Positions 1-64,000 of a DNA stretch of 64,000 nucleotides are shown here, piece after piece. A program made the translations under genes and the position numbers. Every line of letters starts with the position of its first letter. Position 1 is the stretch's first letter. The stretch comes from Rhizophagus irregularis (lineage: Eukaryota; Glomeromycota; Glomeromycetes; Glomerales; Glomeraceae): assembly GCF_026210795.1 (NCBI RefSeq), contig NC_089437.1:4154001-4218000 (forward strand), given 5' to 3'. Under the pieces are notes generated by a model. That model saw only the letters and a program-made list of their open reading frames with translations. It did not search any database and had not been told where the DNA came from.

Positions 1-1812
1 GTAGACTATATTTTGATATAGTGCTAAAACTAGATTTTGCCAAGTATGAAGTTAACTTAATTGAGCTAGGAGGAGAGCCAGTGAAGTTAATTAATCTAAT
101 AGATTGGACGGTTACCAAAGGTCTAATCCTTTACCACAATATTAATTTTCTTCTATATTCGCTAAATACTCCAGCTCATGATACGAAGTTCTTTAATCTT
201 TTCATAGGATTTTTGGCTAAGCCAGTGCTAGAAATTAATAAAGAAATTATAGATCCGATTCTCTAGCATGTAAAGAACGTAATCTGTAGTGGAAATGAAA
301 AACTCGACGAATATATCCGAAACTCTAATAGCACATTTAATGCATAAACCAGATGAAACCCCAGACAATCTTGGTACTAAAATCTACATTACAACAGTAT
401 GAGAAAAATATTATTACTGACTTTATTGGTAGAGGTCACATCTCCATTTTGCAACTTCAGATTTGAAAAAAATTCTTAGACATTTTAATAGTGCCATTCA
501 AGCTCGAAAGCTAATTATCATAAATGAGACAGGGATGTCTAGTAGAGAATGGCATAGATTTAATGAAAATCTCAAATCACTCATAATAGAACGAATGGTA
601 GCTATAAAGTGTAAGGGTCTTGAAACTATACGAATAAATGATTATGTTGGATATATGGTTACAAGCAATCAGGATACTCCGCTCAAAATAGACATAGGTG
701 ATTCTCGTATAGTCTGTTTTAATGTCTCTGCATGCTGTAGAGATAATATACCATATTTTGACTGGCTAGAGGATATTCTAGACCATCCTAATGCATCTGG
801 AGTAGTCATGTCATATCTCCTTAGCCGTGATTTATCAAATTGGAGTTCAGAAAAAATTCCTGCAACTAAGGTAAAGATAAAAATAATGCGAGAGCAACTA
901 TCTAATCCTATTCGATTTATAATTAATTATATTACAACTTGGCCTGAAAATCAGATTAGCAGGTTTGGCTGTGAAAAAGTATACCAGGATTATCTCGAAT
1001 GGTGCGGGTCTAATGGGAAAAAGCCATTAACTAGTAAGGTTGCTGGTAAGAAATTTTCACTAATTAGTATTGATCAGACATATTCACGAAATAATGGAGT
1101 AAAAGTATATCAGTATATTCTCAATCACCACAAAATTGTAGCCAAGCTCCGTGAATCTGGCCTAAGCGATATAGAAGAATTTTCTGATATACCTCAGCCT
1201 GACTTATCTGAAAATGAGATAGCAGACATACCCATATTCAATGTGCCAGAAACGGTCCTAGAGGGACCAATTATTCTCCAGAAAATAATCCTGCCTCAGC
1301 CAAAAAAAAATCTCCATCCAAGAGGTAAGAAAGCGAATAAACAGGACAATTCAACTCAAGCTCTTTTCGACTATATAGTAGAACAGGCAAAAGTCCCAAT
1401 CACCTCAACATCTAGAACATTCGAGACTTCTAATTTATTTGAAAGTAACAATCTTTTGAGACCTGTGGTCAAAAAAAGTGCTAGACGACAACGAGAAGAG
1501 CATTTCAGAAAATGGGCTATCGATCACAGTCAAGATCCAGATATATTCATGACTATTACAGAGAAAGATGTTAACCTATCCTGAGAATATCAAGACAGGA
1601 TGATAGCAGACGCAAATGTGATCGACTTTGCGAAAGAAAACAAAATGAACCTGAACAATTTATTTTACATGATTAGAAGGGAAAGGTTAATAAGCAAAGA
1701 AATATATCTCTGGGAGTACAAAGATGTGAGAAAGCCCTGGGAGTATGTTTACGATGATGAGGAATGGCAAAAAAATATAAGCATACTCCAGGAGAATGGT
1801 ATGCTTTGGTAA
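1..1812 (+). pseudogene. Fossil D5-like (SF3-type) helicase/primase gene of a large DNA virus or virus-like element
   Basis: The longest open piece (about 463-1584) resembles the C-terminal helicase part of viral D5-like primase-helicases: a beta-strand/turn segment LIIINETG, then a stretch like the sensor region ending in VGYMVTSNQDTP, then an R-x-V-x-F-N-V-S segment where such proteins carry the arginine finger region, followed by a winged-helix-like tail. Similar helicase sequence lies on both sides of this piece within 21-1812 in the same direction, and the left edge runs off the window. The copy is broken in a few places and is a fossil. The family call rests on motif order recognised by eye, not on a search. 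It could belong to the same viral insertion as the DNA polymerase fossil at 20.7-27.6 kb, but about 19 kb of other DNA lies between them, so this is only a possibility. Confidence 0.5.
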
Positions 1813-2130
1813 AGAGCAAATAGGAGTGGGTTATGAAATATTAGTAGGGATGGGACTTTTGTTCTTTACAATTAGGCGATATAAAATCCCAAATTATTAT
1901 TTTTTTTGCATATTTTATCTACCCGCAATTTTCAAATACTTTGCTGAAACTTGGAGTTTACAATCGATATTGATTAGATATCGCAATGATATCATTACGA
2001 TATCATTACGATATTTTGATAAAATATAGATTCGACATCGTTAAGTTAGTCGTAACTGTATTTATTCGATATTGATTAGTTTATATCTCTGCGATATCGC
2101 TGTGATCATTATGCGATGTAAATATTATCA

Positions 2131-2765
2131 CGTAACCACATCGTAGTGATGTCGTATTAACATTGAATTAATATTACAAAAATATTTGACATTTATTTGA
2201 TATCGTAACCACATCGTAGTGATGTCATATTAATATTGAATTAATATTACAAAATATTTGACATTTTATTTGATATCGTAACTATGTCGTAGTGATATTG
2301 TATTAACATTGAATTAATATTACAAAATATTTGACATTTTATTTGATGTCGTAACCACATCGTAGTGATATCATATTAACATCGAATTAATATTGCAAAA
2401 ATATTTTACATCTGTTTGATATCGTAGCCACATCGTAGTGATGTCGTATTAACATTGAATTAATATTACAAAATATTTGACATTTTATTTGATATCGTAA
2501 CCACATCGTAGTGATATCATATTAACATCGAATTAATATTGCAAAAATATTTTACATCTGTTTGATATCGTAGCCACATCGTAGTGATGTCGTATTAACA
2601 TTGAATTAATATTACAATTTTATTTGATATCGTAACTACATCATAATAATATCATATTAATATCGAATTAATATTACAAAAAATGTTTTACATTTATTTA
2701 ATATCGTAACTACATCGTAATGATATTATATCAACACTGAATTAACATCACAAAAATATTTTTAT
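2131..2765. repeat. 73-bp tandem minisatellite, about 9 copies
   Basis: The phrase CGTAACCACATCGTAGTGAT recurs with small changes at 2131, 2204, 2277, 2350, 2423, 2496, 2569, 2631 and 2704. The spacing is 73 bp throughout except one 62-bp unit (2569-2630), which has lost 11 bp. Units 2350-2495 and 2496-2641 resemble each other as pairs more than single neighbours do, so a 146-bp higher-order unit has been duplicated. No open reading frame goes with it. Degenerate related sequence continues upstream to about 1965. Confidence 0.9.
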
Positions 2766-4020
2766 TGTAATATATGTTTATTATTTATTATACATTAATA
2801 ATAATAATTTTTTATTAGTGAATTATTATAGGTGAGTGGAGTACGTTTCTTTTCTTCCTTTTTCTTCTCTTTTTTATTCTTTTCTTTTCATATGTGAGTG
2901 GATAGATAAAAAATATATATATATATAAAAAAAACAATCATGATTAATAAAATGTATTCTTTGTAAAATATATTTAAAATTTAATACATAACCTTGGGAT
3001 AATAGTTAGAGCAGGTAATTCTGGGATTTTGTAAAGAATAATAAAAATGATAATATTTTTAAGTTAGTTCTTTCTTTAAATTTTTTTGAGAGTGTTTTGT
3101 TTCTTAAAATCATAATATTGTAAAAAAATGCTGGTTGCTACGACTGACGGACAACGACAAATTGTTAGGCTACCCCCGGACAAAGTAATTGGAAGGCGGA
3201 AAATGCCATAAATATCCAGCCCTATTTTACAACATTTTCTTTCAGGCTAAAGCAAATATTACAAAAGAAATTGCAAATATATTTAACAAGCAATAGATAC
3301 ATGGCCATTGAAAAATATATTCACACTTCATATTGTAATACTACAGTCTAACAGAAATTGCAAATATATTTAACAAGCAATAGATACATGGCCGTTGAAA
3401 AATATATTCACATTTATACCACAGTCTAACAAAAAAATACTCAAACCACAACATATTGTAAAAAAAATATGAAAAATACGCGTATATCCTATTTTCATAC
3501 CTTGCTTAACAGCTCCACTATTTATTTAAAAAATGGCTTTTTTCTCTTTTGTATGTGGTTAAGTGGGTACATTTTTCCTTTCTTTTATTCTTTTCTTTTG
3601 TATGTGAGTGGTGGGTACATTTTCTTTTCTTTATTCTTTTTTTATTCTTGCTTTTCGTATGTGGGTGTTTTACTATGTTGAATATATAAACTAAAGTGTC
3701 CCAAAGTATTGTTAATATTGTAAAAAGATAATTAAAGTATACTTTAAAAAGAGAAAAGAAGAGACGAACAAAATACCGTAAAGTGTTAATATAAAAGACA
3801 AGAGAAAAGTGTATTTTTGAAAATAAACAAAAAAATCTCATTAATAAACGCGAATTTTAGCTATTTTTAGATATCACATGCATGTAATTAAAGTGATTTT
3901 AATTGGTTAATTTTAATTTATTATTACATCATGCATATGATTTTATTGGTTAATTTTAACCAAAATTTTATACGATACAAATTAAATAATTATTTTATTA
4001 TATTTATATAATTAATATAA
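2766..4020. other. Non-coding AT-rich stretch with pyrimidine tracts
   Basis: No gene seen. T/C-rich tracts followed by a TATGTGAGTGG-like phrase occur at about 2825-2905 and twice at 3540-3670. Short open frames here are low-complexity by-products of these tracts. Confidence 0.5.
3266..3431. repeat. Tandem duplication, two units of about 87 and 79 bp
   Basis: A unit beginning AGAAATTGCAAATATA and ending near ACAGTCTAAC occurs at 3266-3352 and again at 3353-3431. The second unit has a short deletion in its last third. Confidence 0.8.
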
Positions 4021-5776
4021 TTATATGGCTGTAAAATAAAAATTATTTTTTATCCAAATTCTATTTGTAGTATCATGATTTGGTAGTTGGCACCTTTCTG
4101 AATTACAATTATGAATAAAGTGTACTTTTTGAACATTATCTATTACAGTAATTGGAAAAATACGTCTCCATTTATCTCCTGTTGCTTGAAGACGGTAAAG
4201 TGGACATTTTAATACTGAATGTTCAACCATAGTATCTTCAAACCAATCTACAACAATAAATGCATAATATTTGTTATTATTACCCTTATGTTGAAAGATA
4301 CCTTTGATTATTGCATAAGATTCTTCATGATCTTCTTCATAAATTGTGATAAAATCACTGAGATGTAGGTGAACTTTTGAAAGAATACCATTTTTTTCTT
4401 CAATTGTATATGATGCTAATTTGTACCAACTAATTGAAGAATTTATAAGTGCCGCCTCAAACTTCATATCCACATAAGATAAAAACAATTCAATTTTAAA
4501 ATTATGCAAAGTCAAGAGAAGTTTATCATGTTCCTGCTTTGACATTCTTTTTTTTAAGGAAATATTGGAAATAAAACACTGGTAAAAAAATGATTTATTC
4601 TACACATATCTTACACATATTGGGTACTCAAAATGTAGAAAATCATACACAAATAATACACATATCATACATATATCAGGTACTAATATATATATCATAC
4701 ATATATCAGGTACCTGATAGGTATACTATATATATAAGTACCCGATATGTGTATGATATGTGTATTATTTGTGTATGATTTTCTACATTTTGAGTACCCG
4801 ATATATGTAAGATATGTGTAGGATATGTGTAGGATAGACCATTTTTTTACCAGTGAAATTTACTGGTGAAGTAACTAAATTAAAAGATTAGTAAATATTA
4901 TGCATATGTGAAAAAATAAATATGAAGTACTATAATATTTTGCTATCTTACCTTTTACGTCATCATTTTGAATTTGTTCCTCAATTAAATATTTATCTTC
5001 TGTAACATACCAATTCAAAAATAATTGATCAAAATTTGAACTTGTGAACCCAGTACAAGATCTATTTAATCTTGGATCTATACCTCCATCTGCTAAATGT
5101 CGAATTGCAAATAAAGTATTGTAACGTTTTAATAAATCCAGGTCTATAGTTTTGCAATTAGTTTTTGGTACCATTCCTTTAAAGATACGATAAACCATCT
5201 CTTTTATACCAACCTGAGAGTTGACAAGTGTACCAAAAGTTTTAGCATGCATCAAAAGATGCATATTAATATGTATATTTGGTAAGTTAACAAAACTTGC
5301 AAAAACCTATAAAAAAACAAAATATTGTTAATTATTGAATTATTCCATGTTCTGAATTTCAAATTTATAATTATACCTTTGGAAGAATTAAAAACTCTTC
5401 TTTAAGACATAGCTGTAATTCCTCATAGCTATCTAACGTAAATTCCTTATTAAAAACTGCTTTCATAGTCTTTGCAACTTGTACCCAACAAGATATAATA
5501 GCTTTTAGCACTAAGCTAATTCGAGCCACATCAATCCTTTGTCGAATAGTGGCTGCTTCATTATTTTTGAGGCTTGATTCCTTTAAAAATCGATTTAATA
5601 AAAATGGCATAATCATAGCTAGTCTAAGAAGATCAGACATCATAAAGCTATTGTAATGACTAATTGGATTTGGTAGACGAGACCACTTTTTTGGAATTTC
5701 AAAATTTTTCCAAATTTTAACAAAATCATCCTCTCCTTCTTGTGAAAATAATTCACAGGTTAGTTTAGTACAATTT
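4021..5776 (-). pseudogene. Transposase-derived gene, 3' part only (possibly CACTA/Plavaka group), three exons
   Basis: Exon a (about 5776-5377) runs into a GT donor at 5376. A clean AG acceptor at 5307 starts exon b at 5306, giving a continuous frame ILPK-VFASFVNLPNIHIN. Exon b ends near 4952-4959, and the last exon begins near 4536-4546 and stops at 4021. The encoded protein has a helical N-terminal part (SDLLRLAMIMPFLLNRFL), a middle part with MHLLMHAKTFGTLVN and RYNTLFAIRHLADGG, and a tail with a YYAFIVVDWFED strand like a BAH-type or chromatin-reader fold. From memory this resembles the C-terminal half of transposon proteins common in Rhizophagus, perhaps CACTA/Plavaka type. No catalytic motif is visible. 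The 5' part is missing: the frame closes just above 5776, where the recombinase-like gene begins on the other strand. The second intron carries a MITE. Confidence 0.45.
4577..4855. mobile_element. 279-bp near-perfect palindromic MITE with CACTGG ends
   Basis: The left end CACTGGTAAAAAAATG at 4577 is matched exactly by the reverse complement of the right end at 4840-4855. The inverted repeat continues almost to the centre, including a TGAGTACCC/GGGTACTCA pair, so the single strand would fold into one long hairpin. It is flanked by AAA on both sides, a possible 3-bp target duplication. CACTG ends and a 2-3 bp duplication fit the CACTA superfamily. It lies wholly inside the second intron of the transposase-derived gene on minus. 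The 62-residue open frame within it is a palindrome artefact. Confidence 0.85.
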
Positions 5777-5789
5777 TAGCGAAGAATAG

Positions 5790-7712
5790 GTATTTGCATT
5801 AATTCTTAAGCTAACAGCTGGTCAGAAAAAAGGAGGAGTCTTACCCAATATTCCTGATACTCCTGATATCACCCAAGAAGGAGAACCAGACACAGTGAAT
5901 ACATGTCAAATTTTACCAAAAAAGACTATTAGAGATTTGGCTCAGCGTATTATTTGGAATAATCTTGGCTGAAGCAGAAGGTGTTATAGCAAAAGCCTTA
6001 GCTGAATCTGCCTCCAATGCTAGCGCTGATTTATCACGAATCTCTAGGCTTCGAAGAGAATTGTGAAACCTCAAAGTCTCAGAAAAAATTCATATCGGCG
6101 GATTTGTTCACTTTTGCATAATGCTAAATTTTGAATGATTTTCATAATATCTGTCACCCAAAACCATTTTGTAATGTTATGAAATCACCTGATTGAATAT
6201 CACTTAACTAAATAATAAGTTGAGTGAAAATCTACATTTGCGAAACTTAAATTATTTAACGTAAAATAGACACAAAAAATCCATTTCATTAACAAAAAAC
6301 CCATTTCTTACCTGCATAGTATTTTTAATGTGTATTATTAGAAAGTAAGTATGTTTTAATAAAACAAAAAGTAAAATAAAAATTTATATAGACACAATAG
6401 CTATGAATATTTATAAAAGTATTCTAAGACTCATTTAATATTTAAAAAATTTTTTTTTATAATAACTTTCATAAAATTGTCCATTTTTTGCATTTTTCAA
6501 AACATATTATTAATTCTTATTTATCTTGCTGTAGACAAAATAGGAACTTTTATATTCAAACAAATTGTAAGTATATGTATTATTGATTTTTACACAAAAA
6601 AGATTTAGAAGCTATTGTATAAAGTGAGATTCCACAACAGATATTATCAGTATTGCTAAGAATAATATTTATTGTATTTTGGCTTAAAAGAACTATTTAT
6701 CAAATTTATCTAATAAAACCAAATAAAATTTTTTTAATGTTCATTTCAGGTCCTACTGCGTAATAATTTATGTAACAAAAGTACCTTAAAATAAACATGT
6801 TAATTAGAGGGTGAACAAATCCACCGATATGTATCTCAGCTACATTGATTCCAGACATAACCCGCTCAGCTAATAAAATCCAAAAGGAGCATAGTAAACA
6901 ATGTGAAGATGAAGGGATTGATTATCTGGACCACTTCTCGTTAGAATCAGTTAAGGAGAGTGAGATTGGATATGTATAATGTATCCAAAGCCCTTGGCTT
7001 ACAAGCCCTTGCTGATGTAACGATAATGCTTTGCATCCGTCCTGCTGAAATAAAAACCTTGCGTATATCTAATGAAGGTGTAACTGGATATGCAAAAAAT
7101 CGAGGACAACAAGTCATTCCTCGAGTATTTAGATCACTAGAGAAGAATAAGGAGCAAGCTAGAGAATTGCTTGTATAAATTCAGGAAGCAATTTCTTCTG
7201 GACAGTTACGAGACTCTAGAAAGCCCGGAGTGTTATGGTTTAATACATTTCTGAAAAAAGATGAGTTCCTTCCTGAAACTGGCAAACCACTACTTCCTAG
7301 TTCTTTGCGCAAATTAGGGGCAGTATTTGCAGTCATTTTGAATTGTGCGAAGAATTTATCAGAGGCTATGACTATTGCCAGTGAAGCACTTCACCACAGT
7401 CCCGACAACCATGCCTCTCCTGCAAAAAACTATACTATAGTAAATTATTGCAAAAGAGGACAACCTCATGATCAGGCAAAGGCAATCAAGATCTTTGATG
7501 AAAACTAATCACATATACTTATCGAGTTCTTGCGGAAAGATCCCAAATTAAAATGCATAGAAGTCGGTGATGGCTTTTTTACAAGGCTTGAGGAGGAAAA
7601 AATCACTGGTGATTCATTTCTCAAGTTAACCGGATGGGAATTTAAGGAGTATGGAATGACATTAAGACAAGCATTAGAACTTGAGAATTATATCAAGGGG
7701 CTGGGTGAGTGA
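5790..7712 (+). pseudogene. Crypton-like tyrosine recombinase gene with a SAM domain in the same frame downstream
   Basis: The 5' part (5790-6090) encodes an Ala/Glu-rich helical segment with at least one frame change. After the MITE at 6095-6827 the main part runs in one frame from 6960 to 7712, with in-frame stops after residues ELLV (7178) and KIFDEN (7508). The recombinase signals are CIRPAEIKTLRI (first catalytic Arg box), a GYAKNRGQ beta turn, SSLRKLGAVFAV (box II region), and ALHHSPDNH followed by NYTIVNY, which looks like the LGH...Y box with the catalytic Tyr. Residues from FLRKDPKLK to LENYIKGLG look like a SAM domain, including ITGDSFLKLT and LRQALELENYI. The copy is dead: two stops, a frame change and an insertion. 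Cryptons are DNA transposons that use such recombinases. The assignment is by motif only. Confidence 0.55.
6095..6827. mobile_element. 733-bp TA-flanked MITE inside the recombinase gene
   Basis: The ends TCGGCGGATTTGTTCAC (6095) and GTGAACAAATCCACCGA (ending 6827) are inverted repeats with one mismatch. Each is bordered by TA, as for Tc1/mariner-type insertion. The interior is non-coding. A related element with similar ends lies at 29578-30653, and about 260 bp of interior sequence (6150-6420 against 29640-29905) align by eye. Confidence 0.85.
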
Positions 7713-8143
7713 TTAATTTAGCCGGCGCTTTGCATAACGTTATGCTGAAAATTTAATGAGCCTTGTTCTTACAGACATTATCTTTTGATAACAGGTGTTC
7801 GAGAAATTATAACAGATTTAACAGATTATATGACCAAAAAATAATTAGTATTTTTATTCGTATCATGTAACGATATAGTCGTGCGAAGCGCCTTAACGGC
7901 CAATTTTTTATGTATTATTACCTAGTATCCGGCAACGATTTATTTCATAAATAAAGTATTATTATTATTATTTTATCGAACGTATATGAGAAACGGGTCA
8001 CGTGTAATGATGCAATGCCTGTGCTACATAAAAACCTATATTAATGCCCAGTATTCTTTTTCCCGAACAGAAAATTTTATCTTACTCCGGAACGTAACAC
8101 TATTTTTTATCCGAGCCTATTTCCACTATAAAAACGTAACACT
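7713..8143. other. Intergenic region upstream of the SAM/nuclease-like gene
   Basis: No gene seen. An ATTATTATTATTATT run lies at about 7956-7974. The phrase CCACTATAAAAACGTAACACT just before the start codon at 8144 holds a plausible TATA element (ACTATAAAAA, about 8124-8133), although it lies very close to the ATG. Confidence 0.4.
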
Positions 8144-9227
8144 ATGTCCACCTCAACATCTGAACACGACTCTTACTTGGTTGAGAACTGGGATACAGAA
8201 ACCCTTATCGATTTTTTGAAAGAGCAGAACCTCAAACTCGATGATAAAAAGCACTATGATATTCTTCGCAAGCAAGAAGTTGACGGCCAGGCCTAACCAA
8301 AGAAGAGCTTTTAGCTCCACCATACAATTTTCCCGGTGGGCCCGCAATAAAACTTGCCAAAGAAATTAAGGCCCTCAAAGAAAAGCCGAAGCGTGCGTTC
8401 TCCTCGTACCGCAGTTTGAGTGAGGTATTGGCAAAATATGACATCGATGGTAACGGTATAGGCACTATTCGTCAATTTCCGCCGGTAAGTTTATTAAACG
8501 CCACATAGACTAAGAATTTATATGTAACCACTAACACCATACATCCTTCTAGGCAACCTACAAACTCGATGATGGTGATGAGGAGTTGGTGCAGTGTATA
8601 AAGGAAATAAAGCGTAGGTTGGGAAATATGGGAACCTTACTTGCTGATAGCAACGAAGCTATGCGCTGTGAATATATTTCAACCATCCTCCACGCCTCGC
8701 TATATATCGTCAAAAGAATAATATCTGATAAAGAGCTTACCTTGGTTCCTCAGCTCGAAGTCGTTGGTGAAGAAAGTACTGGCCGGGTTGACTATGCAAT
8801 CAAGACCCTCGAGGAGCTTATTTGTATAACGGAAGGGAAGTTACATCAAGTAACCATGGGCTTTGCCCAGAATTTGGTCCAATGTGAGAGCGCCCTTCAA
8901 GTTAATAAAAAGAATAGGAAACGTAAATCAGGCGATGCGTTTGGGGAAGACTTCGACTATATATACGGCATCGTTACAACAGCCTCAGATTGGTATTTTA
9001 TTCTTTTCGCATCGGATGGAATATCAAGCACGAGCAAGGACCCTATCAATATCCGATTTACCGAGTCTGCCTTGAAGGAAGGATCGGAGGAAGAAAAAGA
9101 TTTGCGTAAAAATGTGAAGCAGGTTATGGAGGTCATCGTTGGGTTGCTGAAGGATAGGCTGGAGTGCGTGGATGAAGAACCGGATAGGAAGAGGGTTAGG
9201 GTAGAGGGTTATCGTTCGAAAAAATAA
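8144..9227 (+). pseudogene. SAM domain plus PD-(D/E)XK nuclease-like protein, one frameshift
   Basis: Exon 1 starts at the ATG at 8144. The intron has a GTAAGT donor at about 8486 and a TTCTAG acceptor at about 8553, and exon 2 stops at 9227. The N-terminus (WDTETLIDFLKEQNLKLDD, then DILRKQEVDGQA) is the first half of a SAM domain. A small deletion near 8296 puts an in-frame stop there, and the second half (TKEELLAPPYNF, GGPAIKLAKEI) continues in another frame. The C-terminal domain has GRVDYAI, then about 10 residues later ICITEGK. That D...E-x-K arrangement is the core of PD-(D/E)XK nucleases, but catalytic activity is inference. The tail is basic (DRKRVRVEGYRSKK), possibly a nuclear localisation signal. 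From memory, such SAM-plus-nuclease proteins form a large family in Rhizophagus. Apart from the frameshift the copy looks fresh. A second 3' end of the same family lies at 11207-11345. Confidence 0.65.
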
Positions 9228-9414
9228 TCATGTATAATAACATAGACGTCATGTATCGCGGGCTACGTCCCGAACATTTGTATTTATTTTTTCATGTATT
9301 AATAAAAAATTATCTTGGCAAAACCGTATCCCTAGGATATGATCAGCCGAAATAACCTACATTTTTTTTCTGATTTTGAATACTAACATACAGAACATAA
9401 AAATATTATAGGAC
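9228..9414. other. 3' flank of the SAM/nuclease gene and 5' flank of the coiled-coil gene
   Basis: The phrase from ATCGTTCGAAAAAATAATCA onward, followed by GGGCTACGTCCCG, is repeated in diverged form after the coiled-coil gene at 11217-11345. A TATTATAGGAC stretch just before the ATG at 9415 could be an intron acceptor or a leader. Confidence 0.5.
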
Positions 9415-11034
9415 ATGCAATCCGAAATAGATTTATTAAAGCAACGCATTACTGAGCTTGAGGCTAGGAATGTCGAACTTGAGACTGAAAATGCTGAGAT
9501 TCCTGAACTTAGAAAGAAACTTGCCGAGATACCTGAACTTAGAAAGAAGCTTGCTGAGGTTGAAGCCAGGAATGTCGAGATTGAGGCCAGAAATGCGGAG
9601 CTTATGAAGCAGATGATAGAAGAGAATAACCGACGTGATGCTAGAATTGAGAAATTGGAAGAAAAACAGTTGCAAAATGATAATACTCCTAATAACATCT
9701 TATCTAACTTCAATTCGGGTGCGGTCCATCATGAAAAACCGTTAGAGGAGAAAGAGATGGATAATTTCTTGCTTGAGGCTCATAAGAAAATCGTTAGTAG
9801 TGAAATAAAGCAACGCAATAAGGAAAAGAAGCTTCATACTGAAAGCATGGCATCTTCGGGACAAGAGGTTGCGAAGAAATCAGGCCAAAATAGTCAAAAG
9901 AAAAAGGGCACTGAGAAAATTGTTCAGGTGATAACTGATGGTATGATGGCAGAGCCATCCATTCAGGATAATATAAAGCATCAAGAGTCGAATTCCTCCA
10001 ATTCAAAAAATTCAAAAGCATTGCATATGACTGAAATTTCAGCGACGGCCCGTCGCCCAAAATGCTCTTCATCTCTGCTCGATTTAGCGAAGCTATTTGA
10101 TAAAGCATCAGATGCCGAATATCGCACTAAAAAAGCCAACGAGGAAGAAATCTTATGCTGGGTTAACTTTGGGAAAGAATTCATGGTTCACTTTAGTGAA
10201 CTCGTGGAAAATAGCAATGGCAAAATCGGAGAGAAAAAAGCAAAAGGTATAATTTATGATGAGATGTTAGAACACCTTGTCACCATTCGTGAGAAGAGAT
10301 CAAAAGAAATGGGTATACAGCTTCCAAAAATCTCCCGTAGTTCTCTAACTAGAAGGACTCAAAGGTCTATGAAGCTTGTTAGAATAATCGAGAAAATAGG
10401 TATAGATAAAATTAAGTATCTTAGTGAATATAGTCCCAATTCCATTTCAGAGTTGACTAACGATCAAATTCAAGAGATCATAGAGAGGGTCCCAAAGGGA
10501 CCACGGGATAATTCTGCAGAGCAGGACGATTTTCCAACTCCTGAAATTTCAGCCGGAAATCTTGAGACTAGCGAAAAAATCTTGCCTGAAGAAAATTCAT
10601 CATTATCAGCCGATTTGGAGGATTATGTAAAAACGCTCACGGGGGATTTTGACGATGAGACTGCTTATTGGGGTACACCATATGAGAACGAAGCTAGGGT
10701 AGAGAAAGAAGAGGTGAACGAGTCCCCCAGGGTCCAGTCAAACGATGATGTGTATTTTAATGAGGAAGTCGATCATGATTCCACACCCCATCCAGTGAAA
10801 GAAACGAGTGACAACGATTCTGAAGAAGAGATGCCAGACGAATCGGATGATGATGAATACGATAGATACGGTGGATATAATGAATATGGTGAATGTGATA
10901 GAGGTTATTATTATCGTGACGGAAGATATGAAAGAAAAACCTCCCCAATGATGAGTCCTATTATCTCTCCGGTAACCGATTGTCCTATAAATTTATTACT
11001 ACGTTTCTTTTTTCCGAATCACGTGGGTGCTTAG
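9415..11034 (+). CDS. Coiled-coil, acidic-tailed protein of unknown function
   Basis: A 539-codon open frame starts at a true ATG. Residues 1-85 are a charged coiled coil with heptad-like repeats (EARNVELE, EIPELRKKLA twice, EARNAELMKQM). Residues about 120-210 are Lys/Ser-rich and probably disordered. A folded segment at about 215-370 ends in RTQRSMKLVRIIEKIGIDK, KYLSEYSPNSISELT and NDQIQEIIERV, which looks helical and may bind nucleic acid. The last third is acidic (SEEEMPDESDDDEYD) with Tyr/Gly-rich repeats (DRYGGYNEYGECDRGYYY). From memory, RTQ-x-K...EKIGIDKIK...YS-x-NSIS proteins are very common in Rhizophagus near repeats. It may be an accessory protein of a transposon, but I do not recognise a function. 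The final 15 residues (NLLLRFFFPNHVGA) look unlike the rest and may be read-in flanking sequence. Confidence 0.7.
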   Translation: MQSEIDLLKQRITELEARNVELETENAEIPELRKKLAEIPELRKKLAEVEARNVEIEARNAELMKQMIEENNRRDARIEKLEEKQLQNDNTPNNILSNFNSGAVHHEKPLEEKEMDNFLLEAHKKIVSSEIKQRNKEKKLHTESMASSGQEVAKKSGQNSQKKKGTEKIVQVITDGMMAEPSIQDNIKHQESNSSNSKNSKALHMTEISATARRPKCSSSLLDLAKLFDKASDAEYRTKKANEEEILCWVNFGKEFMVHFSELVENSNGKIGEKKAKGIIYDEMLEHLVTIREKRSKEMGIQLPKISRSSLTRRTQRSMKLVRIIEKIGIDKIKYLSEYSPNSISELTNDQIQEIIERVPKGPRDNSAEQDDFPTPEISAGNLETSEKILPEENSSLSADLEDYVKTLTGDFDDETAYWGTPYENEARVEKEEVNESPRVQSNDDVYFNEEVDHDSTPHPVKETSDNDSEEEMPDESDDDEYDRYGGYNEYGECDRGYYYRDGRYERKTSPMMSPIISPVTDCPINLLLRFFFPNHVGA

Positions 11035-11206
11035 ATATCGTACTTCTGAATATATCATGCGCAGTAAGTACGTCATCTCTACTTCTCCGCAGTATATGTT
11101 ATGCGCAGTAAGACGTCATTGAATTATTAGCCAGTAGATCCTGCTTCTATCTTCACGATTATCACATGACACAGCATGTATTGGCAAACTTTAGAAAAAA
11201 AACTAG

Positions 11207-11345
11207 AATAGATGAATATCGTTCGAAAAAATAATCGTGTATAATAAATAGTCTAAAGTCATAGAATGGCATCATATATTCAGGGCTAGTCCCGCATCAT
11301 GTAATTTTTTTAGCTTAATGTATTGTAAATAAAAGAGATAAAAGA
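11207..11345 (+). pseudogene. 3' end remnant of a second SAM/nuclease-family gene
   Basis: Sequence encoding DEYRSKK then stop, followed by about 110 bp of downstream DNA, matches the end and 3' flank of the gene at 8144-9227 (GEGYRSKK-type end, then AATAATC-TGTATAATAA, then a GGGCTA-GTCCCG hairpin). Nothing of the rest of the gene is present. Confidence 0.65.
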
Positions 11346-13158
11346 CGTTTAGGCCACTAAGTAACCCGAGCAATGTAGTCAAATATTTTTCTCGTGGCGA
11401 TTCAATGTACATACAGTACTAATTTTTTATTACTCGCATGTCCTAAATTATTGGGCAATAAGATTGCAAGCGAAGATCCAAGGACTTTTATTCTCAAACT
11501 TTCTCGCATATTCTCAAAATTATTACGTATATTATTATTAAAAGGGCCCCTTGATGATCTTTACATACGGACAGCGTAAGGAGAGGCGGTTGATCAGATT
11601 TTCGTAATGCGATCATATTATCGTAATTTCCCCAAAAGCGTATTCCAAAATCGATCCTGGAAATTATATAAAAAGGTGAAGTCTCAGTTTGTGAACTATT
11701 TTATCCGCCTTATGCAAGTAAAACAAAAAAAAACAAACGAAGCTAATCAAACTTACCGTTATATTCATCATTAATATCTACAATCAATCAAACGAGTATA
11801 TTCCGTAAAGTAATAATAAGGTGGGTTTGATTATTGATTGGCTAGATTCCGGAAGAACGTCATCACGATATTAATCGATTTTCTCACCTATATAGATGCT
11901 CAAAAATAAAACGGACATACTACCTTTCTTGATCCTTTTAATATTCGTTGAGAAAATCGGGATCGCTGACACCGTCTAATCAAATTGCTGTGGCTGATTC
12001 TCGAAGTCTAGCGCAGTATATCGAATAAAATTTTAATCATAAAAATAATTCCCCGTGATGGGCATCATCAGCGCAGTGAAATTGTGGCTTTGCCTGATTC
12101 TCATCACATGTCTTATATCAAACATCTGGCGCAGTAAATCAAACAACATCCAAAAAACATTAAGCAATAATTTTCTCAAATATTTGGCGGAGTGAAATGC
12201 TACAAAAATGAAATATCATGGTAAGAATTAAATGAATTGTAACGTTAAAAATTATGGGCATATACTTATTTCTATTCTCTGATTCTATAGGTTCGAAATT
12301 AATATATCATGGAAAAGTTCTCTTACGGAACTTAATCTTTTACATAGTCTATGTGAGTGGGAGTGAAATTAGTGATATAGATAGACGTAGTTATGGGTGT
12401 GATAATTTATTTCGGAAATCTAATGTAGTAAAAGAGTATGAGGTGAGAATCTCGTAGTTAGCAAAGTAGATAGGCGTATAGATAGAGAAATAATTTTATT
12501 AGCTATAGATATTTTTCGAGCAAAGAAATAAATTGATGCTGGGACTCGCATTAAATGGCCTAGGATCCGCGTACTCCCTCCCTCTTTGATAGCATCATAC
12601 ATACATTTCGTTAATTAATTCTGTAATTTTTAATTTATCTTTTATCAACAAAACTGATTGATGTATAAATGAATACCTTAAATCAATACTATAATCTGAG
12701 AACCTTACATTCTTTGAATTCTTGGCGAATTTACTGTCAAGAAACCCTCACCCCTGTAAATTATCACTTGGGGAGTGGTTAGGGACTTAACCCAGTCTTT
12801 CAATTCAACATCAGACACGAGTTCTGATGGAAGCATAGACCATAGCACATGTTATTGCCATCTTTACATAAAGCAAAGATGTTGCATCACCGGTTAGGGA
12901 CTTAACCCAGTCTTTCAATTCAACATCATAACACGAGTTCTGATGGAAGCATAGACCATAGCGACAATGCAAGTTTCTTGACTTCATTGATCAGACATAA
13001 AAAATTTTTTGCACGCTTGTTATAACAATGTATGACAATGTTTGAATTCGAACTACTACTGCGGAATCTCTGATTCGAGGTTACATCGGTAATGATTGGA
13101 TAATTTCGCGACTCGCGACGCGAGCAGTCCTATTATAAGCGTTATAGCCTTATACTAG
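11346..13158. other. Intergenic region with GCGCAGT-type short repeats
   Basis: No convincing gene. The short phrase GCGCAGT recurs (about 12008, 12071, 12131, with GGCGGAGTGAAA at about 12186), each time near CTGATTCTC or ATCAAA text, suggesting an old degenerate repeat. Just upstream, at 11056 and 11102, ATGCGCAGTAAGTACGTCAT and ATGCGCAGTAAGACGTCAT form a direct repeat. Small open frames at 11394 and 12254 show no protein-like pattern. Confidence 0.4.
12777..12962. repeat. 115-bp tandem duplication
   Basis: A 70-bp phrase beginning GGTTAGGGACTTAACCCAG and ending CATAGACCATAGC occurs at 12777-12846 and at 12892-12962, with a 2-base difference. The 45 bp between includes a small hairpin (CATCTTTACATAAAGCAAAGATG region, 12868-12890). 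Confidence 0.85.
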
Positions 13159-15602
13159 TAGGGATGTTAACGGTTCGGTCCATCCGGTTTTCGGTCCAAA
13201 AACTGGTGGTTTGAGTACAAAACCGAACCGTTATAGGTTTAGAACCAGAGTTTGAACCGAAGTTTGGACCGAAGTTTAGACCGAAGGTTTAGACCGGATA
13301 TTTATAGTATTTTATACAAAATTGTGTAATGCAGATCATGAATTTAAATATATCAAAAAATTTTTTATTATAAGAAAAAAAATTACCAACAAAATTTCAC
13401 ATAATGTAAAAAAAAGGAAAAAAAAAGACATATTGCAAGTATTGATTCAATTTTCCATTCTTTCTTTTTCTGATATCCAATTTTTCATGCATATAATTGC
13501 CCTTGCCGTTTCAGGATCTAACCTATTTCTAGTTTTTGAAATAGTTAATCCCGAAATTGAAAATGCCCTTTCTGATGGAACCGACGTTGCTTGGATTGTT
13601 AAATAATCCTTAGCTATTTGAGATAGTACTGGGTAATCCTTTTCATAAGTTTTCCACCAAATTAAAGAACCTGTATTACTATCTACTGGAGAATTTAAGT
13701 ATCGATCTAATTCATCATGCGATACTTCTTGACGAATATTATTTGGATTAAGTAAATTAAGAAAATAATCACGAGATGATCGTGCTGGTGCTGATGGTAT
13801 GGTTTGATTATTTAAGGGTAAATATGACAAATATAATTCTTGTAATTTACTAATAATTTCAGTTATATCATTATGACTAAATAATGTGGTTTTGTAGCGT
13901 GGATCTAATATTGAAGAACTGAAGTAATGGAAGATTGATTCAAATATTTGTCCCAATAGGCTTTCAATTTATTACAAATTGCTGATGCTATTGCCTTTTG
14001 TGTATGGTGATTTCCTCTTTGATAATGATCCAATTTTTTAAACATTCCATTAAAAACCAATCTTATATCACCTTGTGTAGGATTTTTTGATGATGATAAT
14101 AAATTGGTTGCTTCATACATAGGTTCTAATACCTTTGCTAATTCCTGTAAAAAAAAAAATAATAATTAATAAATATATAATTATAAAATAACATAAATAA
14201 TAATTTATAAAATAAAAAATACCTTAATATGTTGCCATTCAGATATTGTTGGAAATAAATCTCCAAGTTCTTCAACATTTGTTGTTGCAAGTAATTCTGA
14301 AACACCCTGCATTAAGATTTGTCTATTAATCATAAAATATGTGGAATTCCAGCGAATGTCTATATCTAAAATTGGTTTAAGAAATTTAACTTTTTTAAGG
14401 GTACAAATTTCTGATAATTTATCCAAAAATAATGGTGAATTCTTGATTTTAACAACAAATTGACGAAGTTTTTTGATTTCATTTCCAACATGACTCATTC
14501 CTGCTTTTACTGCTAAATTTATAATATGTGCAGCACATCTGTAATGAGTAAAAGCCATATTATTAAACTCCTGATCTAATTCAGTTGCTAGTTGATTACC
14601 ACATGCTATCATGTTGCTTCCATTGTCTGTAGTTAATGCAAGAATATTATTACTGATATTAAAGCTTCTTGAAGAATTTGTAAAAGCTTGCTAGTAATTA
14701 ACCCAGCTGTATGAGAACCATTTACAGGAATTAAATCAAGTAAGAGATTTTTTAATTCCCAATTGTTGTTAATATAATGCATTGTTACTCCAAGATAACA
14801 ATCTTTTGAGATTTCTGAAGTCCAAATATCAGTAGTAAGAGAGATTTTTGAGTTAATTTGTGAGACTTCATTAATTAACACATTTTTTCTCATTTTATAA
14901 TTTTCTATGAATTTTTCCTTTAAGGTTTGTCTGCAAGGTAAAATATAGTGGGGATTCAATTTATTAATTAATAATTTGAATTCAGGATTTTCAACAATGG
15001 TAAAAGGTTGCAAATCAGTTGCAACAAAATCAACCAAAGAATCTGTAATAGGTTTAGATTTTGATGGAGAGTAAGGTTTAAAACGTAAAGTAGTTTGGCG
15101 GGTTTCAGGTTTTTTATAATGTGATGGATGTTTTTTAGTTAAATGACGTCTAAGTGTAGATGTTGGATTACCAGGTGAATAAAGTTTTGCACACAAAATA
15201 CACTTATAGTTTGTAATTAACCAACTTTTCTCATCTTGAATTTTTTGAAAAAACTCCCAAACATCTGCCGACAATTTCTTATTTATAATTCTTTCATCAT
15301 CAGATGCTTTAAGGAATCATCTGATAAATTATTATCGTCATTTTCAAAAACTCCCGACATAGTTGTAATAATGCAAGGTGATATAAAAAAATGTAAGAAT
15401 GTAAAATCCATTATTCTTTTATTGTAAAAAGTTACGTGTGCAGATACACGTAACCGTTAATTGAACCGATCTAAAACCGGTTCACTAAACTGGTTTCTAT
15501 CAGTTCAGTCTCGGTTTGGTTTGACGTTTGAACTGAACCGAAACCGGTCCTATGATTAAACTGCGGTTCGAACCATCCAATCATAAACTGTTAACATCCC
15601 TA
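13159..15602 (-). mobile_element. Complete hAT-superfamily transposon, frameshifted (hAT 1)
   Basis: The ends TAGGGATGTTAAC (13159) and GTTAACATCCCTA (ending 15602) are inverted. The flanks TATACTAG and TATATTAG agree at 7 of 8 positions, as an aged 8-bp target duplication. Subterminal regions hold many GGTTCGGT / AACCGGTTC phrases at both ends, which fits transposase binding arrays. One transposase gene lies on minus. Length is 2444 bp. Confidence 0.9.
13447..15360 (-). pseudogene. hAT transposase of hAT 1 (BED finger, RNase H-like core, dimerisation domain)
   Basis: The likely start is the ATG at 15358-15360 (MSGVFEND). A BED zinc finger follows: CILC, then a spacer, then HLTKKH. The RNase H-like core has SLTTDIW (first catalytic Asp), LALTTDNGSN (second Asp) and CAAHIINLAV (the C-x-x-H helix). 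A 78-bp intron at 14145-14222 has GT and AG ends. The C-terminal dimerisation region has SILDPRYK, WW-KTYEKDYPVLSQIAKDYL and ATSVPSERAFSISG. Three frame changes are visible: near 15318 after DDSLK, near 14660 before FNISNNILALTT, and near 13930 before SSILDPRYK. There are few other defects, so the death is fairly recent. Confidence 0.85.
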
Positions 15603-15667
15603 TATATTAGTGTGTAACGAGTTTCCATCCCTGCCGGTTTTCGTTCTCTAATAAGTTATAATTTACA

Positions 15668-17969
15668 ATGGATAGAACTAAAAAATCAAAAAGTACTCCT
15701 GTTAGGTAAATGTTATGGAAAGTTGCTTTACTTTTTATGTGTTATTTTTGTAATTAATTTCATGATTTCTTTCAGTACTCAAAAATGCCGGAAAAAAATA
15801 CACCAAGAAACTCACAAACAGAAATTGATTCGTGCGAAAAACTATACTCGACAAATTCGCACTCTTGTAAGTATGATGGTCAGTCTATGAAATTTCTCAT
15901 GAAAATCTGTAACATTTGCCATCCTCTCAACTAGGGCACACATACGAATACTATGCTTAATGATCGTGTAAGTTTACCATGCCGTCGTATTTTGAATTGT
16001 TTTGGAGAATAACTTATAACTTGCACTTTTCTCAACTAGACTGAACATGACCGTAGAATGTTTCGTCAATTGGTAAGTTAATTAAACCTATTTATGTTAA
16101 ATAAAAATAACTATATACTGTACATTGTTTTTATCAATAGCACAATATTGAATATCATCACAATACTGATTTGAAATCAGCAGAATCTCCTTCTCCGGTA
16201 AGTCCTAAATTGTTTGTTTTTATTCTTATTTGATACAAAGTTTGTTTGACCTTTTCCATAATTTGTATTGTGCTATAGAATATTTCTCAAGACTTTGATG
16301 ATTCAACTGAGGTAGTAGTGTATTTTTTTCGTTTGCTTCTTGTAAGCTAGCAGAAACTTGTCATCTTGTATTTTAATACTTAGAGTGATCATAAACGGAC
16401 AACTAAAACCAAAATTGAGCACTACTTCTCGCGACAACCATCTTATAATGTGAATAATAATGAGGAATTGTCTGGCACCACCTTGGTGCCAGATGATATT
16501 TCTAATATTCAAGAGCAGTATCTTCAGTCGGATGGGTGCGTTACACCATCACCATATAGCCAAATGTCAAAAAATTCGACAGTAGAACTTCCAAGAGTAG
16601 AACCTAAAAGTGCAATACTTGTTGACATCGATAATAACCCGTTTTTTATAGAGGAAAGCGATGACACTTTAGCAATTGACGACATCTTATGTGATCTGAC
16701 CTTTAAAAATGAAGTTTCAACCAATGATGTTTTTTTAGAAGAAAACAATATATCTTTGTTATTTCGTAATTATCAAAACCAATCACTGGAGATTGCAAGA
16801 AATAAGGGCTTGTTTGTAGAGACCAACGTACATGAAATCTTGACCGAATTATGAGAGGTTTTTTTGATGACCCAAATCGACATATTGTTGAATGGCTGAA
16901 TACTGCACTGGAAGAAAGTAGGAGAAAGTCTGAAGGCCGGCCAAAACAACCCGATTTCACTAAGGTTGCCTGCCGAAACTAAAAAGGAAATTCCGAAAGG
17001 TTTCGGCCAATAAAATCAAATGCCGAAAATGCCAAAATTAGGCCAAAACTCAGTCTTAATTTTGGCCAAAATTAAAATTCGGCCGAAATTATGACATTGT
17101 GTCACGTGACGTTACACCGATTTCCAAAAAAGGAAATTTTATTTCCCAGTAAAATTGGTGAAATCAGTTTTACAAAGGTTACATAAATTTCTAAAAAAGG
17201 AAATTTATAATGTCGATCATTTTCTGGCCAGAATTATACCAATAATTTCGGTCAAATTTTGGACTTTTGGCAATAATTTCAGCATTATAAATTTTAGCAA
17301 ATTTATTTTTGATTGCCTAAACTTTTGGCTACAAAAAAGTTTTGGCCTTGGCCTAAATTACCTAATTTTGGCAAGCAACTTTAGATTTCACAGTTTCGGT
17401 CATTCATCAGTTACAAAGAAAAGCAGTTTTATTTGTAAGAGAAGTTAGTCTTCCGTCACAAAAAGATAAGGTATTTAAAAATTGTAATGATCTCATCTGC
17501 CTTGGTGTTTTCATGAAGGACTGCTTAGATTTGGCGATTGACAAGGGTGCCGATGTGAAAGTAATAGGTTTTTAATGTGTTGATAAGACAAATAATAAAA
17601 TGGCTTTACTCTTCCATATAATTCTTTTTAATTGATCCTTTTGATTTCCTTTTGTAGACTACAAGATTGATTTTTATATAATGGATTTAGTCAAAGGAAT
17701 ATATACCATGCTTCATGTCGGACAAATAACATTTTCCGCTTTAATAAAAATGCTCTCATTTGTTAATGAAATAGATTTGCTTTTTAGAGTGTGAGAAATA
17801 TTTTGGGAATCTTTCAACATTTTGTATACAAACCTCTGTTATCCAAGTCCGCCATTAACAAAAGTATCATTTAAACAGGATACTCTAAAATCTTCAAAGT
17901 TTCAACAATTGGTTCATAAGACTCATAATGTCAATAGGTCATACCCATTCTGGTATGGACGTTTTTAAT
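15668..17969 (+). pseudogene. Multi-exon gene with tiny in-phase exons, broken by a MITE; function unknown
   Basis: GT-AG splice sites chosen by hand give exons 15668-15705, 15776-15866, 15935-15967, 16040-16072, 16141-16197, 16279-16311 and 16384 onward. After exon 2 every internal exon is a multiple of 3 (33, 33, 57, 33 nt). The start is basic (MDRTKKSKST, QKCRKKIHQETHKQK). Later comes KTKIEHYFSRQPS, then a Ser/Glu-rich stretch to a stop at 16854. Another frame picks up at once with RGFFDDPNRHIVEWLNTALE and continues beyond the MITE at 16961-17383 with LQRKAVLFVREVSLPSQ and, after a further intron (about 17541-17657), DFYIMDLVKGIYTM, ending in FWYGRF at 17969. From memory the FWYGRF-ending family is widespread in Rhizophagus. 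The frame change near 16850, the MITE and a stop near 17792 make it a pseudogene. No domain recognised. Confidence 0.55.
16961..17383. mobile_element. 423-bp hAT-type MITE with a perfect 8-bp target duplication
   Basis: GATTTCAC occurs at 16953-16960 and again at 17384-17391. The ends TAAGGTTGCCTGCC and GGCAAGCAACTTTA are inverted with two mismatches. The interior is rich in GGCCAAAATT / AATTTTGGCC phrases facing each other. Removing the element restores an open frame (PDFTVSVIHQLQRKAV), so it landed in coding sequence. Confidence 0.9.
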
Positions 17970-17992
17970 GTTTTTAATATTTACTGTACACT

Positions 17993-20615
17993 AGTGTTCA
18001 GACCTGGGTTTTTAATGGATATATAGGTTGATCTGTTAAGAGAAATACAAACCCGGGTTGGTATTTGCTAAGGAAAGTTTAACCCGGTTTCTTATAGGTT
18101 AGTTAACAGGTTGATAACGGTTGGCTAACAGTTGGCTAACGGTTTGATAAAGGGTTTTAACAGGTGAATAACGGGTTGCTTAATGGGTTTTAACAGTTGG
18201 ATAGCGGGTTATTTAAAGGGTTTAACGGGTTAATAATGGTTTCTTAGCAACATTTTTATCGTTTTAACTTTCAATCATTTATTATTTTAATATTTTTATT
18301 ACTATTATTATTATTTATTTAAGACTTTAAGTTTAAACATCCAATGAATGCAATATTGCAATTAATGCAATAGAATATAATTTTTATTCATCAGTTGGAT
18401 AAATTGTATCAAAATTTGATGCATTTCTTTTTAAGAACATGATTTTTTTGAATAAACTTGGTTTCATACATGTTCTTTTATTTGTTAATAAATTTTCAGC
18501 GTCAGAAAAAAGATGCTCACTTGCAGTTGAAGTTGCAGAAACTGCTAAATATTTTTGTGCAAGGTTACATAAAATAGGAAATTTATCCTGTTTTCCACTT
18601 CATCATACAAGTGGATCTGACGCAAAAGGAATTTCATTAAGTTGTAAATATTCCTCAACTTCATCAAGAGCTACTACATTATCTTTAATAAGTCGTTCCA
18701 TTAGTAATTTTCTTTTGAATGTGCTGGATGCACCAGATGTACTGGATGAATCAGATATACCAGATACGTCAGGTGTATTTTTTTGATTATTTTTTTCTTG
18801 TTCAAATAGAGTTCGTAACTGCTGCTCAGTATGAGATTTTTGAATTGATGAAGTAAAATCAAGGCTTTTAAATCTAGGATCAAGTATTGGAGAAATTAAA
18901 GCATCAGTAGTAATTGTAGGATAATACTTAATTAAATTTGTATATAAAATTGATTTAATTTCATTAATTAAACCATAAGTATTAACCGATTTATTAATAT
19001 CATCATTTGGTATTTCATCTTGATTCTCCTCATCAAATGCATCACCTGTTTCTTCTCTATTAATATTTTGTGAATCAGTTTCAAGCATTTTAATTATTTC
19101 TATTATTAATCGTGAATGTAAACTGCTTGTCACATATTTACTTCCTCCTAAATCCTAATTCCGTTGTTGCATCTGCAAATGTTGATAATACCTCTATTAT
19201 ATCGGCAAGAAAATCCCATTCCTCATCTGTAATCATTATTTGCTTTAATCTTTTAGCATCTTTTTTTGTATCTAAATCTGTACTAATTGAAAGAGTATTA
19301 GATAAAAGCTTAATCCATTCTTTCAAATATATTAAACGTGACTAGGCAAGATAATTTGAATTCCAATGAGTGGCCACATCATTAACTAATCAAAGATATT
19401 TGGCTGTATCTTTGGCACTCTAAAAAAATTAAAATTTAATATTATAATTATATATAACTATATAAGAATTTATAAATTATTATTGAAACTTACAATTTGT
19501 TCATTGGATTCTAAATTTTCATCTTTATTTGCATTTGGATATTTTTTTGAATATCTTCTAAGTGTTCAGATTGTTTGGGACGCATAAAAAAATCAATTAA
19601 TCTTTTCACTCGTAAAATTAATGATTTTGCTGGGATTAGCCCTTTTCCAATTATTAGTTGTAAAGTGTGCGCCTTACATGCTTGCCATTTAATTGAATTC
19701 ATATCTGAAATGGTTTTTTTCATATTGGCAGCATTATCAGTGGTGATTACAAAGACTTTTTCTCGTAATTTCCACTCCTCTAATGTTTCTTCTAAACTTT
19801 CTGCAATATGCTGAGCCGTGTGAATATAACGAATATGATTAACTGTTAAGGTAATTTCATTAAGTACAAAATTGGAATCAATATAGATGCAAGTTACTCT
19901 AATGTAACCTTGCCCATTTTTTGCGGTCCACATATCTGTGGTTAATAATACACTCTTTGCTTTCACCCTAATTTTTTCAATTAATATTGGCAATGTGAAT
20001 TTATAGGATTTTGAAATAATTCTCTTAATTCCTTTTTCATCTGGAATTATAAAAGCTGGATCTAATTCATTAATCAATTTACGAAATGAAAGACTTTGTA
20101 CTATGTATAATGGTTGAAGATCTTCAGTTATCCAGTTGGTCAAAAATTGGTGAAGTTCACGTTGCCGACTTTCTTTATGCTTACGAGTATGAACAATAGA
20201 TGTAATTGTTGACTGATTTTTCTATATTATAATAAGATTATTAATTAGTTTTAACAGCACATAATCCATATATAATAAAAGATTAAGAAAAATACCAACA
20301 TTCTTCATTCTATCATCCTTTGTTATATCATGTTCTGATGATAAATGATTAATTGTGTTACTGGTTAAACCATCATTAACATGAATAGCTCCACACTTTT
20401 TTCCATCTGTACTTAAAATTTTACACCTCTTAAGTGGTTCTCCTTTATCACTTGTTTGTTCATTAATATCTACTTCTTCAAAATATTTCCACATCCAACT
20501 TGATTTTTTTTGACTACTTTTTGCTTTCTTTAATTGTGGCACTTCTTCAGGACTTAAAGGACGAGAATGATCTTGCCTTATATTAGTGATATCACTTATA
20601 ATTATAAAGAATTAA
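17993..20615 (-). mobile_element. Truncated hAT-superfamily transposon (hAT 2)
   Basis: The left end is probably TAGTGTTCAGACCTGGG at 17993. It is followed by about 250 bp of degenerate subterminal repeats built on AACGGGTT / GGGTTTTAACAGG (18040-18245). No matching inverted end is found to the right of the transposase start, so the 5' side of the transposase, with the right end, is missing. The coding frame opens after a stop near 20615 with no good ATG. Confidence 0.7.
18430..20615 (-). pseudogene. hAT transposase of hAT 2, decayed
   Basis: The parts in order are: a BED-type finger (WMWKYFEEVD, KRC, CGAIHV, HLSSEH; about 20480-20330), an intron near 20221-20303 with a TATAG acceptor, then LPLYIVQSLSFRKLI-like text, VLLTTDMWTAKNG (first Asp), VFVITTDNAANM (second Asp), CKAHTLQLIIGKGL, a second intron near 19420-19493, and WISPILDPRFKS-type C-terminal text. 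Stops interrupt the middle exon around VATHWNSNYLA (about 19345-19390), and several frame changes follow. The final dimerisation segment (SATSTASE-like, about 18430-18600) is weak. It is clearly older than hAT 1 and hAT 3. Confidence 0.75.
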
Positions 20616-21080
20616 CGATGTGTGTGATAATATATTAATATAAAATGTAATATAAAATTAATAAAAAAAAATTAAAAAAAAAGAGTTATTTTTTTTTGAC
20701 GATTTTTTTTTATTTGATGTGATCGGGCAAAATACTTTTTCTTTCCAGTGAATACTACCAGAAATAGTACTTCTTCATAAACTATTTTGAGATAATCCAA
20801 TCTGGTTTTTAACCTAAGAAAGTTCTTTACTTTATTGCACAATTTTTCCATTATTTCCATAGTAATTTTGACCATTTTGGTCCAATACTCTTGTTTTGAG
20901 ATTACGCCTTTTTTAACATCGTAAGATAAATTGCATTTCTCATAATAGAAATTTGGGCAAGTAAGATATAGGGAATCTGTATCACCATATTTTATCCCAA
21001 AACCTTTCTTTTTCACAAATTCTGCAACGAGTTTGATATTTTCTTGTCCAGCCAAAGTAACACCTCCGGCTAGTTCAAGT

Positions 21081-21620
21081 TAGTGTTTGGAATCATGTAA
21101 CAGTTATTCGAATAACTCGAGTATCATATAATGGGGCCACAGTACCCCGGATATGATACAGATTTCAGAGGTTTTGACCTTATACCCCCCACCATTGTGT
21201 GAGTTTTTATTATTAGTAGATATGTATAAAACTTATATAATAATTGGGTATTTATCATGAGTAATACCTAGGTATCTATTAAATTATTTTAAATAATAAA
21301 ATCGGTAGAAAATGGGAGTTCTTTTTTGTAGGGTACTGTGCATAGGGGGGTACTGTGGCCCGCAAAATACGGTATATTCGAGTATTTGAATAAGCATAGT
21401 GGTTATTCGAGTATTCATTTAGCCAGATATAGTATAGTTAAAATTCTAATTGCGTATTAAATCCTTAAATTTAACTGAGTTAAAATCATAATTCAGGCTA
21501 AAAATTATGTAAATCATTACTATAAAAGGAAATTTAATTTATTCGAATATTATTCGAATACACTTTATAAATTTAAATGAATACTCAAGTATATTTGAAT
21601 ATATTCGATTCCAAATACTA
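21081..21620. mobile_element. 540-bp hAT-type MITE with a perfect 8-bp target duplication
   Basis: GTTCAAGT borders it at 21073-21080 and 21621-21628. The ends TAGTGTTTGGAATC and GATTCCAAATACTA are inverted with one mismatch, and the next 60 bp on each side are rich in ATTCGAATA / CTCGAGTA phrases. It lies inside the DNA polymerase fossil and itself contains a second inserted element. Confidence 0.9.
21126..21370. mobile_element. Nested small inverted-repeat element inside the MITE
   Basis: GGGGCCACAGTACCCC at 21133-21148 is mirrored by GGGGTACTGTGGCCC at 21347-21361. The G/C-rich arms stand out from their surroundings. The exact ends and target duplication are unclear. A short extra copy of GGGTACTGTG lies at about 21331-21340. 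Confidence 0.65.
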
Positions 21621-22534
21621 GTTCAAGTATGTAAAATGGGAAGTCACTTTGGCCAGTTACACCATAGAATGAATTCATATACAATTTAATGGCTTTCTGC
21701 TTTAAATTTAGAGAATTATAATTGAAGCAGGTGGAATCATATTCTTTCCTAAAATCATCATATGACAAACCAATGAAAGGATTCAGGATGCTGGCTATTT
21801 CGGCACGCTTCTTAGGTTCGCTTTGCGAACAAACATCTTCGATTGCACTTGCTATTAAGATAGATCTGCTGGCATCCATTCTACTTTTTAACTAATCCCA
21901 TATATTCCCTTTTCTTTTCAAGAGGTTTTAGCCGGACCTTTAGTTCATTCTGTATATTGAGTAAATTTTCCAATATTTTTGGAAATAAACCTTTCTGATC
22001 AGATTTATTTTCATGCCATATGGTCCAGGCTCACACAGGTTTACCGTCATACTTGAACTCAATACTGTAAAGCACTTTATTCTCTCTCTTTAGTTTATCT
22101 GCTTCCAAAAGTGTTAAGATCATCTTCTCGGTGAGAAGTTGTAAATCATGATTATGCTAGGGTATAAGGAAGCGAAGTCTAAACTCGTGACAGGACATTT
22201 ATTTTCAAGACCTTTCTCTGGCGGAAACACATACGCTCCTGGAAACTTTCCAGATGCTTTCTGATTGAAAATTTTTGTAGTATATCTGTATATAGAATAT
22301 CTGGCGCCCAAGTTTCAGCATCTAAGAAATTAAATACTTTTGTTCCTATAGCATAGTGTTTCGATCCGGATAGAAACCGTTATCCGGATAAATTAAAAAA
22401 ATTATCCGGTTTTTATCCGGATAATCCGGTTCGGATAAAAATCCGGATATATCCGGATAGAAACCGAAATCCGGATAAAAATTATACAATTTTTTTTTTG
22501 TAAATCAAGAAATTTATAGCATATATTAGATTTA

Positions 22535-22880
22535 ATTCATAGCATAGATTTAATTAAATTCGTGGCATTTTGATTAATTTTGTGGCTTAAATGTGTGGCT
22601 TTGTTAATTAGTTTCGTGGCACCTATTTAAATAATTTCGTAGAATTTATTTAATTAATTTTGTGGCTTAAATTTATGGCTTTATTTAATTATTTTCGTGG
22701 CATTTGCTTAATTAATTTCGTAGTGTTTATTAGTTTAATATCATAGTATTTTCTTAATTAATTTTGTAATTAACTTCATTTATGTCTTTGTTTAATTATT
22801 TTCGTGGAATTTGTTTAATTATTTTCGTGGAATTTGTTTAATTAATTTCGTATTATTAATTTCATGGAATTTATTAAATT
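22535..22880. repeat. Degenerate repeats of about 25-35 bp in the hAT 3 leader
   Basis: The phrase TTTAATTA-TTTCGTGG-ATTTG recurs about ten times with changes between the left subterminal array and the transposase start. Confidence 0.6.
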
Positions 22881-23121
22881 TGTAGCAATAAAATTTTGTA
22901 AAATTTTACAATATTAATCAGGTAAATTTATTATTTAGACCTATTGATTTATGACAATTATTATTTGTTTATTAAAACTTTTACAAATAAAATCACAGTT
23001 AATTCAGTTCTAACTTCTAAGCCATAATAAAGATTAATAAATACTGTACATTCCCTTGTTGAATTTTTCATAATTTCAATTAAAGTTTATTTTATTGAAA
23101 GCTAAAATAATTCACAAAATT

Positions 23122-25444
23122 ATGGAAAATAACAATGATCAAGATTACATTATTACCTTAAGTGAAAATGAAGGTTCTAGTGATGAAATTGTTGAAATTA
23201 CTCCAACACCACTAGCAAAGCAAAAAAGAGGACGTCCTGCAAAATTATCTAAAGCCCTTGGAAAACAAAAAATGACAAATACTACACTAGAATCAACAGA
23301 TCGAGCACCAAATGATTCAAATCCCTTTAAACAAACTGCTGCAATAATTAAACCACAAACAAAAGTAAGTTGGGTATGGGATTATTTTATTAAAAAACAA
23401 AATGATAAAGGAGAAATACGTGCATATTGTCAGTTTTTATTAGATGATGGAGAAAAATGCTCAAAAAATTACAAATATGATGGGTCTACAGGAAATCTCA
23501 GTTACCATCTTGTTAAACATGGAATTATACCACCTCTAGAAAGCGGCATTATATCACCAATGCATACTCAATCTGCATCCAATAAAAATGGACAAAAAGA
23601 AAAAGAATTATCAACACTACGGTGGATTTTACTTACAACTCAACCATTATCAACCATAACTCAAAAGGCATATATTGAGCATATGTATATTATAGATCCA
23701 CAATTTACAGTTCCTGGAGAAAAAAAATTAAGAATGATGATTGCTCGCAGTTATGGGTATAATAAAGAAAAATTGAAACTGCTTTTAAAAACTGCTCAAT
23801 CAATATCTTTAACTACTGATTTGTGGTCTTCTCGTTCAAAACATGGATATTTAGGCTTAACAGCAACTTGGATCAATAAAAATTTTGAAATAATGGATGT
23901 TTTGCTTGAAATATCCTATTTTCCAACACCACATACTGCAAAAGCAATTACTGAAGGTATTAAAAATGCTATGCAAAAGTGGGAAATTGAAAATCTTGTT
24001 GTATCAATAACAACAGACAATGGAGCAAATGTAGTAGCTGCTATTCGAGATTTAACACCAATTAAAAGACTCTCATGTGCTGCTCATACTTTGCAGCTGG
24101 CAATTAGTAAAGGATTAAAAGTTGTAGAAAATTTGGTATCACGTACAAAACAACTAATAAATTTTTTTTCTACTCAAAAACAAATTGAACGATTGATTAA
24201 AGTGCAAAAAGAGATTGGTTATGAAGAACCATTACATTTAATACAAGATATATCTACTAGGTAAATATTTTAATTCAATTTAATTATTTAATAAATTTTA
24301 TCCTAATTTATATAATTATTGTTGTTTAATTACTTAAGGTGGAACTCTTCATATTTGGCATGGGATCGGCTGATTTTTCTTCAATATGCTGTGCTTCAAC
24401 TTAGTGTAAACTTGTCTTGTTCTCTTATATCTGAAGAAAAAACTGATGGAATTAGATTAAAAAAAATTATGATAAAAGATAATGAATGGGAGTTATTAGA
24501 TGAATTATGTAACATTTTGGCACCATTTGAGAAAGCTACACGAGATTTTTCTGGAAATACTTATGTTACATTAAGTCAAATGTTTCCTATTATTACAGAT
24601 CTCACAAATTCTTTAAAACCATCTGATAATTCATATGAAGTATTAGAAGATTCTGATGATAATACTATTAATTCTGATATAGTAGAAGAAGAAAGTTCAC
24701 AAATTGAAGTAGATTATAGTAATATTTCAGAAGTATTAAAAAATGTAAAAAATAAAATTTATTTAGGTTTGAAACATTATTGGGCAATGCCAGATGAGTT
24801 TGGCATTATGGCAGCACTTTTGGATCCAAGGTATAAAGATCTTAATTTTATAACTGATGAAGAAACAAAAGTAAAAATTCATTCAAGTTTACAAATACAA
24901 TATGATCAATTAAAGAGAGAAATGCAGCAACAAACTAGTACTCCACCATCACCCACAATTTCAACAATTTCAACTACCTCAACAAGTTCAACTCCTAGCA
25001 TGAGATCTTTACATGAGCATCAAGAAAGACGTCAACAAAAAGTAAAAAAAGTGTTTCAAACAAAAGAAAGTTCTACTTCATCATCAGCAATAGCTGATGA
25101 AATTACTACTTATTTTCTTTTACCAGTTGCTAGGGAAAATAAAAACCCATTAGATTGGTGGAAATCAAAACAGGAAATTTTTCCAGTTCTTTCTATTATT
25201 GCACGAAAATATTTAGGAATTCCTGCTACTTCTGTAGCTTCTGAACGACTTTTCTCAGATGCGAAACAAACACATTACAGCAAAAAGAAGCTTATTGGAT
25301 CCTGCTTTATTAGGTAAAATGGTATTTTTAAAACGTAACATGAAAACTATGGATCATATTAATATATTTCCACCAGATTTGGATGTGGAAAATAATGATT
25401 ATGTGGAAGATGAACACGAATTGGAAGAATTATTAGATGAATGA
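23122..25444 (+). pseudogene. hAT transposase of hAT 3, one late frameshift
   Basis: The start is the ATG at 23122 (MENNNDQDY). An AT-hook-like motif RGRPAK comes early. A BED-type finger follows: VSWVWDYFIKK, YCQFLLDDGEKCSKNY, YHLVKH. The core has SISLTTDLWSSR (first Asp), VSITTDNGANV (second Asp) and CAAHTLQLAISKGL. The intron is 24261-24338 (ACTAG/gtaaat ... cttaag/GTGGAAC), joining ST-R-WNSSYLAWDRL. The C-terminus has AALLDPRYKDLNF, a Ser/Thr-rich linker, NPLDWWKSKQEIFPVLSIIARKYLG and ATSVASERLFSDA. Near 25280 the reading frame shifts: RSLLDPALLGKMVFLKRN lies in the next frame and ends at 25444. Apart from that one change the enzyme looks intact, so loss of function was recent and a working copy may exist elsewhere in the genome. 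Confidence 0.85.
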
Positions 25445-27552
25445 TATTACATTTTTCATTATTATTTTTATTAAATGTATTGAATTTTATTCTATTAAAT
25501 ATTTTTTATTAAATGTATTGAATTTTATTTTATTAAATAAAGAATTTTATTATAAGAATATTTACATGTTTTTAATTATTAAATTATTCTATCATATACT
25601 TTGAAATAAAAATGAAAATTAAAAGAACTATTATTTAAGATATTTAATATTAAAAAATTTTTTTTTTTATATTTTTTATCCGGATACCGGATCTGACCCG
25701 GATATTTTTATCCGGATAATTATCCGGATAAAAACCGCGTTTATCCGGATATCCGAAAAAAATAAATTATCCGGGTCCAACCGGTTGGACCCGGTCACGG
25801 ATCGAAACACTACTATAGCATAATAATGTGAGTCGAATAATGATATATGAGCAATTGAGGCCACCTCTCTGTAATCATTTATAACATTAGATTTGACCAT
25901 GAGCTCCTGGCAACGTAAAGCATCTATAATACAATAATTTGTGATTTCGTGCATATGTTTTTTGAAAGAGTCAGAAGCCCTGTCTTTTGCTTCTGAATAA
26001 TACTTCCATAATTTGCTCATAGGCATATCAGCTTTGCCATTGAGACCATATTTTTCTAAGAAATATCTGAGTAACCTTTTCTCAGAGCGAGAGTGGAGTT
26101 GTAAGAAGTTCGTACAAACATCGATCGGTACACACCCTGAAAGTTTAAGAAATAAAGATTCGAAAGTCAAAGTGGGATTGATTTTGATATTGATGGATTC
26201 TCATCCTAACGCTTTTTTGGGATCTCTGTCCTCTTTCTTTATGTACTGGTCCCTTCTGAAGAAACTATTAGTTAGTGGCTCCCCTTTTCCACCAAAATAA
26301 TTCCAAGTGAAGATGGATTCGACATCAGCTTTCTTATATGGGTTTGCCGACATTTGCTGAACCATCCACTTAAGAACATTTAATTTGGTGGCCTTTTCTA
26401 CAATGAAAGGCCAATCGTATCCTGAATCATTAAAACTGAGCTAGATATCTGGGGCAAAAGATTTTCAACATAAAGCGAATGCCTTTAAGAGATTGATCTG
26501 ATTCCTGCATATGATTGTGATCAACCGCAAGTCCAGTTTTGTTTCTAAATCGACTAAACATATTCTCTCTAGAGGAATTGGATTATCTTTCCAGTGAAAT
26601 AAGGTCATACAGATCGTAAAAACTTGGAATATGTCATTTTTCACTTCTGAAAAGTTCTCTGATCCACGTGAATCATGTATTTCTATGTCTCATGTTAGAA
26701 CCAATGCTCAATTGTAGGTAAAGAGAAAAGATGGAAAGATTTTATAAAGTGGTTCAAAATTCTCTATAGGGTGAAAATTATCAATGTGGACATAAAATGC
26801 ATGTGGGCAGTGATAGGATCTTACATAGTAAGGTGCACTGTAATTATATTTGTAGTTGCTTATAGACCCCACTCAGAAAGTGGTATCCTATATTCTCTCA
26901 CAACTTTACGATAATATGTGCCTGTATCATCTGAAGCTGTCTCTATTTCATATTCAGAATCAACCTTTGAATTGTAGCTTGAGATGATATTGAGAGTAGT
27001 AAACCTTTGGTCTTTATTAGATGTAACAATACGGAGATACAGCTTTTTTTCTGCATGATAACCATGGATATGGTACGCCTTTATACATTTCTTTCGGAAT
27101 AGACTCATATTTACGGTACTTCCATTTTTGTCTTTCCCAGTGATAAGTATGTCCTTTATTTTGGACCAGAATTTAGGAATGCTCGTATTGTCAGAAATAC
27201 AAATATCGAAAAATACCTTGATGCCAGTAATAGTGACAACTGTTTTCTGGCCATTAATAAGATATCCATAGAGGCGAAGTATATAATGGGAAATTTGATT
27301 AATATATTCTTTAGCTTCTTCTACAACGGCTGGCATGAATAGAAAATCTCGATGATTTGCTATTTCATCATTGAGAGTTGAAGTCGACCCCTCATCATTT
27401 CTAAGAACTAAATCATCACGAGTTGGAATACTCATCAAGTAATTCTCGCTGGAGTATTGGATAACTTGGCCAGCTATTTTATCTTTTTCAGCCTCTGAGC
27501 GAAAAGGGGCGGGCGCATCAGAGAGAAACTCTGAAAGCTCAGTTTGGATCAT

Positions 27553-29577
27553 GGTATTTTTTTCAGAATATGGTAACTAAGTATACCCTGAGTTTTAGTA
27601 TAATACCCCAACAAAAAAGTTTAAAATAAAAATTAATATTATTATAGACATTAAAAAAATTAACTGACTGAAGAAAGAATAATATCAATAGGCAGTAAAT
27701 ACATTTGCCAGTATTTCTCTGATAAAGAAATAGTTTGTGAGAATAGAAGTACGTGACCAGAAGGGTGTAATATTCACTGAAAAAGACAAGTCCAACACCC
27801 CATCCGTAAATAAAGGTATAGGCAGAAGACCGACAGCATCAAAATATAGATATTGTAATTTGCATGTAAATAAGTCCCATTCAAAAGCAAATTATCACCA
27901 GAAGAAGTTGGTTAAGATGCTTCAGAATGGGCAGATTCCAGAAGCATTGAGGTAGACTCTCAATAAAATGAAAATGCCTAATGCTATAAGTTGGCCCTAA
28001 TGACTTATCGAAAATTTGGCCTCATGAAAAATTTATAGAGACGGCAAAAAAATTTAACAAGGATGCCGTTAGTATAGCAAACTGGGAATTTTAAAACTCT
28101 GGGAAGGCATTTTTACTACTTGTCTCTATGACCCTATGAGTCCCTATGAATTTCTGAACTCTTTACCTTTTTATTTTTTTTATACCATATATCAATCATA
28201 TATCAATTATATCAACCATATATATGACTATATTTGCCCAAGTGGTATACCATAGAAAAATTTCAATTTTTCCTAGAACTTTTATATTTCATAGGGACTC
28301 ATAGGGATATAGGGAATTAGGGATAAGTAATAAAAAATTCAATAAATCAAATTAAGAAGCCCAAAAATAATATTAAGATTGTTCCTATGAGCGTCCTCAT
28401 GAATTTTTCTCATAAGGATAGTAAATTTTCATAGGGATACTAATACCTCACCACTTCTATAACACTACTATGATGCCATATTAGATCCTAAAATTAGGGG
28501 TTCAAAAATTGGCTAGAATTATTATTATTATAGTACTAGCTGAACTAACTGAATTTACTATATGAAAGGGGGTGTTCTGACACCAGAACAGTATCATGTG
28601 ACCATGACGCAGTAAGAGGACCCCAGACAATTATAATTCAGGTTATATCTTCTATGCTAAAAATTTACCCTTGTCATCCTAAACTTACTTTTAAAGCTAT
28701 AAATACAAAACTTTGTAATAATAATTGCCCTCCTATTATCTATAATTTTGTTACTTAAAAAGTAATATTTAATAATAGTAATTTTATTTTTTATTTTTTT
28801 GTATATTTCTATGTATACCGATAGTGAAAAAGCATATATTTTTTTGCCAAATTTTGCCTGTGTAATGATACTTATCTCAAATTCTAATCAGTAGTATACT
28901 TGTATCTGAAATTATTTTAGTATTACGGAAATACGTAATTATGTAATTCTGTAATTATTAAGTAATTTATTAGAAAAACTCCGTATTCCGTAATTAATTT
29001 CGGACTCCGTAATTAATTTTGTATTACGAAAATATTTGGCCAGAATTAGCCTTAATTTTGGCCAATTTATATATAAAAACTTTAACAAATAATAAATCAG
29101 CACCTAGTGATCCGTTTTGGATGATCTTACTACCATTTGATTCATCTCGATAAGACGATTCTAATGGTAGTAAGACAATTTAAATCCAATTCATTCAAAT
29201 TTAATCACTAGATTGTGCTCTGATACCAAAATTCATTAAATGTTTATAGTAATTTTACTCCATCAATATCGGTGCTATAGAAATGAAACACATATCATTA
29301 GATTCGCCTCGATGAGATGAATCGAATGGTAGTAAGATCATTGAAATCTGATCACTAGATCCCAAGATATTTGCAATTTCGCACTATTATGCAAATTTTA
29401 AAATGTAATTAATTTTGTAACACGTAATTAATTACGTAATTACATAATTAATTACGATTTCATAATTTCGGATTTCAGATTTGCCAATTGAATTTTCAGA
29501 AATAAACATAATCAGTAGATTTACAAGATTTTGGTATCAAAAGATTCTTCTCTTCAAAAGAAACATTATTAACTATA
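27553..29577. other. Non-coding region with palindromic arms
   Basis: No convincing gene. At 28110-28345, text such as CTATGACCCTATGAGTCCCT is mirrored by AGGGACTCATAGGGATATAG, giving a MITE-like imperfect palindrome of about 235 bp around an AT-rich centre. At about 28918-29470, arms full of TACGTAATTA enclose an inner inverted repeat (ATCTTACTACCATTTGATTC near 29123 against GAATCGAATGGTAGTAAGAT near 29319). Confidence 0.5.
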
Positions 29578-30653
29578 TGGGCTGATTTGTCTACTCTACA
29601 TTAAAAAGAGTTATTGAATTGATTTTCACAATTTTCGTTACTCAAAATTGTTTTGTAATACCAAAAAATCATCTGATTGATGATCACTTGACTAAATAAT
29701 AAGTTGAACAAAAATTTACATTTGCAAAACTTAAATTATTAAATGTAAAAGAGGTGTGAAAAACCCATTTCACTAATAAAAAACCCATTTCTCATATATA
29801 TGGAATTTTTAACATATATTATTAAAAAGTAAGTATATTTTAATAAAATATAAAGTAAAATAAAAATTTATATAGTCTTAGTAGCTATAAATGTTTATAA
29901 AAGTATAATAAAAATATTATATAAAAAATGGTATCATAATAGATATTTTCAAACAATAAAAATAATTATTTTATGTCAGAATTTGTATTACCATCTTTAG
30001 ATGCAAATATATCAAGATTCACTGATCCGTTTTCTATAATTTTAGGCTCGTTGGAAAGCCCTTGTTCTGGACTTTATAGGCAAAAAAAGAGCTCACCGAT
30101 TGAATCATTAGATCCAGAGATATTTACGTTTAAAGTTGAGGTATGAACTTTTTAACATGCTTAAATGCAAATATCTTGGGATCCACTGATCCGTTTTTTA
30201 TAAATTTAGGCTCTTCAGAAAGTCTTTGATCTGGTCTATATGAGCGAAAAAAGAGCTTGCCGATTGGATCATTAGATCTGGAGATATTTACGTTTAAAGT
30301 TGAGATACAAATTTTTAATATATATAGTAAGTATACTTCTCCGCTAATTAATTACGTCGTATTTCGGCAAACGGACCAATTCACTATTTATTATAAAATT
30401 ACTATGAATTAATTACGTCTGTCAAAATACATTACGTCTGTAAAAATAAATTTAATTAGTATTTTGTCATTTTGACGAAAAGTATAATAGTAAGTGCTAA
30501 GAATTATATTAATTTAAAAGAAATATTTACCAATTTAAAGTATAATAACATTAAATAAAAGTTTTTTAATACTCACCCCCAATTTACTGTATATTATATA
30601 GTATTTTGTATAACAAAATCAATATTTTAATTAAAGGTAGACAAATCAGCTCA
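29578..30653. mobile_element. 1076-bp TA-flanked MITE, relative of the 6095-6827 element
   Basis: The ends TGGGCTGATTTGTCTAC and GTAGACAAATCAGCTCA are inverted with one mismatch, each bordered by TA. The left interior (29640-29905) matches 6150-6420. The ends differ from those of the first element at several bases but keep the GC-GATTTGT core, so they are two subfamilies. Confidence 0.8.
30001..30325. repeat. 164-bp tandem duplication inside the MITE
   Basis: A unit starting ATGCAAATAT and containing ACTGATCCGTTTT, TTAGGCTC, AAAAAAGAGCT and ATATTTACGTTTAAAGTTGAG occurs from 30001 and again from 30165, about 85 percent alike by eye. Confidence 0.8.
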
Positions 30654-30882
30654 TATGCTTAATAAAATTACATGTTAAAAGAAAAATAAAGTTTAAAACA
30701 TAGTAAGATATGACCTCAATTATAATTATTCGGGATCCTGCAGTAAGGTACAGTTAAAATTTGCTCCATAATTTTGGCCAGATCTTTAAACATAATATTT
30801 CAGCATCCAAGCTGGCAAACTACCAGTTCCATAATACTTCTATGATAGTTCCTTACTAGTTCCATGACAGCTCCAGGATACG

Positions 30883-31694
30883 GTGCAGAACCTCTATAAT
30901 AGGAACTTAAAAAAATTTAAATAAAATTTGATTCTATGATTGAATTTTAATTTTATAAAAAGAATTAAACTCTATTTGTTAAAAGGAATTTATTTAAAAA
31001 ATAAAAAAAAAGTCTCAATTTTTTAGATTATGTAAGCATCACGTGATACATATATTAGCCAATCAGAAATTAGGATTTTATTAATTATATGATATAAAAA
31101 TTTATATAATATATTTGTTTATTGTATTTCATTATAAACTGATGATTGATGAATCAGGTACACTGATAATGAGATTTATATTTTATTATATGCATTTTTT
31201 GATTAAATTAAAGTAAAATTACTTAATTTTTGAATTCTTTTGTTTATAAATTTATCATCTGAACTGTCTTTTAAATATCATTATTTATAACATTAAATTA
31301 ACCTATACTTAAATAATTTTGTTTATTAATTTTTTTTTTTTGCAATATTAGAACTTTTTTTTCTTTTTAGCATATTGAAAAAAAAATCTGAAGTAAAATA
31401 ATAATTAATATTACATTAAATGTGGTTAAAAAAGATCTGTAATGCAAAAATTAGACTAGTCTCAATTTTAACTAAATTTTGTCAGTATATTTAAATTACA
31501 GATTTTTAAACAGCTAAAACTTAGCCAAAATTTAATTTAGAAAAAAAATAACTGATAATTTTTAAAGCTAATGATCATATCTATAAAAATTATCGGTTAA
31601 ATTTTTTACTTTAATATAAAAAATTTTTTTTTTAGAAATTTATAATCAATCAATTGTTACTATACATAAGTAGTTGAGTATAGAGGTTCTGCAC
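30883..31694. mobile_element. Probable 812-bp MITE with GTGCAGAACCTCTATA ends
   Basis: GTGCAGAACCTCTATA at 30883-30898 is perfectly mirrored at 31679-31694. The interior is AT-rich and non-coding. No clear target duplication: TA lies near both edges but not at equal distance, so superfamily is open. Confidence 0.6.
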
Positions 31695-31904
31695 TATACT
31701 ACCAGGTCACTGTTATAGTGCTAGGCTGGATCATCAAATTACATACTCAAAAGATCGGCCAGAAATTACACTAACTTACATTAAATTACCAGATTTTAGT
31801 CATGTGAATGATCGCACTTGTATTACAATTGGCATTTTCTTCTTATCGTACATAAAAAAAAGAAAAAATTTCACATGTTGTTTCTCCTCCTCTTTTAAAA
31901 AGAA

Positions 31905-33095
31905 ATGCGTGAAAACGAGTTGTCTGAAGTTCAACGTGAAAGAATTATTGGTGCATACCTGAGTGGCACTAAGCAAACGGTCATTTTAACTCAACTTGGT
32001 ATTTCTAGTTATACATGCTGCCCAAATTATTTTGGAATGCCATAATTATAATTTGGGATGCCATAATTCATTCGGTTTATATATAATTTACTATGTAAAG
32101 TGCCAAAATAATTTGGGATGCCATAATTGAATTTGGGATTTTACTTATAATTACGGCAGTCCAAAATAATTTGGGTGGCATGTATATTTCTAGTAGCACT
32201 ATAAATGACACTATAAGAAGACACAAAAAAACAGGTTCTGCAATACCTGAGAAACGTCCTGGTCATCCTAAATCACTTACTCAACGCGATAAACAGACTT
32301 TACAACGTATTATTCGTGATAATTGGTTTTCTCCTCTTGGTGACATAACGAACAGACTAAACTTTAGCTTTGACATTACGTTACATAATAATACTGTAAG
32401 AAAATACCTTACGACAAAGGCTTTCCGTAGTTATGTTACTCGTAAGAAACCTCTTTTAACCCAAAAACAGCGAAAAGATAAGTTAAGATAGAGTAGAGAT
32501 AAACGAAACTGGAGAGATGAATGGAAGCAAATCATATGGTCAGACGAGTCTAGATTTGCTCTTTTTGAATCAGACGGAAGGGTAAGAGTTTGGCGAAGTC
32601 CTGGAGAAGCATATAATAAAGATTGTATATTACCTACAGTTAAGTTTGAAGGTGGTTCAGTAATGTTTTAGGGTTGTTTTGGATGGAATGAGGTTGGCCC
32701 TTTAGTTGTAGTGAAAGGAAATATGGATTCTGACACATATATCAATATCCTTGCTAACCACAGTTAATAACTATCCTAACTCTGTTTTTCAGCAAGATGG
32801 AGCTTCATATTATACATCAAATTATAGCATTTGGTGGATAACAACGCATAATATCCCAATTTTAGATTGGGTGGCGCAAAGTCCTGATCTTAACCTGATC
32901 GAGAACTTGTAGAATCATTTGGATCATCAGGTTAGAAAAAGAAAGCCCTTACCTAAATGTAAACAGGAATTAATAAATGTTATACAAGAAGAATGGAGAA
33001 AAATTAGCATTGAAACGGTACATGGTTTAATTTCAAGTTTATCTAATCGTGTTAATGCAGTAATTAAGGCTAAAGGTGGCCACACTAAATATTAG
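31905..33095 (+). pseudogene. Tc1 DD34E transposase, interrupted
   Basis: The start is the ATG at 31905 (MRENELSEVQRERIIGAYL, first helix-turn-helix). The insertion at 32010-32186 splits GISS from STINDTIRRHKKTG. A second DNA-binding segment, RPGHPKSLTQRDKQ, holds the RPGH hook seen in Tc1 relatives. The catalytic core has IIWSDESRFALF (first Asp), then QQDGASYYTS (second Asp) and PDLNLIENL (Glu); I count 34 residues between the second Asp and the Glu. Several in-frame stops (after KDKLR, at GGSVMF, in ENL) and a frame change around 32760-32800 make it inactive. Confidence 0.9.
32010..32186. mobile_element. 177-bp palindromic MITE with a perfect 8-bp target duplication
   Basis: TTTCTAGT lies at 32002-32009 and 32187-32194. 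The ends TATACATGC and GCATGTATA are inverted, and the repeat continues as CCCAAATTATTTTGGA and TCCAAAATAATTTGGG with one small mismatch zone. The interior repeats AATTTGGGATGCCATAATT. Excision in silico restores the transposase frame. The 8-bp duplication suggests hAT mobilisation, although the ends do not look like the other hAT elements here. Confidence 0.9.
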
Positions 33096-33272
33096 CCCAT
33101 AAACTCTAAATTTTTCATATAGTAAAGTATCATGTCTGCGGTTTATTTTGACCTAATTTTTTTATTGGTTAAATAATACAAAAATTTTTTTTATACAATG
33201 ATATAATAATCGTAATTTTACATATAATTTTAATATATATAAAAAAATCTGGTAATTTAATGTAGGTTAGTG

Positions 33273-35967
33273 TATGCCATAGTGCCAGCTGAAATTAATC
33301 GCAGATTCACATTGAATTACTGCGCCAACTGACATGATATTTTTTTACCATATTTTGGCATTTTGATGGATAACAAAATAGGTGAGAAAGAAAAGCACTC
33401 TCGAACCCTTAACAGGCAACCAAAAAGGCACAGAATGGCAGAAACTTTGTCATAAAACTTGGGATCATTGCAGACAAGCCAGACCTCCAATATAGAATTC
33501 AACAACCAATCAACTATAGAATTCCAATATCATAAATTATATTAGAAAATGATTATTGACGCACAGAACTAAATAAAAATAGGTACATTTTGATTATTTA
33601 GTAATAGTAATATTTAGGTTATTTAATCATATGATCACAAATAATAAATAGAAAAGGCTAAAGAAAAGCGAATTCAAAGGGAAGGAATATAATAAAAAAA
33701 ATAACTAGGTATATAAAATTGTCACAAACAGGTTATTTAGTTAGAGTATTTAATCATATTTAAATTATTAACTTTAGATTATTTAGATATATTTAAATTA
33801 TTTAGTTATATTTAGATTATTTATAGTCATACTTAGATTATTTAGTTATAGTTAGATTATTTATAGTCATACTTAGATTATTTAGTTATAGTTAGATTAT
33901 TTTATTACTAAATAACCTAGTCTAAGCCATTTATGACTAAATAATATAATTATATTATTTAGTCATAAACGGCTAAAGATAACATCAAAAAAAAACTTAA
34001 AAATACTTATAACCAAACAATTAAATAAAAATGAAAATTTAATAAATTATACTTAAATTTTTTAGTAACCAAAAAAATCAATGTAAAGACATATTGAAAT
34101 GCTAATTGTTGATGTAGTTAATATATACTGCTAGTATGTATTAAAATATAAAAAAATTTATACATGAAATGGTTTTAATTTAAATTTAAATTAAGTATTT
34201 TTATTTATTTATTATAAAATTAAACTTATTAAACTTAAGATTGGTATAGTAGAACTTTCAGAAATTTAAATACAATTATAAAAAAATTTTTTTTTTTTTT
34301 AGTAAAAATAGTTAATTTTCCCGGCCAAGCCCCCAAAAAAAACATCTATACCGTTTGGTAACAGTGCACACGTGGGGTACTACCGGTATGACGAGTGGTT
34401 TGTAGTTTAATTATATTAGAGTAGTTATTAGGGAATTTTACTTTGTATATATTTTCTTCATTTTTTTACTTTAATAAAACTGCAAATGCGCTGCGGAAAA
34501 AAAAAAAAAATAGTTTAATTATAAATTTTATTAAACCAATTTTAATGAATTTTTTTTTTTGATTTTATAAAGCTTATAATAAGAATTATAATTTTTTTTT
34601 TAAAAAAAAAAGTACAGTATTTTATGTATTTTGTTCAAATTGGATATAATGTTGTTAAATTAATGTCACCATTGAAATTAGGGTTGGTTGTGAGATTTAT
34701 AGCAATTTTCTAATTTTTTAATTAGGAGTTGGTTTGTCACGTGGGATTTCTGAAAAACAAATTCTGATATCACTAATTCACTAAACTAATTTTCAATTAT
34801 TTGATTTAATTACGAAATTTATTATATTTAATCATTTTTATATTTTTTTTTTTTTTTTCGCCATTTTCGTTTTCTAACATACTGCGTAACCCATATAAGT
34901 ATATTGCATATTTACCCTATCGAACATATTTATTTTATTAAAAAAAAAAATATTTATTTCAATATTTTTACAACTGGTAAAATTATTATTATATAGTATA
35001 AAAATTAGAATTAATTAATTCAATATTTGACAAATTTTCTTAATACCTTGTGTAAAGCATAGTTTTAAGTTATAAATAATAATAAAGGAAAGAATTCCGA
35101 AAAGCTACTATATATATATAACTTTCATAACATATTCTTGGAAAAAAATTTCCAGATTATTATTTGTATTTATAGATTCCTTTTTTCATCAGTATTCAAA
35201 TAAACATCAATTAGAATATATATGAAATAATAGACTTAAATCTTCAACGATTTTATATTTAATTTTTATATCATATCTTAGATTTTCAAGCTATTGAAGT
35301 AAAACTTCACTAAATTTTCTAAATATTTGCGCCATTGGATTGATACTTAATTGTTGCAAGATTCTTTCATTGGAAAATGCTTATATTGTATTCTTCATAA
35401 TTTTCGTATTCATATTCATCAAAGAAAGTTTCTCGACATCGTAGATATTATTATTAAGATTGCAGTGGTACTACTATAATCTACACAGCATAAATATGAT
35501 ACTTTAATATTAATACCTTCACGTATTTTATATCAATAAATTAATCAAATAGACAAATACTACAATTTTAATCGAAACCCCACGGTTACGATAATGTAAC
35601 CATATATTGTACGTAAGTTTTAATTCATTTACTAGGATTAAATAAATTAAATATTATAATTATTATGCTTAATGTCAAATCGATTCTAATCACATGAGAT
35701 TCATGAGACCTGAACGTTAATAATAATTTAGTAAGTGTACATGTTACAATTATCACAAAATATTTTTTTAAACCCCTCGGTCAAGCCCATTAAACTATTG
35801 TTAAAAATTTTATTATTTTTCTCTTATTTGTAACATTTGTAACAATCATATCGATACCCATAAACAATATAAAATTATCAAATATTGTGCAATGGCCAAA
35901 AGTTATAGAAAAATCTTTAAAAATTTAGTCTATATAATTTACCTTATATGTGTTAATGTCGTACTTT
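33273..35967. other. Gene-free AT-rich region
   Basis: No gene seen. Poly-A or poly-T runs occur at about 34280, 34498, 34550 and 34845. An A-rich run after CTGCGG near 34490 could be the tail of an old retroposed sequence, but no SINE promoter boxes were found. Confidence 0.4.
33811..33890. repeat. 40-bp tandem repeat, two full units plus degenerate flanks
   Basis: The unit containing TTAGATTATTTATAGTCATA occurs at 33811-33850 and 33851-33890. TTAGATTATTTA phrases extend from about 33745 to 33905, and a mirrored TAAATAACCTAGTC / ATTTAGTCATAAACGGC stretch follows to about 33978. Confidence 0.8.
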
Positions 35968-37762
35968 TAATCTAAGATCCAATCTGAATCTGAATCTAAT
36001 TTTGCATTGTTTTTAGATTCTTACTAAAATATAAAATTAGAAAATATTTGTATAAATAAATAAATAAATATATATATATATAGTATATATAGAGGTTATA
36101 AAAAAAAAGAAAAATTCAACTTACGTATAAAAGGCATAAATTCTAACCAACTTTTAAAAAATTCATTATTTAAAGTTCCTAATTTTACATATTTCATCAT
36201 AATGATTTCATAATCATTAGAAAATTCTTCAATATAAAAACCTAATGATAAATTTCTGATTCCATTCATAAAACAATTATTTAAAAATTCTTCCAATTTT
36301 TCTTTTGAAATATTTAAATAAAATTGTACCCCAAATTTTTTTAAAGATATTGGAAAATAATTTCCTAATAATAAGATTTTCTCATTTAAATCATTTGATT
36401 TATTAGTATTTAATAAATTTAAATATTCCAATTTTTTACATAATTGTAAAATAATTTCCAATGATTGAGTAAATTTAGGAGTAGATAATTCCAATTGAAT
36501 TAAATTTGAACAATATTTAGCAATATTTCGAAATAATTCATCAATTAAATCTTGATTATCTTCTTCATCTTCGCTCCATGCTAATTCAAGTTTTTGAAGT
36601 GATGATAATTCATTAAGAAAAATTCCCATATATTTAAAATTTTTAATATTACATTGTATTTCCAAATTTTTCAAATTTTTGAATCTAATAGAATTATAAC
36701 GAAAAAAATTATTCCATTCATCAATATCTGCTAATTGATCACAAAAATTATATATACTTAATTCAATTAATTGATCACATCTTTTATTATTGAAAATATT
36801 CAACGAAATTTGACCAGTTGAAATAGTTAAAGATGTTAATTGTTCCAATTTAATTTTAATAGCTTCAGATATTTTAATTAAATGAAAATTATTCATTGAC
36901 ATAACATAAATTTCTCGTAAATTCATTTGATTCTTGATAAATTCAGCTAAATAATGTTCATCACAACATCCACAATATATGCCAATACTTAAAATATTTT
37001 TACAAATATTATCAAGTTCTTGAATAAATCTTGGTTGTATACAAGTATTTAAATTAAATTTCTCTAATTTAGATAATGATTTCTTCATTTGTGGTAATTG
37101 ACTTGGTAAAGGAAAGTTTGAACCCCTTTTATTACAACTTCCAATCTGTTTTGGATTATAAGCATTTAGAATGAATTTAGGATTAATTTTCTTATCTCGA
37201 TTATTGGAAATGACGCATTTATCAACTAAATGATTACAAATTTCTTGAAATACGATATAATGACATGTTTGATCTATGAATATAAAAATGAAGAATTCAT
37301 ATTATTATTATTATTATTATAGGTAATTATTAATTAATATATTTAAAAGTTTTATTAATTACCTTTAATAATGCTTTTTTCTACAAGAGAATTAAACAAA
37401 ATATTAATAGCATTAAGAATCATATCAAATGATATCTTTTTTATTAATGAACAATAATCAAACATTGGTTGACTTTCTTCTTTCAATTCATCAAAATTAA
37501 TCCCATAAGTTCTTATCTTAATTTTAATTTCAAAAGGTAAACATTTAATCATAGTAGAAATAATATTTAAATATGATTTATCTTTTGATAATTTAGAATT
37601 TATTAAATTTAAATTTATAAATTCAATAGGATTTTTCCATAAAATGCGTATAGCGTTTGCACTCCATTTTTTATTTACTAAAATACATTTAAATAATTCA
37701 GGGATTTGAAGATTTTCAAATATTTCGGAAAGAAGTTCCGAAGTAAAATCATTTTCTTTCAT
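35968..37762 (-). CDS. F-box protein with leucine-rich repeats
   Basis: The start is the ATG at 37760-37762 (MKENDFTSELLSEIF). Residues 8-45 are the F-box (ELLSEIFENLQIPELFKCILVNKKW, ILWKNP), which binds Skp1 in SCF ubiquitin ligases. Intron 1 is 37274-37362 (AAAG/gtaatt ... tcatag/ATCAAAC). Exon 2 encodes irregular leucine-rich repeats (NLKNLEIQCNIKNF, LQKLELAW, NLIQLELSTPKFT, LEYLNLL), probably the substrate-binding face. Exon 2 can be read to a stop at 36096. A better model uses the GTAAGT donor at 36124 and an AG acceptor at 36020, giving a third exon that ends in the acidic tail KLDSDSDWILD with a stop at 35968. F-box/LRR genes are greatly expanded in Glomeromycotina (from memory). Its frame is intact and it lies alone between repeats. 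The third exon is inference. Confidence 0.8.
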
Positions 37763-40572
37763 CGTCAATTTCGTCAATTTGTTAAAACTTCAAAAACGAA
37801 AAAAAAAAAAGAAGAAAAAAAAAAACGGTAATACCTTATGATATTGTACATATATATAAATAAGTTACTAATTTGATATAATCTAAAATTCCAAGATTCC
37901 AAATATTTGTGTCATTACATCATATTTTGTTTTTCAACAAATATTAATTTTAGTAAAAAATCGTGAGAATCGCGAATAAACATGGATAATAAAGATCCTT
38001 TCACTTATAGGATCTAAATTACAGAAGGTAAAAAAGAAAAAAATATCAAATCAAAAAAAGATTAAAGATACATTTTTTAAAAATAATAATAAAATGTGAT
38101 TAAACCGCTTAAAACTTAAAAGAATAATGATAGACATTATTAAATATAAGAAATATAATGTAGTTTTAAAGTTATATCACTGGGACATCAATTAAACTTC
38201 ATTGGTGATGTAAATAATTGATAAATTAATAAAAAAGCAAAATATATATAATAATATCAAATACGCCAAGCTTACTAGTGTACATCTAATCACTTGTTTG
38301 ATATACTGATTGATAACTTGGAGCAATATCATTGGTGAATATCACAATAATAATAATAACAATAACGCGAAAAAAAAAAATTTTTAAATTTCAGACGCGA
38401 ATTTTTCGCGATCACGTTACACGTTACCAAATCGAATACCATAACCTAAAAATATCAGAATTTATTAGGATACTTACATTTAATTTAATTAACGCTTGCT
38501 CGGTAATTAACCAAAATAATGCGATGTTTACATTTAATATAGTATAAATCATCTCCCGAAAAATAGTGTTATTTTTTTGGTTCGGAAAATCAATTCATTG
38601 ATCCAATCGATTATTAACTCCGTATTACTATATAAATCTTAGTCTAAAATTGTTTAAACTGGAAAGTTTATCTAAAATTTGACAAGTTTTCGGACGGATT
38701 TGTAACAACTTTTTTTAATGTGTCCAGTACCCCAATTATATTATAGTTACACCATTGACAAAGATCATTAATACAGTACATGGGTTATGATAACTATGAT
38801 AGCCACCAGCGATTATTTACGGATTGACAGTGCATATTGGAAAAGATCAGGATCCTTTCCACAACAAATATTTTTAAACCAGTATAATAAATAAATAAAA
38901 ATAATAATTTATATTTATATATTGTAAAAATGCGGTGACATTCTCTGTAATATGAATTCACCTTATTTATAAGATAAAAATCGTTATCATAATATGTTAT
39001 ATTACATCCATTCTCCCATTTTCGTCGTTTCATTTGCTTTCTTTTCTTTTTTTTTTAAAAAAAAAGGTCCTTCGCGGAAAGTTATTTCTCTTTTAAGAAA
39101 TTATTATCGCAATCTCTTTTCGGATCTTATTCTGAAATGATGGTAAAGAAAGTTACGAAATCTACCGTAAACGATTACTTAACAGGTTTCATTTGTAAAG
39201 TTTTTCACAAATCAATCGATTCATTTAAAAATAATGCATGAAAAGAAAATGAAGGATGAAAAAAAAGGGGTAAAAATTACAATCAAATAACTAAATGAAG
39301 AAAAATCAAATGAAAGCAAACGAAAATTTACGTCATAATCATCAACAATGCACAAAATTTTTTTTCTACTACTTCCCATTTGTAAATTTTAAACAACGCG
39401 TTTTGGTGGATATATTTTAAATAATAACTAAAAATGGTTCTCCATTTAAAGGAAATAAAATGAAAACAAAGGATTTATAAGATGATTACGTGATCTTAAT
39501 GATAGATTAAATAATGATTTATATATCTTATTTGAATCTAAAAATTTACGCGTAATCTCGGTTATAGAAGGATCTAGTTTTTTTTTTTTATACACTCCAT
39601 TCTCCATTTATTTTACTATATCTAATTGTCAAAATTTTTACTGTCGATTTTCTTAATTATCACATGAACAAACCATGTTTATGTCACGTGATAATGTACG
39701 CAAATTTTTTTTTTTGTGGCGAAATTTTCCGTATTAAGGGTCACAAAAAACCAAATGAAATTTTCGAATTTAGGAATGTTTGATTAAACATGTGATATAT
39801 CCTTGTTATCTGACACTAAGGAAACGGAATTCGGCAATTAACGTACATCTTTATTTACTATTTATTTTTAGAGTAAAACATTTTCCGCCTTCCAAGATAA
39901 ATAATAACCACTAACCATTTAAAAATGTTCATTTGGAATTCATGCGTGTGACACAGGTTTACTTTTTTACTTTTTTTTTTTTTAAAATATAATCACATAT
40001 CTAAATTTAATATAATTACTATTTTTGTTTTAATAATTAATTCTTTTTTTTATTTATGAAATTTCTTCTATATTATCACTTCATCTCGCAGTATTTTTTT
40101 CTATTCTTCACATCCCAAGAGTTTTTTTTTTTATATTACGTATTACATTATATTAATATATAAATAAAATCATATTTGTATAAATTGTATGTGAACAATC
40201 TGACTATAAATAACTTACAAATGAAGTAAAAAAAAAAAAATGTTCCATTTTTCCAAGAAAAATCACATATAAAAAAATACAGTTTTTCCATTCATTTCAT
40301 TCTTTATTTTGGAATAATCTTTTTTATTTTTTTTTTCCTAATTTCTTAATCGAAAACGTAAACGGAAACAAGTATTATATTAAAATTCTTGGCTATAAAA
40401 AAAAAAGCTGTTTGAAAAATATAAATATATATAATTGATTTATTAATCCCTTTTTTTTTCACGGCTTAAAAAAAACCTCTTAAAAAAAAAAAAAATCTAA
40501 ATTTTTTTTTCTTATTATTATCATTATTTATTTATTTATTTATTTTATTACAAATAACCATTTTTTTAACAT
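37763..40572. other. Gene-free region between the F-box gene and the repeat-protein gene
   Basis: No gene seen. There are many A or T homopolymers of 8-13 bases. The last 150 bp before 40573 are dominated by T/A tracts with a TTATTTATTTATTTATTTT run (about 40525-40545), likely the promoter/leader of the next gene. Confidence 0.4.
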
Positions 40573-42183
40573 ATGGCAACGATTTATTATTGCCAAATTT
40601 GTGAAGAACTTATAGTTGATGAAGATGAATTACCTACAGTAGGAGATTTTTGTTCAAGAAAATGTGGAAAACTTTTTGATAAATACGGGTAAATATCATC
40701 GTTATTTTTTTTTTCTTTGCCTCTATGCCTCTATGCTTCTATGTCTCTATGCCTCTATGCCCCTAATTCTAATAATTCTAATAATTCTTTTTACTTTTTC
40801 TTTTTTATTTTTAGTTTGGAAGGGGGTAAAAAAGAATTTAGAAAGAAGGGAAAAGATAATGTAAATCGAGTAGCAAATGATGTTCCTGTTAGAAATTTGC
40901 CAGCAGAATCCATTCCAGAATTAACTAATAAAAATTCATTAAAAAAGAAAAAATCTAATGTTGATGATGATAAAAATGTTGTTTTTAAGAATAATAATTC
41001 TTTTTTTACTTTTATTGGTAAAAATAAGAGTAAAACTGATCTTAGTAAACAAAAGGATTATGATGATTCTTTGGAATATTTTAGAAAACAAAGTGAAATT
41101 GAACATTCAATGAGAGATGTTCCTGATAAATCTAACATACCTGATAATACTATTAATAAACAAAAAGAACAATTAAATAGACCATCACCTTCTCATGTAT
41201 CAGAAAATAAGAGAATTGCAACACCGCCTCCACCTCCCCGTGTAGAAAATAAGAGAATTGCAACACCGCCTCCACCTCCTCGTGTAGAAAATCAAAGAAT
41301 CGCAACACCCCCTCCTCGTGTAGAAAATCAAAGAATCGCAACTCCTCCTCCTCGTGTAGAAAATCAAAGAATCGCAACACCCCCTCCTCGTGTAGAAAAT
41401 CAAAGAACACCAACACCCCCTCCTCATGTAGAAGATCAATTACAAGCAGAGGACCAATCATTATTATATCCAGATATAAAATCAAATAGGCCACCAATAG
41501 AAGACTTCGAAAGTCTTGATATTAATGAACCTCCTCCATCTTATGATGCACTTTTTCCTGATCCTCCACCTCAACCTGTAAAAGTGGAAAAATCGTTACC
41601 TATTCAACCTACTGAAAAGAAACCTATTGTTACTGATCAAAAGAAGCCTATTGTTACGGATCAAAAGAAGCCTATTGTTACGGATCAAAAGAAACCTATT
41701 GTTACTGATCAAAAAAAACCTATTGTTACGGATAAAAAGGAACCTAATACCAAAGCAGTACCCCCACTTTTACCTCCAAAAGTTCCTCCAAAAGTTTCTA
41801 TTCCAACTGCAACGAGAGATATCACACCACCACAACCACAAACAACACACCCTTATTCGAATCAATTCATCCCCAATAATTTCTCTCCAGATAGTAATAG
41901 TTATCAACAGTATTATTTTCAACAATTTCAATTTCAACAACAATTTCAACAACAATTTCAACAAAATCCACATTTTCAACAAAATCCACACTTTCAACAA
42001 AATCAACATTTTCAACAAAATCCACACTTTCAACAAAATCCACACTTTCAACAAAATCCACACTTTCAACAATCACAAGGTACTCCAAATGATACTTTCG
42101 TTAAAGATCAGGAATCTCTCCCTTCTACGGTTTATCCTCCTCCATTTTACACTACTAGATTTAACAAAAATAATGGTGCATAA
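40573..42183 (+). CDS. Zinc-binding N-terminus plus Pro/Gln-rich repeat protein with a PPxY motif
   Basis: Exon 1 (40573-40688) encodes a small Cys motif, C-Q-I-C ... F-C-S-R-K-C, likely one zinc site. The intron is 40689-40814 and contains a CTATGCCT microsatellite. Exon 2 (40815-42183) stays in frame to the stop; total 494 residues. After a Lys/Asn-rich stretch come three repeat blocks: RIATPPP-RVEN, six units (about 41210-41430); KKPIVTDQ, five units (about 41620-41740); and NPHFQQ, six units (about 41960-42070). Between the first two lies EPPPSYDALFPDPPP, with a PPSY motif of the kind bound by WW domains of Nedd4/Rsp5 ubiquitin ligases. The C-terminus is YPPPFYTTRF. Frame conservation through the repeats argues for a real, expressed protein. 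It may be an adaptor for Rsp5-type ligases or trafficking; this is inference from the PPSY motif only. Confidence 0.8.
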
Positions 42184-43948
42184 ACATTTTTAAACTATTT
42201 TTGAACTGGTCTATATATATGTAGTCAATACAGTATTTGTTATTCTTACATGTAATAATTAATTAACAAATAAATTATATAAAGACAAGTTTCAATCATA
42301 ATTATTGCGTGGCGCAGTATTCCGTCTTCCAAAATCAGCTATAAATCAAATATTTATTTATTTGTAAATAAGATCACGTTTCAATTTATGTAAATTCGAT
42401 TTTGTATCACACAAATATATTGAGAGTACGTTGCCTGTCGTTACTCCTTTTTCATCTATATTAATTAATCATTTCATAGATTGCGCCTACTCTTTCTTTC
42501 ATTATCACCATAAATAGGTTTATTTCATGCCCTTTTGATATATAATAACAAAAAGAAAAAAAAATTGACACTAAAGTTTTTCTTAATATTTTTACTGGTG
42601 GTATCTTTGAAATTATTGGTAGTATAAATTAATTTTAAGGATAGAAGAGGATTTGTATAAAAATTTAACAATAAATTAATAATAATAATATTGTAATTTT
42701 ATATAAATATCATTATATATTTTAATTGGTACAGCGAAAATGGTTTAAACCTGTTAAAAATATCTCAAAAGTTATGATGTCATTCATTCATTTACATAAT
42801 GTAAAACTTGTGTTATCAAATTTATTATGTAAATTAGAATTAAAAGAAAAAAACAAATAATCTAGCATCGTATAATATATTCTTTGTCCCATTTTTGTCA
42901 TTACATTTTTTTTTTCTTTTAAAAAAAAAATTACTTATTATTCATTGGTTTAAAATAATAATAAAATAATAATAAAATATAATAAATTTATAAACTTGAA
43001 ACACAATAATAATTAATTTTCTAAAATGTACATTATTATGCTTATGTAAAATGATACATTGTATGATATGGTGATTACTTGTACCGTATAGTTGACAATT
43101 GACTATACCATACATACAAACTAGATACTCATTATCGTCATGTCATAAGCAGGCTAATTTAATATCCTTCCACTACACGCGTATTTAAAATTACCCATAA
43201 AAAAATTTCTGTGAAAAACTCCGATAAATCTAATTTTCATTCCAAAAAAAACTCCGACATTTTCTAAAAATTTTTTTTTTTTGAGATAATGCCACATGTT
43301 ACATTTGAATTCTCAATTCCAAATATCGCTTTATTTGATTGGGACTACCATTTATCACACTACATGTTGAATTTCTTTCATCACAACAATTAATCTGCAA
43401 GAAAGCAATTAAAAAACTTTAATTCAAAGTATAGTTTACATTAAAATACATTGTATTGTTTATGATATGCAAGACCTTCAAAGACCAAAGGCTATATGAG
43501 CTGCAATGTAACCCATCAGGGTTTCGATTATATCTAGAATCAATATTTTAAACAAAGAGATATAGTAATAACAAAAAAGAGGTATCCGAAATCGGCATCT
43601 TCCGGTAAAAGAAATGTATATCTTCCATACGCACGAATTGTCTTAGCTCTTGGGTAGTTCTTGGTAATTATATGCTAACTTAATTGTATTAATTAACTAT
43701 GCTGCACAACAATAGTGGATATTCCTATATATAGCGAAATTACAAAGAATAATGTATCACATGAAACGGATTTATTATTTGCATGTATTACATGCTCAAT
43801 TTTAGGTAACATCGCTTAGAGGGAACATACATATGTTAATCTTTAAATTAATTAATGGTTTATTAAATCTATTATGATATTTAATATATAAAAATTATTA
43901 TAGTTATAATAAAAGATGAAACATGATATATATATAATATAATTAATT
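42184..43948. other. Gene-free region
   Basis: No gene seen. AT-rich, with short AATAATAAT runs at about 42675 and 42958. It separates two convergent genes and should hold both 3' ends. Confidence 0.4.
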
Positions 43949-46359
43949 CTAATCAAATTCTAATTTAAAAGTAGTATGATATTCTTCGTCATTTTGTTTG
44001 TTCTTTGCCGTAGCTCTAATCTCCATTTCACCGAATCGAAGAGTATATAACACTGATCGGTTTAGACCAAGATGAGTATCTAAAACGAAAAAAAAAAATT
44101 AATTAATAAAATTAAAATTAAAAAACTTTAAAAATTTCATAAATAAATTAATTATTAGTTTACCTGGCATGTGAACACTGAAATTACCGAGTAATTCAAC
44201 ACCTGGTTCATCACAATATTTTGCGGACTTATCTCTCGATACATAAATATCCATATCCATGCTTTTTTGTTCTGATAATGTAAAAAATAGTTCATTAAAA
44301 TTAAAATAATAAAATAAAATAAATAAATAAATAAATAAATTTTCAAGCACGTACCTGGTCGTGCAACAGTAAAACTATGAGAAACTTCTTCATCGACATC
44401 AATATGCTTTCCTTTTTCTGCCAAGGTATAAAATTTATAAATTCTTCCATCTTTTCCTTTACGTTCTTTCGGATCACCAGGTTGCCAAAGAGGAGAGGTT
44501 TTTGTACCATAAGTATATTTTAATACACGTGATTTAATTATTTTAGTATTGAGACCGTAATCAACAGCTCCACGTACAATAGCAGCAATTGGTTGTTTTG
44601 GTACAGAAATATTTGGTACTCTATTTTTAAATTCTTGTTTAACTCTTGTTTGTAAATATTTTGATTCACTAAATCCTCCAACTAAAAACATTGCAGAACA
44701 TTTATCACTGGTAGAATTAAGTTGGTCTTTTATCAGAGTTATAATCTTGTTTACTACAGGATCAAACATTTCTTTAACATCCTTGTAATTTAATTCAATA
44801 GACCAATCAATATCTTCTAATTTATCTTTAAGTGAATCTGAAACATATTGTTTTATAGCTGGACATACGTCTTCTAAATCAAAATCATATGTTCTAAAAC
44901 TTGATTTTTCTCCATTAAATAACAATTTAACATGTCTACAAAATTCTTGTATCATATATTGAAATTGATTATAATGCTTCTTTCTTAATAGTTCTATTGC
45001 ATTTGCTCCTACTTTTGTTGCAAGGAATTTTATAAATTCTTGATCTACATATGCTCCTCCACAGAATCCTCCTGTACGTTCTGTAGTTTCTCCTAATTTA
45101 TTCGTACTAACTACTTTACGTCTTGTTAAATCCACCGTTCCGCCACCACAATCCACAATTAAGAACGATGCTATTTAAAAAAAAAAAGAAAAAAAGAGTG
45201 ATTAAATAATTATTCTAAAATAATGAATTTTTTTTCTTTTGTTTTTGAAAATAATCCATACTTCCTACAGGATTGTCGAAATGTTCAGATAAAGTTCTCA
45301 TACAATAAATCGCAGCAGCTTCGGCTAAATAAAAAAAAATTCGGTTTAAAAGGTTATTAAACTAAACCAGTCGAATTAACTAGTCGAATTTAGATTATTT
45401 TAACTTACGTTCGGTAGTGAACTGTAGACGATCAGTGTGAAGTTCATTAATTAATCCTGCATTATATGTACATTCTCTCATAATACTTTTGGATTTCTCT
45501 GAAAATTCCGCAGGGACCGTAATAATAATTTTAGCTTGTGTCATAAAATTAACACCCGGCCATCTTGTTGTAACTGTTTCTTTTATAAGCTGTAATTATT
45601 TTAAGGAAAAAATTAAATATGTTGTGAATTTTGAAGTAAATTTTAAATAATTCAAATTCTTTACCTTGCCTATATGTTTACATAAGAGAGATATATATTA
45701 ATATTATATTAATTTTTAAATAATTCTTAAAAATAAAATTCTTAAAAACGTTTAAAACGGTTAAATTTAACTTACCCATTTCACGAAGATAATCACTGAT
45801 GGCCTTTTTATAACTCAAACTAGGAGGTAAAATAGGTTTTTTTTCTTCGGGTATATCACCTAAATGTAATTTGAATAATTCTATAGGTTTAGGTGGATTA
45901 CTAGTACGATCCTTTTTTCTTTGACGTTTTGCCAATGCTGGACTTCCCCATGCATCAATTTGAAGAAAATCTTCATCATATTGTAATACTGTATTAGTTT
46001 TTAATACACCAATATGTTCTGGCCATGTATCATTTGTTATAATTTCAGGATTAGCTCTATTAGCATATGCAAATCCCTATAAAAAAATTTTTCGAATTGT
46101 TAGGAGTTATATATAATATAGATAATCGGAAATGAAATATTCTATAAAGATGATTTCTTCTTACTGAATATGTTGTTCCAAAATCTTTTTTTTGATAATT
46201 TTCATTTTTATAATTTTTTTTTAAAAAAGAAAAAAAAATAAAAGATTAATTGTTAAAAAAAAAATTTGTTTAATATATGTATAAAAATAATATACGACAT
46301 TTAATTATCAATCATTATGTACCTATACCAACGACCACACGAGTATCGTCATAAGCCAT
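43949..46359 (-). CDS. HSPA12-like Hsp70-family ATPase, nine exons, intact
   Basis: Exons on minus: 46323-46359, 46165-46184, 45776-46076, 45665-45669 (5 nt), 45409-45589, 45262-45324, 44355-45170, 44164-44271 and 43949-44079. All have GT donors and AG acceptors, and the sum is 1662 nt, 553 residues. Hsp70 nucleotide-binding landmarks are GIGDFGTTYSGFAYA (phosphate 1 loop, residues about 11-25), LIVDCGGGTVDLT (phosphate 2), AMFLVGGFSESKYLQ (adenosine loop) and PKQPIAAIVRGAVDYGL (connect 2). The C-terminal part is short and lacks the usual Hsp70 peptide-binding domain and EEVD end, as in HSPA12-type proteins. Compared with the plus-strand array it has two extra introns in the C-terminal part. 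A short hydrophobic open frame at 44099-44350 is intron read-through. It probably acts in the cytosol; clients unknown. Confidence 0.9.
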
Positions 46360-46829
46360 GTTTTAACTTATAATTTAAGGGAAAAAAATAAAGTTTTTTC
46401 TAGAATCGGATCTGAAATGGAAAAAATTTTTTTTTTAAAAAAAAAAAAGAAAAAAGAAAAGAAGAACCGAAACAATTAAATTTATGCAGATGTTCTATAT
46501 AAATAAATTTATTGAAAGTCCATGTACTTGTATTTCATTTTCATAGTTGCTATTTTTGTAAATAATAAACTGTACTGCTGTACGCCAAAGATTGAAACAA
46601 ACGTCGATCGTCGAATTTCTTTTTTTTGACCGCATCGGAGCAAATGAATTCATTCTCCGGAAAGAATGTTACCTATCACACCGGCGTGAAATTCAACGGG
46701 ATTGTGCTACGGTTTATCACTAAATAATTGAAAAACAGAATGCTTTTTTTAGGCACATTAATTTCTTTTGTGAACTATAAATAGGAAGGCTGATGCTAAT
46801 AACAAACCACAAATATTTTTTAAAAAAAT
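46360..46829. promoter_or_regulatory. Shared 470-bp region between two divergent Hsp70-like genes
   Basis: The start codons at 46359 (minus) and 46830 (plus) face away from each other with only this region between. It holds TATAAATAGGAAG at 46776-46788 for the plus gene and the block TTCTCCGGAAAGAATGTT near 46653. A clear TATA for the minus gene is not seen; long A/T runs lie at 46430-46450. Confidence 0.6.
46776..46788 (+). promoter_or_regulatory. TATA element TATAAATAGGAAG
   Basis: It lies 41 bp before the start codon at 46830. The same 13 bases recur upstream of other array copies at 51421, 56828, 59757 and 63192, and as TATAAATAGGGTG at 54321. Conservation beyond the TATA core suggests the element includes the start-site context. 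Confidence 0.75.
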
Positions 46830-48976
46830 ATGGACATTCGTGTAGTGGTTGCTATAGGTAAGAAATTTTATAAGTTTTTTTTAAATATAATAAATATAAT
46901 GAAATATAATGATACTAACAAATAAATGAACCGTTCATTTTAACAATCAGACTTTGGAACCACATTTTCGGTAAGATTGTCATAATAATCCGAGTTAATA
47001 GAGTTAATTTTATAAATAATTTTATTTCAAAAATATTATTAGGGTTTCGCATATGCTAATCGATCAAGTCCCGAAATTATTACAAATGATACATGGCCTC
47101 AACAAATTGGTCCATTGAAAACTAATACAGTTCTTCAATATGATTCCAATTGTCAAAACGTTATTAAATGGGGAAATCCCGCTTTGGCACAAAGGCAATC
47201 TCGTAGAAGAAGTAAAGATTCATCATCTTCAAAAACTGTGGAACTTTTTAAACTTCATTTAGGAAATATTCCACAAAATGAAAAACCTCCACTTCCTAGT
47301 CAATTAAATTATGAAAAAGCAATAAGTGATTATTTACGCGAATTAGGTAAACAAGTTAAACTTACAAATTACGTAAATAATAATTTTTGATTCTTACTTG
47401 TAGTATGATAAAACATTTATTATGTAGGAAAGGTATATATATAAATTTTTTTTTTTAAAAAGAAAATTCAAAATAGTTAGATATTTATAATTTTATTTTA
47501 ACAGTTGATTAAGGAAACTATTTCTACTCGATGGCAAGGGATAAAATTCTTTAAACATGTTCTTCTTGTTATAAGTATTCCAGCGGAGTTCGATGATCAT
47601 GCGAAAGATACTATGAGAAAATGTCTTTATAATGCTGGATTGACGGACTGTAAAGAATCAAAGAAAGTTGAATTTACAACTGAACGTAAGTCAACGATAA
47701 AATTCTATTTTTTTAAAAAAAAGGTATTCACCATTTTTATCTAATATTATACTCATAATATTTAGCTGAAGCTGCTGCAATTTATTGCATGCGAAATCTT
47801 GAAGAACAGAATAAAAAGATCCCAATTAATGGTTAGTACTTTCTTTTTAGCATTTAATGTGAAAGAAAAATACTCTTGTTGACATTATATAATTAATCTT
47901 TAGCGTCATTTATGGTTGTTGATTGTGGAGGTGGAACTGTAGATCTTACAACACGTAAATTATTGAGAGATAACAAACTTAGTGAAATTACTGAACGAAC
48001 TGGGGATTTTTGTGGTGGAGCTTATGTCGACAGAGAATTTATTAAATTTCTTAGACGTAAACTTGGTGAATCGACTATAAATCTGCTTAAAGAAAATAAT
48101 TATGGTCAAATGCAATACATGATACAACAATTTTGTCAAAAATCGAAATTTCATTTTACTGGAAATATAAATGATTTTAATTCTTATGAATTTGATATTG
48201 AAGAAAATTGTCCCATTTTGAAACAATATTGTAATGATGAAATTAAAGAAAAAATGGAAGATGATGATTGGATTATTGACATAAATTTTGAAGATATAAA
48301 ATCTATGTTTGATCCAGTTATTGGAAAAATTATTAGATTAATTCGTGGGCAACTTAATTCTAGTAAGAATAAATGTTCTGCTATATTCCTTGTCGGAGGA
48401 TTTAGTGAATCAAAATATTTACAAATGAGAGTTAAAGAAGAATTCGGAAAATTAGTTCCATTAATTATTGTCCCAAAGCAACCTATTTCAGCTATTGTTC
48501 GCGGAGCTTGTGACTATGGACTCGAAATGAGTACGATAGTGGATCGTACTTTGAAATATACTTATGGAATTAAAACTCATAGAGAATGGGAATTAGGAGA
48601 TCCAATAAATCGATTGGAAAATGTTAAAGGGGAAGATAATCCTCTGATTGAGATATTTGACCCTATGGTTACACGAGGTACAAATGTAGAAGTTAATCAG
48701 GAATTTTCTGAAACTTATATACCTTTTAAGCCAAATCAAAATGGGCTTACATTTCGAATATATATTACAACTAAATTAAGTGCTAAATTTTGTGATGAAC
48801 CTGGTGTGAAATTACTTGGTACATTAAGAATAGACTTACCAGATGCTCATCTCGGAAAAAGTCGTGAGGTCGAATGTTCGCTAATTTTTGGAAAAATGGA
48901 ACTTGTTGTTAAGGCAAAAAATTTACTGAATGGAAAAATCTATAATACTTGTTTTGATTTAGATTTTAAAAATTAA
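46830..48976 (+). CDS. HSPA12-like Hsp70-family ATPase, array copy 1, intact
   Basis: Exons: 46830-46857, 46951-46970, 47043-47346, 47428-47432 (5 nt, GAAAG), 47505-47685, 47766-47831, 47904-48976. The sum is 1677 nt, 558 residues. It opens MDIRVVVAIGDFGTTFSGFAYANR (phosphate 1 loop at residues about 9-16). MVVDCGGGTVDLT at about 206-218 is the phosphate 2 loop, AIFLVGGFSESKYLQ at about 361-375 the adenosine loop, and PKQPISAIVRGACDYGL follows. The last third has no intron. Residues about 420-485 differ strongly from the other array copies; before and after this window they are nearly the same. The C-terminus is KIYNTCFDLDFKN. It probably arose with its neighbours by tandem duplication and shares their promoter block. 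Confidence 0.9.
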
Positions 48977-49502
48977 TGTAGATTTGTTAGTATCACAACT
49001 GTCTAACATTATATACTAGTGTTAAGACTCCTTTGGATAATTTATTGTAACAAACACTAACCGCGATGTTCTTTCATTTAATACCCGGACGAAAAATATT
49101 GGTCCGTTAATGTATAATTAGATTTTGTAATAAATTGCGTGTTAATATTTATAAGTGAGAATAAAAATTTAAAAATTGAAATTGGAAATTAGCTCCATCA
49201 ATTATATCGCGATAAAGCACTTATGGAGTATACTTATGAAACTATGTAAAATAAGATCACAACTGCGCAAGTTATACATGGTAGAAAAGTATAAGTTGAC
49301 AAGACTCGTCTTTCTTGTATATATCGATCGATATATCGTAAAACATTGAGTTGTGTACAATTTCCGTACATTTACTTCACATTTTTTTTATTATCTATCT
49401 ATCTATCGCGTGAAAACAAATTAACGCAAGCAATTGTGAAGGTTTAACATTTACTAATAATTTCTACTGTGAAAATCATTTTCGTACATACATCGTTGCA
49501 CA
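48977..49502. other. Spacer between array copies
   Basis: No gene. Contains TATCTATCTATC at about 49394-49406 and an ATATCGATCGATATATCG palindrome near 49320. Confidence 0.4.
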
Positions 49503-50436
49503 TCAATAAGTGAATATTTACGTGAATTAGGTAAAACAAATTAAATTTTACGAATTACATGTATGTAATTAAATTCTTTTTTCGTAATAAAATAGATTTA
49601 GGAAAAGAAAAATCAATTATTTCTTTTTAAAATTTTTCCAAGCAGATTTTCTTAAATAGCTGATCAAGCATTTATTTCATTTATTTATTATATTATTCAT
49701 GTGAAATCTTAAAGGACAGAATGAAATGATCTCAATTAAAAATAATGGTTAACATTATCTTTTATTATTAGCGTCATTTATGATTGTTGGTTGTGGAGGT
49801 GGAACAGACCTTGATTATTATATCAAAATAACAAACTGGGATTTTTGTAGTAGATATTATGTCGACAGAGAATTTCTTAAATTCCCTGTTTTAAAACAAT
49901 ATTGCAAAGATGATATTAAAAAAAGGCATTAATTGTGAAGATTTAAAATTTATTTTTAACCAGCCAACCCTTTATTGGAAAGATTATTTAATTCTAGTTG
50001 CCCCCATGTTCCTTATAGAAGGATTTAGTTATACAAATGAGAGTTAAAGGAGGATTCAGAAAATTGGTTTCATCGATTATTACGCCAAAGCAACCTATCA
50101 GCTATTGTCCGTGGAACTTGTGGCTATGAACTTAAAATGAGCACAATAGTAGATCGTACTTATACTTACGGGGTAGAATTTGGAAGGAAGGAATGGAATT
50201 TTCTAAAACTTATACATCAGTTACCACTAATCTTTCATTCGTGATATTTTAACCAACTGAATTAAGTGCCGAATTCTGTAATGAACCCGGTATGAAATTA
50301 CATTAACCAATAACCATAGATTCATCTCGAGAAAGATCGTGAAGTTGAATTTTCGCTAACTTTTGGAATAATGGAACTTGTTGATGGAAGAATATATAAT
50401 ATATATAATACTTCTTTTGATTTAGATTTAAACTAA
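49503..50436 (+). pseudogene. Hsp70-like array relic A, heavily deleted
   Basis: It begins in the end of exon 3 (ATAAGTGAATATTTACGTGAATTAG) and keeps pieces of exon 6 (about 49695-49745). Exon 7 follows from 49773, starting SFMIVGCGGGT, where the normal VDCGGG has become VGCGGG. Large parts of the ATPase core are missing, with many stops and frame changes. It ends NTSFDLDLN-stop at 50436. Exons 1, 2 and most of 3 are absent. Confidence 0.85.
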
Positions 50437-51519
50437 TAATTCTTAATTTAGTAGTCATAATATATATGCTTACGTTACTTCTGGTTATATTGTTTTTCGC
50501 GCGAAACAATATTTCATTTGCTTTTCGATTTCAATATTAGAAATCATTTTAATACATATTTTAGTATATTTAATAGGCTTAATTAAGTGAAACTTTGCGA
50601 TGCAACTATTACAATTAAGAAAAAAAAATGAAAATTACACCGCCGGTGTCCGGTAGGTAAGGTAGGATGCCTAGTTAAATAATGGAGAAATTACTTTCAG
50701 TGTTTGCATTGATGTAATTAGTTTGTATTTCATGTAAACTATGTTAATAATAAAGATTTGCAATCAATACGCACGAATTTAATGAAAAGAAAGTAAAGAA
50801 AGTCTACCATTACTATTTTCTGTCGCATCGGAACAAATAAATTTATTTTGCAATATTCTTTCGGATATAGTAGTTGCGATAATGTAAGAAAGTTTAAGAA
50901 CCTATTATTAAATTGTATTGTAATATTATTTTAACCGTTTTATCTGTTATTTTTATAACAGATATTTTATTTATTTTATTTTATTACTAAAAGAGTAGTA
51001 GAACCCAGACTATTACAAATAAAAGAAGAAAGAATTTCAAAGAAAAAACTTAAACCCAATATATTTTTATAACAGATATTAAAATATTATGGAACAAAGA
51101 ATTGAGCGCAGAATTCATCACGTGATCATCGATTTTCATTAACTCTTTCGCTCCGGACAATAACAATCACTTGCTACAAACCATAAACTTATAAGATGCT
51201 CATAATCGTAATTTGAATTTTTTTGTCAAAAAATGTATAATCTAGTTCCAAATTGGATTTTTAAAAATTTTATTACAATTTGGCAAGAGATATTAATGCA
51301 ATATCTTCACGTGTCGCCGAAAATTCTCCCACTTCAGATCCAAAGTATATTTTATAATTTGATGCAACCAAATTCTTGTCTATCATTACTAAAATGGTGG
51401 AACACAAACAATTATTTAGTTATAAATAGGAAGCTTTTGGTTTTTAGTAGAATATTTTTAATGCAAACTGGTTAAAAAGTTTGTCAACAAACCAAAAAAT
51501 TTTTTTTTTTATGAAAAAT
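50437..51519. other. Spacer and promoter of array copy 2
   Basis: No gene. A CATCGGAACAAATAAATTTATT block near 50826 followed by a TTCTTTCGG stretch is the relic of the array promoter module. TATAAATAGGAAG lies at 51421-51433, ahead of the start codon at 51520. An open frame at 51233-51475 has no protein-like pattern. Confidence 0.5.
51421..51433 (+). promoter_or_regulatory. TATA element TATAAATAGGAAG
   Basis: Same 13-bp element as at 46776; 86 bp before the start codon at 51520. Confidence 0.75.
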
Positions 51520-53644
51520 ATGGATATTCGTGCAGTAGTTGCAATAGGCAGGAAAATTATAAATAACCTTTTACTAATATTTAAAATTGTAAAAATACTA
51601 AACAATAAACTAACTATTTATTTTACAAACAGATTTTGGTACTACATTTTCGGTAAAAATAATCATAATACATAGTTAATAGAATTAATTTTATTAATTT
51701 TATAAATAATTAATTTTATTGCAAAAACGATCAATTATTAGGGTTTCGCATATGCTTATCGATCAAGTCCCGAAATTATTACGAATGATTCTTGGCCTCA
51801 ACAGATTGGTCCATTGAAAACTAATACGGTTCTTCAATATGATTCCAATTATCAAAATGTTACTAAATGGGGAAATCCTGCTTTGGCACAAAGACAATCT
51901 CGTAGAAATGGAGACTCATCATCTTCAAAAACTGTGGAACTTTTTAAACTTCATTTAGGAAATATTCCACAAAATGAAAAACCTCCACTTCCTCGTCAAT
52001 TAAGTTATGATAAAGCAATAAGTGATTATTTACGCGAATTAGGTAAAACAAATTAACCTTACAAATTATGTAATTAATTCTTACTTGTAGTAATGATAAA
52101 ACTTATTTATTATGTAGGAAAGGTACGCATAAAAATTAATTTATCTTTTTATAAAAAAAAAAATAGTTAGATCTTTCTCATTTTATTTAACAGTTGATCA
52201 AGGAAACCATTTCTACTCGATGGCAAGGGATAAAATTCTTTGAACATGTTCTTCTTGTTATAAGCATTCCAGCGGAGTTCGATGATCGTGCGAAAGATAC
52301 TATGAGAAAATGTCTTTATAATGCTGGACTGACGAACAGTAAAGAATCAAATAAAGTTGAATTTACAACTGAACGTAAGTCAAAGATAAAATTCTATTTT
52401 TTTTTTCATACCATTTTTATCTAATATATTACTTTTAATATTTAGCTGAAGCTGCTGCAATTTATTGTATGCGAAATCTTGAAGGACAGAATAAACCGAT
52501 CTCAATTAATGGTTAGTACTTGGTTTTAACATTTAATGCGAAATTTGTTGACATTATCTATTTATCTATAGAGTCATTTATGGTGGTTGATTGTGGAGGT
52601 GGAACTGTAGATCTTACAACACGTAAATTATTACGAGATAACAAACTTAGTGAAATTACTGAACGAACTGGAGGTTTTTGCGGTGGATTTTATGTCGACA
52701 GAGAATTTATTAAATTTCTTAGTCGTAGACTTGGTCAATCGACCATAAATCTGCTTAAAGAAAATAATTATGGTCAAATGCAATACATGATACAACAATT
52801 CTGTCAAAAATCGAAATTTCATTTTACTGGAAATATAAATGATTTTAATTCTTTTGAATTTGATATTGAAGAAATTTGTCCCATTTTAAAACAGTATTGT
52901 AAAGATGATATTAAAGAAAAAATGGAAGACAATGATTGGATTATTGATATAAATTTTGAAGATATAAAATCTATGTTTGATCCAGTTGTTGGAAAGATTA
53001 TTAGATTAATTCGTGGACAACTTAATTCTAGTAAGAATAAATGTTCTGTTATATTCCTCGTCGGAGGATTTAGTGAATCAAAATATTTACAAATGAGAAT
53101 TAAAGAAGAATTCGGAAAATTAGTTCCATCAATTATTGTACCAAAGCAACCCATCACAGCTATTGTTCGTGGAGCTTGTGACTATGGACTCGAAATGAGC
53201 ACAATAATAGATCGTACTTTGAAATATTCTTATGGATTTGAAACTTATAGAAGTTGGAAATTTGGAGATCCAATAAATCGAAGAAAAAGTATTAAAGGGA
53301 ATAATAAAACTAAAATTATGATATTTCACTGTTTAGCTACACGAGGTACAACAGTTGGAATTGATGAGGAATTTCGCACAGTTAGTTGTCCTTCTATGCC
53401 AGATCAAACTGAAATTTCATATCCGATATATATAACAACTGAATCAAGTGCTAAATTTTGTGATGAATCTGGTATGAAATTACATGGTACATTAACCATA
53501 GACTTACCAGATGTTCATCTTGGATTAGATCGCCAAGTTGAATTTTCGCTAATTTTTGGAAAAATGGAACTTGTTGCTAAAGCAAAAAATTTACGAAATG
53601 GAAGAATATATAACACTTCTTTTGATCTAAATTTAAACTTTTAA
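51520..53644 (+). CDS. HSPA12-like Hsp70-family ATPase, array copy 2, intact frame, GC-AG first intron
   Basis: Exons: 51520-51547, 51633-51652, 51742-52042, 52118-52122 (5 nt), 52194-52374, 52446-52511, 52572-53644. The sum is 1674 nt, 557 residues. An in-frame ATG at 51511 would add three residues (MKN). The first intron begins GCAGG where every sister copy has GTAAG, so it is a GC-AG intron or a damaged donor. Landmarks: DFGTTFSGFAYAYRSS, MVVDCGGGTVDLT, VIFLVGGFSESKYLQ and PKQPITAIVRGACDYGL. The C-terminal window reads YRSWKFGDPINRRKSIKGNN and differs from copies 1 and 3. The C-terminus is RIYNTSFDLNLNF. No stop or frameshift was found, so if the GC donor works the gene is active. Confidence 0.85.
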
Positions 53645-54409
53645 TTTGTAATTTAGTCGTAATATACATGTTTACGTTACTTCTGGTTATATTGTTTTTC
53701 AGTGTGTGTTTGCATTGACGTAATTAGTTTCAATTTTTTCTTTCTTTTTTTCTTGATTTTGTTCTTTATATTATTTTTGCTTTTAAAATTAAATATAATA
53801 AGAAAAGGTTGATCGTATTTGTATTGCATGTAAACTATGTAACTGGTAAAGTAATAATAAATACTAAATTTTACCATTATTATTTTCTGTCGAATCGGAA
53901 CAAATAAACCTATTTCGCAATATTCTTTCAAATATTAGTTGCGATATAAGAGAGTTTTAATAACCTTTTATTAAATGTATTAATTAATTTTAATATTACT
54001 AATAATAATTTAGCATTATTTTATTAAAATTATTTAAAATCTTGTGGGACAAGAAACAAAATTGATTAATCCGCCATATCACTAACTATGTAACGTTAAG
54101 CGCTGAATTTCATGATGAAATCACCATAAGCTTATTTGAATTTTTGCCAAAAAATATTTATAGAATAAAAAATCTATAATACTAGTAATACTAGATTTTA
54201 AAACACATGTCGCTCCCACTTCGTGTATAGTGAACAATCAACATTCTTTGTATATCATTACTATTTTCTTAATTATATCGCCATCGGAATAATAACTAAA
54301 AATGGTAGAAAATATTTAATTATAAATAGGGTGCTTTGTTTTTGATAGAATATTAAACCGGTTAAAAAGTTTGTCAACAAACCATAATAAATTTTTTTCT
54401 AAAAAAAAT
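53645..54409. other. Spacer and promoter of relic B
   Basis: No gene. The module TCGGAACAAATAAACCTATTT lies near 53895, and TATAAATAGGGTG at 54321-54333. Confidence 0.5.
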
Positions 54410-55256
54410 ATGGATATTCGTGCAGTAGTTGCGATAGGTAAGAAAATTATAAATAACCTTTTATTAAATAAATAAAACTGTAAAAATACTAACAATAAAC
54501 CAACTATTTATCTTTACAAATAGATTTTGGTACCACATTTTCGGTAAGTTAATCATAAAAATCCGGTTTCAATTTTATAAATAACTAATTTTTATTGCGA
54601 AAATAATAGGGATTCAATTGCATATTCTAATCGAGCAGATCCTGAAATTATGTTTGGCCTCAACAAATTGGTGTATTGACAACTAATACAGTTCTTCAAT
54701 ATGATTACAACTATCAGAATGTTATTAAATGGGGAAATCCTGCTTTGGCCCAAAGACAATCCGTAAAAGTAAAGATTCATCATCTTCAAAAACTGTGGAA
54801 CTTATTAAACTTCATTTAGGAAATATTCCATAAAATGAAAAACCTCCACTTCCTCGTTAATTAAGTTATGAAAAAGCAATAAGTGATTATTTACGCGAAT
54901 TAGGTAAAACAAATTAAACTTATAAATTACGTAATTAATAATTTTGATTCTTATTTGTAACATGATAAACCATTTATTATGTACTGTAGGAATGTAGGAA
55001 AGGTATGTACATTAATTTTTTTTTTTAAAAAAAAATTCAAAATAGTTAGGTATTTATAATTTATTTTAATAGTTGGTTAAGGAAACTATTTCTACTCGAT
55101 GGCAAGGGATAAAATTCTTTGAGCATGTTCTTCTTGTTATAAGCATTCCAGCAAAGTTTGATGATCGTGCAAAAGATACTATGAGAAAATGTTTTCATAA
55201 TGCTGGACTGACGAACAGTAAAGAATCAAATAAGTGGGAAAAGAGGAAGTAGGATA
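54410..55256 (+). pseudogene. Hsp70-like array relic B, 5' half only
   Basis: Exon 1 (54410-54437) and exon 2 (about 54525-54544) are intact with good splice sites. Exon 3 (about 54609-54906) has small deletions and stops, for example NIP-stop where the others have NIPQNEKPP. The 5-nt exon GAAAG is at 54998-55002, with a duplicated GTAGGAATGTAG before it. Exon 5 (about 55074-55240) ends abruptly after SKESNK at a junction with unrelated DNA. Exons 6 and 7 are missing. Confidence 0.85.
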
Positions 55257-55554
55257 CCTAATTAAGTGTTTGCATTTGGTATGATTTGATTATTTTTTTT
55301 TTCTTGTTTTTTGTTCCTCTTGTTCTTCTTTTACTTTTATTTTAATTAAATATTAATAAAAAAGATGCTTGGTAAAATTTTTGTATTTGTATTGCATGTT
55401 AGCCATGTAACTGATAAATAAAATGAAAAATACTTCAATTAATTTACGTTTTTTTTTTTTAATATTATTTAATTTTACTAATTTCGCATAATAACAATCA
55501 ATACGCACGAATTTAATAGAAATAACGCCGTTCTAAAATATACGATTTTAAATA
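55257..55554. other. Spacer
   Basis: No gene seen; T-rich tracts, e.g. around 55285-55340 and 55450. Confidence 0.4.
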
Positions 55555-56362
55555 CAAAGCTTTTTGGAAGATTTATCAACTTCAAAATCTGTAGAACTTT
55601 TAAACTTCATTTAGAAATTCCTCAAAATGAAAAACCTCCACTTCCTTATCAGTTAAGTTATGAAAAGACAATAAGTGATTATTTACGCGAATTAGGCAAA
55701 TGAATTAAAATTTACAAATTACGTAAAAGATTTTCTTATTTTATGATACAATTGTTTATTTATGAATTTAGCTAGGAAAGGTAAAAATTACGCCGTAAAA
55801 TTTATTTTTTCCTAAATTTTTCAAATATGTTTAACATGTTTTAATTTTATCTTAATAGTTGATTAAGGAAACTATTTCTATGGGATAAAATTCTTTGAAT
55901 ATGTTCTTCTCGTCATAAGCGTTCCGGCAGAGTTCGAAAGATATTATGAGAAAATGTCTTTTAATGCTGGATTGACGGACAGTAAAGAATCGAAGAAAGT
56001 TGAATTTACAACTGAGCGTAAATCAAAGATAAAATTCTATTATTTTTTTCCATCTTATCTAATATATTACTTATAATACTTAGCCGAAGCCGCTGCAGTT
56101 TATTGCATGCGAAACCTTAAAAACCTTAAAGGACAAAATGAAATTATCCCAGTTAATGGTTAGTTCTTTAATATCTAATGCGAAGAAAGACACTTTGTTG
56201 AATTATCTATTTATCTTTAGCGCCATTTATGATTGTTGATTGTAGAGGTGGAACTGTAGACCTTACGACACGTAGATTATTACGAAATAAAAAAGTTAAA
56301 GTTAGTGGAATCACTGAACTGAAAATTTTTGTGATGGATCTTATGTCGATAGAGAGTTAAAA
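55555..56362 (+). pseudogene. Hsp70-like array relic C, exon 3 end to exon 7 start
   Basis: It starts inside exon 3 at text matching the KDLLTSKSVELFKLHLG region of copy 3. It then has the 5-nt exon (55776-55780), exon 5 with an internal deletion of the TRWQG segment, exon 6 (about 56085-56160, lengthened by a repeated NLK) and the first about 120 bp of exon 7 (MIVDCRGGTVDLTTR; one Gly of the phosphate loop replaced by Arg). It ends at about 56362. It is closest to array copy 3. Confidence 0.85.
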
Positions 56363-56909
56363 AGAATTATGTTAAAAAATACAAAAATCATGAAAATCAT
56401 GAAAAATTATAATAAAAAACGACTTTCACCACGTGCTCAACGCATAGTGTGCGTTTTCTCAAAAACTATGGTCATTATACTAATTAAAATTGCTCCCCTC
56501 GAAAATGATTAATTATTTTTTATATTGCAAATAATGTTAAAATAAAAAAAAAATTGAAAAACTTATAAGAATATATGCTGCAGTATCAAATACTGCGAAG
56601 TGGAATATAATTATTATATTAATAGAATCAGCTTAGCTAATCTACTAATAATATAGAATAAAAAAATCAAAAATAAATAAATAATGGTTCCAGTGTTCCA
56701 CATGGAACCGATCTAACTAAAAATTTCATGATGTTGTTGCATTATCGTCACGTGTCGCACGAAAATACAAATATTATTCCACATCGAACAAATCGGGATG
56801 AATAGACCTTTTCTCCGGAAACACTGTTATAAATAGGAAGCTTTTTGAATATTTCTGATGTAAACAGGTTTGTTAACAAACCGCAGTAAAATTTTTTGAA
56901 AAAAAAAAA
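56363..56909. other. Spacer and promoter of array copy 3
   Basis: No gene. TTCTCCGGAAACACTG at 56811-56826 sits directly before TATAAATAGGAAG at 56828-56840, ahead of the start codon at 56910. Confidence 0.5.
56828..56840 (+). promoter_or_regulatory. TATA element TATAAATAGGAAG with TCTCCGGAAA just upstream
   Basis: Same element as at 46776; 69 bp before the start codon at 56910. Confidence 0.75.
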
Positions 56910-59042
56910 ATGGATATTCGTGCAGTAGTTGCAATAGGTAAAAAAGTTATATATAAATAACCTTTTATCAAAATATATAAAATTGTAAAAATCCTAACAA
57001 TAAATTAACCGTTTATCTTTACAAATAGATTTTGGCACCACATTTTCGGTAAGTTAATCATAAAAATCCGGTTTCAATTTTATAAATAACTGATTTTTGT
57101 TGCGAAAATAATAACGATTGTTAGGGATTCGCATATGCTAATCGAGCAGATCCTGAAATTATTACAAATGATGTTTGGCCTCAACAAATTGGTTCATTGA
57201 AAACTAATACAGTTCTTCAATATGATTCTAATTACCAAAATGTTATTAAATGGGGAAATCCTGCTTTGGCCCAAAGACAATCTCGTAAAAGTAAAGATTT
57301 ATTAACTTCAAAATCTGTAGAACTTTTTAAACTTCATTTAGGAAATATTCCTCAAAATGAAAAACCTCCGCTTCCTCATCAATTAAATTATGAAAAAGCA
57401 ATAGGCGATTATTTACGCGAATTAGGTAAAACAAATTAAATTTACAAATTATGTAATTAAATGCCATTTTTAATTCTTACTTAAAAATTATTATTTATTA
57501 TATTAGGAAAGGTATATATGTAAATAAATAATAAACAAACAGATAAGATAATTCAGAATAATTAACTTTTTAATTTTATTTAAATAGTTGATTAAGGAAA
57601 CTATTTCTACTCGATGGCATGGAATAATATTCTTTAAACATGTTCTTCTTGTTATAAGTATTCCGGCAGAGTTCGATGATCGTGCAAAAGATACTATGAG
57701 ACAATGCCTTTATGATGCTGGATTGACAGATAGTAAAGAATCAAATAAAGTTGAATTTACATCTGAACGTAAGTCAAGGATATAATTATTTTTTTTTTAA
57801 GGACATTCACACTATTTTTATCTAATAATTAGTACTTTAACACTTAGCTGAAGCTGCTGCAATTTATTGCATGCGAAACCTTAAAGGCCAGAATGGAATG
57901 ATCCCAATTAATGGTTAGCACTTATTTAACACTTAATGTGAAAGAAAGTTAGTACTTTTATTGACATTATCTATTTACATTTAGCGTCATTTATGGTTGT
58001 TGATTGTGGAGGTGGAACTGTAGACCTTACAACACGTAGATTATTACGAGATAACAAACTTAGTGAAATTACTGAACGAACTGGAGATTTTTGTGGTGGA
58101 TCTTATGTCGACAGAGAATTCCTTAAATTCCTTGGTCGTAAACTTAGTGAATCGACTATAAATCTGTTTAGAGAAAATAATTATGGTCAAATGCAATACA
58201 TGATACAGCAATTCTGCCAAAAAGTGAAATTTCATTTTACCGGAAATAGAAATGATTTTAATGCTTTTGAATTTGATATTGAAGAAATTTGTCCCATTTT
58301 AAAACAATATTGCAAAGATGAAATTAAAGAAAAAATGGAAGATAATGATTGGATTATTGACATAAATTTCGAAGATTTAAAATCTATGTTTGATCCAGTT
58401 GTTGGAAAGATTATTAGATTAATTCGTGGGCAACTTAATTCTAGTAAAGATAGATGTTCTGCTATATTCCTTGTTGGAGGATTTAGTGAGTCAAAATATT
58501 TACAAATAAGAGTTAAAGAAGAATTCGGAAAATTGGTTCCATCAATTATTGTGCCAAAACAACCTATCGCAGCTATTGTCCGTGGAGCTTGTGACTATGG
58601 ACTCACAACGAGTACAATAGTGGATCGTACTTTGAAATATACTTACGGGATTCGAATAGGTAGAATTTGGAAAGAAGGGGATCCGCCAAGTCAAAAAATG
58701 CCAGATCTTTATGATCACACTTTTACATTTGATAGATTAGTTATGCGTGGTACAAGAGTAGGAGTTAATCAGGAATTTTCCAAGACTTATACACCTTCTA
58801 AGCCGGATTACACTGGTCTTTCATTCAAAATATATAAAACAACTGAATTAAGTGCTGAATTTTGTAATGAACCTGGAATGAAATTACATGGTACATTAAA
58901 CATAGACTTACCAGATGTTCATCTCGGAGAAGATCGCGAAGTTGAATTTTCGTTAATTTTTGGAAAAATGGAACTTGTTGCTAAAGCAAAAAATTTACGA
59001 AATGGAAGCATATATAACACTTCTTTTGATTTAGATTTATAA
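56910..59042 (+). CDS. HSPA12-like Hsp70-family ATPase, array copy 3, intact
   Basis: Exons: 56910-56937, 57029-57048, 57125-57425, 57507-57511 (5 nt), 57588-57768, 57848-57913, 57985-59042. The sum is 1659 nt, 552 residues. Landmarks: DFGTTFSGFAYANRAD, MVVDCGGGTVDLT, AIFLVGGFSESKYLQ and PKQPIAAIVRGACDYGL. The variable C-terminal window (RIGRIWKEGDPPSQKMPDLY) is five to six residues shorter than in copies 1 and 2. After it the sequences agree again (TTELSAEFCNEPGMKLHG, LIFGKMELVAKAKNLRNG). The C-terminus is SIYNTSFDLDL. All splice sites are canonical. Confidence 0.9.
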
Positions 59043-59859
59043 TTCATTGTAAGGTAGGTTATATTTTATGCAATATTTCAACATTCGCTTTTCAATTTCA
59101 ATATTGTGATTATTAAATAGGCCACAAAGATAAACTACAAATAGTATTCATTTTAATATATATTAAGTGAAACTTTTTTTTGCAAAAAAGCAATAATGAC
59201 AATTGCACTGGTGGACATTTGGTGTAATTAGTAATTAGTTTTATTTTTTATTTCTTGTTTTTTTTTATTATATTCTTTTATTATAAACAATAAAAAAATT
59301 GGCAAAATTTTTGTATTTGTATTGTATGTAAACTATGTAACTGATAAAATAAAATACGTATTTTTTTAATAATAATATACTAAATTTCCGATGCTGATTT
59401 GGTATAATAGCTATATTCTGCTGCACCGGAATGAATAAACCCTCTTCCGGAAAATGTACTCATCAGTTTATCAATTGAAGTGCTTGGATTAAATCGTAAT
59501 TTGAATTTTCGCAAAAAATTTTACAGAATAGAAAAATTTATATTAATGTAGGATTTATTTATACAATTTTATCATAGAATATTATTGCAGAATCTTCGCA
59601 TGTCGTACAAAAATAAAACATTTGAATATTATATTCCACATCAGAACAAATTAATTTTTTCTTCGAAAAATGTAATACTGTCATTACTATTTTTCTTTAA
59701 TATTATTATGTCGTATCGGACTAAAAATCCTTTCTCCGGGAAAATACTAAATTGGCTATAAATAGGAAGCTTGGTGGAATATTTTGGTGTACCGGTTAAA
59801 TAGTTTTATCGCTTTAATAATAAACAGCAGTATTTAAATTTTTTTTTTTAAAAAAAAAA
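59043..59859. other. Spacer with two promoter-module copies
   Basis: No gene. CACCGGAATGAATAAACCCTC followed by TTCCGGAAAATGTAC lies at 59425-59458. A second weaker copy is at about 59638-59670, and a third, TCGGACTAAAAATCCTTTCTC, ends CCGGGAAAATACTAAA near 59751. TATAAATAGGAAG follows at 59757-59769. The stacking suggests duplicated or lost gene starts. Confidence 0.55.
59757..59769 (+). promoter_or_regulatory. TATA element TATAAATAGGAAG
   Basis: Same element as at 46776; belongs to the broken copy starting at 59860. Confidence 0.65.
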
Positions 59860-62045
59860 ATGAATATTCGCGTAGTAGTTGCAATAGGTAAAAAAGTTAT
59901 AAATAAACTTTTAAAATTGTAACAATACTAAAAATAAGTTAATCGTTTATTTTTTACAATTAAACTTTGAAACTGCTAGTTAATCATAATAATCCGAGTC
60001 TAAAAAATTTAATTTTATGAATAATTAAATTGTTATGAAAATAATAATGTCAGGGATTCGCATATTCTAATCGAAATAATCCCGAAATTATTACAAATGT
60101 TGTTTGTAGTGCTTCGATCCGGATGGGATCGATCCGCGGTTTACTACGGGTTGGCATCGGTTTATTTGAATTGGAGCTATAAGTTTGGCCAAAATTAATA
60201 AAATTTGTGGAAGAATAATTTTTTTAAATCCGACAAAAATTATAGTTTGACAAAAATAATAGAAAAATGTTGTGATGCTAATCAACGGATCAATCCGGAT
60301 CGAAGCACTAGATGTTTGACCTCAACTAATTGGTTCATTGAAAACTAATACAGTTATTTAATGGGGAAATCCTGCATTAGCCAAAGGCAAGTAAAGATTC
60401 ATCATCAAAATCTGTAGAACGTTTTAAACTTCATTTAGGAAACATTTCTCGAACTGAAAATCATCGTAATCAAATGCAATTTCTGAATTCTAAGTATTAT
60501 AAATCTTGGTAAGGTAATAATAAAATGTCCTGTAAAAGTTAATTCTTTTTTTCTTTAAAAAAAATGATAATAATTGTAATCCTTTAATGTAGTGGAATTC
60601 TTATAAAAAAATTTTCCAATTTTTTCAAAAATGGCTCAGTATTCTGTAAACAAACTTTCTCTATTGCTAGTTCAACTATTTCCAAGGTATGAAATCGTTT
60701 AAATTCAGAAACAGTTTATGCTTTATTATGCTTAAAAATCTGAATTACTAAAAAAATTGGCAAAGATAATAATAAGAATGAGAAAAAATCATATAAAATT
60801 TTTTATTTAAATAGTTAATTAAGAAAACGGTTACTACTCGTTGGCATGGTATAAGATTCTTTGAACATGTTCTTCTCGTTATAAGCGTTGAATCAAATAA
60901 AATTGATTTACAACTGAAACGTAAGTAAATGATAAAATTCTCTCTTTTTTATAAACGTATTATTCAATCTAATTGATAATTTATGTATTACTTTAGCTGA
61001 AGCTGCTGCAATTTATTGCATGCAGAACCCAAATGAACATAATAATGGAATTATTCCGATAAATGGTTGGTATTTGTTTTTGAGTAGCGTCATTTATGGT
61101 GGTAGATTGTGGAGGTGGAACCGTTGACCTTACAGCACGTAAGATAACAAGCTTAGTGAGATTACTGAACGAACTGGAGATTTTTGTGGTGGATATGTTG
61201 ACCAAGAATTTCTTAAATTCCTTAATCTTTAGTCGTATACTTGATGAATCAACTATAAATCTGCTTAGAGAAAATAATTATGGTCAAATGCAATACATGA
61301 TACAGCAATTCTGTCAAAGAGTGAAATTTGAAATATAAATGATTCTGATTGATATTGAAGAAATTTGTCCTGTTTTAAAACAGTATTGTAAAGATGATAT
61401 TAAAGAAAAAATGATTGTATTATTGACAAATTTTGAAAATCTAAAATTTATGTTTGATCTAGTTGTTGGAAAGATTATTAGATTAATTCGTGGACAACTT
61501 AATTCTAGTAAGGATAAATGTTCTGCTATATTCCTTGTCGGAGGATTTGGTGAACCAAAATATTTACAAATGAAAGAATTCGGAAAATTAGTTCCAGCAA
61601 TTATTGTGCCAAAGCAACCTATCGCAGCTATTGTTCGTGGAGCTTGTGACTACGGACTTAAAATGAGCACAATAGCGGATCGTACTCTGAAATATACTTA
61701 CGGTATTAAAGCTAATAGACACTGGAGTTATCCAATAGATCGAAAAATAACCTGTGGGAATGGTGATCAAAATTGAGGTATTTTGATAGCCTAGGTACAA
61801 AAGTAGGAGTAGATCAGAAATTTTCTAGGATTTATCATCCTCCTGAACCAAATGTCACTTTTCTTACGATTCATATTTTTAAAACAACTGAATTGAGTGC
61901 TAAATTTTGTGATGAACCTGGCATGAAATTACTTGGTGTATTAATCGTAGATTTACCAGATGTAAATCTCGGATTTAAGTCGTAGAATTGAATTTTCGTT
62001 AATGTTTGGAAAAATGGAAATTGTCGCTAGCAATAGTTTGAATTA
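59860..62045 (+). pseudogene. Hsp70-like array relic D, nearly full length but decayed, carries a MITE
   Basis: Exon 1 starts at 59860 (MNIRVVVAIG). Exon 2 has lost most of GTTFS. Exon 3 is split by the MITE at 60107-60310 and shortened. The 5-nt exon cannot be found. Exon 5 is shortened, exon 6 (about 60998-61065) is recognisable, and exon 7 runs from about 61088 with deletions and frame changes. It still has VVDCGGGTVDLT, AIFLVGGFGEPKYLQ and PKQPIAAIVRGACDYGL. The 3' end keeps TTELSAKFCDEPGMKLLG. Confidence 0.85.
60107..60310. mobile_element. 204-bp hAT MITE, same ends as hAT 3
   Basis: The ends TAGTGCTTCGATCCGGAT and ATCCGGATCGAAGCACTA are perfect inverted repeats and differ from the hAT 3 ends (22354, 25812) at one base in the first 15. 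The flanks GTTGTTTG and GATGTTTG agree at 7 of 8 positions; the sister genes read GATGTTTG here, so that is the original target. The interior carries no gene. Confidence 0.9.
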
Positions 62046-63236
62046 GATTATTAGCTAGATTAAATAATGTAGACCTTTCATTATTTATTACAAATAGAGT
62101 CAAATTTTAAAAGTTTCGCAAGAAATAAAATATAAATGCTATTATTAAGTAAAATAGTTTTTAAAATAATGTCGTTGTTGCATATCGAAAAATTAATATT
62201 ATGTCAACAACGATAGTTCCCAAATTTATTTATCCACTTTTAAAACATAGTATAATGATATAGATTCTTGATAAAAATATGGTTGACACGCTTTATATTG
62301 GAATAGCATTTATTAGTTTAATTCATGATTTCCCTATATAATAATATTCTGGTAATTTAAACCAATTTGTTTAGGGCAACTATAATATTCGAGATAAAAC
62401 AGTTGGTGTGTTACACCAGAACCTTTTTTTTTCAGGAAAAGTTGTATTTACAAATCACAACTGCCGTTTTTTTTGTTTTAGATAGGCGAATATTAAAAGT
62501 TTATTTTATTAGATACTAATATTTTACATTTTGCAATAATGCTACATTATATTGTAACCATACTGGTCTTTAAGAAAAAAGAGTATGGTAGTATGAAATA
62601 GTTATTAAAAAGTTCAAATTCACCATTAGCTTTTCGCTTGTAAGATATACGGGCGTTTACTATTTGATGAGTACTAAGTATTCGGCACAAGTGATTCGTG
62701 ACTGCGGCACTATGATTGTGCCTCACATTAAATAGTTATTTTTTATTAAGAAAGGGTAAAAAAAGTTATTTTTTATTAAAAAAAAAAATGTACGTGGTTT
62801 TACCAAATTTTAGAAATCGCACCGAATTGACCGAAACGAATAAACCTTTTATTCCGGAAAATGTACTAAAAATGTTTTGACACAGACATATATACAGTTA
62901 TCGTTCAGCCCAATAGGATCATGCATATTTTCATAGACCGATATTTTTATTAGCCATAGCAATAACGCATGATTGATATAATAAAGTGGAGTAAAAAAAT
63001 GGCGTAAATGAATATTTTGTAGGAAAAGTTTAAATAAAGCTTATAAAGTGGATTAAAAATGATTAATTAATGCATGATCAAAAACGTCATAACGATCACA
63101 CTTATTTGATGTGGGGCTATATCGGTCACAGGGACCTTCATTGATTGGTGAAAATGGCCACTACGTACTCCCCCATCCAATAATATGTATTTATAAATAG
63201 GAAGCATTGATTTTTATTAAAACCGATTAAGAAGTT
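62046..63236. other. Spacer with relic promoter modules
   Basis: No gene. ACGAATAAACCTTTTATTCCGGAAAATGTAC at 62837-62865 is a well preserved promoter module without a gene after it. TATAAATAGGAAG lies at 63192-63204. Possible duplicated AAAGTTATTTTTTATTAAAA phrases lie at about 62735-62785. Confidence 0.5.
63192..63204 (+). promoter_or_regulatory. TATA element TATAAATAGGAAG
   Basis: Same element as at 46776; precedes the deleted copy at 63237-63560. Confidence 0.6.
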
Positions 63237-63560
63237 TCTCTGAACAACAAGCCGCAGTATTCTTTCCGCGCAGTAGTTGTAATAACCTTTTATTAAAATA
63301 TCATTGTAATAATGCGAACAATCCGTTTATTTATAATAGGTTCTTTTAGTCGTGAAACAAGATGGTGAAAATTTTCAGAAATCATCACATGTCTAACAGT
63401 ACTGAATTTTATGATGAACCTGTTATGATATCACTTGGTACATTAACTATAGACTTACCAAATGCTCATCTTGGATTAAATCGTGATGTTGAATTTTCGC
63501 TAAATTAAACGAATAGAAAGAATATATGATACTGGTTTTGAATTAGATTTTAAGATTCAC
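63237..63560 (+). pseudogene. Hsp70-like array relic E, leader joined to 3' end
   Basis: Leader text and a damaged exon 1 (GCGCAGTAGTTGTAATAACC) are followed within about 120 bp by the last 170 bp of exon 7 (STEFYDEPVMISLGTLTIDLP, then AHLGLNRDVEFS). About 1.8 kb of the gene is deleted. Confidence 0.8.
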
Positions 63561-63751
63561 GAGAATTTATCATTTATAATTTAGCTATAGAAATGTTATT
63601 GCAATATCGTCACGTATCCGGAATAAACTTAAAAATGTATGTTAATTTATGGATAGTTTGACGTAGTAACAATCAATCATTATGTACTAAAAATGGTTGA
63701 GAGTATATAATTATAATATTTTTTCATCAGTATTCAAATTTTTTTAAAAAA

Positions 63752-64000
63752 ATGGATATTCGTGCAGTAGTTGCAATAGGTAAGAATTACAAATAACCTT
63801 TTGTTAAAATGTTAAAATATATAAATACTAACAATGAATTAACCGTTTATTTTACAAATAGATTTTGGTACCACATTTTTCGGTAAGTTAATCATAAATA
63901 ATTAATTTTTATTGCGAAAATAATAGGGATTCGCATATGCTAATCGAGCAGATCCTGAAATTATTACAAATGATGTTTTGCCTGTGCAATAAAAACTAAT
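63752..64000 (+). pseudogene. Hsp70-like array relic F, 5' end, runs off the window
   Basis: Exon 1 (63752-63779) is intact. Exon 2 (about 63862-63882) has one extra T compared with its sisters, which shifts the frame. Exon 3 starts normally (GFAYANRADPEIITNDV), then a 10-20 bp deletion gives LPVQ-stop. The remainder lies beyond the window. Confidence 0.75.

Follow-up and report, generated by a model that had tools for sequence, protein, structure and literature searches.

The window analysed here is a 64,000-nucleotide stretch of Rhizophagus irregularis DNA (GCF_026210795.1, contig NC_089437.1, positions 4,154,001 to 4,218,000 of the forward strand), with a G+C content of 28.6%. From position 43949 to the window end it contains a cluster of Hsp70-like genes, consisting of gene M on the minus strand and an array of genes A, B and C on the plus strand. 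The cluster also contains five relics or fragments and one copy truncated by the window end. The four genes were modelled as follows.

43949-46359, minus strand: gene M, 9 coding exons, 553 aa; exons 1-5 at 46323-46359, 46165-46184, 45776-46076, 45665-45669 and 45409-45589, exons 6-9 at 45262-45324, 44355-45170, 44164-44271 and 43949-44079
46830-48976, plus strand: gene A, 7 coding exons, 558 aa; exons at 46830-46857, 46951-46970, 47043-47346, 47428-47432, 47505-47685, 47766-47831 and 47904-48976
51520-53644, plus strand: gene B, 7 coding exons, 557 aa; exons at 51520-51547, 51633-51652, 51742-52042, 52118-52122, 52194-52374, 52446-52511 and 52572-53644
56910-59042, plus strand: gene C, 7 coding exons, 552 aa; exons at 56910-56937, 57029-57048, 57125-57425, 57507-57511, 57588-57768, 57848-57913 and 57985-59042

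Residue identity was 54-57% between M and the array genes and 81-83% among A, B and C. Six introns are common to all four genes, with the same positions and phases. Gene M has two extra introns near its 3' end (44080-44163 and 44272-44354) that are missing from A, B and C; one explanation is a 3'-biased loss from the array through a reverse-transcribed copy, and another is a gain in M. Six plus-strand copies of the element TATAAATAGG lie shortly upstream of array genes or relics (46776, 51421, 54321, 56828, 59757 and 63192), with 0 copies on the minus strand, and the element is likely a core promoter common to them. The beginning of the truncated Hsp70-like copy lies at 63752-64000. Elsewhere in the window, no relative of the cluster genes was found at an E-value of 1e-3, and a search of Rfam at gathering scores gave no match. 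Pfam matches were obtained for 4 of 10 other ORFs (14636-15316, minus strand; 32099-32488, plus; 37358-37789, minus; 433-1581, plus), the families matched being BED zinc finger, Tc3-type transposase helix-turn-helix, F-box and DUF5906.

The initial annotation had described an exon of only five bases in each of the four genes. In 4/4 genes these bases were found as described, preceded by AG and followed by GT in gene orientation. With them, the frames are clean and of the claimed 552-558 residues (M 553, A 558, B 557, C 552), each with one terminal stop; when they were left out the frame broke, again as claimed, with a stop at codon 119-133. The exons, identified by sequence, frame and splice enumeration, and their flanking introns are located as follows.

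45665-45669, minus strand: 5-nt microexon of gene M, GCAAG, exon 4 of 9
47428-47432, plus strand: 5-nt microexon of gene A, GAAAG, exon 4 of 7
52118-52122, plus strand: 5-nt microexon of gene B, GAAAG, exon 4 of 7
57507-57511, plus strand: 5-nt microexon of gene C, GAAAG, exon 4 of 7
45670-45775, minus strand: intron 3 of M, upstream of the microexon, 106 nt
45590-45664, minus strand: intron 4 of M, downstream of the microexon, 75 nt
47347-47427, plus strand: intron 3 of A, 81 nt
47433-47504, plus strand: intron 4 of A, 72 nt
52043-52117, plus strand: intron 3 of B, 75 nt
52123-52193, plus strand: intron 4 of B, 71 nt
57426-57506, plus strand: intron 3 of C, 81 nt
57512-57587, plus strand: intron 4 of C, 76 nt

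A Gly codon is split between exon 3, which contributes its first base, and the microexon, which contributes the other two and continues with a Lys codon (GAA-ATG-GGC-AAG-CTT in M; GAA-TTA-GGA-AAG-TTG in A, B and C). Across this site the translation is ...YLRE(L/M)-Gly-Lys-LIKET.... Internal exons no longer than about 15-30 nt that are bordered by canonical AG and GT count as microexons, and the exon has this form at 5 nt in all four genes; its necessity for the frame and its conservation among homologues were likewise found across the four genes of this one cluster. A further microexon, exon 2, measures 20 nt in 4/4 genes (M 46165-46184, minus strand; A 46951-46970, B 51633-51652 and C 57029-57048, plus strand).

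Splice sites were scored with matrices derived from 18 introns of these four genes, introns 3 and 4 being left out of the training, and the scores are thus not independent of the family. The microexon donors scored 5.8-9.7 and the acceptors 4.9-5.8, each within the top three of its kind in its region in every gene. In M, A and C, other AGs scored higher than the microexon acceptor (6.2, 6.4 and 6.7, respectively), and low scores of 2.3-4.1 were obtained for the exon 5 acceptor in 4/4 genes. These ranks bear on the possibility that the microexon is a regulatory switch, sometimes skipped, with the resulting frameshift turning the gene off. Five is not a multiple of three, so that skipping would indeed be destructive, and a fungal precedent is described for the 20-nt microexon of the Trichoderma transcription factor Xlr2 (PMC11121469). 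Against it stand the high ranks of the microexon splice sites; in the course of the other analyses no sign of regulation was noticed in the sequence, and we consider a switch of this kind improbable.

Other ways of splicing the region were enumerated in two forms: single GT-AG introns of at least 40 nt, whose donor could lie anywhere from 30 nt before the exon 3 end onwards and whose acceptor could lie up to 30 nt inside exon 5, and microexons of 1-40 nt between unchanged outer splice sites, the whole frame having to remain open. In-frame microexon solutions numbered 1 in M, 1 in A, 3 in B and 2 in C, and in-frame single-intron solutions numbered 10 in M, 4 in A and 0 in both B and C. Within these limits, the 5-nt exon was the sole splice solution common to the four genes. 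One larger intron in place of the microexon was rejected, as B and C have no such solution and none is common to the four genes. The other microexons (23 and 32 nt in B, 8 nt in C) were rejected as well, none being common to the genes. The solutions in A and M would permit isoforms in which the microexon is optional and a downstream donor yields an in-frame protein with a few extra residues; in gene A, the in-frame donor at +26 scored 7.6, compared with 5.8 for the microexon donor and 8.3 for the exon 3 donor. The lack of any counterpart in B or C speaks against such isoforms. Furthermore, the only combination that A and M share is a donor at +26 joined to the exon 5 acceptor, the M donor there scored -0.5, and the extra residues would fall in the middle of a predicted helix (see below). 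Isoforms of this type therefore appear very unlikely.

To estimate how often such an exon arises by chance, introns were shuffled 3000 times per gene. Some in-frame 5-base exon appeared in 4-13% of the trials, and one giving Gly-Lys in 0.2-0.4%. Because in-frame 5-base exons are this frequent in shuffled introns, a single gene is weak evidence, and the weight of the evidence lies in the conservation between M and the array. Between these, the microexon differs by one silent change only (GGC/GGA, Gly), at a dS of 1.3-1.5 and a dN/dS of 0.26-0.28. In introns 3-4 of M and A, 87/149 aligned bases were identical (58%), slightly above the shuffled level of 53% (sd 3%, 30 shuffles of the M introns). 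The exon, its AG and its GT thus persist between M and the array in a near-saturated background. A chance origin was rejected on the shuffles for the single genes and on the M-array conservation for the set.

The four genes had also been called intact in the initial annotation. Their open frames bear this out, whereas the first intron of gene B (51548-51632, 85 nt) starts with GCAGGA instead of GT, as the sole non-GT donor, and retention of its 85 nt would shift the frame. Gene B would rely on a weak GC donor at this intron. The lowest of the 18 donor scores was 2.4, followed by 6.8, and the lowest is very probably that of gene B intron 1. The view that the array is pseudogenic and the apparent exon a meaningless pattern in decaying genes could draw on this GC donor and on the number of relics, fragments and truncated copies in the cluster (five and one, respectively), but four open frames of about 1.66 kb and dN/dS values of 0.26-0.28 (M vs array) and 0.37-0.49 (within the array) make it extremely unlikely.

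Two of the relics had been said to carry the exon, which was found in both. The four relics that still span the site are the following.

49500-50430, plus strand: relic copy without AG-GAAAG-GT
54410-55240, plus strand: relic copy with the microexon, GAAAG between AG and GT at 54998-55002
55599-56371, plus strand: second relic copy with the microexon, GAAAG between AG and GT at 55776-55780
59860-62031, plus strand: relic copy without AG-GAAAG-GT

The microexon is thus retained in 2/4 of these relics and gone near 49.6 kb and 60.7 kb. The string AGGNAAGGTA occurs in 7 copies in the window, compared with a mean of 0.25 in 100 shuffles. Six of the seven copies are the microexon sites of the four genes and the two relics, and the seventh (50655) lies outside the gene models.

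In bacteria, 29 loci were found; one of them, the intronless L019, was used in the spacing test, 11 served as rows of the fold alignment, and 17 were left unused. L019, from Methylococcaceae, matched with an E-value of 3e-44 (calculated against the candidate stretches only), and its protein covers most of the length at 25-30% identity. The distance from DYLR to the IPA anchor ((V/I)PA) is 32 residues in L019, as in 4/4 fungal proteins, and the alignment has no gap at the microexon. Eight Streptomyces plasmid matches were found and six were compared, several of them near-identical and one (L033) truncated at the end of the fetched stretch. These six also have two residues at the Gly-Lys columns; they weigh less than L019 because a 3-residue gap is needed downstream. 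Phage records gave three distant matches, two of them annotated as DnaK, which were left out of the comparisons. In viral contigs, no relative was confirmed by protein or alignment search, and the DNA pattern of the exon 3 border had no match; these searches yielded no further homologue from a fungus. A search for relatives of the Methylococcaceae protein P0001 in 398 genomes of its phylum (E 1e-20) returned only P0001 itself. As had been claimed, the 5-nt exon appears to have been kept since before the split of M and the array, in view of its being the only splice solution in common, the silent change and the gapless fit to an intronless relative.

The predicted model of P0001, used solely to place the helix, had a mean pLDDT of 62, with values of 84-92 around the stretch equivalent to the microexon. 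Residues 131-132, the equivalents of Gly-Lys, lie inside a predicted helix (119-142). A fold search with this model listed 50 matches, which were DnaK and other Hsp70 structures, several of them as complexes. By homology, the Gly-Lys residues encoded at the microexon would lie inside a helix of the ATPase domain.

The membership of the family was examined in M and A, which were the proteins covered by the Pfam scan. Both matched HSP70 (PF00012) above the cut-off of 20.6, M with 42.4 bits and A with 29.9 bits, and for MreB_Mbl, which has a related fold, the scores were 32.5 (M) and 26.1 (A) at a cut-off of 27. The profile match ended at 360 (M) and 353 (A) of 599, and the substrate-binding domain of Hsp70 was not found in it. 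The predicted model of gene A exon 7 had a mean pLDDT of 51, with values of < 50 over most of the C-terminus. The C-terminal EEVD is the canonical ending of cytosolic Hsp70, and the four proteins lack it, ending in LEFD, DFKN, NLNF and DLDL. The cluster had been described as HSPA12-like. This holds loosely, in that the proteins are very divergent Hsp70s, as vertebrate HSPA12A and HSPA12B are described to be (PMC2266713). In HSPA12, however, an 86-aa insert is described in place of residues 168-192 of HSPA1A (PMC2266713), and we judged it absent here from that description: the spacing from (V/I)PA to DCGGGT is 63-64 residues in the fungal proteins, and an alignment of A with BiP showed no long insert there. 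Furthermore, the human HSPA12 genes have 12 coding exons (PMC2266713), unlike the fungal genes with 7 or 9.

The array genes differ most in a C-terminal segment encoded by exon 7. In columns 421-500 of the A/B/C alignment, pairwise differences reached 40-80% per 20-column block, compared with 3-23% in the preceding blocks and 18-22% in the following ones. In columns 425-495, pN/pS was 0.8-1.8, and the remaining blocks gave 0.2-0.7. Comparison of this segment with the remainder of the gene gave Fisher p-values of 2e-5 (AB), 0.007 (AC) and 5e-4 (BC), for borders that were picked after viewing the alignment of a gapped region. pN exceeded pS by itself for AB only (one-sided p 0.04, uncorrected; AC 0.92, BC 0.46). 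These figures point to diversification or relaxation of the array in the C-terminal segment, with constraint on the ATPase part.

Taken together, this small cluster of Hsp70-like ATPase genes has, with high probability, a real microexon of five bases that is spliced constitutively, and its inclusion is very likely obligatory. Skipping would shift the frame and end the protein after 118-132 residues, and it is for this reason that selection on the protein would retain the exon and its splice sites. The initial annotation regarded five bases as near the limit for exon definition. We rejected this limit, since 1-nt exons are spliced in plants (PMC8831610) and a 4-bp exon in human MPC1 (PMC9929638), and introns as short as those found here fit intron definition. 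According to a study of PRP-40, small exons are thought to fall below the range of exon definition, and intron definition is referred to as a default for short introns (PMC8378409). Because both flanking introns are short (71-106 nt), each is most likely recognised on its own and would be removed in a separate step. Once the first step was done, the five bases would be part of an exon of normal size, without crowding at two splice sites.

The microexon may have originated when a coding stretch resembling GGTAAG was duplicated locally and an intron was gained in this way. Translated in frame, intron 3 opens with Gly-Lys (Gly-Lys-Leu in M), and these residues are also the ones restored by the microexon and exon 5. 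Half of this match is automatic, as any phase-1 intron after G that starts with GTAA(A/G) spells Gly-Lys. An expansion of a transporter-class Hsp70 family has been reported in Glomeromycotina (PMC8778642). A tentative proposal, which we consider rather unlikely, is that a large Hsp70-like family in this fungal lineage inherited the 5-nt exon from its ancestor throughout, and that many gene models are wrong at this point. Exons this short are often overlooked by gene finders and read aligners (PMC8831610), and should the lineage have many members of this family, a large number of Hsp70-like genes would appear in annotations as broken or would have incorrect residues at this site. The cluster also offers a natural series (four open copies, two relics with the exon and two without) with which to probe the fungal spliceosome on a 5-nt exon that lies between short introns.

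In the main texts of the openly available papers searched, no report described an exon of this kind in Rhizophagus or Glomeromycotina; the one match, PMC4014442, concerns Rhizoctonia. Plants and animals are both known to have exons this tiny, and the present exon appears to be a well-supported new case of an already known phenomenon. The 4-bp exon of human MPC1 is constitutively included, its splicing persists when it is reduced to 2, 1 or 0 bp, and its two introns leave as separate lariats in two-step splicing (PMC9929638). Like it, the fungal microexon is tiny, not a multiple of three and flanked by ordinary splice sites, and it is probably also constitutively included. For this animal gene, the MPC1 authors favour strong regions of exon definition within the introns on either side (PMC9929638), whereas the introns here are short and intron definition is the probable mode. 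In plants, conserved 1-nt exons are described in APC11 and VPS55, and a 5-nt exon of rice Os08t0562700 was validated by RT-PCR (PMC8831610). The fungal exon falls in the same range of 1-5 nt, and many plant microexons are likewise conserved and overlooked by annotation; the plant cases rest on RNA-seq and RT-PCR (PMC8831610), whereas the fungal exon is known here from its sequence. Among fungi, the Xlr2 paper cites earlier microexon reports, including one in an hsp70 gene of Penicillium marneffei (PMC11121469). The Xlr2 microexon is, like the present one, a microexon of a filamentous fungus and is conserved within its group, but it acts as a glucose-dependent switch and is 20 nt long, in contrast to the 5 nt found here (PMC11121469).
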